Shown one piece after another: positions 1 to 40,301 of a DNA stretch of 40,301 nucleotides; position 1 is the first letter of the stretch, and every line of letters starts with the position of its first letter. Source of the stretch: Prevotellaceae bacterium (GTDB taxonomy: Bacteria > Bacteroidota > Bacteroidia > Bacteroidales > Muribaculaceae); contig JAETNS010000022.1 in assembly GCA_021772015.1 (NCBI GenBank), positions 1 to 40,301 on the forward strand, read 5' to 3'. The notes beneath the pieces are model-generated. The model had not been told where the DNA came from. It searched no databases and saw nothing but the letters and a program-made list of their open reading frames with translations. The position numbers and the translations under genes are program-made.

Positions 1-136
1 CCAATCCCCTGTATCGGGTAAGATGGTAGTCGCTTATGATTTCCCGAAAAATGAATCGGGGAAGACAAAGTATGTGAACCTATTTTTCATCCTTGATAAA
101 CAATGGGGAGCGATCTGTTTCATTCAAGATATTTGA
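1..136 (+). CDS. 3' end of an unrecognised protein (partial)
   Basis: An open frame enters from the left edge (first complete codon at base 2) and ends at TGA 134-136, giving the last 44 residues of a protein. The tail alternates hydrophobic and polar residues (KYVNLFFILDKQWGAICFIQ), which suggests a beta-rich C-terminus. The fragment is too short to assign a family. It is followed by a GC-rich hairpin at 188-235 that could end its transcript before the ruvA promoter. Confidence 0.6.
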   Translation, partial: QSPVSGKMVVAYDFPKNESGKTKYVNLFFILDKQWGAICFIQDI

Positions 137-187
137 ATGATCGTAGTCTGAATCTATCGTAACAAAGATAGACACAATAGATTCAAT

Positions 188-235
188 CCAAACCCACCGC
201 TGCCGGGAAAGTCAGTCCGGCGGTGGTGGGTTTGG
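188..235 (+). terminator. GC-rich hairpin upstream of ruvA (possible terminator)
   Basis: The arms 188-206 and 217-235 are complementary over 19 positions with one mismatch and one G-U pair, closing a 10-nt loop. There is no T-run after the stem, so it is not a canonical intrinsic terminator. It may end the upstream gene's transcript or protect its 3' end. Its right arm contains the TTTG that fits the -33 element of the ruvA promoter. Confidence 0.45.
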
Positions 236-262
236 CGGAGTTGAGGGAATGATGTAACTTTG
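231..262 (+). promoter_or_regulatory. Bacteroides-type promoter of ruvA-sprA
   Basis: TTTG at 231-234 and TAACTTTG at 255-262 are separated by 20 nt, an exact fit to the Bacteroidetes primary sigma factor consensus (TTTG, 19-21 nt, TAnnTTTG). Transcription would start near 269, leaving a leader of about 20 nt before the ruvA ATG at 290. Confidence 0.75.
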
Positions 263-289
263 CGGTGGAAAATCAAAGGAGATTTTTTT

Positions 290-907
290 ATGATGGAATA
301 TGTCAGTGGCAAGGTTGCCGAGCTGACCCCGACCACCGCAGTGGTGGATGTCAACGGGGTCGGCTATGAACTCAATATAACCCTCACGACTTTCTCGTCT
401 CTGGAACAGGCGGTCGGCGGTCAGTTGGGGGAGAGGCAGACAGCGGGGATCGCAAAGCTGTTTGTCCATGAGGTGATCCGCGAGGATGCGTGGACCCTTT
501 ACGGTTTCGCCACGAAACGGGAGCGCGAGCTTTTCCGCGAGCTGATAGGGGTATCCGGCGTAGGAAGCGCGTCGGCGCGTATGATTCTTTCCTCGATTTC
601 CCCGGCTGAACTGGAGGGGGTGATCACCTCCGGTGACGAGCGGAGGCTCAAGGCTGTGAAGGGAATCGGAGGGAAGACCGCACAAAGAATAATTGTCGAC
701 CTTCGCGACAAAATAAAACCAACGGGAGATTCGTTATTAATTCAGCCGGGAACGCCGACTTCGGAGGTCTTCGACGAGGCGTTGGCGGCTCTGGTAATGC
801 TCGGCTTCGCAAAGCCGGCCAGCCAGAAAGTGCTTTCCAAGCTTTTCTCCCAGGAACCCACCCAGAAAGTGGAGCAGGCGATCAAGAAAGCCCTCACAAT
901 GCTTTAA
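290..907 (+). CDS. ruvA: Holliday junction branch migration protein RuvA
   Basis: RuvA binds four-way DNA junctions as a tetramer and loads the RuvB motor for branch migration during recombinational repair. The 205-residue product has the family length. The N-terminal OB-fold carries the typical start (EYVSGKVAEL, then DVNGVGYELN). The middle has helix-hairpin-helix segments (LIGVSGVGSASA and VKGIGGKTAQRI). The small C-terminal RuvB-contacting domain begins near SEVFDEALAALVMLGF. I chose ATG 290 because AAAGGAG lies at 275-281 with good spacing and because the promoter -7 element ends at 262. A longer frame from TTG 260 would start inside the promoter. The sprA frame follows after 7 nt, so the two genes are probably co-transcribed. 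Confidence 0.97.
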   Translation: MMEYVSGKVAELTPTTAVVDVNGVGYELNITLTTFSSLEQAVGGQLGERQTAGIAKLFVHEVIREDAWTLYGFATKRERELFRELIGVSGVGSASARMILSSISPAELEGVITSGDERRLKAVKGIGGKTAQRIIVDLRDKIKPTGDSLLIQPGTPTSEVFDEALAALVMLGFAKPASQKVLSKLFSQEPTQKVEQAIKKALTML

Positions 908-914
908 CCCAAGG

Positions 915-3900
915 TTGTCCGCTTCTCTCGGAAAGAGGGAGCGGCGGCCGCCCTTGCTGTCGTTTACTGTTACGCGTCTGAATTACAAATCGATATACCG
1001 CCGGTCATTGTGGCTCCTCTGCACGGTTGTGGCAGTGGCGGCCTCGGCTGTTCTTGTGCTCGCCGAACCGCAGAGTCCGTCGGGCGCGTCAGGTGGTGCG
1101 TCGATAACCCCGCCTCCCCCTTTCCCGCCGGTGCCGGTGCCGTCAGACCTTAACGACTCGATTATGATGCCGTTCCCGGTGCAGCAGACAGTCCCGGTCG
1201 ACTATGAGCGGCTGATGGAGGACCAGTTCGCCGCCGACCTCTCCACCCCCTCGAATATCGTCACAGTCCCGGAGTATGACCCGGAGACAGGCTTCTATGT
1301 GATCCGCACGAAAGTCGGTGACACCGAGATAACCACCCCCTTCATTCTCAACGAGAAACAATACAACGACTGGCAGTTCCGCCGCCAGCTCCAGGAGTAT
1401 TACCAGGAGCGCAACCAGGCGTTGGCCGAGAACAGGGAGAAACAGCCGTTCAACATTTTCGACATGAATTTCGCGTACGGGCCTCTTGAGAAAATCTTCG
1501 GTCCGGGCGGCGTGTCGCTGAAAACCCAGGGATCTGTGCAGATAAAGATGGGAATCAACTCCAACAAGAGCGACAACCCGTCGTTACCCATCAAGTCTCG
1601 CCGCAAGACCTATTTCGATTTCGACCAGAAGATACAGGCGACCATAGCCGCGTCGGTCGGTGACCGCATGAATTTCAACATGACCTACAACACCGACGCG
1701 ACTTTTGATTTCGACTCGAAAAACATCAAACTCGCCTATGAGGGGAAAGAGGATGACATCGTCAAGTCGATCGAGGCCGGAAATGTCTCGATGACCACGG
1801 GGTCCTCCCTGATAAGGGGATCGACGGCCCTGTTTGGTGTGAAATCCAAACTGCAGTTCGGCAAATTCACTGTCACGGCCCTCCTGTCGCAGCAGAACTC
1901 CGAGTCGAAGACTGTCAACACAAAAGGTGGTTCACAGGCCACGGATTTCTCTGTCAACGCAGATCAGTATGACCAGAACCGCCACTTCTTCCTTGCTAAT
2001 TATTTCTACCGCAACTATGACCGGTTCGCAGCCCGTCTGCCGTTGGTCACTTCGGGAGTGAACATCACCCGTGTGGAGGTCTGGGTCACTAACAAGGGTG
2101 GAAAGTATGAGCAATCACGTAACATTGTGGCGTTTGCCGACCTCGCGGAAGGTGATGCCGCCGGGTTGAACAATCCCTATTGGACGGTCAATCCCGGAGT
2201 GCCCGTGCCTTGCAACCAGTCCAACAACCTGCTCGATGTCATCAAGACGGAGTATCCCGGAGCAAGATCCATCAACACGGTCACACAGGCGTTGGAGCCC
2301 CTCAGGGCTTTCGGAATCGAGGGCGGCCGTGACTATGAGAAGGTAGAGTCTGCGCGGTTGCTCAATTCATCGGAATATACCCTCAACACCACGTTGGGTT
2401 ACATATCACTGAAAGCCCAGCTCAACTCCGATGATGTGCTGGGTGTGGCATTCGAATATACCTACAACGGTCAGGTCTATCAGGTCGGCGAGTTCTCGTC
2501 TGACATCACAACCACCTCCGAGTCGCTGTATGTCAAGATGTTGAAGTCAACTACCATCGATCCGAAACTGCCGATCTGGCGGTTGATGATGAAGAATGTC
2601 TATTCGTTGGGGGCTTATCAGGTACAGAAACAGAACTTCAAGCTCCAGATAAAATATCTCTCCGACACCACCGGTACGCTCATCAACTATCTGCCGATCC
2701 CGTCGATGTCAAACACCCCGCTCCTGCAGGTGATGAACCTCGACCGTATAGACTCCAACGAGCAGTCTAACCCTGACGGATTCTTCGATTTTATCGAGGG
2801 CTACACTATCATTCCTTCCAACGGCAAGATCATTTTCCCGGTAGCGGAGCCTTTCGGCGCTCATCTCGAAAAGAAGATAAACGATCCGGTTCTTGCCCAG
2901 AAGTATGTCTACAAGGAGTTGTATGACTCAACTCTGGTCATAGCGCGTCAGTTCGCCGACAAGAACAAGTTTGTCCTCGCGGGATCATATCAGGCTTCAT
3001 CCGGCTCGCAGATCAGGCTGAACGCCATGAACGTGCCGCGTGGATCGGTAATTGTCATGGCCGGCGGTGTGCAGCTTGTCGAGAACTCAGACTACACGGT
3101 CGATTACTCGATGGGTATCGTGACCATAACCAACCAGAGCATTATCGATTCCGGGCAGAGCGTGTCGGTCACTCTTGAAAACCAGTCGCTTTTCTCGACC
3201 CAGCGCAAGACGCTGTTGGGTCTCGACATGCAGTATGCCTTCAACAAAGATTTCAATATCGGGGCGACATTCCTCCATTTCTCGGAAAAGGCTCTGACCG
3301 AAAAGGTCAATATCGGCGACGAGGTGATAAACAACTCCATGTTCGGGTTCAATGTCAACTACAACACCCGGTTCATGTGGCTGACCAACCTGCTCAACAA
3401 GATCCCTACGGTAAACGCGACCGCCCCGTCGACATTGAGCCTGACCGCCGAGTATGCCTTGCTGATGCCTCACAGCCAGAAATCCGGCACGAACAAGGGC
3501 AGCTCCTATGTCGATGACTTCGAGTCATCGCAGATCGGCATTGACCTGCGGTCTCCCTATTCATGGTTCCTCGCGTCGACACCTTACGACGGCGGCAAGG
3601 ACGCGCTCTTCCCCGAGGCGGCCCTATCCAACGATCCCGCTTACGGCATGAACCGCGCCTTGATAAACTGGTATTACATCGACCGCATGTTTACCGACCG
3701 TAACTCCTCGCTCGCGCCGGGTTACATACGCAACGACCTTGTGCAGCTCTCCAACCCCTACGTCCGCGAGGTCTCCTCCCAGGAGATTTTCCCCGGCCGC
3801 GAACTCACCTACGGGGAGTCGGCCACCATACAGACCCTCAACCTCTCGTTCTATCCGACCGAACGCGGTCCTTACAACCTTGACGCGACGAACATCGACG

Positions 3901-6900
3901 AGGAGGGAAATCTGCTGTTCCCCGAAAAACGCTGGGGCGGTATCATGAGGAAGATGGATAACACCAACTTCGAGCAGTCAAACATCGAATACATCCAGTT
4001 CTGGATGATGAACCCCTTCCTTGATCCTGACAATCCCAACTATGACGGCGGCGACCTTTACTTCAATTTCGGCGAGATATCGGAGGATATATTGAAAGAT
4101 GGTCTAAAGTCATATGAGAACGGTCTGCCGGTCGACGGCAACAATGAGTGGATGGAGTCGACGGTATGGGGACGTGTGTCGCGTCAGAACTCGCTCACTT
4201 ACGCGTTCGACACCAACAACGGCTCTCGTCTTATGCAGGATGTCGGTCTTGACGGTCTGCGCAATGACGACGAATTCGGATTCCCGACCTACAGCTCATT
4301 TCTGGAGCAGTTGCGCCAGCGTCTTTCCCCGGCGGCGATGGAGCGGATGCAGAATGATATTTTCTCACCCTTCAATGACCCGGCGCAGGACAACTACCAT
4401 TTCTTCCGAGGTTACGATTACGATGAGCAGCGTCTTTCGATTCTTGAACGATACAAACGTTACAACGGGGTCGAGGGGAACTCCCTGCCGCCGGAAGATG
4501 CCGCAGATCCCCTCTACCAGAGCGCGAGGTCGGTGCCTGATGTGGAGGATATAAACCAGGACAACACCCTCAACGAATATGAGCGTTACTTCCAGTATCG
4601 CGTCTCGATACGACCGGAGGATCTTGTGGTCGGTAAGAATTACATCTCCGACAAGCAGGTGTCGACTGTCTACACCCGCGACGGGAAAGACCAGACTGTC
4701 GAATGGTATCAGTTCAAGATACCACTGTCGCAGTATGAGAAGAAAGTCGGGTCGATAAATGACTTCTCGACCATCCGCTTCGCGCGTATGTTCATGACCG
4801 GCTTCAAACAGGTGACCCACCTACGTTTCGCCACCCTCGAACTTGTCCGTGGGGAATGGCGCAACTATGACTTCAACCTCAACAACCGTGGTGACGCTCC
4901 CGCCGAGGGGCAGATGGATGTCTCTGTGGTCAATATCGAGGAGAACGCAGACCGTGAGCCTGTCAATTATGTGCTTCCTCCGGGTGTTACCCGAATCGTC
5001 GACCCGGGGCAGTCACAGGCTGTGCAGCTCAACGAGCAGTCGATGTCGCTGAAAGTCACCGGACTGAAAGCCGGCGACGGGCGCGGGGTATACCGCGACA
5101 CCCAGCAGGATCTGCGTAATTACAAACGCCTCCAGATGTGGGTGCATGCGGAGAGCCTGATTGATGACGTGACGAATCTCAAATCAGGTGAATTGTCGGT
5201 GTTTGTCCGCCTCGGTACGGATGTCAAGGCCAACTACTATGAGTATGAGATACCTCTGGCGTTGACCCCTCACGGCAATTATAACAACTGGCTTGAGAGT
5301 GACCGCCAGAAGGTATGGCCGCTCCAGAATTTCATGGATCTCAACCTCCAGAATCTCGTCAACCTCAAAAAAGAGCGCAACCGCGCGAAAGAGGAGGCGG
5401 GAAGCGGGATCGGTTACGCGACGGTATACACCGGCCGTGACCCGGAGAATGAGCGTAACTCGATGGCCGTTAAGGGTAATCCCTCATTGAGCGATGTCAG
5501 GGTGATCCTCGTCGGTGTCCGTAACAACTCCAACACTGTAAAGGATGGAATTGTCTGGGTCAATGAGCTGAAAGTCACTGATTTCGATGAGGCCGGAGGC
5601 TGGGCTGCCAAGGCAAATGTCAATCTCGGCCTTTCGGATGTCGCGACCCTGAATTTCGGCGCGCATGTCGAGACTGCGGGCTTCGGGTCTGTCGACCAGG
5701 GGTTGAACGAGCGGCGCATGGATGATTATCAGCAGTATAACATCGCCGTCCAGACCGATCTTGGCCGTTTCCTCCCCGAAAAGGCCAAACTGCGCGCCCC
5801 GATCTACTATTCATACTCCACCGAGAAGACGACTCCGAAGTACAATCCTCTCGACCAGGATGTGCTTCTGAAAGACGCGCTTGATGACGCGCCGGACAAG
5901 CATGCCCGTGACTCGATTTCGAGCTACGCAGTCGAGAGGTCGACGATCAAGAGCTTCTCTCTGTCGGGCCTGAAATTCGATGTGACAAGTGCCAAGCCGA
6001 TGCCTTGGGATCCCGCGAACTTCACTGTCAACTTTTCGTTCAACAAGCAGTCGAAGAACGATCCGACCACCGAGTATGAGTACACCAACGACTATCGAGG
6101 GTCGCTGGCCTACAACTATTCCCCGATGATCAAGGGGTTGAAACCTTTCGGATGGATAAAATCGAAGAACAAGAACCTGAAATTCTTCAAGGACTGGGAG
6201 ATCAACTACCTTCCGAACACGATCTCGTTCCTGACCAACATGTCGCGTTACTATTATGAGATGCAGACACGGTCGGAACTTGACGACACATTCCAGCTTC
6301 CGGTGTCGGTAAGCAAGAATTTCCTCTGGGACCGTCAGTTCCAGCTGACATGGAACCTCACCAAGTCGATATCCCTGACATTCAATTCCAACACTTCGGC
6401 GCGCATTGAGGAGACAGTGGGGGCTGTCAACAAGAAGCTCTTCCCTGACCAATACAAGCAATGGAAAGACACAGTCTGGAGTTCGATTCTCTCGATGGGT
6501 ACACCGTGGGCTTACAACCAGAGTTTCGTGGCCACATACCGCGCTCCGTTCAACCGTATTCCTGTCCTTGACTTCCTGACCGGAAACTTCTCCTACAACT
6601 CGACTTACCGTTGGGATCGCGGAGCGGAGATAGACGGGGTATCGACCGGCAACAAGATCGCCAGCCAGTCATCTATGAGTGTTGACGGGCGCGTCAATTT
6701 CGAGAGCCTGTACAACAAGATTCCTTTCGTGAAGGATGTTCACAAGCGGTTCAACAATGTCGGAAAGAAGACGGTAGAAAGGAAACCGAAGAAGTTCGAG
6801 CGCACCTACCGTCTGCAGCCTGACACTACATTCACCATCCGACATAACCTACGCACCAAGAAAATACGCCTGAAAGGTGAGAATGTCGCGACCAAGGAGC

Positions 6901-8444
6901 CGTTTGTATTCAAGCACAAGATCATCGATGACAACACTGTCGAGATCCTTACCCCCTCGGATGCCAATATCAAGTTCACTATCGAGGAGGTGTTGAAGGA
7001 GGATAAATCGGTATGGCGCGAGATAGGGGAGTACGCCCTCCGTTTCGTGATGAGTCCGCGGTCTGCCTCTATCCGCTGGAAGAAGACCAACACAATGTCG
7101 ATTCCGCTGTTCCGCAACGACATCGGCAACATATTCGGCCAGTCGACCGGTTACGGTGCGATGTCGCCGGGCCTTGACTTCGCGTTCGGTTTCGCCGGTG
7201 AGGATTATATCTATAAGGCGAAGGATAGGGGATGGCTGATCACCGACGATGGGCAGACCTCCCCCGCGATCATCTCGCGCGCAAGCGAACTCAACCTTGA
7301 GTTCCAGCTCGAATTTGTCAAGGGGTTGAAACTGCAGCTGACAATGAACCGGACGGACAACCGTACGCGTCAGATACAGTTCATGTATCCCGACATGCCG
7401 GTGACTTTCTCCGGCTCCTACACCAAGACCCATTGCGCCATCGGTACGGCCCTCGGATCCTCTAACGCCGAGGATGGGTATTACAGTGCGTCGTTCCAGA
7501 AGATGATCGACAACATCCCGGTCATCGCCGAACGATATAATTCGCAATATAACGGCTCTAACTACCCGACCGGCGGTTTCATGTCTGACAATCCTCTTGC
7601 GGGGCAGCCTTACAACCCATCGAACGGCACTGTCTCGCAGACATCTTCCGATGTTCTCGTGCCGGCGTTCATCTCGGCTTACACCGGGACGAATCCTCAT
7701 ACCCAATATCTTACTCCGTTCCCCGATTTCGGAGCGGTTCTCCCCAACTGGCGTTTGACCTACGACGGCCTGATCAATCTGGGGAATATGAAGAAATGGT
7801 TCAAGAATTTCTCATTGAGCCACGCCTACCAGTGCACCTATTCCGTAGGCTCTTATTCATCATATCTCAACTGGCTGACAGTAGACGGAAACCTCGGTTT
7901 CACCCTTGACACCAACACGGGAATGCCTGTCCCATCCTCTCCCTACAACATCTCGACCGTAGCCATCACCGAGCGTTTCGCCCCGCTGTTCGGCGTGAAC
8001 GGCACGTTGAGGAATGACCTGCAGTTCAACCTCGAATGGAAAGACCAGCGGACGCTGACCCTCAACACCTCCGCCGGACAGGTGGTGGAGGCCACCTCGC
8101 GCGGACTGACTATCGGCGCGGGCTACAAGATCGTCGGTTTCAACACGATACTTAAAATGCGCGGTTCGCAGTCGGGTGTCAGCAACGACCTGACCCTTAA
8201 GGCTGACTTCTCGTTGCAGAACACCCAGGCTCTTATCCGCCGTATCGAGACCAACTACACTCAGGCCACATCCGGAACCCGGACGTTGACCATCAACTTC
8301 AACGCCCAGTATATCCTCTCGCGCAAACTTACCCTTGGGGCTTACTTCGACCATCAGGTCAACACCCCCTTGGTCAGCAACGCCGCTTATCCGACCACCA
8401 ACTCATCTTACGGCATATCACTAAACCTCAACCTCTCGCGTTGA
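915..8444 (+). CDS. sprA: SprA/Sov-type outer-membrane protein (T9SS translocon)
   Basis: SprA (Sov in Porphyromonas gingivalis) is the very large outer-membrane beta-barrel that forms the translocon of the type IX secretion system. The 2509-residue product matches the family in length and layout: a signal peptide (hydrophobic stretch LWLLCTVVAVAASAVLVLA, about residues 33-51), a proline-rich segment near residues 55-75, then a long region rich in aromatic and Asn residues ending in a beta-strand (SLNLNLSR). No ATG lies between ruvA and the signal peptide. The longest frame starts at TTG 915, and another in-frame TTG is at 954, so the gene must use a non-ATG start that I cannot fix. It sits 7 nt after ruvA. 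Several proteins elsewhere in this window carry T9SS-like tails and may be its cargo. Identity is confident; the start is not. Confidence 0.92.
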   Translation: MSASLGKRERRPPLLSFTVTRLNYKSIYRRSLWLLCTVVAVAASAVLVLAEPQSPSGASGGASITPPPPFPPVPVPSDLNDSIMMPFPVQQTVPVDYERLMEDQFAADLSTPSNIVTVPEYDPETGFYVIRTKVGDTEITTPFILNEKQYNDWQFRRQLQEYYQERNQALAENREKQPFNIFDMNFAYGPLEKIFGPGGVSLKTQGSVQIKMGINSNKSDNPSLPIKSRRKTYFDFDQKIQATIAASVGDRMNFNMTYNTDATFDFDSKNIKLAYEGKEDDIVKSIEAGNVSMTTGSSLIRGSTALFGVKSKLQFGKFTVTALLSQQNSESKTVNTKGGSQATDFSVNADQYDQNRHFFLANYFYRNYDRFAARLPLVTSGVNITRVEVWVTNKGGKYEQSRNIVAFADLAEGDAAGLNNPYWTVNPGVPVPCNQSNNLLDVIKTEYPGARSINTVTQALEPLRAFGIEGGRDYEKVESARLLNSSEYTLNTTLGYISLKAQLNSDDVLGVAFEYTYNGQVYQVGEFSSDITTTSESLYVKMLKSTTIDPKLPIWRLMMKNVYSLGAYQVQKQNFKLQIKYLSDTTGTLINYLPIPSMSNTPLLQVMNLDRIDSNEQSNPDGFFDFIEGYTIIPSNGKIIFPVAEPFGAHLEKKINDPVLAQKYVYKELYDSTLVIARQFADKNKFVLAGSYQASSGSQIRLNAMNVPRGSVIVMAGGVQLVENSDYTVDYSMGIVTITNQSIIDSGQSVSVTLENQSLFSTQRKTLLGLDMQYAFNKDFNIGATFLHFSEKALTEKVNIGDEVINNSMFGFNVNYNTRFMWLTNLLNKIPTVNATAPSTLSLTAEYALLMPHSQKSGTNKGSSYVDDFESSQIGIDLRSPYSWFLASTPYDGGKDALFPEAALSNDPAYGMNRALINWYYIDRMFTDRNSSLAPGYIRNDLVQLSNPYVREVSSQEIFPGRELTYGESATIQTLNLSFYPTERGPYNLDATNIDEEGNLLFPEKRWGGIMRKMDNTNFEQSNIEYIQFWMMNPFLDPDNPNYDGGDLYFNFGEISEDILKDGLKSYENGLPVDGNNEWMESTVWGRVSRQNSLTYAFDTNNGSRLMQDVGLDGLRNDDEFGFPTYSSFLEQLRQRLSPAAMERMQNDIFSPFNDPAQDNYHFFRGYDYDEQRLSILERYKRYNGVEGNSLPPEDAADPLYQSARSVPDVEDINQDNTLNEYERYFQYRVSIRPEDLVVGKNYISDKQVSTVYTRDGKDQTVEWYQFKIPLSQYEKKVGSINDFSTIRFARMFMTGFKQVTHLRFATLELVRGEWRNYDFNLNNRGDAPAEGQMDVSVVNIEENADREPVNYVLPPGVTRIVDPGQSQAVQLNEQSMSLKVTGLKAGDGRGVYRDTQQDLRNYKRLQMWVHAESLIDDVTNLKSGELSVFVRLGTDVKANYYEYEIPLALTPHGNYNNWLESDRQKVWPLQNFMDLNLQNLVNLKKERNRAKEEAGSGIGYATVYTGRDPENERNSMAVKGNPSLSDVRVILVGVRNNSNTVKDGIVWVNELKVTDFDEAGGWAAKANVNLGLSDVATLNFGAHVETAGFGSVDQGLNERRMDDYQQYNIAVQTDLGRFLPEKAKLRAPIYYSYSTEKTTPKYNPLDQDVLLKDALDDAPDKHARDSISSYAVERSTIKSFSLSGLKFDVTSAKPMPWDPANFTVNFSFNKQSKNDPTTEYEYTNDYRGSLAYNYSPMIKGLKPFGWIKSKNKNLKFFKDWEINYLPNTISFLTNMSRYYYEMQTRSELDDTFQLPVSVSKNFLWDRQFQLTWNLTKSISLTFNSNTSARIEETVGAVNKKLFPDQYKQWKDTVWSSILSMGTPWAYNQSFVATYRAPFNRIPVLDFLTGNFSYNSTYRWDRGAEIDGVSTGNKIASQSSMSVDGRVNFESLYNKIPFVKDVHKRFNNVGKKTVERKPKKFERTYRLQPDTTFTIRHNLRTKKIRLKGENVATKEPFVFKHKIIDDNTVEILTPSDANIKFTIEEVLKEDKSVWREIGEYALRFVMSPRSASIRWKKTNTMSIPLFRNDIGNIFGQSTGYGAMSPGLDFAFGFAGEDYIYKAKDRGWLITDDGQTSPAIISRASELNLEFQLEFVKGLKLQLTMNRTDNRTRQIQFMYPDMPVTFSGSYTKTHCAIGTALGSSNAEDGYYSASFQKMIDNIPVIAERYNSQYNGSNYPTGGFMSDNPLAGQPYNPSNGTVSQTSSDVLVPAFISAYTGTNPHTQYLTPFPDFGAVLPNWRLTYDGLINLGNMKKWFKNFSLSHAYQCTYSVGSYSSYLNWLTVDGNLGFTLDTNTGMPVPSSPYNISTVAITERFAPLFGVNGTLRNDLQFNLEWKDQRTLTLNTSAGQVVEATSRGLTIGAGYKIVGFNTILKMRGSQSGVSNDLTLKADFSLQNTQALIRRIETNYTQATSGTRTLTINFNAQYILSRKLTLGAYFDHQVNTPLVSNAAYPTTNSSYGISLNLNLSR

Positions 8445-8479
8445 GGCCACATAATAAACCCTTCATCTCTATCCCGATT

Positions 8480-10081
8480 ATGTCACGTCTGCTGTCAACA
8501 CTGCTGCTTCTTGTAACCTGCATCCTCGGTATGACTGCCCAGCAACTGAAGATCGAGTCTGTGACCCTTGATCCTGTCGATCTGACGGCCCAGACCGAGA
8601 TGCGAAAGGATCTCAACGGTGTCCCCTGTGCCTTGGTGAAAGTCAGGCTGACTCTTGGTGGCGCGCTGTTTTCGGGGAATGTCGTCGGGGAGGTGAAAAA
8701 CCATGTCGGGGAATACTATGTCTATATGACCGACGGCTCCAAGGAACTCCGTCTCAAACAGGAGCGCGTGAAACCCCTTGCCATCTATTTCCCCGACTAT
8801 CAGATCCCCGAACTCGCCTCAGGAGCAACCTATGTCGTCGACCTCTCCGTACCGGAATCCCTGTGGACGGGGCCGGTCGCTCCGAAAAAGGAGATTTATA
8901 ACTACCTCCTCCTGCATGTGATCCCCGCCGATGCGAAAGTGTTTGTAGACGGTCAGGAACGTTCGGTGATGGGAGGAGAAAGTTCCGTTCTGCTTAACGA
9001 GGGGGTCCATACCGTCCGCGTCGAGGCATCAGGCTACCTGACTGCCGAGGAGACCGTCACGATTGCCGACCGAAAAGTTGAGAAGACAATAAATCTTCGT
9101 TCTACAAAGGCCACTCTGACTGTCAGATCCGCGACTCCGGGCGCCGAAATATTGCTGAATGGCCGATCTGTCGGTACCGGCCAATGGTCCGGTTCCGTCA
9201 TGCCTGACACCTATATCGTCGAACTGCGCAAGGCAGGCTGTCGTTCCGCCGAAAAACGCGTTATCCTTGCTCAAAACCAGACCGAGACCCTCGATTTTCC
9301 CGCACTCGAAGTCATTACCGGTGATCTCGATGTAACCTCTTCCCCCTCCGGCGCGACAGTCGAATTCGATGGCCGCGTTCTCGGCACAACCCCCGACATC
9401 TTCCGCTCCCTCCCTGTCGGTTCCCACACTCTTCGCCTCACCCTCTCCGGCTACACTCCTGCTACTTCTACTGTCACCATCTCTGAATCCGAAATCGCCC
9501 ATCATTCCATTCCCCTCTCCAAGAATCCCTCCGCTTCTTCAGCCCCCTCTTCTCCATCATCCTCTTCATCCTACTCATTTAATGATGGCTATTCCTCTGT
9601 TTCTCCTGCTTATGGCCATCTGAAACCGGCCCATCTTGACCTCGCTACTGAAATGAACGGCCAATATCTCTATTTCACGAAAGGCGAATGGAATCGTCTT
9701 CCTGACTCCGTGAAAATCTGTCATGATAAAATAGGAATAGTCATAGACCAACCATCCATTACCCCCGCCTTTATCCTCGCTCTTACCGATAATGGCAAAG
9801 ATGTTACATGGGACGAAGCGATGGCCTCCGGCATAAATATGCCATCAAAAATCCAAGGGGAAGCCATAGTAAAAGATTGCAAAAAAGTAAAAAAAGCGTT
9901 GAAAGCTTTTGGTGGAACAGGTTATGAAGGATTATCACAATGGTTTTGGACAAAAGAAGAATGTAAGAACTCTTCCGGCGCCTGGCTCGTTTATATGTAT
10001 AACGGTAGCATCAACTACAACAGCAAGAGCATCACCGGCAGGGTTCGCGCTGTTGCCCCCGTTCCCGTCGCGGCGATGTAA
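8480..10081 (+). CDS. Secreted PEGA-repeat protein with DUF1566-like C-terminus
   Basis: The product is a 533-residue exported protein. A signal peptide (RLLSTLLLLVTCILGMTAQ) is followed by a domain I do not recognise (about 20-138). Three PEGA-type beta repeats follow at about 140-206, 211-273 and 280-346, recognisable by 'DAKVFVDGQ', 'GAEILLNGRSVGTG' and 'SGATVEFDGRVLGTTP' with following 'GY' turns. A Ser/Pro linker spans about 347-377. The C-terminal part (about 390-533) ends with a pattern like DUF1566/C-type-lectin-fold domains (WFWTKEE, then AWLVYMYNG, then GRVRAV). PEGA domains are usually surface or wall-associated modules; the ligand here is unknown. I chose ATG 8480, 35 nt after the sprA stop, over TTG 8441 because the signal peptide starts there. 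The 3' third is pyrimidine-rich and then A-rich, unlike the rest of the operon. Confidence 0.85.
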   Translation: MSRLLSTLLLLVTCILGMTAQQLKIESVTLDPVDLTAQTEMRKDLNGVPCALVKVRLTLGGALFSGNVVGEVKNHVGEYYVYMTDGSKELRLKQERVKPLAIYFPDYQIPELASGATYVVDLSVPESLWTGPVAPKKEIYNYLLLHVIPADAKVFVDGQERSVMGGESSVLLNEGVHTVRVEASGYLTAEETVTIADRKVEKTINLRSTKATLTVRSATPGAEILLNGRSVGTGQWSGSVMPDTYIVELRKAGCRSAEKRVILAQNQTETLDFPALEVITGDLDVTSSPSGATVEFDGRVLGTTPDIFRSLPVGSHTLRLTLSGYTPATSTVTISESEIAHHSIPLSKNPSASSAPSSPSSSSSYSFNDGYSSVSPAYGHLKPAHLDLATEMNGQYLYFTKGEWNRLPDSVKICHDKIGIVIDQPSITPAFILALTDNGKDVTWDEAMASGINMPSKIQGEAIVKDCKKVKKALKAFGGTGYEGLSQWFWTKEECKNSSGAWLVYMYNGSINYNSKSITGRVRAVAPVPVAAM

Positions 10082-10115
10082 GGCCCTTTCACACTTTTGG
10101 ACTTTTCCACTTTTG

Positions 10116-10139
10116 GGGACGCAGAGCGTCCCTTTCTTT
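10116..10139 (+). terminator. Intrinsic terminator of the ruvA-sprA-PEGA unit
   Basis: GGGACGC (10116-10122), loop AGA, and GCGTCCC (10126-10132) form a perfect 7-bp GC stem, followed by TTTCTTT (10133-10139). It lies 34 nt past the PEGA gene stop and just before the 3' end of the convergent TatD gene. Confidence 0.8.
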
Positions 10140-10150
10140 GCTGTCCGGTT

Positions 10151-10993
10151 TCAGAGGTTGAAGAGGCGGCGGGTGTTGGCGGTGGTTTGGAAGGCGACGG
10201 TTTCGAGGGGGAGGGAGAGGGAAGAGGCGACGGCGGCCGCGATGGCCGGGAGGTAAGCTGACTGGTTGCGACGGCCCCGGTAGGGAACGGGGGCAAGATA
10301 TGGGGAATCTGTTTCGAGGAGGATGCGGTCAAGGCCGATGGAGGGGAGGACGGCGGGGAGTGTTGAATTTTTGAATGTCAGGATGCCGTTGATGCCGAAA
10401 TGGAAGTCGCCGACATCGCGGATGCGTGCGACATCCTCGACAGTGCCTCCGAAGCTGTGGAACACGCCGCGAGGCACTGCGGGGAGGCCGCGCAATACCT
10501 CTAAAGTTTCATTGAGGCCGTCGCGGCAATGGATGATGATCGGGAGATCATGGCGCAGCGCGATGCGGCATTGACGGTCGAAAGCCCGCATCTGGCGGTC
10601 ACGGTTTTCCGGCTCCCAATAGAGGTCGATACCTATTTCCCCGACGGCGCAATAAAGCCCCGGATTCGACTCCAGTTCCTTTTCGATTATATCCAATGCC
10701 GCGTCAAGATCGTCAGTCAGTTCGGTGGGATGCACCCCCATCGCCATCGATATTTTTCCCGGAAATTTTGCCGCCAACCGTTTCATCGGCTCAATCTCTC
10801 CGAGGGCGTTTGCGGGGAAAATAAGATGTGAGACTCCCGCCTCCAATGCCCGCTCGACAGCCTCCTCTCCTCCGCGCGGAGTCGGAGCGGGAGGGGGAAG
10901 TATTGTTCCTTTCTTGGGATGGCGCGGTTGCTCCTCGGTCAGGAAGTCGTCGCAGTAGAGATGGGTATGGCTGTCGATCAGTTCCATGATCAT
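10151..10993 (-). CDS. TatD-family metal-dependent hydrolase (DNase)
   Basis: TatD proteins are TIM-barrel metal hydrolases of the amidohydrolase superfamily, mostly cytoplasmic 3'-5' exonucleases linked to DNA repair. All expected metal or active-site positions are visible in the 280 residues: HTH (H9, H11), E119 in VGEIGID, H155 in IIHCRD, H179 in FHSFGG and D229 in LLETDSPY. The gene starts at ATG 10993, which overlaps the stop of the DUF4250 gene (ATGA). ATG 10987 is an alternative. Between the HTH motif and the first helix there is a Pro/Arg-rich insert at about residues 20-42 (PPPAPTPRGG) not usual in this family, encoded by the GC-rich palindromic stretch 10868-10936. Bacterial genomes often hold several TatD paralogues, so I give no gene symbol. 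Confidence 0.95.
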   Translation of the reverse strand: MIMELIDSHTHLYCDDFLTEEQPRHPKKGTILPPPAPTPRGGEEAVERALEAGVSHLIFPANALGEIEPMKRLAAKFPGKISMAMGVHPTELTDDLDAALDIIEKELESNPGLYCAVGEIGIDLYWEPENRDRQMRAFDRQCRIALRHDLPIIIHCRDGLNETLEVLRGLPAVPRGVFHSFGGTVEDVARIRDVGDFHFGINGILTFKNSTLPAVLPSIGLDRILLETDSPYLAPVPYRGRRNQSAYLPAIAAAVASSLSLPLETVAFQTTANTRRLFNL

Positions 10994-11169
10994 CTGAACT
11001 GGTTGATTTCAGGCATGTAGTCGAAACCGGCCCCGTTGAGTTTCCCCTCAAGTTCATTGCGGTCAATGTCGAGGTCTTCGCATAGGAGGTCGAGACTGTC
11101 ATAACGGTCCCGGAGTTTCATATTGACCCAGCTTAGCATCATAAACGGGTCTTTGGGCATATCTTCCAT
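10990..11169 (-). CDS. DUF4250 small protein
   Basis: This small acidic protein of 59 residues has the conserved pattern of DUF4250: PKDPFMMLSWVNMKLRD, then SLDLLCEDLDIDRNELEGKL, ending in EINQF. The pattern is a predicted short helical fold; no biochemical role is known to me. ATG 11169 is preferred over ATG 11175 and ATG 11160 because homologues usually have only a few residues before PKDP, but the choice is weak. Its stop overlaps the TatD start, so the two are translationally coupled. The promoter -7 element lies at 11247-11254, and an 18-bp tandem repeat fills most of the predicted leader. Confidence 0.85.
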   Translation of the reverse strand: MEDMPKDPFMMLSWVNMKLRDRYDSLDLLCEDLDIDRNELEGKLNGAGFDYMPEINQFR

Positions 11170-11188
11170 AACCAAGGTTGTCTATCCT

Positions 11189-11237
11189 TTACAAACAATG
11201 ATCTTCTTACAAACAATGATCTTCTTACAAACAATGA
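11189..11237. repeat. 18-bp tandem repeat, about 2.7 copies
   Basis: The unit TTACAAACAATGATCTTC occurs exactly at 11189-11206 and 11207-11224, followed by a partial third copy of 13 nt at 11225-11237. It falls between the predicted transcription start and the DUF4250 start codon on the minus strand. Confidence 0.95.
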
Positions 11238-11246
11238 ATTTCCCCG

Positions 11247-11254
11247 CAAAGTTA
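11247..11254 (-). promoter_or_regulatory. -7 element for the DUF4250-TatD unit
   Basis: On the minus strand this reads TAACTTTG, an exact match to TAnnTTTG. I find no clear -33 TTTG about 20 nt upstream. The leader would be about 70 nt and contain the 18-bp repeat. Confidence 0.6.
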
Positions 11255-11506
11255 CGAAAAATAATCACCCCAGCGAGATATTCAGGCTGTATTCGATCGT
11301 TTGGAAACAGTCAACTTGCCGGAGCCGTATGCTTATGCCTGGTAGATCAGCGGGAATGTAGAGTGTAATGGTGGAGTTGTTTAGCTACTTGGTGTTTGAG
11401 ATTCGGAGATGGGTAAATTATTGATTTGTAGAGGTATATCTTGGAAATGAACGCATAAATCATTACCCGGAGACTACTTGTTGGTATAGGCGGCTCTTTT
11501 ATGATG

Positions 11507-11514
11507 TACTTTTG
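11507..11514 (+). promoter_or_regulatory. -7 element for the 1523-residue protein gene
   Basis: TACTTTTG matches TAnnTTTG. A TTGTTG lies at 11478-11483, giving a 23-nt spacing, slightly longer than ideal. The leader would be about 50 nt. Confidence 0.55.
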
Positions 11515-11573
11515 TGTAAAAGTAAATAAGTCTGGCTAATCCTACTAATCAATCTTAAAATAACATTTCTTTT

Positions 11574-14500
11574 ATGAAACATTTGTGGACGTACCTGTTG
11601 CCGGTTGTCTGGAGCTTGTTGTGCTTCGCTCAACCGTTGCAGGCACAGGAGGTGGTACCTCCCGAAGGTTCTACGCCTGAGTACGGTGATTTCACGGTCT
11701 ATGTGGATGTCGGTGACTCGGGTTGGAAGGACTGCTATTTCTCGTATAACCCCTGGAATGTTCCCGGAGGAGCTTTTGAGTTTTACCCTAATACCGAGAA
11801 GGTTTCCGATTCGGTATATAAATTTAAGCTTAAAGGGGTGAATATCGCTTCTACCAAGGAGATTGGCTTTGTGTTTACTGCAGACCCGTCAGATCCCTGG
11901 GGGGCGAATCAGGTAGATGACATGCGTACGCTCCCCGACGGCAGTCCGGCCCTATATGACGGTGCCCTGTATAAGGTCGGAGAGATGCAGAATGGCAAAC
12001 ACACCTGCGAGATAGTCGATTATAAACAGGAGGCCGGAAATACATATGTCTGGCTTCGCGGTCAGTTTGTCAATCAGACATCAGAGATCTGGGGGGCAGA
12101 TGGTGCCACTCAGGTGAAGATGGACTGGGATATTGACCGACAATGTTATACTTGCAACGCTCCCTCGGCCGGAGATTATATGATCTCGTTGTCGGGTGTG
12201 AATTTCTGGGATCATGCTTATTCCAGAGTGGAGGGTGTGAATACAATCCCGTTCTCCAAACCGGAAACGGCAAATGTGAAAAATGAGTCGTCAGGTGGAT
12301 TCTATTGCCATCAGCCTTCAATTATCTGCTTTGACCTGGAGGGAAACAAGCTCTGGTATGAACGCGATACCACTCCCGGAGTCAGCAAGGTATATATCGG
12401 CGGTCCGTTTGATGATGCCGCCAATATCCCGTGGGGTTCAGTAGAGCCGGTGGAGATGAGCTGGGATCCTGTCAGAAAGATATACACATATAATTACGAC
12501 AGGGCGACTCACTTCTCGGTCTCGCTCAGTAAGCATCCGGGACATTTCGGAGACTGCGCATATAATATTGTCTCAGGTCTGATGCCCAACGGGAATATGC
12601 CGCAGACGTGTCCTTCAGATGCCAACATGAAGCCCTGGCCGTATGCGGTTATGTGGTTCCCTGTGGCCGGAAAAGTCTGTGTCGATCTGGTCAATAACAA
12701 AATATGGTATGAGAATGACCTGTCGACGGTTTATATAGCAGGAAGTATATCGGGCTATAAGACATTCGCAGAGATGCTCCCCGTCGAAGGAAGGGAGGGT
12801 GTTTTCAAATATTCCGTTGTGGGAGGGTCTACGTTCCTTATGTCTGCGTCGAATGGTGACAACTGGAAAGATGAATATGTCGTTTTCTCTCCTTTCAGCG
12901 GAGAAAGGACCGATGTTCCTTTTGAAGAACCCTCCACCTCAAATGTATGGCGCATACCGGGCACACCTGGTCGGGATTTCCGATTGCTAAGAGCCGCCAC
13001 TGTGTATTTCGACACCCGGAAAATGACGGTATGGGCCGACTACGGGAAGGTCGAGATCCAGTTTGCGTTTGACAGGAAAGGGAATACCTGGACTGACGGG
13101 GTTGTCGCTTTTGTCCTTGATCAGAATGGGCAATGGATCCAGGTCGCCCCATACTCGGAGACAGCCGGGCGTACAGTATTCCGTTATGAGACAGAATACG
13201 GGAAATATCCTTCCAAGGTATATTTCGCCAATAAATCAGATCTAAATGATAACAGCCGGGCTGTCGCTCAGGAGTTTGCGCGTCATGCAACATACTCCTA
13301 CTACAATGACAACCGGAATTATTACCTGTATGGCACTTTTGCCGACGGTGGGTCGACAGGCTCGGAAGGACAGCTGTCGACTGAGCCGATGAAGCGTGAT
13401 CCTGTAACGGGAGTTTACAGCATGGAGGTTTCCTCCCCCGTGAATTTCCGTGTCACCTCCTGGACTCCGGACCAGTCCGGACAATGGTGGGAGGCAGATT
13501 ATTGCTGGGTACCGCGTAATGCCACTTCTGATGTGGTTATCCCAAGCCGCAGACCCGGTGGATCCAATATCGTCAACAGCATGAATCTTTCCTATTGGTT
13601 CAAGACATCCGGGCCATGCACCATCTATTTCAATCCCGACGAGTCAGCCAAGAGTGGTGTCATCTGGAGCTCGGTTGCCGGAAATGATGGCGGTTTTGTC
13701 CTTGACGGACAGTTGCTTGGTGAGGATTTCGCCCAATATCGCAAACGTTTCGAGCCGACCGGGATCGAGAATGAATATTCATGCATCGTAAACGTCAGAC
13801 GCAAGAACGGCGAATTCGGGATACGCCGGATAGATGCCGAAGGGAATACTTTAGGATGGTATTCAGCCAAGAGCGAGGCGATCTCGGAAGATACTCCGGT
13901 TTTGCACAACATGGAGTATAAGGAAGGCAAAGATGGTGCCCGGACCGATAACTCGATATTCGTATTGCGCATAGACGAGCTGTATAAGTTCACTTTCACT
14001 CATAATCCTGCCGATCCATCGCGCTCCTCATTGAAAGTAGAGCCGTATGATGCTCCATCCAGCCAGCAGAGTTGGGATGACTATAACTTCGACGTGCTTC
14101 TCCGAGGCCCGATGATCTTCGGAAACTGGGGTGTGACCGGCACGATGGACCGCACGGATGTGCCCGGTATATGGAACTACAGGATAGACAATGTCTATGA
14201 CACCGATTATACCAATACAAACGGAGAAAGCGAGCGTTTCCATTTCATGTTCTCCACCCTTTCCGGTGAAGGCCCCGGTGAATATGAGTTCTGGGGACCG
14301 GATGGGATCAACTCCTACAATCCCGCCACCGGTGTAGGCTATCTGCCGGCTGACGGAACTCCCATCCCATTCGGCAACGGTTCGCTTGTAGGACAGAACT
14401 ATGTTTTCCGCAGTCCGTGTACGCTTTATGTGGATATGGTACGCCGCCTTGCCTGGGTTGTCGTGGACAAACCGCTTTCCGACAAGGATATAAGTTTCTA

Positions 14501-16145
14501 TTTCTGGGACAAGGGGGGCGGTGTGTATACTGATGCCGCCAAGTTCAAGTGGTGGGATCAGGTTCTCAGCGTTGAGCGTTGCAGTGAAATCTTCCTCAAA
14601 GATGACAACGGCGCGGTGATTTCCGCGATAGCTCCCCAGCAGCTCTTCCAGCCCCAGCAGAACCGTGAATATAACTCTGATGATCCTTCCCAGGACGGGA
14701 GACAGTGGATCGGCTACCGCTATAAGCTGGAACGCACGCTGAAAGAGGAGTTCTTTGATGAGAGCGGCAATCTGAAAGGGAAACTCTGGGTACGCATCAA
14801 GCGGAACAAGGATAACAATGATGTCGTCATCGAACGTCCATATGTCAGAGAGGCCACATATACTCAAGGCGTGGACGGTTCGACCCTTAATGAATACTAT
14901 GGCAACATCACCTATATGGGAGAACCGCTCGTTGATATCAGGCCGGAGCTGAGAATGATACCTTCAGATATCGTGGTCACCACCGACCATCCCGGAGGTA
15001 TCAAAGGAGAGTCGCTCGTCTACAAATATGTCAACTGTTTCGAGACAGCTGTCGAGATCGACTCCGAGAGCTTCCCGTTCGTGATGGACAAGGTCACATA
15101 CGAGACCACGAAAGTTATTAACGGAGCCGATAATAAAACAGTTGAAGTGACCGTCGGCAAGCCTATCGAGAACGCCACGATCCGGTTCTCCAAGACCAAC
15201 GAGGCCACTCTTTCCTACGGCTCGATCCGGGAAGTCCGCAGAGGCTCGACAGGTAAAGCTGTCATCACCGGTATCGACCATGTGAATGCTGCCAAGGAAG
15301 ACAATCTTGCCGTAAGGGTGACATATACATCCGAAGGTATGAGTTTCCCTCTTACCAAGACTGCGTATCTGACTGATTACAAGTCGGAGAACACACTCCC
15401 TGACATGCAGAACTCCGAGGCGTTGGAACCTTCCGTCAGCTACTTCTACGGTGATCCTGCGCTCGTTGGCAGCGACGACCGGCACTATGTGATGGATGCC
15501 GTTGTAGAGCATCCATTCGGATTCCGTCAGATCATGCGTGAGACCCGCGCGGCTTATATCGGCTTCGAGGTGGAGTGGCTGCAGCGCGAGATCGAATTGG
15601 ATAGGCTTCCCGAGGAAAACCGGCGAGTGGCTACCGAAGGGCGTCCTTTGATCTCGACATTCCCCCTGGGCTGGTGTCATAGCCGTGAGTCATGGCATCG
15701 CGAGGCATTTACCGACAATCATCTTGCGATCAGGCTTCATCATGTCGCTCATTCCAATGTGAGCGCGGATGACGTATATGACCACGAGACGAAGTTCAGG
15801 ATCACATGGCATCTTGTTGTCCCCGTGGCAACTGAAGTCAACTTTGAGGCTGGAGTGGAGATACCACGTGCCAAAGGGCTCACTTCCGGTTATACGGAGG
15901 AGAATCCTTATACAGGTCCTATCTCCACAGGTTCGATCTATTCATTTACCAAAGATTTCACTTTCAATCGCAAGAATGCGGAAGGTAATGTGATCTCCGG
16001 AGTGGGGGAGGTCGAGGCCGATATGGATGACGCGTCAGTGGAATATTACAATTTCCAGGGTGTGCGCATGGATGCCGACAATCTCCTTCCCGGCATTTAT
16101 ATCCGTCGTCAGGGAAGCACAGCAACCAAGGTTCGTGTCCCCTGA
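11574..16145 (+). CDS. Giant secreted beta-module protein with T9SS-like tail
   Basis: The 1523-residue protein has a signal peptide (LLPVVWSLLCFAQPLQAQ) and no catalytic motif that I recognise. Much of it is a run of related modules. Each ends in a strand of the form 'hydrophobic-x-D/N, then W', for example FDLEGNKLWYE (about 251-262), VDLVNNKIWYE (about 368-379), YFDTRKMTVWAD (about 476-488), YFNPDESAKSGVIW (about 683-698) and VDMVRRLAWVV (about 951-962). The layout recalls SusE/SusF starch-binding modules, so glycan binding at the surface is a reasonable guess. The last 40 residues (YYNFQGVRM, then LLPGIYIRRQG, then KVRV) form a T9SS type A-like sorting signal. The gene has its own promoter and terminator and is convergent with the PUL regulator. 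A link to the PUL is inferred from proximity and module type. Confidence 0.85.
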   Translation: MKHLWTYLLPVVWSLLCFAQPLQAQEVVPPEGSTPEYGDFTVYVDVGDSGWKDCYFSYNPWNVPGGAFEFYPNTEKVSDSVYKFKLKGVNIASTKEIGFVFTADPSDPWGANQVDDMRTLPDGSPALYDGALYKVGEMQNGKHTCEIVDYKQEAGNTYVWLRGQFVNQTSEIWGADGATQVKMDWDIDRQCYTCNAPSAGDYMISLSGVNFWDHAYSRVEGVNTIPFSKPETANVKNESSGGFYCHQPSIICFDLEGNKLWYERDTTPGVSKVYIGGPFDDAANIPWGSVEPVEMSWDPVRKIYTYNYDRATHFSVSLSKHPGHFGDCAYNIVSGLMPNGNMPQTCPSDANMKPWPYAVMWFPVAGKVCVDLVNNKIWYENDLSTVYIAGSISGYKTFAEMLPVEGREGVFKYSVVGGSTFLMSASNGDNWKDEYVVFSPFSGERTDVPFEEPSTSNVWRIPGTPGRDFRLLRAATVYFDTRKMTVWADYGKVEIQFAFDRKGNTWTDGVVAFVLDQNGQWIQVAPYSETAGRTVFRYETEYGKYPSKVYFANKSDLNDNSRAVAQEFARHATYSYYNDNRNYYLYGTFADGGSTGSEGQLSTEPMKRDPVTGVYSMEVSSPVNFRVTSWTPDQSGQWWEADYCWVPRNATSDVVIPSRRPGGSNIVNSMNLSYWFKTSGPCTIYFNPDESAKSGVIWSSVAGNDGGFVLDGQLLGEDFAQYRKRFEPTGIENEYSCIVNVRRKNGEFGIRRIDAEGNTLGWYSAKSEAISEDTPVLHNMEYKEGKDGARTDNSIFVLRIDELYKFTFTHNPADPSRSSLKVEPYDAPSSQQSWDDYNFDVLLRGPMIFGNWGVTGTMDRTDVPGIWNYRIDNVYDTDYTNTNGESERFHFMFSTLSGEGPGEYEFWGPDGINSYNPATGVGYLPADGTPIPFGNGSLVGQNYVFRSPCTLYVDMVRRLAWVVVDKPLSDKDISFYFWDKGGGVYTDAAKFKWWDQVLSVERCSEIFLKDDNGAVISAIAPQQLFQPQQNREYNSDDPSQDGRQWIGYRYKLERTLKEEFFDESGNLKGKLWVRIKRNKDNNDVVIERPYVREATYTQGVDGSTLNEYYGNITYMGEPLVDIRPELRMIPSDIVVTTDHPGGIKGESLVYKYVNCFETAVEIDSESFPFVMDKVTYETTKVINGADNKTVEVTVGKPIENATIRFSKTNEATLSYGSIREVRRGSTGKAVITGIDHVNAAKEDNLAVRVTYTSEGMSFPLTKTAYLTDYKSENTLPDMQNSEALEPSVSYFYGDPALVGSDDRHYVMDAVVEHPFGFRQIMRETRAAYIGFEVEWLQREIELDRLPEENRRVATEGRPLISTFPLGWCHSRESWHREAFTDNHLAIRLHHVAHSNVSADDVYDHETKFRITWHLVVPVATEVNFEAGVEIPRAKGLTSGYTEENPYTGPISTGSIYSFTKDFTFNRKNAEGNVISGVGEVEADMDDASVEYYNFQGVRMDADNLLPGIYIRRQGSTATKVRVP

Positions 16146-16186
16146 AAGTAGCATCAGGAATTTAGAACAGCCATTCATATAGAGTG

Positions 16187-16223
16187 ATGACGGCGTGTCA
16201 AAGTCTGACACGCCGTCATTTTT
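16187..16223 (+). terminator. Strong intrinsic terminator
   Basis: A perfect 14-bp stem (16187-16200 with 16206-16219), a 5-nt loop (AAGTC) and a T-run through 16223 lie 42 nt after the stop of the 1523-residue protein gene. The hairpin would also form in the convergent regulator transcript, but without a T-run on that strand. Confidence 0.92.
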
Positions 16224-16268
16224 AGATGGAGTCTTATCTTTTATCAAACCTCCTCTCGGATGACCCGG

Positions 16269-17867
16269 TCATTCGGGATTGCTGACGCAGATGTTCATGA
16301 GATCCTTTTCGAATCTGGCACGGTTGATCGCCCGGTTTCGTACCTGTGTGCGGTGATTGAAAATCGTTTGTGGCGAATAGAACATAAGGGTCGCGATCTT
16401 TATGCTGTCAGTCACCCCGATGCGTATAAGCGCGAATATGCGCAAATCCGTGTTCAGCAGCTCCTTGTCCTTCGGGATTATTTGCTTGTCGGGCTGGAGC
16501 AAGGAGTTGAACTCTGAAATGAAATCGGGATAGAGCCTCAGGAAGGCGGTATCGAAATTGAAAAACATTTCCCGGATCTCTGCTTCCGACGGACGGGCAT
16601 TGTCTTTTGTCAGCCTGAGCAGATCCTCAAACTGGCGTGCTTTTACTTTCGAGGTCACAGACAACTGGAAACGGTTGAATTTGTCAATGTACGCCACGCA
16701 CAGGTCCATGAAAAGATTCACATACTGCTCGCGGGAGCGGTTGGTCTCATAAAGCTGGGTGTTGAGATGATTGAGCTGGGTGTTGAAATCAGACAATAAT
16801 TTGTTGTGGGTCTGTAACTTCCTGCGTTGTCTTATCACAATTAGAATCATGGCGATCAGACACATCGCAGCCACTATGAACCCGGTCAGAAGAATTCTCA
16901 GACTTTTGTTCTGGACAGTGATATTGTCTTGATATGTCGTCACGATATCCGGAGTCTTTTTGCCTATCTGTAGAATTCGCAGACGGTTGTTGAAATGTAA
17001 CGCATCCTCAAGGGCATAATGGAGGTATCTGTTGGCTCTGAAGAGGTCTTCGTTTTTGATGTCAAAAGCAATATCCTGCAGGGCAAGATTTTCCTTAAGT
17101 GACAGGATCTGATCAGAAATGGCCGCGTATATCAGCCATTTGCGATAATTGTTGTGGTCGCCCAGTCCGTAGTAGCATTGCGCCAGGGCATACGCGGCGG
17201 GCGGATATAGCCTTGCGTCGCGTGTCAGACTGTCAAGAGCCATATGATAATAATCGCGGGCTTTGCTGAAATCGCGGTTGTAAAGCGATTTTTCCCCGAG
17301 ATTATAATAATGTGTGCGTATGTCATGCGGGTGGGCAATCATGGAGTCAAGAAAGGCGATCCTTTTTTCCGTATATACCGGTGCATACTCCTTATCCTGG
17401 GAATATTCCGCCCATACCCCGTATATCCAGCTTGATGCTTTGAAATATTCCCGCTTTATAGAGTCAGTCAGGCGTGAGGAGTCGATGCTGTCTATGATTC
17501 CGGCAGCCTGGCTGAAATGGCCCGAGACGGCAAGGGCGTAAGCGCGATGTGTTTTCAGCCTTGCAGTCATGTCATAATCCTTGGATCCGGCAGCCAGTTT
17601 CTCGGCTTTGTCGATATATACTATGCAGGAATCGAAATTCAGGGTTATATACTCATCATATAACAAGTTGTATATCTCAAGCCTTCGTCGCCGGTTTATG
17701 TCATAGGCAAGCTCTTTCTTGAGATTGTCTATCTTGTGTTCTTTATTATGCTGGTATTCCTCCCTGCGCTCTAATGCCCGGTCGAGCTCTTCGAGGTCAC
17801 TTTCATTGGCCAGTATTACTGGAGAAAACAGTATGATCAAGGAAAAAAGTAGGGAATAGCGATCCAT
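16269..17867 (-). CDS. Membrane-anchored TPR / DUF6377 transcriptional regulator
   Basis: The 532-residue protein begins with a signal peptide (SLLFSLIILFSPVILA). A periplasmic alpha-helical TPR-like region covers about 50-310 (pairs such as ALAVSGHFSQAAGIID and SLYNRDFSKARDYYHMAL). A transmembrane segment lies near 325-348 (TGFIVAAMCLIAMILIVI), followed by a coiled coil and a cytoplasmic C-terminal domain matching DUF6377. That domain includes a LuxR-like helix-turn-helix (IRIGVTDSIKIATLMFYSPQTIFNHRTQVRNR). Proteins of this type often sit beside susCD genes. I infer that it senses glycan pieces in the periplasm and controls the divergent operon. ATG 17867 was chosen over the longer frame from 17921 because the signal peptide starts there and because the -7 element at 17898-17905 lies inside the longer frame. 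Confidence 0.88.
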   Translation of the reverse strand: MDRYSLLFSLIILFSPVILANESDLEELDRALERREEYQHNKEHKIDNLKKELAYDINRRRRLEIYNLLYDEYITLNFDSCIVYIDKAEKLAAGSKDYDMTARLKTHRAYALAVSGHFSQAAGIIDSIDSSRLTDSIKREYFKASSWIYGVWAEYSQDKEYAPVYTEKRIAFLDSMIAHPHDIRTHYYNLGEKSLYNRDFSKARDYYHMALDSLTRDARLYPPAAYALAQCYYGLGDHNNYRKWLIYAAISDQILSLKENLALQDIAFDIKNEDLFRANRYLHYALEDALHFNNRLRILQIGKKTPDIVTTYQDNITVQNKSLRILLTGFIVAAMCLIAMILIVIRQRRKLQTHNKLLSDFNTQLNHLNTQLYETNRSREQYVNLFMDLCVAYIDKFNRFQLSVTSKVKARQFEDLLRLTKDNARPSEAEIREMFFNFDTAFLRLYPDFISEFNSLLQPDKQIIPKDKELLNTDLRIFALIRIGVTDSIKIATLMFYSPQTIFNHRTQVRNRAINRARFEKDLMNICVSNPE

Positions 17868-17897
17868 TGTAAGAAGTGTTATTATCCGGTATTTCTG

Positions 17898-17905
17898 CAA
17901 AGGTA
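17898..17905 (-). promoter_or_regulatory. -7 element for the DUF6377 regulator
   Basis: On the minus strand this reads TACCTTTG, matching TAnnTTTG, about 30 nt before ATG 17867. No well-spaced -33 TTG is visible. It supports the shorter start of the regulator. Confidence 0.5.
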
Positions 17906-17952
17906 ATAAAAAATCAAACAAATCAGCCGCCAGGTAGCTACTTACGCTCCTT

Positions 17953-18149
17953 TTAACATTACCTATTAACAGATTTAACGAACGTGTAATTAGTTGTTTA
18001 TTAACGATTTACCCCCCCCATATAATACCGTTTTCACTACCTGTCCGATCCCTCCCATTGACATTATGTATTAACTTGATTTAACTTTGTGACTGACAAA
18101 TGCGCTACAACCTTAGAATCAATATAAAACCAATCATTGAAATATTAAC
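17953..18149 (+). promoter_or_regulatory. Cluster of seven TTAAC motifs in the divergent regulatory region
   Basis: TTAAC occurs on the plus strand at 17953, 17966, 17975, 18001, 18071, 18081 and 18145. Within clusters the starts are 9-13 nt apart, and the 18081 copy overlaps the susC -7 element. A C8 homopolymer lies at 18012-18019. The arrangement suggests binding sites for a regulator, perhaps the adjacent DUF6377 protein; this is inference. Confidence 0.4.
18057..18089 (+). promoter_or_regulatory. susC operon promoter
   Basis: ATTG at 18057-18060 and TAACTTTG at 18082-18089 are separated by 21 nt, a good fit to the Bacteroidetes consensus. The leader to the susC ATG at 18162 would be about 65 nt. 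Confidence 0.75.
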
Positions 18150-18161
18150 CCAAATCGCCAC

Positions 18162-21161
18162 ATGAAAAAATTCTTGCAATTTAAGATTTTCTGGAGGATG
18201 CTCATGGTTGCCGGATTATTATTGCCGGCGCCAAGTCTGTCCGCAGAGGTCGTTAAGGTCTCCGGCGTGGTGACTGATCCTTCGGGGGAGGTTCTCATAG
18301 GAGCAAATGTAAAAGTTGAAAGCGGAGGCAAGGCTGCCACCGTCACGGATGTAGACGGCCGCTATACAATTGACGTAGACAGTAAAGGCAAAATCAAATT
18401 CTCTTATGTGGGCTATGACCCCCAGACGGTAAATGTGGAGGGTCGTAAAAATATAGATGTTGTTCTTTCTGAAAACGAAGTAGCCCTTAACGAGGTCGTT
18501 GTCATCGGTTATGGCACAATAGACAAGAAAGAGCTTACCTCGGCGGTGTCTCATGTCAGCGCCAAGGATTTCCAGTCTGTGGTCTCGACCGATGTCTCGA
18601 TGCTCATCCAGGGGAAAGTCCCCGGTCTGTCTGTGGTCAACACCGCTGAAGCGGATCCTAACAGCAGCGCGAGCCTTCAGATCCGCGGTGTGTCATCACG
18701 CGAAGCCGGCCTTGGCCCGCTGATCGTGCTCGACGGAGTTCCCGGGGCAAGCCTGACCAATATCAACCCCAATGACATCGCCTCGTTTGATGTCCTCAAA
18801 GATGGTGCGGCATCCGCTATATACGGTACGCGAGGTTCCAATGGTGTGATCGTCATCACAACCAAGAAAGGGGCGCAGGACGGCCAGGTGCACACCACCT
18901 ATGCCGCGACCTTCTCATGGGACAAGGCCAACCGCGACTTCGACATGATGGACGCGGAGGACTACCGTAACTGGCGTATCCCCTCCGGCGACCCTTCCGC
19001 TGATCTGGGCGCGAGCGAGGACTGGTTCGATCTGGTATCGCAGGTTGCGTTCAAGCAGTCCCACACCCTTACCATCAGTGGTGGCAACACCAATACAAAC
19101 TACCGCGTCACTGTCGACTACCGTAATGGCGACGGTCTTGCCAAGAAAGGAAACCGTGAGGAATATGGAGGACGCGCCTCTATCAACCATACCACCAAGG
19201 GGGGACTCTTCTCCGTCAATCTCAATATCGCCCCGCGTATTGTCTATCGTACGGATGCAGACAACGATGTTTTCCGCCGCGCGATAGAAGCCAATCCTAC
19301 CAGCCCTATCTGGAATCTCGACGATCCGAGCCGTTACTTCGATTTCTCCGACATCAACGGCTTCGAGAACCCGCTGGAGACAATGGCTCTGGCTGACAAC
19401 CGGACCCAGGAGAAGATCCTTGACTGGAACGCCACAATGAAATTGAATCTGCTTCCGCTGTTCATGCCCAAGGCGAAATACAGCCAGACACTCAATACCC
19501 AGATCACATTCGCCGACCATCAGTATAACAGCGATTACAGCGTTTATGAGCCCTCGACGATGAACAAGCATCTCAAATCGGACAAGAAAGGGTATGGTCA
19601 CCGCAGCTCAAACAATTCCCGCAGCCACAGTCTCGAGTGGCTCGCCAATTATGCGATCTCGATCAAGGACCACAATATCCGCGCTATGCTGGGTTATTCC
19701 TACCAGTACTGGCAGAATTCCGGCCACAGCTCTTCGAACTATGACTTCGCCAACGACGGTATAGGGGCTGACAACCTCGGTTCCGGCGACGGAGCGAAAG
19801 AGGAGGGGGAAGTCTTGATGGACAGCTATAGGAATGACAGCAAGCTGATCGCTTTCTTCGGCCGCGTAAGCTACGACTGGGCAGGCCGCTATCTCTTCAC
19901 CGCCTCCCTGCGTCATGAAGGCTCCTCGAAATTCGGTCAAAACCATAAGTGGGGTAACTTCCCAGCCGTTTCCGCCGGATGGCGTATCTCCGAGGAAAGC
20001 TTTATGGCAGCCACCCGCTCCTGGCTCAATGAGCTGAAAATACGCGCCGACTACGGCGAGACCGGTAATCAGGAGTTCGGAAGCTATATCTCCCTCGACA
20101 CCATGGGCCCGTTTGGTTACAGCCTATATAACGGCCAGTGGGTCAAGGTATGGGGTCCCGGCAAGAATGTCAATCCCGACCTCCATTGGGAGAAAGGACG
20201 TAACTGGAACATCGGACTCGATTTCTCGCTGTTCAACAACCGTCTCTACGGTTCGCTCAACTATTTCAACCGCCGCCAGCAGGATCTGCTCGGTAACTAC
20301 CGCGTACCGATGCCCCCTTATCTGTTCACTCATACTTATGTGAATGTAGGTACGATGAGAAACACCGGTTTTGAATTCGACATCACTTTCGATGCCGTCA
20401 GGACCCGCGACTTCAACTATACGATGAATTTCATAGGCACTACCTCTTCCAACAAGTTCCTCTCCTTCAGTAACTCGAAATATGTGGCCGACGAATACTT
20501 TGATGCCGCCTACACCGAAATACCTTATCCCAATCTCCCCCTCCAGAGGGTAGAGCAGGGTCGCTCGATAGGCAGTTTCTATATGTTCAAATATGCCGGT
20601 TTCGACTCCAACGGTGACTGGCTGATATATGACCGCGACGGCGATATCATCAAGGCCATCTATGGCACACAAGATGACCGCCAGTATGTAGGTAACGGCC
20701 TGCCGAAGTTCACCATGTCGACCTCCCATAATTTCCGTTACAAGAACTTCGACCTCTCGCTCTTCTTCCGCGGAGCCTTCGGATTCGACATCTTCAACAT
20801 CCATGACTTCTATTACGGGACGAGAAACTTCTCCGGCAACATGCTCCGCAAGGCATACCAGAAGAATGTCAATATCTCGCAGACATCCAATCCCGTGGTC
20901 TGCGACTACTTCCTGGAGAGGGGTGACTATTTCAAGCTTGACCAGATCTCTCTGGGCTACACCCTGCCGACCCCCAAGCTCCGGTTCCTCGACAAGGTCC
21001 GTATCTATGGAACTGTAAGAAACGTGTTTACAATCACCAAGTACAGCGGGATGGATCCATCTTACTTCAATGTAAACGGTCTTACCCCTGGTGCGCACGG
21101 CGGCCGCGGTTTCTATCCTACTTCCCGCTCGTTTATCCTCGGACTGCAGATAGATTTCTAA
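18162..21161 (+). CDS. susC: SusC/RagA TonB-dependent transporter
   Basis: This outer-membrane beta-barrel imports oligosaccharides with energy from TonB. The 999-residue product has a signal peptide (to about residue 28) and a carboxypeptidase-regulatory-like domain (about 33-110, VSGVVTDPSGEVLIGANV to DVVLSENEVALNEVVV). The family motif VVIGYGT follows, then a plug domain (about 130-235, IQGKVPGLSVV, IRGVSSREAG, VLDGVPG, SAIYGTRGSNGVIVITTKKG) and a barrel ending in LGLQIDF. There is no extra N-terminal signalling (STN) domain, which fits control by a separate regulator rather than an anti-sigma pair. susD follows after 22 nt. Confidence 0.98.
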   Translation: MKKFLQFKIFWRMLMVAGLLLPAPSLSAEVVKVSGVVTDPSGEVLIGANVKVESGGKAATVTDVDGRYTIDVDSKGKIKFSYVGYDPQTVNVEGRKNIDVVLSENEVALNEVVVIGYGTIDKKELTSAVSHVSAKDFQSVVSTDVSMLIQGKVPGLSVVNTAEADPNSSASLQIRGVSSREAGLGPLIVLDGVPGASLTNINPNDIASFDVLKDGAASAIYGTRGSNGVIVITTKKGAQDGQVHTTYAATFSWDKANRDFDMMDAEDYRNWRIPSGDPSADLGASEDWFDLVSQVAFKQSHTLTISGGNTNTNYRVTVDYRNGDGLAKKGNREEYGGRASINHTTKGGLFSVNLNIAPRIVYRTDADNDVFRRAIEANPTSPIWNLDDPSRYFDFSDINGFENPLETMALADNRTQEKILDWNATMKLNLLPLFMPKAKYSQTLNTQITFADHQYNSDYSVYEPSTMNKHLKSDKKGYGHRSSNNSRSHSLEWLANYAISIKDHNIRAMLGYSYQYWQNSGHSSSNYDFANDGIGADNLGSGDGAKEEGEVLMDSYRNDSKLIAFFGRVSYDWAGRYLFTASLRHEGSSKFGQNHKWGNFPAVSAGWRISEESFMAATRSWLNELKIRADYGETGNQEFGSYISLDTMGPFGYSLYNGQWVKVWGPGKNVNPDLHWEKGRNWNIGLDFSLFNNRLYGSLNYFNRRQQDLLGNYRVPMPPYLFTHTYVNVGTMRNTGFEFDITFDAVRTRDFNYTMNFIGTTSSNKFLSFSNSKYVADEYFDAAYTEIPYPNLPLQRVEQGRSIGSFYMFKYAGFDSNGDWLIYDRDGDIIKAIYGTQDDRQYVGNGLPKFTMSTSHNFRYKNFDLSLFFRGAFGFDIFNIHDFYYGTRNFSGNMLRKAYQKNVNISQTSNPVVCDYFLERGDYFKLDQISLGYTLPTPKLRFLDKVRIYGTVRNVFTITKYSGMDPSYFNVNGLTPGAHGGRGFYPTSRSFILGLQIDF

Positions 21162-21183
21162 CATTCTATAACCCAGCATAACA

Positions 21184-22911
21184 ATGAAACTATTAAAATA
21201 TATCAGTGCCATCGCTGTTGGTGTCGTCAGCCTTACCGGATGTACGGATCTGGATGAGACGGTGTACAGCGAGGTGTCTTCAAACAACTACTATAACACC
21301 CGCGAGAATGTGATCGCCATGTCGCTGCGCGCTTTCGAGCATGGATACTGGAGCATTGTCCCGCGCTACAACATAAACGAACTCAGTGGTGACCAGATAA
21401 TCACTCCGCGCCGCGACGGAGCCTGGGACGACGGAGGCGTATGGCGTCAGTACCATTACCATACCTGGACCCCCGACATATCGCGCCACATGCATGATGA
21501 ATGGGACGGCTGCTTCGCCGGTATCGGACAGTGCAACTTCGCCATGGAGCAGTTCGACAAGCTGAATCCCGAGAAATTCGGCTTCACCCAGGAGGAATTC
21601 AACTCCCTGAAGACCCAGAACCGTGTACTCCGGTGCTGGTTCTATATCCGTCTTCTCGACGAGTTCCGCAATGTCCCCTTCTCGGTAAGCTACGGTGACC
21701 CCTCGAAGAATTCAATGTCTCAGGTTGATCCCAAGTTCCTCTTCGACTTCATCGAGACCGAACTCAAGGAGTCAATTCCCCTTCTCTTTAAGAAAGAGTC
21801 TCTCGGGAGCGGCCAGAAATATGCCAACCAGTGGACCCAGGCCGGCGCAGCCTCCCTGCTGATGCGTCTTTATCTGAACGCTGAGCAGTATATCGGTGTA
21901 AACCGTCTGGCCGACTGCGAGCAGGTGGCCCAGAATATCGTGGACGGAGTCTACGGCGCATATAAGGTAGCCGATCGCTGGGACGCCCCCTTCGACTATG
22001 ACAACGACACCTGCGACGAGCTGATTTTCTTCTTCTCAGGTTCGCAGTCCTATACCTGCTGGCAGTACACGATGGTCTACAACTGGGGTGTTCCCTGCAA
22101 CTGTTACCTCTATTTTAACAATGCGAGGGTAAAACATGGCGGTCACAACACCCAGTATGCCCTCTCTCCCAGCTATGATCCGACAGGGAAACTCTACGAC
22201 TACAAGCTTGGCATGCCGGTCCAGAAATTCAGGAAATATCCCGGTGATGTACGTCTGAAAAAGTATGTCAACCTCGGAGGTAACAAACGCGAGGGAATGT
22301 TTCTCTATGGTAGCCTTGAGTATAAACAGAATGGAATCACCCGCAAGTTGAAAGCTCCCGAGATGCCCTATGACCTCTGTATCCGTGATGCTGTCGGACA
22401 GTTTCACTTTACCAAGGAGGGCAAATGGCTCTCTTCTCCCGAAAGCAACATGCTCAACGGTGATTACAACTCCGGATGGTATTGTGTGAAATATCCCTTC
22501 TATACCAATGATGACTCCGGAGCCTGTGAGAGCGATTACGCTGAAATCCGTCTTCCCGAAGTGATATATACCTTGGCGGAATGTAAATTGCGCAGAGGCG
22601 ATGTATCGGGAGCTGGCAAGTTGCTCAACAGTGTCCGCCGCCGCAATTATCCGTCGGAGGTCCTCAAAGAGGTCCTTTACGCTCCCGAAGGGAAGGCTGT
22701 CCTCGACATGGATGAGATGCTCGACGAATGGGGCAGGGAATTCCTCTCTGAAGGCCGTCGGCGCGTGGACCTGATTCGTTTCGGCCAGTTCTGCACCGGA
22801 AGATGGTGGGACAAGACACCCGACGAAGGGGATTATACTAAAATCTTCCCGGTTCCGCGTGTACAGATGACCACCAATACCAATCTTGTACAGAATCCCG
22901 GTTATCATTGA
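21184..22911 (+). CDS. susD: SusD/RagB surface glycan-binding lipoprotein
   Basis: SusD proteins form the lid of the SusC channel and bind glycan through an all-helical TPR-based fold. The 575-residue product starts with a lipoprotein signal with Cys at residue 20 (SLTGC), followed by the usual N-terminal pattern (TDLDETVYSEVSSNNYY). It ends with the conserved C-terminal section (EWGREFLSEGRRRVDLIRFG, later KIFPVPRVQMTTNTNLVQNPGY). Many Trp and Tyr residues in the middle could form the binding platform. It lies between susC and the SusE-like gene in the same operon. Confidence 0.97.
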   Translation: MKLLKYISAIAVGVVSLTGCTDLDETVYSEVSSNNYYNTRENVIAMSLRAFEHGYWSIVPRYNINELSGDQIITPRRDGAWDDGGVWRQYHYHTWTPDISRHMHDEWDGCFAGIGQCNFAMEQFDKLNPEKFGFTQEEFNSLKTQNRVLRCWFYIRLLDEFRNVPFSVSYGDPSKNSMSQVDPKFLFDFIETELKESIPLLFKKESLGSGQKYANQWTQAGAASLLMRLYLNAEQYIGVNRLADCEQVAQNIVDGVYGAYKVADRWDAPFDYDNDTCDELIFFFSGSQSYTCWQYTMVYNWGVPCNCYLYFNNARVKHGGHNTQYALSPSYDPTGKLYDYKLGMPVQKFRKYPGDVRLKKYVNLGGNKREGMFLYGSLEYKQNGITRKLKAPEMPYDLCIRDAVGQFHFTKEGKWLSSPESNMLNGDYNSGWYCVKYPFYTNDDSGACESDYAEIRLPEVIYTLAECKLRRGDVSGAGKLLNSVRRRNYPSEVLKEVLYAPEGKAVLDMDEMLDEWGREFLSEGRRRVDLIRFGQFCTGRWWDKTPDEGDYTKIFPVPRVQMTTNTNLVQNPGYH

Positions 22912-22962
22912 TCCGGTCTCCGTCAATATGGTTCGACTAACTAATATAAGACTCAACAAATC

Positions 22963-23424
22963 ATGAAAATATACAAGTTTCTCACTGCTATGGTGATTCT
23001 CCTCCTCGGAACGATGGCGGTAAGTTGTGACGAGGAAAGAGACTATATTCTGATCGAGGGGGAAATTCCTCTGAAGACCTCATCTCTGTATATCATAGGC
23101 GATGCAACCTCTGCTGTCTGGGATATAAACAATCCTGTTCCGCTCGTCAAGAGCGAGGCCGATCCCTGCGTCTTCATCTTTGACGGTTTCCTTGCCCAGG
23201 GTGAAATGAAGGCTTACCTTTCCCCCGGAAGCTTTGACGGCCCATGTATACATCCTCTTACCGCCTGGTCTCCCATAAGTGATGTGGATGTCAAGGGAGA
23301 ACCGATCCAACTCTATTCCGGCGGAGAAGATCTTAAATGGTCTGTAAAGACTGCGGGGCATTACCGTCTGGAGTTTGATCTGCGCAACTGGGTTCTGAAT
23401 ACCACCTATCTCGGTGGCTCCTGA
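22963..23424 (+). CDS. SusE-like single-module surface lipoprotein
   Basis: The 153-residue lipoprotein has Cys at residue 22 (MAVSC) followed by DEERDY; acidic residues right after the Cys resemble the export signal of Bacteroidetes surface lipoproteins. The rest is one SusE/SusF-type beta-sandwich module: SLYIIGDATSAVWDI at the start, VFIFDGFLAQGEMKAYL in the middle, HYRLEFDLRNWVLNTTYL at the end. SusE and SusF have two to three such modules, so this is a minimal version, probably a surface glycan-binding protein. Residues resemble the first module of the proteins at 23468 and 27454. It lies 51 nt after susD. Confidence 0.85.
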   Translation: MKIYKFLTAMVILLLGTMAVSCDEERDYILIEGEIPLKTSSLYIIGDATSAVWDINNPVPLVKSEADPCVFIFDGFLAQGEMKAYLSPGSFDGPCIHPLTAWSPISDVDVKGEPIQLYSGGEDLKWSVKTAGHYRLEFDLRNWVLNTTYLGGS

Positions 23425-23467
23425 TCCGGGCAACTTTTGATGACAAAGTCAGATAACAATGACAATT

Positions 23468-25876
23468 ATGAAAATCAACACGATAAAGAAGTTAGTTTTA
23501 GGTTCCTTGTGCGGCCTCCTTACCCCGGCATTCGTTTGCCGGGGGGAGGGGTCTGCCCTGGAAGTCAGAGCCAACACAGACCTGCCCGTTCCCGGAGAAA
23601 TCCATCATTACAAGGCTCCTCTCTATTGGAGTATCTATGAGTATGCCAGGGAGATGGAGCTTGCCGGTATCCCTTATGGACAGATGGACCTTACGGAAGA
23701 GCAGTGGGACAAGGTAATCGACATGATGGCCACGAAGTTCAAGCCCTATGGCTACGACATGATCTGCACTGACGGTTTCCTTCCCCAGTGGGCTGCCTCC
23801 GGAGAAGTATATATGACGCATTACGGATCGATGTCTTTGAGCAAGCTGGCTGCCAAATGCCGCGCCAAGGGCCTGAAGCTGGGTGTCTATGACAATCCCC
23901 TGTGGATAAAAGGGGAAAGACATCTCAAGGTCCCCGGAACGGACTATACCATCGGCTCGTTGCTGCGTAATGAAAAAGACGAGGTTTTGTATCCGGATGT
24001 TACGGACAGTACCGATTTCACCTGGCTTGTGACCGACCATCCGGGCGCCAGGGAATATATCGACGGATGGTTCAAACATTATCATGACCTGGGAGTTGAA
24101 TTCGTACGTATGGATTTCATGTGCTGGTATGAAGACTCCGACCCGGGACGCGATTATCTTGTTACCTGCGGTTATGGCCGAGAACGTTATGAGCGCGGAC
24201 TGGCATATATCTGCGAGGCTGCCGCCAAATACGGAATCTTCACCTCGATTGTGATGCCTGAGCTTTACAATGACGCGGAACTCGAGAAGAAATACTGCAA
24301 CATGACCCGTATCGTCCAGGACACAAATATCGGCGGCTGGCATCATTTCTCATCCTTCAACCGCGGTACGATCTATAACCGCTGGCCTTATGCCGACAAC
24401 CAGATGGACGGATTCATCCACTGGAGCCATATCGGCGGCCGGGGAAAGATCATCCTTGACGGTGATTTCCTGCGCCTGAACAAATGCAGCAACGACGATG
24501 AACGCCGCTCCCAGGTCTCGCTGCAGATTATAGCCGGCGGTCCGGTGGCGATCGCCGATACTCCGGAGACAATCGGAGACCTTGCTTCGTTCTACACCAA
24601 TGAGGAGCTCCTGGCTCTCCATGAGGATGAATTCGTAGGGAAACCCCTTACCCAGAATCATCTCAGCTCCCGCAGCTGCTACTGGTGGGGGACAACGAGC
24701 CGTGGAGAAGTTGTCCTGGCTATGTTCAACCGCGAAGACAACAACCAGACGATGAGCGTCAATCTGTCGGAACTCAATATGGAAGGGAACTGGCGTGTGC
24801 GCGACTTGTGGACCCATGCTTATGCCGCCACCGGTGTTACCAATGACAATGGCGCGCTGGTTTCGGGAACATTCAGCGCGGATGTACCTCCTCACGGCTG
24901 CAAGGTCGTGAAGTTCCTTCCTGAAAAAGCACCGAAGCCCGACAGGCTGTATATGGTCGGAGTCGCCACTCCCGGTTACTGGGATATCTCAAACGCCAGC
25001 GAGATGACTCTTGAAAACGGAGAGTTTGTCTATCGCGGTCCTCTCTTCAAAGGAGAGGTCAGATTTGTCAGCGAAAGGAATTGGGATTCGATAAACTATA
25101 TTCCTGAAGGAGACAATGGGACATGGCTGACCATTCCGGGCAACGTCTATGCCTTCAATGGAGATCCGCATGAATTTGCCAGGCATTGGTGGGTAAATGA
25201 TGTGGGAACCTATGAAGTAAGGATGAAGGTTGACGAATCAGGGAACAATGCTTCGCTTTCAGCCGTACGTATCGGAGATCTTCCATCCATGATGACCGTG
25301 TTGGGAGCATCGAGCGGCACCTGGGACAATCAAACCGCCCATACAGTCTACGCTTCCGCCGACCAACCCGATATCCTTGAATGGAAAGGTGTGATACGTC
25401 CTGATGACAGACGTTGTCATATAAAGTTCGCCGCATTTCCGGCTCCGTGGTGGGAATCCACATTCTATATCCCGGAGACTGTCGACTACAATGGTAATGT
25501 GAAGATGGTCAAGCCCGGAGAGACATATAATTACCGGGAGGAATACGGTGGGGTAAGCGACCATTTCTGGGGCGTGGAGCCTCAGGATTGCGGATTCTTC
25601 CGCGTGACGGTCAACAAGGCTGCCAAGACGGTTACATTCTCCAATAATAATGTGAGCGGCAATGAGCAGGTTGTGTCCGTGCCTTCTGGGAGACTTGACT
25701 CCAGGTTCGTCGGCAATACCCTGTATGTGGACTCAGAAGGAAAGACCGTCGCCGTATACAATATCTACGGACAGCGTCTGGGCTTCTCGAACGATGGTCG
25801 TCTGATTGTGGAAGGGCTTCCGAACGGGACATATATCATAAAGAGCGATAACGCGGTGTGCAAGATCGCGCGATGA
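23468..25876 (+). CDS. GH27-like enzyme fused to tandem SusE-like modules and T9SS tail
   Basis: The 802-residue secreted protein looks like a clan GH-D (GH27-type) alpha-glycosidase. The likely nucleophile is D216 (FVRMDFMCWYEDSD). The likely acid/base is D285 in MTRIVQDTNIGGWHHF, which has the R-x3-D-x4-W spacing of GH27. GGPVAIADTPETIG leads to a C-terminal beta-domain ending near residue 480. Two SusE-like modules follow (about 491-598, LYMVGVATPGYWDIS; about 607-733, TVLGASSGTWDN), then a T9SS type A-like tail (VAVYNIYGQRLG, then GLPNGTYIIKSDN). The signal region lacks a clear lipobox, so export by T9SS is plausible. ATG 23468 is preferred to ATG 23459 because it directly precedes KINTIKKLVLG. 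GH27 includes alpha-galactosidases and isomaltodextranases; I cannot choose the substrate. The catalytic part is a close paralogue of the next gene. Confidence 0.85.
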   Translation: MKINTIKKLVLGSLCGLLTPAFVCRGEGSALEVRANTDLPVPGEIHHYKAPLYWSIYEYAREMELAGIPYGQMDLTEEQWDKVIDMMATKFKPYGYDMICTDGFLPQWAASGEVYMTHYGSMSLSKLAAKCRAKGLKLGVYDNPLWIKGERHLKVPGTDYTIGSLLRNEKDEVLYPDVTDSTDFTWLVTDHPGAREYIDGWFKHYHDLGVEFVRMDFMCWYEDSDPGRDYLVTCGYGRERYERGLAYICEAAAKYGIFTSIVMPELYNDAELEKKYCNMTRIVQDTNIGGWHHFSSFNRGTIYNRWPYADNQMDGFIHWSHIGGRGKIILDGDFLRLNKCSNDDERRSQVSLQIIAGGPVAIADTPETIGDLASFYTNEELLALHEDEFVGKPLTQNHLSSRSCYWWGTTSRGEVVLAMFNREDNNQTMSVNLSELNMEGNWRVRDLWTHAYAATGVTNDNGALVSGTFSADVPPHGCKVVKFLPEKAPKPDRLYMVGVATPGYWDISNASEMTLENGEFVYRGPLFKGEVRFVSERNWDSINYIPEGDNGTWLTIPGNVYAFNGDPHEFARHWWVNDVGTYEVRMKVDESGNNASLSAVRIGDLPSMMTVLGASSGTWDNQTAHTVYASADQPDILEWKGVIRPDDRRCHIKFAAFPAPWWESTFYIPETVDYNGNVKMVKPGETYNYREEYGGVSDHFWGVEPQDCGFFRVTVNKAAKTVTFSNNNVSGNEQVVSVPSGRLDSRFVGNTLYVDSEGKTVAVYNIYGQRLGFSNDGRLIVEGLPNGTYIIKSDNAVCKIAR

Positions 25877-25918
25877 TTGATCTCTTTCTTACTCAAAAAC
25901 ATTTGAAATATTTGGAAA

Positions 25919-27370
25919 ATGATCTCGAATTATCTGAAAACATTCGCGTTATGCGGAATACTTGCGCTTAGTGTATCCTGCGGTGACGATAAAAATGGGA
26001 ACGAGCCGGAGATTCCCACTCCGCCTCCGACTCCTGTGCCGGAACTTCCCGAGCTTCCGGAGCCGGGTGAGATACATAACTACAAGGCTCCGCTCTATTG
26101 GTCTGTATATGAGTATGCCAGGGAGATGGAGATAGCCGGTGTACCTTATGGAGATATGGATCTAACAACTGCCCAGTGGGACGCCATAATCGACATGATG
26201 GCTACGAAATTCAAGCCATATGGTTATGACATGATATGCACCGACGGTTTCCTTCCCCAGACATCGCGTGACGGGAGCGGATATATGTCACACTATGGCT
26301 CGATGCCTCTGAAGGAGCTGGTAAGGCGCGCGAAAGAGAAGGGCCTGAAGGTCGGGGTGTATGACAATCCCTTGTGGATCAAAGGGAATCTTGACCAGAA
26401 AGTCCCCGGCACAAACTATACCTTGCGGTCGCTGCTCCGTAATCCCCAGGATAAAGTGCTTTACCCCAATGTCACCACTGATAACACTTTTACATGGTGT
26501 GTGACCGATCATCCCGGTGCCAGGGAATATATCGACGGTTTCTTCAAGCACTATCATGATATGGGTGTCGACTTCGTGCGCATGGACTTCATGTGCTGGT
26601 ATGAGGATTCCGATCCGGGTCGTGACTACCTGGTCTCCTGCGGCTATGGCCGCGAGCGTTATGAGCGCGGACTGGCGTATATCTGCGAATCGGCTGCCAA
26701 ATATGGGGTTTTCACTTCGATCGTGATGCCTGAGCTATACAATGACGCGGAACTTGAGAAGAAGTACTGCAATATGACCCGTATTGTGCAGGATACCAAT
26801 ATCGGCGGTTGGCATCATTTCTCCTCCTTCAACCGTGGTGTGACTTACAAACGCTGGCCCTATGCCGACAACCAGATGGACGGCTTCACCTATTGGAGCC
26901 ATATCGGGGTGCGTGGAAAGATCATCCTTGACGGCGACTTCCTGCGCCTGAACAAATGCAGCAGCGACGATGAGCGTCGCTCGCAGGTTTCACTGCAGCT
27001 TATCGCCGGAGGGCCGGTTGCGATCGCCGACACTCCTGAAACCATCGGTGATCACGGTAAATTCTATACCAACGAGGAGCTTCTGGCTCTGAACATAGAC
27101 AGATTCGTAGGGAAGCCCCTTTCGGATGTCGTCAACAGCGAAGGAAGTAATATCTGGTATGGAACGATGAGCAACGGCGATGTCGTGCTGGCGATGTTCA
27201 ACCGTGAGGACAATTCACGGAATATGAGTGTGACTCTCTCCGAACTGGGCCTTTCGGGATCCTACAAAGTGCGTGACCTCTGGGAGCACGCCGACGAAGG
27301 GACCGTTGAAACTGCTTTTACCGCTCCCGTGCCCAGGCATGGCTGCAAGGTGGTTAAGCTTACGAAATGA
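25919..27370 (+). CDS. GH27-like surface lipoprotein enzyme
   Basis: The 483-residue product has a lipoprotein signal (LALSVSC, Cys21) followed by GDDKNGNE and a Pro-rich spacer (about 30-47), as expected for an enzyme tethered outside the cell. From GEIHNYKAPLYWSVYEYA onward it parallels the preceding protein almost residue for residue. It has the same presumed nucleophile (D223 in RMDFMCWYEDSD) and acid/base (D292 in RIVQDTNIGGWHH), and ends with the beta-domain (RHGCKVVKLTK). It has no SusE-like modules and no T9SS tail. The two genes differ mostly at third codon positions in the conserved blocks, so the duplication is not recent. The next gene encodes the missing modules separately. Confidence 0.85.
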   Translation: MISNYLKTFALCGILALSVSCGDDKNGNEPEIPTPPPTPVPELPELPEPGEIHNYKAPLYWSVYEYAREMEIAGVPYGDMDLTTAQWDAIIDMMATKFKPYGYDMICTDGFLPQTSRDGSGYMSHYGSMPLKELVRRAKEKGLKVGVYDNPLWIKGNLDQKVPGTNYTLRSLLRNPQDKVLYPNVTTDNTFTWCVTDHPGAREYIDGFFKHYHDMGVDFVRMDFMCWYEDSDPGRDYLVSCGYGRERYERGLAYICESAAKYGVFTSIVMPELYNDAELEKKYCNMTRIVQDTNIGGWHHFSSFNRGVTYKRWPYADNQMDGFTYWSHIGVRGKIILDGDFLRLNKCSSDDERRSQVSLQLIAGGPVAIADTPETIGDHGKFYTNEELLALNIDRFVGKPLSDVVNSEGSNIWYGTMSNGDVVLAMFNREDNSRNMSVTLSELGLSGSYKVRDLWEHADEGTVETAFTAPVPRHGCKVVKLTK

Positions 27371-27372
27371 AA

Positions 27373-27405
27373 CCTGTGGGGAACATCGGTGCACAGGTGT
27401 TCCCC
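27373..27405 (+). other. Two overlapping, mutually exclusive hairpins between operon genes
   Basis: GGGGAACA (27378-27385) pairs with TGTTCCCC (27398-27405). CCTGTG (27373-27378) pairs with CACAGG (27392-27397), which lies in the loop of the first hairpin. The two stems share only base 27378, so they can compete or form a pseudoknot. There is no T-run, so it is not a plain terminator. It lies 3 nt after the stop of the lipoprotein enzyme and could protect or partially end the transcript. Confidence 0.5.
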
Positions 27406-27453
27406 CGCAGATTCAAATAACTCAAATAACAAATCCTATTAACCTTAAATGTG

Positions 27454-28479
27454 ATGAAACTACATTTACTTAACAGCATGGCTGCCGGCGCGGCGTTGCT
27501 GCTCGGATCGGCTCTCGCAACAGCCGCAATACCGGAACATCTCTATATGGTCGGGGAAGCATCCCCCTCTCTCTGGCATATTGATGTCGCTACTGAAATG
27601 ACAAACGAAGGGGACGGCATGTTCTCCTACCGCGGCACTCTCTACAAGCAGAATCTCCAGTTCATCGACGCACGCAACTGGGACGGTGTAAGGTATGTAC
27701 CTGAAGTAAGCGGGTGGCATCTTACAGAAGCCAACAACGCAACCATCCTCAGCGAGGTTGGAAATGAAAACCGTTTTTGGGTACTCGAGCCTGGAACGTA
27801 TGAGGTCAAGGTATTCTTTGGCGATGACGGCAACAGCGTAATGATCACCGCCGCGTGGGTCGATGAGATGGCTCCCCTGGTTTGTCCTCTGGGTGGAGCA
27901 AGCGGCCAGTGGGACAGTGCAAGCGTCCATCCCAGCTTCAACATCTATCCTGAAGAAGGGACTGAGGATCTCTTCGTCTATGAGACAACCTTCGCTCCCG
28001 GCTGTGATGGCAAGCATCTGAAGTTTATCTCTTACCCCTGCAACTGGTGGGAGACATGGTTCTACTGCCCCACGGAGACCGACAACGGGGTAGTGAAGTT
28101 CGTCAAGTACGGCGACAAGCTTCCTGTCCGTCGTGCTTGGAATGACGGTCGTCTGGATGAGTTCTGGGGCTTTGCCGATGAGGACTGCACTCCCGAAAAG
28201 AAGGTGAAGGTTGTCCTGAATCTCGCCGACGACACCATTGAGTTCATCGACCCGTCGCAGCAGAGTGGCGTTGACGATATCGATGCCGCAGCTTCCATGA
28301 AGGCTTCCTTTGTCGGAGACGCTCTCGTTGTCGAGGGTGCTCAGGCTCCTGTCGCCGTCTATGATATCGCAGGCCGTCAGGTTGCATCCTCTGCAATAGG
28401 ATCATTCTCTGTCGACGGTCTCACCAATGGTGTATATGTGGTAAAAACCGCAGACAACGCTGTGAAAGTCTCCAAATAA
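27454..28479 (+). CDS. Secreted tandem SusE-like module protein with T9SS tail
   Basis: This 341-residue exported protein has no catalytic domain. After a signal peptide (AAGAALLLGSALATA) come two SusE-like modules (about 29-136, LYMVGEASPSLWHID; about 143-269, LGGASGQWDSASVHPSF) and a T9SS type A-like tail (VAVYDIAGRQVA, then GLTNGVYVVKTADNAVKV). The order and many residues (RNWD, YVPE, CNWWETWFYCPTETD, EFWGF) match residues 491-802 of the protein encoded at 23468. It is thus a free-standing copy of that enzyme's C-terminal half, probably a secreted or surface glycan-binding protein. ATG 27454 is taken in preference to the adjacent GTG 27451. A strong terminator follows 15 nt after the stop. 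Confidence 0.85.
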   Translation: MKLHLLNSMAAGAALLLGSALATAAIPEHLYMVGEASPSLWHIDVATEMTNEGDGMFSYRGTLYKQNLQFIDARNWDGVRYVPEVSGWHLTEANNATILSEVGNENRFWVLEPGTYEVKVFFGDDGNSVMITAAWVDEMAPLVCPLGGASGQWDSASVHPSFNIYPEEGTEDLFVYETTFAPGCDGKHLKFISYPCNWWETWFYCPTETDNGVVKFVKYGDKLPVRRAWNDGRLDEFWGFADEDCTPEKKVKVVLNLADDTIEFIDPSQQSGVDDIDAAASMKASFVGDALVVEGAQAPVAVYDIAGRQVASSAIGSFSVDGLTNGVYVVKTADNAVKVSK

Positions 28480-28494
28480 ATCAAATAAATCCTT

Positions 28495-28538
28495 GCCTGA
28501 AGAGGAGTTTATGAAAAAACTCTTCTTCAGGCCTTTTT
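28495..28538 (+). terminator. Strong intrinsic terminator closing the susCD operon core
   Basis: A 16-bp stem with one G-U pair (28495-28510 with 28517-28532), a 6-nt loop (ATGAAA) and a T-run at 28534-28538 lie just after the tandem-module gene. I see no consensus promoter in the 91 nt between it and the GH43 gene (best candidate TACTTTTT at 28568-28575). Confidence 0.92.
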
Positions 28539-28629
28539 CTCCGAGAGATTGTCTTTGAAGTCATTGATACTTTTTCTTAAAACAGCATAGGAGTCAGCAG
28601 ATAATCTCTCCGAATAATAAATCACTGAG

Positions 28630-29616
28630 ATGTATAAGATTGCCATCATATTGTTGTCGCTGATGCCGGGGCTGGTTTCGCCGGCTGCCGTCAGGGAGTT
28701 GTCGGAGATCAATATCCGCGATCCGTTTATTCTGGCCGATTCGCTCTCGAAGCAATATTATATGTATCGTACATCAGATTCGATACTTCCCGATGGGAGT
28801 GTGAGAGGAGGCGTGGAGGTGTTTCGCAGCCCTGATCTTAAGCATTGGGAGGGTCCGCAACTTGTTATGCGTGTTCCGGACGGGAATGCTCTGACCGGTA
28901 CAGTCTGGGCCCCAGAGGTGCATGAATACAATGGCGCGTACTATCTTTTCGCAACCATCAATAGTGATCTGAAATGGAAGAAAAACCGTCCCGGGTGGGG
29001 GGATTATACATTTCGTGGAACGCAGATATTCCGCGCCGATTCTCCTGAAGGTCCCTTCAAGCCGTTCGGCAGGTTCCCCCATACGCCGTTGGATTATATG
29101 GCGTTGGACGGCACATTGTGGGTTGAGGATGGCAAACCCTATATGGTATTCTGTCATGAATGGGTACAACTGGAGGATGGAACCATGGAGGTCGTGGAGC
29201 TATCGCCGGATCTTTCCAATACAGTCGGCAGGCCGGAGGTGCTTTTCAATGGCTCCACGCCTGATTGGTCAACCGGCATAAGGCCGTCGGAGGGGATGCC
29301 TTTGGGATATATTACTGACGGTTGCTTCCTTTACCGTAACAAGGAAGGAAAACTAATCATGATCTGGTCGAGTTTCAGCAATGGCGACTATGCCATCGGA
29401 GTTTCTGAATCAACGACAGGATCGGTGAAAGGCCCTTGGATCCATCATAAGGATCCTCTGTTTCCGGACAACGGAGGACACGGGATGATTTTCAAGACAT
29501 TTGACGACCGCTTGTGTCTTATACTCCACCAGCCCAACAGCCCGCTCGGAGCCGAACGGGCCAGAATATTTGAAATTGAAGATGACGGAAACACTCTTAA
29601 CCTAAAACCTGAATAA
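28630..29616 (+). CDS. GH43 family beta-propeller glycosidase
   Basis: The 328-residue exported enzyme has the five-bladed propeller pattern of GH43 (mostly alpha-L-arabinofuranosidases, beta-xylosidases and related exo-enzymes). The usual three acidic residues can be placed: base D31 in NIRDPFI, pKa modulator D160 in MALDGTLW, acid E221 in RPSEGMPLGYITDG. Their spacing is normal for the family. The signal peptide (IAIILLSLMPGLVSPAA) has no lipobox, so it is probably periplasmic. It is the first gene after the strong terminator and begins the second block of the locus. The substrate cannot be read from the sequence. Confidence 0.88.
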   Translation: MYKIAIILLSLMPGLVSPAAVRELSEINIRDPFILADSLSKQYYMYRTSDSILPDGSVRGGVEVFRSPDLKHWEGPQLVMRVPDGNALTGTVWAPEVHEYNGAYYLFATINSDLKWKKNRPGWGDYTFRGTQIFRADSPEGPFKPFGRFPHTPLDYMALDGTLWVEDGKPYMVFCHEWVQLEDGTMEVVELSPDLSNTVGRPEVLFNGSTPDWSTGIRPSEGMPLGYITDGCFLYRNKEGKLIMIWSSFSNGDYAIGVSESTTGSVKGPWIHHKDPLFPDNGGHGMIFKTFDDRLCLILHQPNSPLGAERARIFEIEDDGNTLNLKPE

Positions 29617-29677
29617 ACTAAACCAGACTGATCTTGGCGGTTTAGAGATGTAGCCTTAAATAAACCAATCAAAATAA

Positions 29678-31696
29678 ATGAAAGCGATCCATTTTTGTGT
29701 GCTGGCAGTCTCGTTATTGCCGGCAGCCCACAGTGTTGCTGCCAGACAATACCAGATTGCGTCTCCCTCCGGTAAAATCACCGCGAATATCGACTGCGGG
29801 GAGAGCATGAGCTATTCCGTGAATTACGACGGGAAGGAAATTCTATCAAGTTCACCTATCTCGATGAAGCTATCCGACGGAACCGTCTGGGGTGAGAATG
29901 CCAAGGTCTCGAAAGCAGTCAGGGAATCCCGGGCAACAACTGTCGAAAGTCCGTTTTCGCAGGCTTCGCATATCACTGACTGTTACAATGGCCTGACCTT
30001 ACGCATGAAGGATGGATGGAGCGTGGAGTTCCGCGCCTATGATGACGGTATCAGCTATCGTTTTGCAAGCTCGCGGCAAACACCATATGAGATAGTCGCC
30101 GAACAGGCTGATTTCAATTTCCCCGGCGACTATACGGCTACTGTGCCATATGTCCGCACAGGGTCAGACGATGACATGCAGTCACAGTTTTTCAACTCTT
30201 TTGAAAACTATTACACGGTAAAAAAACTGTCGGAACTTAATCCCCGGCGGCTGGCGTTCCTGCCGTTGTCTGTGGATGCCGACGGAGTGACGGTCGCGAT
30301 CACCGAAACCGATCTTAACGATTACCCGGGATTGTATCTTTATAATCCCGAGGGCAGCTGTTCTCTTAAAAGCAAGCACGCGCCTTATCCGACAAAAACC
30401 GTTGACGGAGGCTATAACAACATACAGTCGGTAGTAGCAGAGACAGCTGACTATATAGCGAACGTGGATAGACCGCGCTCTTTCCCCTGGCGCATCATAA
30501 TGCTTGGTTCCGACACGGATATCGCCTCCTGCAATCTAAGTTATATCCTTGCCGAGCCGTCGCGGATCGCCGATATATCATGGATAAAACCAGGGAAAGT
30601 GGCCTGGGAATGGTGGAACGACTACAACATTACGGGCGTTGACTTTGAAGCGGGACATAACACCCCCACATATAAGCACTATATCGACTTTGCCTCGGAA
30701 AACAACATAGAATATGTGATCCTGGATGACGGATGGGCTGCCGGAAAAGGGGAGGACCTGTTGGTTCTCAACCCGGATATTGATCTCAAGGAGATCATAA
30801 CGTATGCCGACGGAAAGGATGTGGGGATAATTCTATGGGCTGGTTTCAGGGCGTTTGAGCGGGATCTCGAAAATGTATGCCGTCATTATTCCGAAATGGG
30901 TGTAAAGGGGTTCAAAGTTGACTTCGAGGACCGTGATGACCAGCTTATGACGGCGTTCAACCATCATGCCGCAGAAGTTGCCGCGAAATATCATCTTATC
31001 CTTGACTTGCACGGAGTTTACAAACCTGCGGGTATCAACCGTACGTGGCCTAATGTGCTTAATAATGAAGGGGTAAACGGTCTGGAGAATATGAAGTGGA
31101 CGGAGCTTGACCGTTTCGATATCATCCAGTACAATACGGAGCTTCCATTCCTGCGGCAGGTCTCCGGCCCGGTCGATTACACTCAGGGAGCTATGGTAAA
31201 CGCCCCCCGGCATAATTTCCGCCCGATAAACAGTCAGCCTATGTCTCCGGGTACCAGGGCGCATCAGCTGGCGCTGTATATGGTGCTTTACTCTCCGCTG
31301 AACATGCTATGCGATTCTCCCACAAATTATCGCAAGGAGCAGGAATGCACGGATTTCATAGCCGCCATCCCTACAGTCTGGGACGAGACAATTGTGCTTG
31401 ACGGCAAATTGGGGGAATATATCGTGACTGCCAGGAGAAAAGGTGACGACTGGTATATTGGTGGGATCACAAACTGGACTCCCCGCGAACTGACTGTAGA
31501 TCTCGCGCGGCTGAACATACCGCAGGGAGCAACTATGACCCTTTTCTCTGACGGCACCAACGCTCACCGCAACGGCAACGATTACTGCCGGACCACGGCG
31601 ATGGTGGATCCTTCCGTTCCGCTGACCGTCCGCCTCGCGCCCGGAGGGGGCTTTGCCGCCCATATCGGGGAAACCTCTTTTGCAGACAATCGTTGA
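29678..31696 (+). CDS. GH97 glycosidase, retaining (alpha-galactosidase) type
   Basis: The 672-residue protein has the GH97 layout: signal peptide, N-terminal beta-sandwich (about 25-290), TIM barrel (VAWEWWNDYNITGVDF to SPLNMLCDSPTNY) and C-terminal beta-domain. GH97 has an inverting branch (SusB-like alpha-glucosidases, Glu base) and a retaining branch (alpha-galactosidase/beta-L-arabinopyranosidase, Asp nucleophile). Here GFKVDFEDRDDQ places D415, and LDLHGVYKPAG with NNEGVNGLENMKW places E470. From memory these equal the nucleophile and acid/base numbering of the retaining enzyme BtGal97b. The HG in place of HE also fits the retaining branch. Probably periplasmic. It lies 61 nt after GH43 in the same run. 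Confidence 0.93.
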   Translation: MKAIHFCVLAVSLLPAAHSVAARQYQIASPSGKITANIDCGESMSYSVNYDGKEILSSSPISMKLSDGTVWGENAKVSKAVRESRATTVESPFSQASHITDCYNGLTLRMKDGWSVEFRAYDDGISYRFASSRQTPYEIVAEQADFNFPGDYTATVPYVRTGSDDDMQSQFFNSFENYYTVKKLSELNPRRLAFLPLSVDADGVTVAITETDLNDYPGLYLYNPEGSCSLKSKHAPYPTKTVDGGYNNIQSVVAETADYIANVDRPRSFPWRIIMLGSDTDIASCNLSYILAEPSRIADISWIKPGKVAWEWWNDYNITGVDFEAGHNTPTYKHYIDFASENNIEYVILDDGWAAGKGEDLLVLNPDIDLKEIITYADGKDVGIILWAGFRAFERDLENVCRHYSEMGVKGFKVDFEDRDDQLMTAFNHHAAEVAAKYHLILDLHGVYKPAGINRTWPNVLNNEGVNGLENMKWTELDRFDIIQYNTELPFLRQVSGPVDYTQGAMVNAPRHNFRPINSQPMSPGTRAHQLALYMVLYSPLNMLCDSPTNYRKEQECTDFIAAIPTVWDETIVLDGKLGEYIVTARRKGDDWYIGGITNWTPRELTVDLARLNIPQGATMTLFSDGTNAHRNGNDYCRTTAMVDPSVPLTVRLAPGGGFAAHIGETSFADNR

Positions 31697-31745
31697 AATC
31701 AGTATTTGGATGATTCGTTTATAAAGCTATACCATCTGACAGAAC

Positions 31746-33968
31746 ATGAAATTAAGACTTTTTTTGCGAAACGTTATATCGGGTATGTCCGCGATTGTTG
31801 CATTGATGGCCAGCGCGGCTGAGGCGGTCCCATATCTTGACGAGAGCCTCCCGGTTGAAGAGCGCATTGATGACGCCCTCAGCCGGATGACTCTCGAAGA
31901 GAAGGTTGCCATGCTACATGCCCAGTCGAAATTCAGCGCTTCCGGTTGTCCCCGTCTGGGAATCCCGGAACTATGGCTGAGTGACGGCCCCCACGGGGTG
32001 AGGCATGAGCTGAACTGGGATGACTGGGACTACGCTGGATGGAGCAGTGATTCATGTACGGCGATGCCTGCTCTGAGCTGTCTCGCGGCAAGCTTCAATC
32101 CCGAACTCGCAAGGAAATATGGCGCGGTTGTCGGGGAAGAGGCCCGTTTTCGTAAAAAGGATATCATGCTCGGCCCCGGGGTCAACATCTACCGCACTCC
32201 CCTCAACGGGCGCAATTTTGAATACATGGGGGAGGATCCCTACCTCGCCTCTCGGATGGTGGTGCCTTATATCCAGGGACTCCAGGCCAATGGAGTGGCG
32301 GCATGTCTGAAACATTTTGTATTGAACAATCAGGAACACGCCCGCGACAGGTTTGATGTGGAGGTGGGGGAGCGCCCTCTGAATGAATTGTATCTCCCGG
32401 CATTCAAGGCCGGAGTGACAGAAGGAGGTGTATGGGCTGTGATGGGTTCATACAACAAGTTCCGAGGCACCCATTGCACCCATAACGATACTCTTGTAAA
32501 TAAAATCCTCAAAGATCAATGGAACTTCGACGGGGTATTTGTCTCAGACTGGGGTTCAACCCACGACACCCGGGAAGCAGCCCTGAACGGTCTTGACCTG
32601 GAAATGGGTTCCTGGACCAACGGATTTAACTGGAGCAGCAATAACGCCTACGACACTTACTATATGGCTCAACCGCTTCTGGCGATGATACGTCGCGGAG
32701 AGATTGATGAGTCCGTGGTCGATGACAAGGTAAGGAGGCTGTTGCGTCTGCGCCTGCGTACAAATATGGACCGTAAGCGTCCGTGGGGAGCGATGAATAC
32801 ACCCGGACATCTGGCTGTTGCCAGAGAGGTAGGACGGGAAGGAATTGTATTGTTGAAGAATGAAAACAGTTTCCTCCCAGTCAAGCCCGGAAAGAGAATA
32901 GCGGTGATAGGGGAGAACGCTGTCCGCAAGCTTAGCATAGGAGGAGGCAGTTCGGAACTTAAACCCCGCATCGAGATCTCGCCCCTTGAAGGACTACGCG
33001 CCAGATTCGGCGATGAAAACATCTCTTTCTCATTGGGATATGCTTCGGGAGATCCGAATTTCTCCATTGAGTTACCTTCCAAATATGACGCGGATTCATT
33101 GCGCGTTGCTGCTTTAGAAACTGCCCGGAACGCCGACATGGTGCTGTTTATAGGAGGACTGAACAAGAATTACCGGCAGGATTGCGAGGGAGATGACCGA
33201 CTCTCTTACTCGCTACCCTTCGGTCAGGACAGTCTGATTGCAGATCTATTGGAGGTCAACCCCAATGTTGCGGTGATAATCGTCAGCGGGAATGCTGTTG
33301 ATATGCCCTGGGAAGAGAAAGTCCCGGCTATAGTCCAGAGCTGGTATCTGGGAAGTATGGGTGGAGTGGCCTTGGCTGATATTCTGTCAGGTGATTTCTC
33401 CCCGTCAGGCAAGCTGCCATTCTCGATACCCCGCAGGCTGGAGGATTGCGCCGCCCACTCTTTCGGGGAGCGTGGTTATCCCGGGGTTGACGAACAGTTT
33501 TATTATGACGAGGGGCTGTTGGTTGGTTACCGCTGGCATGACACAAAGAAGATACCGGCCCGTTATCCGTTCGGTCACGGACTCAGTTACACTACTTTCC
33601 GTTATTACGGATTGGAGGCTGACCGCAAGCAGTATGCTCCGGGCGACACGCTGACAGTCAAGCTGACCGTCACCAATACCGGCCCCTGCCGGGGCGCCGA
33701 GACCGTCCAGCTGTACGCTTCACAGAAGAATCCACGCTTGCCTCGTCCGGTCAAGGAGCTGAAAGGATTCCGGAAGACGGAGTTGCAGCCCGGAGAATCA
33801 AAGGAGATCATCATACGGATCCCGGTGTCAGACCTGGCATATTATGACGACACCATGCAACGCTGGGTGGTTGATGACGATGAGTTTTCCATCCAGGCCG
33901 GGTCGTCAAGCACTGACCTGCGCGCCAAGGCCCGTTTCCGCGTTGCCGGCAGTCTGGCTGCGAGATGA
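31746..33968 (+). CDS. GH3 beta-glycosidase with Fn3-like domain
   Basis: GH3 enzymes are retaining exo-acting beta-glucosidases, beta-xylosidases and relatives. The 740-residue product has a signal peptide (to about residue 27), an N-terminal barrel (LWLSDGPHGVRHE, CLKHFVLNNQE, nucleophile D268 in VFVSDWGSTHD) and a second alpha/beta domain (KRIAVIGENA, acid/base E481 in RQDCEGDDR, SWYLGSMGG). It ends in an Fn3-like domain (YPFGHGLSYTTF, VKLTVTNTGPCRGAETVQLY, LKGFRKTELQPGES). All catalytic parts are present and the length is normal. It is 49 nt after GH97. Confidence 0.96.
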   Translation: MKLRLFLRNVISGMSAIVALMASAAEAVPYLDESLPVEERIDDALSRMTLEEKVAMLHAQSKFSASGCPRLGIPELWLSDGPHGVRHELNWDDWDYAGWSSDSCTAMPALSCLAASFNPELARKYGAVVGEEARFRKKDIMLGPGVNIYRTPLNGRNFEYMGEDPYLASRMVVPYIQGLQANGVAACLKHFVLNNQEHARDRFDVEVGERPLNELYLPAFKAGVTEGGVWAVMGSYNKFRGTHCTHNDTLVNKILKDQWNFDGVFVSDWGSTHDTREAALNGLDLEMGSWTNGFNWSSNNAYDTYYMAQPLLAMIRRGEIDESVVDDKVRRLLRLRLRTNMDRKRPWGAMNTPGHLAVAREVGREGIVLLKNENSFLPVKPGKRIAVIGENAVRKLSIGGGSSELKPRIEISPLEGLRARFGDENISFSLGYASGDPNFSIELPSKYDADSLRVAALETARNADMVLFIGGLNKNYRQDCEGDDRLSYSLPFGQDSLIADLLEVNPNVAVIIVSGNAVDMPWEEKVPAIVQSWYLGSMGGVALADILSGDFSPSGKLPFSIPRRLEDCAAHSFGERGYPGVDEQFYYDEGLLVGYRWHDTKKIPARYPFGHGLSYTTFRYYGLEADRKQYAPGDTLTVKLTVTNTGPCRGAETVQLYASQKNPRLPRPVKELKGFRKTELQPGESKEIIIRIPVSDLAYYDDTMQRWVVDDDEFSIQAGSSSTDLRAKARFRVAGSLAAR

Positions 33969-34025
33969 TCAGCGGTATAGATTCCAAAAAAACTTTGATT
34001 CCTATTCAAATTCAAAATATAATAT

Positions 34026-35546
34026 ATGAAAATATTAAAAACAATATTGTCGCTGGCCATCAGCTTTTTTGCGATGGAAGCAGCAGCAACGGATATCGCC
34101 AATTTCAGCAGATATGAGGATGACAACGAGCGTATAATGGCTCTTCCGAATACAGGCACGCGCGTGGTGTTCATGGGTAACTCCATTACCGACTTCTGGC
34201 CTACAACTCGACCTGAATTTTTCGTTCTGAATGATTTTGTCGGGCGAGGCATTGCCGGACAGACCTCTTTTGAGATGCTTATGCGTTTCCGTGAGGATGT
34301 AGTGCGTCTCAATCCGGCCGGAGTGGTTATCGCAGCCGGGACAAATGATATCGCCCAGAATCTCTATCCGTGGTATGATGAAGAGCGTACGCTGGGCAAT
34401 ATCCTGTCGATGGCGGAAATCGCCCAGGCCAACAATATTCAGGTTTTTCTTGCTTCAGTACTCCCTGTCAGCAGTTTTGACTGGAATCCGACCATCACCA
34501 ACCATGAGGACAAGATCGAAAGCCTCAATGCCCGTATAAAGGAGTATGCCGATGCTCATGATATCCCTTACGTAGACTATTATTCAGCTATGGTTTATGG
34601 AGACCGGGATCTCAACTACGGTTTTTCCAATGATGGGGTGCATCCCAATGAGGATGGCTACAGGGTCATGGAGGGAATTCTTCTCCCGATTATCCGGGAA
34701 CGTATCCGGTTTGAGGGAAGTGTAATTCCCGAAACCGTTGAGCTTTGGGGTACGGCTATAGCGGAGGATAATCCCGTAATGTGTACGAAAGTATCTGTCA
34801 CCAGTTTTGAGGCATTTGTCGAGCTTAAGGCGGGTGGAATGCTCTCTGTTAAGAATGAGAAAGATGTCATTTTCTCCATTTATGACAATATGATCAAAGA
34901 AAACGGAATGCCTATGCGTATCCAGAAAGACGGCGTGTATTGTATTTCCCTTGATTTCCTTAACAAAGTATCTTCTGTAAAGGAGGTTACGGATATGTGT
35001 GTCCTGAATTGCTTTACAAGGAAGAGCATGGCGGATCTGTCATATGCCGGCAATGGGGAATGGACCGGAGACTGGACACTTGATTTCAATATGCCTTGGG
35101 GAACTGAAAACCGGTACCGAATGATGATGACAATTGACGGAGAGAAGGTTTACTGGGGGCCTACATTCGGGGCCGACAATGGAGAGCCTGATGGTTCGGA
35201 CAGCTATTTTGAGATGATGCGTGTGGTTCCGGCAAATACATGGGCCAATACCTGGCGTATGCCGCTAAGCATGGAGGGGAAAACCGTCAAGGTCACAGCT
35301 GTCCTCCGCGGCAAGTACACCCACCGTTACAGCGATAAGTCATCTTTGCCCCGCGTTGAGGTCAAGCCTTCCCGCATCATAGCCAACGATCAGGCGAAGA
35401 TTGTATGTCTGGCTGACGCTGTCATTTATGACACCTCCGGCCTGGCAGTCGCTTCTGTAAAGGCCGGGGAAATCATAAATCTCTCCGAAGGGGTGTATAT
35501 TGCCAAGTCAGGAACGATTGTCGAGAAATTTGTAATCAAGAAATGA
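34026..35546 (+). CDS. SGNH/GDSL esterase with SusE-like modules and T9SS tail
   Basis: The 506-residue exported protein begins with an SGNH hydrolase domain (about 27-235). It contains nucleophile S53 in MGNSITDFW, block III GTND (106-108 TND) and the catalytic pair D203/H206 in SNDGVHPNEDGY, as in carbohydrate acetylesterases and related lipases. The middle (about 236-445) is beta-rich and resembles SusE/SusF-type modules (VELWGTAIAEDNPVM; later NRYRMMMTIDGEKVYWGPTF). The end is a T9SS type A-like tail (AVIYDTSGLAVAS, then LSEGVYIAKSG, then KFVIKK). Surface or secreted location would make it a de-acylase acting before import. The GH31 frame begins within 10 nt of its stop, so they share a transcript. 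Confidence 0.88.
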   Translation: MKILKTILSLAISFFAMEAAATDIANFSRYEDDNERIMALPNTGTRVVFMGNSITDFWPTTRPEFFVLNDFVGRGIAGQTSFEMLMRFREDVVRLNPAGVVIAAGTNDIAQNLYPWYDEERTLGNILSMAEIAQANNIQVFLASVLPVSSFDWNPTITNHEDKIESLNARIKEYADAHDIPYVDYYSAMVYGDRDLNYGFSNDGVHPNEDGYRVMEGILLPIIRERIRFEGSVIPETVELWGTAIAEDNPVMCTKVSVTSFEAFVELKAGGMLSVKNEKDVIFSIYDNMIKENGMPMRIQKDGVYCISLDFLNKVSSVKEVTDMCVLNCFTRKSMADLSYAGNGEWTGDWTLDFNMPWGTENRYRMMMTIDGEKVYWGPTFGADNGEPDGSDSYFEMMRVVPANTWANTWRMPLSMEGKTVKVTAVLRGKYTHRYSDKSSLPRVEVKPSRIIANDQAKIVCLADAVIYDTSGLAVASVKAGEIINLSEGVYIAKSGTIVEKFVIKK

Positions 35547-35553
35547 TATGATA

Positions 35554-37857
35554 ATGAAACGAATTTTCAATATTGTATTGGCCCTTGTGTGCGCGGTTTC
35601 GCTTTGGGGAGAGAAACTCGATCCGGTGGCCAATCCGGAAGCGGTGGTTACGGAGGGGGTGGTGCGCTTCACGGTCCTGACCCCCGAGATGATCCGTATC
35701 GAGTACAGCCCCTCGAAGCAATTTGAAGACCGGGCGACGTTCACGGTAGTGAACAGAAATCTCCCTGTGCCTGATTTTTCTCGGACCGAGGATGATGAAT
35801 TCCTGTATATCACAACCGACAAGCTCAAACTGAAATACCGCAAGGGGACGAATCCTTATTTCGAACCTAATCCTCCTGGAAACCTCTCCATCACGATGGA
35901 GCTTAACGGAAAACCTGTGATATGGTTCCCGGGGCAGGGGGATGGGAAGAATCTCAAAGGAACTTGCCGTACTCTTGACCGCTGCTTTGGGGACGGTTAT
36001 CGTTCACAACTTGAAAACGGTCTGATCTCCCGGTCGGGATGGGCTGTGATAGATGATTCTCCACAGTGTGTGCGTGCCGACGGTAGCCGCTCTCTGGCTC
36101 TTGTCCCCGATGAGACGGGTGTGGACTGGGTTGCTCCGCGCGACGACAAGAAGGCTCTCGACCTGTATTTCCTCGGCTATGGTCATGACTATAAGCGTGC
36201 GCTGAATGACTATACCAGGATCGCCGGCAAGATTCCTCTTCCGCCTGACTATGTGTTCGGCTATTGGTACAGCAAATATGAGAATTATTCAGCCGACGAT
36301 TATCGCCAGATCATGAAGAATCTCAAAGAAAATGATATCAACACTGATGTCTTGATTCTCGATATGGACTGGCACTGGAACGGAGACCCTGACATATCAG
36401 GCGGCCGTGGGGGCTGGACCGGCTGGAGCTGGAACTACAATCTGATTCCTGAGCCGACAAAGCTGCTAAAGGAAATCCATGACAGCGGACTGCATGTCTC
36501 CCTTAACCTGCATCCTGCTTTAGGCGTGGATTCCTCGGAAGATATGTTCCGCGACATGGCTTCCGACATGGGGTTGAATCCTGACAGCGTGAAGGTACTT
36601 CCCTGGCAACTTGAAGACAAGAATTTCTATAAGGCGTTCGCCGGGAATTTTCTCCGACCGATGGAGAAGCAGGGGGTGGATTTCTGGTGGCTTGACTGGC
36701 AGCAGCATCTGACAAGCCCCTATACGGATGGCCTTGGAGAGACATTCTGGTGCAACCATGTGTTTTACAATGATATGAAACGTAACCGTCCTGACCGTCG
36801 CCCGTTGATCTTCCATCGATGGGGAGGTCTTGGCAGCCACCGTTACCAGATCGGTTTCTCCGGTGACGTATTCATAAATTATGATGGTCTTGCTTTCCAG
36901 CCTTATTTCACCGCCACAGCATCAAATGTCTGCTACGGTTACTGGGGGCATGACATAGGCGGTCATATGTATGACAGCCATTATGAGGTGAACAACCCGG
37001 AACTTCTGCTTCGCTGGTTTCAGTTTGGAGTCTTCACTCCTATTTTCCGTACTCATGCTACCAATGGCACCTATATCAACCGAATGATATGGACTTATGA
37101 GAACTTCCCGCAGCTTAATGCTGCCGTGAAACTGCGCTATGCCCTCTTCCCGTATCTTTACACTATGGCGCGCAAGAGCTACGACACCGGTGTAGGTATC
37201 TGCCGCCCGATGTATTATGAATATCCCGAAAGCGATGAGGCATATACTTTCGAGGACCAGTATTTCTTCGGAGATGATATTATGGTTGCTCCTGTCGTTG
37301 AACCATCAGTCAACGGCATCAGCAAAAAGAGAATCTGGTTTCCGGAAGGAAACTGGTGGTCGGTGGCCCATAACAGGATGGTCACTGGAAATTCCATTGA
37401 CACTCTTGACTTCACTCTCGACCAGATCCCGTATTTCTATCGTCAGGGAGCAATCATCGTGAAAAATCCTCCGGAGGTAAAGAGTACCACCGAGCGTTCG
37501 GGAAGGATGATTGTTGACATAATCGCCGGCAAAGATGGCGAAGCCACTCTGTATGAGGATTCAGGAGACTCCAATGACTATGTCACGAAGTTTGCCACCA
37601 CGCGCTTCTCACAGAAATCGGATGGAAACCGGGCCACTTACACGATAGGTGCCAGGGAGGGGATGGCCGATCGTCTCCCCTCGAAGAGATCTTATGAGCT
37701 GCGCGTATTTGACACTGAGGCTCCTGTCGACGGGAAAGCACTGGTCGATGGCAAGGAGGTATCAGCCGGATATGACGCGGCAAGCCGCTGTACGATTATC
37801 AATGTACCTTCCGCTAAATGCGATAAAGCGAGGGAAATCACGGTAAACTATAAGTAG
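35554..37857 (+). CDS. GH31 alpha-glycosidase
   Basis: The 767-residue product carries the GH31 pattern: N-terminal beta-domain, TIM barrel beginning near PPDYVFGYWYSKYENYS, nucleophile Asp in DFWWLDWQQH (residue 381) and acid/base Asp in GFSGDVF (residue 438). Distal beta-domains follow (PYFYRQGAIIV, ATLYEDSGDSNDY). GH31 includes alpha-glucosidases, alpha-xylosidases and some alpha-galactosidases. The WWLDWQQ form is not that of classic alpha-glucosidases or alpha-xylosidases, so I leave the activity open. ATG 35554 gives a compact signal peptide (RIFNIVLALVCAVSLWG); ATG 35548, 2 nt after the previous stop, is equally possible. Probably periplasmic. Confidence 0.93.
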   Translation: MKRIFNIVLALVCAVSLWGEKLDPVANPEAVVTEGVVRFTVLTPEMIRIEYSPSKQFEDRATFTVVNRNLPVPDFSRTEDDEFLYITTDKLKLKYRKGTNPYFEPNPPGNLSITMELNGKPVIWFPGQGDGKNLKGTCRTLDRCFGDGYRSQLENGLISRSGWAVIDDSPQCVRADGSRSLALVPDETGVDWVAPRDDKKALDLYFLGYGHDYKRALNDYTRIAGKIPLPPDYVFGYWYSKYENYSADDYRQIMKNLKENDINTDVLILDMDWHWNGDPDISGGRGGWTGWSWNYNLIPEPTKLLKEIHDSGLHVSLNLHPALGVDSSEDMFRDMASDMGLNPDSVKVLPWQLEDKNFYKAFAGNFLRPMEKQGVDFWWLDWQQHLTSPYTDGLGETFWCNHVFYNDMKRNRPDRRPLIFHRWGGLGSHRYQIGFSGDVFINYDGLAFQPYFTATASNVCYGYWGHDIGGHMYDSHYEVNNPELLLRWFQFGVFTPIFRTHATNGTYINRMIWTYENFPQLNAAVKLRYALFPYLYTMARKSYDTGVGICRPMYYEYPESDEAYTFEDQYFFGDDIMVAPVVEPSVNGISKKRIWFPEGNWWSVAHNRMVTGNSIDTLDFTLDQIPYFYRQGAIIVKNPPEVKSTTERSGRMIVDIIAGKDGEATLYEDSGDSNDYVTKFATTRFSQKSDGNRATYTIGAREGMADRLPSKRSYELRVFDTEAPVDGKALVDGKEVSAGYDAASRCTIINVPSAKCDKAREITVNYK

Positions 37858-37859
37858 AC

Positions 37860-39677
37860 ATGAGAAAACAACTGTTAGCGGTTGTCTTGTTGGCCTTAGG
37901 TATCACGGATACCTGGGCCTACAAGCCCGCAGGAGATAAGATAATGACTTCCTGGGGTGAGAATATCAACCCGGCGGAAGTATGGCAGGAATATCCGCGT
38001 CCGATGATGGCACGCCGGCAGTGGCAGAATCTCAATGGGTTATGGGATTATGCCATCGTGGACGCGGATTCTTCTGTCCCTTCGGAATATCAGGGAGAAA
38101 TCCTTGTGCCTTTCTGTGCCGAGTCTGCGCTTTCGGGTGTTGGTAAGGAGGTTGGAGCTGACAAGGCGCTGTGGTATAGGCGCAGTTTCTCGGTCCCAAA
38201 ATCATGGCGCGGCAGTGATGTCATGCTGAATTTCGGGGCTGTTGACTGGAAGGCGGATGTATGGGTCAATGGGACGAAAGTAGGAAGCCACACCGGCGGT
38301 TACACCCCTTTCAGTCTCAACGTTACCGAGGCTCTTGATCCAAAAGGGGAGAACGAGTTGATCGTGCGGGTATGGGATCCGACCGATCTCGGTCCGCAAC
38401 CACGAGGCAAGCAGGTGGTCAAGCCGGAAATTATCTGGTATACACCGGTAACCGGAATATGGCAGACAGTGTGGCTGGAACCTGTGGCGAAGACGCATAT
38501 CAAGGATTTGAAAATCCTTCCGGATATCGACCGCAATACCCTGCGGGTCGAAGTGATGTCATCTTCTTCCGATAACGACTGCATGGCCGAAGTCATCGTG
38601 AAAGATAACGGAAAGGCAATTGCCTCAGGGAAGGCCCTCGGCAATGAAGCGGTGGTTATCGATATGCCGGATGATGTCAAACTCTGGTCGCCTGCCAATC
38701 CGCATCTCTATGATCTTGAGGTAAGGTTGATCTCCGACGGAAAGCTTCTGGATAAGGTAGACAGCTACGCGGCAATGCGCAAATTCTCGCAGAAGATGGG
38801 GGACAATGGGGTAGTGCGCTTTCAGCTAAACAACAAAGACCTTTTCCATTTCGGACTGCTGGACCAGGGGTGGTGGCCTGACGGGTTGTACACCGCTCCT
38901 TCATATGAGGCGATGGTCTACGATGTGGACAAGACTATTGACTGGGGCTACAACATGATCCGCAAACATATCAAGGTCGAGCCTGCCACATGGTATGCCT
39001 ATTGCGACCGGAAAGGAATCATCGTATGGCAGGATATGCCCAGTGGGGATAAAAATCCAGAGTGGCAGGGTCGAAACTATTTTGACGGGGAAGAATTCGT
39101 GCGTACTCCTGAAAGCGAGGCCACTTATCGCAAGGAATGGCGTGAGATAATAGACTGTCTGTATAACCATCCCTGCATTGCGGTATGGGTGCCTTTCAAC
39201 GAGGCATGGGGGCAGTTCAAGACAAAGGAAATCGCAGACTGGACGAAAGCCTACGATCCATCCCGCCTGGTGAATCCGGCAAGTGGCGGCAATTACTATC
39301 CATGTGGCGACATGGTTGATGTCCACAGTTATCCTTCCCCTCCGGTGACTCATGTATATGATGCTAAACGGTCTAATGTGTTGGGTGAATATGGCGGAAT
39401 CGGTATGATTGTCGAAGGTCATATCTGGGCTCCTGACCGTGAATTCAGCTATATCAACTACAAGACCCCGGCAGAAGTGACTGACGCATATGTCGGTTAT
39501 GCCAACTATCTCGATCAACTTGCCAACGACTGGTTTGTGGGGGCTGTCTACACCCAGACCACGGATGTGGAGATCGAGGTCAATGGCCTGATGACCTACG
39601 ACCGCAAGGTAATAAAGATCGATGAACCCCGTATCCGTGAGATCAATCGCCGCATAATAGAAAACCATAGCAAATAA
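37860..39677 (+). CDS. GH2 beta-glycosidase
   Basis: The 605-residue exported enzyme has the GH2 order: jelly-roll sugar-binding domain (about 50-210, LNGLWDYAI, ALWYRRSFSVP, VWVNGTKVGSHTGGYTPF), immunoglobulin-like domain (about 213-320) and catalytic barrel. Acid/base is E448 in VPFNEAWGQF and nucleophile E510 in VLGEYGGIG. It is near the short end for GH2 and lacks extra C-terminal domains. Beta-galactosidase, beta-glucuronidase and beta-mannosidase are all GH2 activities; none can be chosen here. It starts 2 nt after the GH31 stop, showing tight coupling. Confidence 0.94.
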   Translation: MRKQLLAVVLLALGITDTWAYKPAGDKIMTSWGENINPAEVWQEYPRPMMARRQWQNLNGLWDYAIVDADSSVPSEYQGEILVPFCAESALSGVGKEVGADKALWYRRSFSVPKSWRGSDVMLNFGAVDWKADVWVNGTKVGSHTGGYTPFSLNVTEALDPKGENELIVRVWDPTDLGPQPRGKQVVKPEIIWYTPVTGIWQTVWLEPVAKTHIKDLKILPDIDRNTLRVEVMSSSSDNDCMAEVIVKDNGKAIASGKALGNEAVVIDMPDDVKLWSPANPHLYDLEVRLISDGKLLDKVDSYAAMRKFSQKMGDNGVVRFQLNNKDLFHFGLLDQGWWPDGLYTAPSYEAMVYDVDKTIDWGYNMIRKHIKVEPATWYAYCDRKGIIVWQDMPSGDKNPEWQGRNYFDGEEFVRTPESEATYRKEWREIIDCLYNHPCIAVWVPFNEAWGQFKTKEIADWTKAYDPSRLVNPASGGNYYPCGDMVDVHSYPSPPVTHVYDAKRSNVLGEYGGIGMIVEGHIWAPDREFSYINYKTPAEVTDAYVGYANYLDQLANDWFVGAVYTQTTDVEIEVNGLMTYDRKVIKIDEPRIREINRRIIENHSK

Positions 39678-39712
39678 GAGATCTCCCATCTGTAATTTTG
39701 TTGGAATAGAAA

Positions 39713-40301
39713 ATGTTTAAGATAAAACCGATTATCATCATGTCCGGTGCAATACTGTCCGGGTATAACGCTATGGCAGATATTGGATTGCCACAGTTTT
39801 ATACAGACAATATGGTGTTGCAGCATGATTCAAAGGCCACAATGCCCGGCACGGCTGCTCCGGGGGCTGAAGTGACACTTTCTGCCGATTGGCTCACAAA
39901 GCCGGTCACTGCCCGGGCCGGAAGCGACGGGAAGTTCGTGCTGGAGTTTGTCACTCCGCAAGCAGGAGGTCCGTATACGATTATTGTCGGTGACGGCACC
40001 GACCGCCGGGTGTTGCAGAATGTGCTTGTCGGAGAGGTGTGGCTCTGCGCGGGACAATCGAATATGGAGTTTCCGATAAAAGGTGACTGGGCGCAGCTCA
40101 TGGATGCTGACCAGGTTGTCGCTACCATGCAAAGGCCGGCATTACGTCTTCTGCAGGTCAGGAATACAATATCCGTTACTCCTCTTGATGACGCGTCGAT
40201 AGAATATGGATGGGTGGAATCCTCTCCCGCGGCTGCATCATTTTCAGCGATAGGATATCTGTGTGGCAAGATGCTGCAGGATTCGCTGAATGTCCCTGTC
40301 G
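39713..40301 (+). CDS. Sialate O-acetylesterase-family (SASA) protein, 5' part
   Basis: A frame starting at ATG 39713 runs off the window after 196 codons. It encodes a signal peptide-like start (IIIMSGAILSGYNAMA), a small N-terminal beta-domain (LPQFYTDNMVLQHDS) and then the nucleophile motif VWLCAGQSNMEF with S116, diagnostic for the sialate 9-O-acetylesterase (SASA/DUF303) family. Such enzymes remove acetyl groups from sialic acids, but PUL members often act on other acetylated sugars. It lies 35 nt after GH2 and is the second predicted esterase of the locus. The C-terminal part, with the His and Asp, is outside the window. Confidence 0.93.
   Translation, partial: MFKIKPIIIMSGAILSGYNAMADIGLPQFYTDNMVLQHDSKATMPGTAAPGAEVTLSADWLTKPVTARAGSDGKFVLEFVTPQAGGPYTIIVGDGTDRRVLQNVLVGEVWLCAGQSNMEFPIKGDWAQLMDADQVVATMQRPALRLLQVRNTISVTPLDDASIEYGWVESSPAAASFSAIGYLCGKMLQDSLNVPV

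Follow-up and report, generated by a model that had tools for sequence, protein, structure and literature searches.

The locus described here raises the question of how a fused enzyme-module gene and separate genes equivalent to its two halves came to stand next to each other, and whether one chemistry is thereby delivered in two ways. The window, meaning the whole stretch of 40,301 nucleotides that was analysed, belongs to a gut bacterium and carries two copies of a polymer-cutting enzyme side by side.

Organisation of the locus

The fused, lipoprotein and module genes are open frames at the coordinates given below, within a polysaccharide utilization locus (PUL); mechanical ORF calling starts the fused and module genes slightly upstream, at 23459 and 27451, respectively. 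The following features were found in the window:

915..8444, + strand: SprA/Sov, which forms the outer-membrane translocon in type IX secretion systems (T9SS); outside the PUL (TIGR04189, 2671.8 bits)
18162..21161, + strand: SusC-type TonB-dependent transporter, with which the PUL begins (Pfam TonB barrel, plug, CarbopepD_reg_2)
21184..22911, + strand: SusD-type glycan-binding protein (Pfam SusD_RagB)
22963..23424, + strand: short single-module SusE-like protein (Pfam SusF_SusE E 9e-4, below cut-off)
23468..25876, + strand: fused gene, with leader, GH27 barrel, Melibiase_C subdomain, two SusE-like modules and T9SS-type tail
25919..27370, + strand: lipoprotein-type GH27 enzyme (lipobox SVSC at residues 18-21, then GDDKNGNE)
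27454..28479, + strand: module protein, with secretory-type leader (by eye), two SusE-like modules and T9SS-type C-terminal domain, without catalytic domain
28630..29616, + strand: GH43 enzyme (Pfam Glyco_hydro_43; the one PDB match at 1e-10, 5c0p, bears the name Endo-arabinase)
29678..31696, + strand: GH97 enzyme, alpha-galactosidases nearest (PDB 3a24 E 6e-267, 5e1q E 1e-266)
31746..33968, + strand: GH3 enzyme (Pfam)
34026..35546, + strand: GDSL-type esterase (Pfam)
35548..37857, + strand: GH31 enzyme (PDB 7wj9, E 7e-122)
37860..39677, + strand: GH2 enzyme, near 7sf2 and a beta-D-galactofuranosidase

The SusC proteins of the sister loci L048-L051 and L107 are 74-79% identical to that of the window. 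The SusE position in related PULs is mostly occupied by proteins of three to five modules, with two modules in L111.

The fused protein and its separate counterparts

Pfam, fold and alignment confirmed that the gene at 23468 encodes a GH27-like domain, two SusE-like modules and a T9SS-like tail. The limits are residues 1-42 for the leader, 43-400 for the barrel, 401-485 for Melibiase_C, about 491-725 for the modules and about 741-802 for the tail. The enzyme at 25919 and the module protein at 27454 match the two halves in order and in their parts, far beyond chance. The catalytic domains had been described as near-identical in the first-pass annotation, which holds for the middle of the barrel (residues 184-370, 172/187 identical, 92%) and not for the whole enzyme, where BLASTP aligned 345/481 identical residues (72%, 716 bits). 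Identity is 28% in the leader (11/39), 81% in the barrel (fused residues 43-400, 291/358) and 60% in the C-terminal subdomain 401-485 (45/75). The module blocks have diverged much more than the catalytic domains: the modules and tail of the fused protein share 111/329 residues with the module protein (34%, E 2e-54), against 81% for the barrel.

Leader classes were assigned by pattern and by eye. The fused leader is without the usual lipobox, and the motif TPAF[VL]CRGE or a near variant is retained in fused-type leaders of three genomes. When this pattern was run over the window's genome, no gene matched besides the fused gene, so the motif is not widely used as an export leader in this genome. 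In the split enzyme, the pattern search found the SVSC lipobox with its cysteine. Acidic residues after the lipobox cysteine mark surface export.

Family and fold of the catalytic domain

Both enzymes are GH27 members by their barrel and C-terminal beta sandwich, in sequence and in fold. Pfam Melibiase_C is over cut-off in both; Melibiase_2 scores 23.2 in the lipoprotein enzyme (cut-off 23), and the fused protein has no listed Melibiase_2 match. By sequence, the solved enzyme closest to the split enzyme is isomaltodextranase 5awo (E 1e-70, over 5awo residues up to about 465), which is also the first fold match to the AlphaFold model of the fused protein (mean pLDDT 81.4, E 3e-34). In the split enzyme, D223 and D292 are aligned with 5awo aspartates, and their counterparts in the fused protein are D216 and D285; by analogy with GH27 enzymes in general, these are candidates for the catalytic pair. 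The catalytic residue numbers expected for 5awo did not fit the aligned 5awo row, and the residues are therefore given by alignment. This Arthrobacter globiformis isomalto-dextranase (GH27) is the best match by sequence and fold, over about 430 residues, but identity in the fold alignment is 26% and its specificity is not transferable. Release of isomaltose from dextran is at most hinted at by sequence kinship, and the neighbouring GH97, GH2 and GH43 enzymes point to a possible mixed polymer.

Modules, tail and type IX secretion

Pfam SusF_SusE scores 33.0 bits in the module protein and 23.1 bits in the fused protein, the latter below the cut-off of 27.5. The best sequence match of the module protein is SGBPdex BT3088 (E 4e-9). 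Its AlphaFold model (mean pLDDT 72.0) finds SusE 4fch first (E 1e-5), with a TM of 0.34 by target and an rmsd of 15.5, the two modules failing to superpose as a pair. Por_Secre_tail is a weak Pfam match in the same protein, and the model also matches, more weakly, the C-terminal domain of a T9SS cargo, 5hfs (E 0.029, prob 1.00), with an rmsd of 1.4 over 51 columns of the tail. With TIGR04183 (cut-off 23), the tail of the module protein passes at 26.4 bits when scored in the genome frame, but stays just short at 21.8 bits when scored alone. The tail of the fused gene remains below that cut-off both alone (17.2 bits) and in the genome frame (20.8 bits), as do the tails of its orthologues in G713 (16.9 bits) and L048 (17.3 bits).

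The type IX machinery is present in the same genome as the fused gene. SprA (2671.8 bits), GldN (182.3), PorU (876.6) and PorV (483.4) are over cut-off, and TIGR04183 gives 34 tail matches at E 0.01, thirteen of which are marked over cut-off. These genes, together with the leader and tail signals, are consistent with the earlier suggestion that one chemistry may be delivered in two ways.

The adjacent short SusE gene was considered as the source of the module blocks, but this origin found no support. A module profile gives the window's copy 15.4 bits and the short SusE proteins of L049, L083 and L084 36.9-40.4 bits, whereas multi-module SusE proteins reach up to 166. Since the five blocks supplied the profile, their own scores (>500) are no test.

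Related loci

The fused-plus-split arrangement recurs in other genera. In the window's family the locus is patchy, with matches at E 1e-30 in 49 out of 397 genomes, and only G000 and G222 among the 397 have modules and enzyme in one row. The genome G713, from another family of the order, possesses both GH27 formats on a single contig, in the order SusC, SusD, short SusE, GH27 with lipobox (frameshifted), module protein (600 aa), fused protein (796 aa), module protein (319 aa), GH43, GH97, GDSL, GH31 and GH2. Isolate G222 of the window's family (locus L048) also carries both formats; its fused gene is truncated, reads on from SusD and is without the leader and the first barrel part. The presence of both formats in G713 and in this isolate indicates that the duplication is old. 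Locus L049 encodes one hybrid enzyme, in which the leader is of the fused type and the C-terminus of the split type. G278 has one lipoprotein GH27, and G258 one enzyme of the lipoprotein type that runs off the end of its contig. Within the window's clade, an intact fused gene was found at two loci only, the window and G713.

A second fusion in G222 and G459, where open frames of 844 and 821 aa appeared for the split pair, was ruled out; a TAA lies between the two split genes in the L048 DNA, and the L049 ORF list ends the enzyme before the module gene. The distant relative G729 possesses a GH27 with a CBM35 module, without lipobox by eye.

Phylogeny and probable gene conversion

The catalytic domains fall in one clade at 100/100 (7 rows, 6 genes) and the module blocks are likewise related; the placement in unrelated clades that the first-pass annotation named as a refutation was not found. 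BLASTP matches the fused modules to the module protein at E 2e-55, and the best SusE-type protein among the matches listed reaches 4e-12. The shared clade and the matching blocks support the duplication proposed earlier.

Across genomes, modules and C-terminal subdomains group by format, and barrels are alike within genomes. The modules of three fused genes separate from those of six split module units at 100/100, and pairing by genome is rejected for the modules (p-AU 5e-8) and for the C-terminal subdomain (p-AU 0.0029; not rejected without G713, p-AU 0.131). Trees of barrel parts give conflicting, partly weak placings. The G713 barrels share a block in which 27 of 1153 columns differ, with flanks 45% and 50% identical. 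Those of L048 share a block in which 10 of 351 columns differ, with 68.2% identity outside and a run of 79 identical variable sites that is reached in 0/10,000 shuffles. The best block of the window's barrels has 29 differences over 251 columns, with 68.5% identity outside, and orthologues are likewise alike in that stretch. For all three pairs the search for near-identical blocks was run without an orthologue control. The longest run in the window, 11 sites, is reached in 117/10,000 shuffles (79/10,000 in the second set), these being uncorrected per-pair figures among 15 and 10 pairs, and the run of a cross-genome pair, the window's fused gene versus L049, in 55/10,000. We read the near-identical blocks as probable gene conversion of the catalytic core between formats, of which the window itself appears to hold a weak, hardly seen signal.

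Between the window and G713, dN/dS of the fused gene is about 0.08 for barrel and modules, with module dS near saturation (dS is saturated in 4/8 comparisons), which suggests purifying selection on the fused gene.

Origin of the fused gene

Duplication followed by fission, or fusion of duplicated halves, had been proposed at first. The duplication stands, fusion after it is favoured, though not proven, and a recent fission is unlikely. Among the 37 GH27 leaders examined, a set that includes the window's two, 35 are lipoprotein-like as read, and the lipoprotein format therefore looks ancestral. The script's own leader pattern also gives 35/37 but disagrees on two rows. The count covers rows above 250 bits to the fused catalytic domain (thus without G134, G147 and fragments, among others) that start within residue 15 of that domain (thus without the truncated fused gene of L048).

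The fused gene could instead be a decaying duplicate of little use, and the arrangement neutral churn of a tandem repeat, as the truncated fused gene of G222/L048 reading on from SusD, the single hybrid enzyme of L049 and the frameshifted lipoprotein copy of G713 might suggest. We consider this unlikely: intact fused genes occur in two families with the low dN/dS given above, the window retains both candidate catalytic aspartates (D216 and D285, by alignment and by analogy with GH27), and fused-type leaders in three genomes keep TPAF[VL]CRGE or a close form.

Fission would make the fused gene ancestral, one duplicate having split into lipoprotein enzyme and module protein, each gaining a leader. 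Multimodular T9SS-tailed enzymes do occur in a distant clade, in G938 and G1160, and since the G1160 enzyme lies outside the G938 pair, this format can be old. The N-terminal trees also place the window's fused gene and the L049 hybrid outside the lipoprotein types, with SH-aLRT/bootstrap values of 89.5/66 and 83.4/63, and 86.6/79 and 79.8/79 in the second set. Nevertheless, two new leaders would be required while 35/37 leaders are lipoprotein-like as read, the 34 out-clade members of the 41-row tree derive from ORFs of 460-502 aa, which leaves no room for a module block, and the split enzyme ends as the single-copy enzyme of L050 does, with no linker remnant. Fission is thus improbable.

Horizontal transfer, by which an already fused second enzyme landed beside an existing one that it merely resembles, would suit the patchy locus (49/397 genomes) but is very improbable, because both catalytic domains share one 100/100 clade, the module blocks are closer to each other than to SusE-type proteins among the matches listed, and gene order travels along with enzymes and modules. 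The PUL may have been transferred as a whole, which leaves the reading of fusion after duplication unchanged.

Proposed history and working

We suggest that the starting point was a PUL with a stand-alone GH27 lipoprotein, in an ancestor that several Bacteroidales genera have in common or from which they received the locus by transfer. To this PUL a SusE-like module protein, secreted and carrying a type IX tail, would have been added. The GH27 gene would then have duplicated, one copy losing the lipobox and becoming joined, in frame, to a duplicate of the gene for modules plus tail, and both formats would since have been retained adjacent. Conversion between the neighbouring copies may have repeatedly homogenised the barrel, while leader, C-terminal subdomain and modules, the parts predicted to set destination and what the enzyme holds, would evolve by format. 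The whole explanation, from duplication and fusion to conversion of the barrel, appears probable to us.

The lipoprotein enzyme would sit on the outer membrane beside the SusC/SusD importer. The fused enzyme is predicted to exit by the type IX system and cut polymer held by its own two modules, and the module protein to be exported in the same way as a pure binder. The pieces cut from the putative substrate, an alpha-glucan-like or mixed polymer, may enter via SusC/SusD and be finished by the GH43, GH97, GH3, GH31 and GH2 enzymes. Because a single operon retains this core in both forms, presumably to some benefit, the effect of delivery can be tested with nearly constant catalysis; the G713 barrels, almost identical in DNA, would suit this comparison.

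More tentatively, and with some doubt, recurrent conversion may maintain one core under two forms of delivery within an operon, and the dual format may have arisen repeatedly in Bacteroidota, in the window's clade and in that of G938. If so, active-site changes would be common to membrane-anchored and type IX-exported enzymes, and leader, end subdomain and modules would be spared and specialise by format. A confirmed conversion would provide a bacterial case of paralogue exchange sparing the parts that set localisation.

Comparison with known systems

According to PMC5127042, the key surface enzyme is lipid-anchored beside SusC/SusD in most PUL models. The B. thetaiotaomicron dextran utilisome Bt3087-Bt3090 (PMC7618045) and FjDexUL of F. 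johnsoniae (PMC10316084) combine, as here, SusC/SusD, a GH enzyme and a SusE-like/SGBP binder at the outer membrane. The outer-membrane enzyme there is, in contrast, a GH66, and the text available of both papers describes no T9SS-tailed enzyme copy ("type IX" has 0 occurrences in PMC10316084). In Zobellia, AlyA1 is an extracellular alginate lyase and PL7 lyases are duplicated, and the available portions of this literature (PMC4936053, PMC9296495, PMC8073546) contain no fused-plus-split case.

G938 (L109), which shares only the phylum Bacteroidota, encodes a lipoprotein-type GH27 of 478 aa and, about 8 kb apart, a second GH27, of 1149 aa, whose T9SS tail scores 45.1 bits. Between its catalytic part and tail, the latter has about 600 residues with no Pfam match at E 0.01. 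The pair is 73% identical and sister at 100/98. A lipoprotein-type and a T9SS-tailed GH27 lie near each other as in the window, but in a separate clade.

The first-pass annotation knew of no described case with this arrangement, which is too wide. As far as the accessible text of PMC5127042 goes, the Flavobacterium johnsoniae chitin locus encodes a T9SS-secreted multimodular ChiA and a predicted surface lipoprotein ChiB of the same GH family. As in the window, one PUL holds a T9SS enzyme with a binding region and a lipoprotein enzyme; ChiA differs in having two GH18 domains, each likened to a Serratia enzyme other than that of ChiB, and the same text describes neither a separate copy of the ChiA binding region nor conversion. 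Dual delivery thus has a precedent in ChiA/ChiB, and the conversion pattern is the newer part.

Locus organisation

The window, contig C47 in a genome of 2.86 Mb, harbours a polysaccharide utilization locus (PUL) with the gene order SusC, SusD, single-module SusE-like, fused gene, lipoprotein enzyme, module protein, GH43, GH97, GH3, GDSL, GH31 and GH2. The first-pass annotation had described a fused gene followed by its two halves as separate genes, and reading of the ORFs confirmed the positions of all three.

Features of the window
11574-16145: protein of 1523 aa, flanked by the SprA region and the PUL
16269-17921, minus strand: DUF6377 protein, adjoining SusC of the PUL
18162-39677: PUL, all genes on one strand
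22963-23424: single-module SusE-like gene
23468-25876: fused gene (GH27 barrel, Melibiase_C subdomain, two SusE-like modules, T9SS-type tail)
25919-27370: lipoprotein GH27 enzyme
27454-28479: module protein (two SusE-like modules and tail)

SusE is down to one module in the clade of the window (22963-23424), compared with mostly three to five at the equivalent place in related PULs and two in locus L111. Relatives of the DUF6377 protein (27-53% identity) are present in 18 of the fetched GH27 loci and absent from L084 and L107; the protein is perhaps a dedicated regulator. The 1523 aa protein had no Pfam matches at E 0.01 and no NCBIfam matches at E 0.1. Contig C21 of the same genome possesses a second PUL, with a GH27 55% identical to the catalytic domain of the fused protein and a GH97 27% identical to that of the window PUL.

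Predicted function and export

The top sequence match of the catalytic domain among solved structures is the A. globiformis isomaltodextranase (E 1e-70), which is also first in the fold search with the AlphaFold model of the fused protein (mean pLDDT 81.4). The module protein matches Pfam SusF_SusE above cut-off, and its strongest sequence match is SGBPdex BT3088 (E 4e-9); SusE is the first fold match of its model, with poor superposition of the module pair. With the type IX secretion system (T9SS) tail model TIGR04183, the module protein scores near or over the cut-off of 23 bits and the fused protein under it. In the fold search, the modelled tail of the module protein resembles the C-terminal domain of T9SS cargo 5hfs (E 0.029). 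The T9SS components SprA (inside the window), GldN, PorU and PorV are present in the genome, and PMC4936053 reports T9SS in most of the S24-7 genomes that it covered.

The kinship of the GH27 domain and the modules suggests an alpha-1,6-glucan as substrate. However, GH97 is nearest to alpha-galactosidases, GH2 to 7sf2 and a beta-D-galactofuranosidase, GH43 to a structure entry named endo-arabinase, and GH31 to 7wj9, with the entry name alpha-xylosidase, which we take to be an alpha-1,3-glucosidase. Given these kinships, a mixed polymer would be likelier than plain dextran.

Distribution among relatives

With the fused protein as query, matches were found in 49 of 397 family genomes, 10 of 111 genomes of the genus of G222 (Isolate-036, of the same family as the window) and 17 of 49 of that of G278 at E 1e-30, and, at E 1e-40, in 7 of 393 order-level and 3 of 395 phylum-level genomes; these sets overlap, and the family, order and phylum sets count the window's own genome. 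With the split enzyme as query, matches at E 1e-3 appeared in 31 of the 99 relatives searched, and one search of genome contigs gave four loci.

An intact fused gene was found in the window and in G713, a single-contig genome of another family of the same order. In G222 it is truncated and in frame with SusD (L048:6394-9957), forming one frame of 1187 aa with SusD, partial barrel, modules and tail. Compared with the arrangement in locus L049 of G459, about 1 kb is deleted, which brings SusD up against the mid-part of the fused GH27 gene. The G222 fused gene lacks part of the barrel and is likely inactive. L049 encodes a sole enzyme with fused-type leader and N-terminal half and split-type end, followed by a module protein. 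L050 (G278) and L051 (G258) each show a single enzyme of lipoprotein type; no module gene was found in L050, and the L051 sequence stops within the enzyme. One G713 module protein (L107:13623-15425) is doubled to four modules (600 aa), with halves 59% identical.

Between the window and G713 fused genes, dN/dS is about 0.08 for the modules (dS 4.11) and the barrel (dS 1.49), whereas the end subdomain gives 0.17 (dS 1.72); four of the eight comparisons yielded no value, owing to saturation. The fused-type leaders of three genomes (window 23468-23575, L049:10345-10440, L107:15461-15590) have residues in common. Their odd motif (TPAFVCRGE, APAFLCRGG and TPAFLCRGE) conserves a cysteine without the usual lipobox, and a DNA pattern for it occurs once in the window's genome.

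Proposed gene conversion of the barrel

The catalytic halves of the fused protein and the lipoprotein enzyme share 345 of 481 residues (BLASTP), and the module halves are 34% identical over 329. Identity to the lipoprotein enzyme is 28% in the leader, 81% in the barrel (92% in residues 184-370) and 60% in the C-terminal subdomain, an unequal divergence that was pursued in the conversion analysis.

Module blocks group by format: the fused blocks of the window, L048 and G713 separate from six split units with 100/100 support. Pairing of the blocks by genome was rejected (p-AU 5e-8; 1.5e-35 in a five-row set). The C-terminal subdomain also groups by format with G713 (p-AU 0.0029), non-significantly without it (p-AU 0.131). 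In contrast, barrel copies are alike within a genome. Taking the best-scoring block per pair, without orthologue control, the G713 copies have 27 differences (one a gap) in 1153 shared columns, the L048 pair 10 in 351 (68.2% identity outside) and the window pair 29 in 251 (68.5% outside). The G713 block covers codons 42-425 of the fused gene, slightly into the C-terminal subdomain, with flanks 45% (120 columns) and 50% (158) identical. Third positions in 60-codon segments of the L048 pair are 98% and 88% identical, against 40-45% in adjoining segments; those of the window pair, at 70% and 60%, barely exceed orthologous pairs. In uncorrected shuffle tests the L048 pair scored 0/10,000 and the window pair 117/10,000 in one set and 79/10,000 in another; the window fused gene and L049, which come from different genomes, reached 55/10,000.

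We read these patterns as barrel conversion that would be recent in G713, fairly recent in G222, and old or doubtful in the window. The L049 enzyme looks like another product of exchange between copies, unless the MAG assembly is chimeric. The reading frame of the G713 lipoprotein-type GH27 (L107:11993-13539) is broken where an A run within the near-identical block differs by one base, which may be sequencing error, decay or phase variation.

Which format is older

The first-pass annotation had suggested that the two catalytic domains could stem from a duplication, with later fission or with fusion of the duplicated halves. Both domains fall inside one clade (100/100) of seven rows, representing six genes with one counted twice, in a GH27 tree of 41 rows (44 sequences extracted, three under 300 aa dropped). 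Leaders were read as lipoprotein-like in 35 of 37, the window's two included; the exceptions are the window's fused gene and L049. This count covers rows above 250 bits to the fused catalytic domain (leaving out G134, G147 and fragments, among others) that start by its residue 15 (leaving out the truncated L048 fused gene). A pattern script also gave 35 of 37, but missed L043 and accepted a site within the L049 hydrophobic core. Because of this predominance, the stand-alone lipoprotein is likely the older format, from which the fused gene would derive. Nevertheless, in N-terminal trees the L049 hybrid and the fused gene of the window branch outside the clade's lipoprotein types, at weak to moderate support, which could reflect fast evolution or an older duplication; the G713 fused barrel pairs with its own lipoprotein copy (94.7/97). 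The GH27 of the distant relative G729, with a CBM35 module and by eye without lipobox, also counts against the lipoprotein-first reading.

Comparison with known systems

G938, a distant Bacteroidota genome listed as sharing no rank below phylum, encodes in locus L109 a lipoprotein-type GH27 and a T9SS-tailed GH27 (45.1 bits, over cut-off) about 8 kb apart, 73% identical and sisters at 100/98. The GH27 of G1160 has a SusE-like match under cut-off and a T9SS tail over it (27.5 bits). Taken with the G1160 enzyme, the G938 pair indicates that the predicted dual delivery, or at any rate the T9SS format, recurs among GH27 enzymes.

The first-pass annotation knew of no described case. In the literature searched, fused and separate homologous halves together, with format-wise orthology and homogenised cores, were indeed not found, but dual delivery is known: in a F. 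johnsoniae PUL described in PMC5127042, the T9SS secretes ChiA, which has a binding region, and ChiB is a predicted lipoprotein. Dual delivery within one PUL, as proposed for the window, is shared with ChiA/ChiB; the part that would be new is the pairing of a fused gene with separate halves, their format-wise orthology and their homogenised cores.
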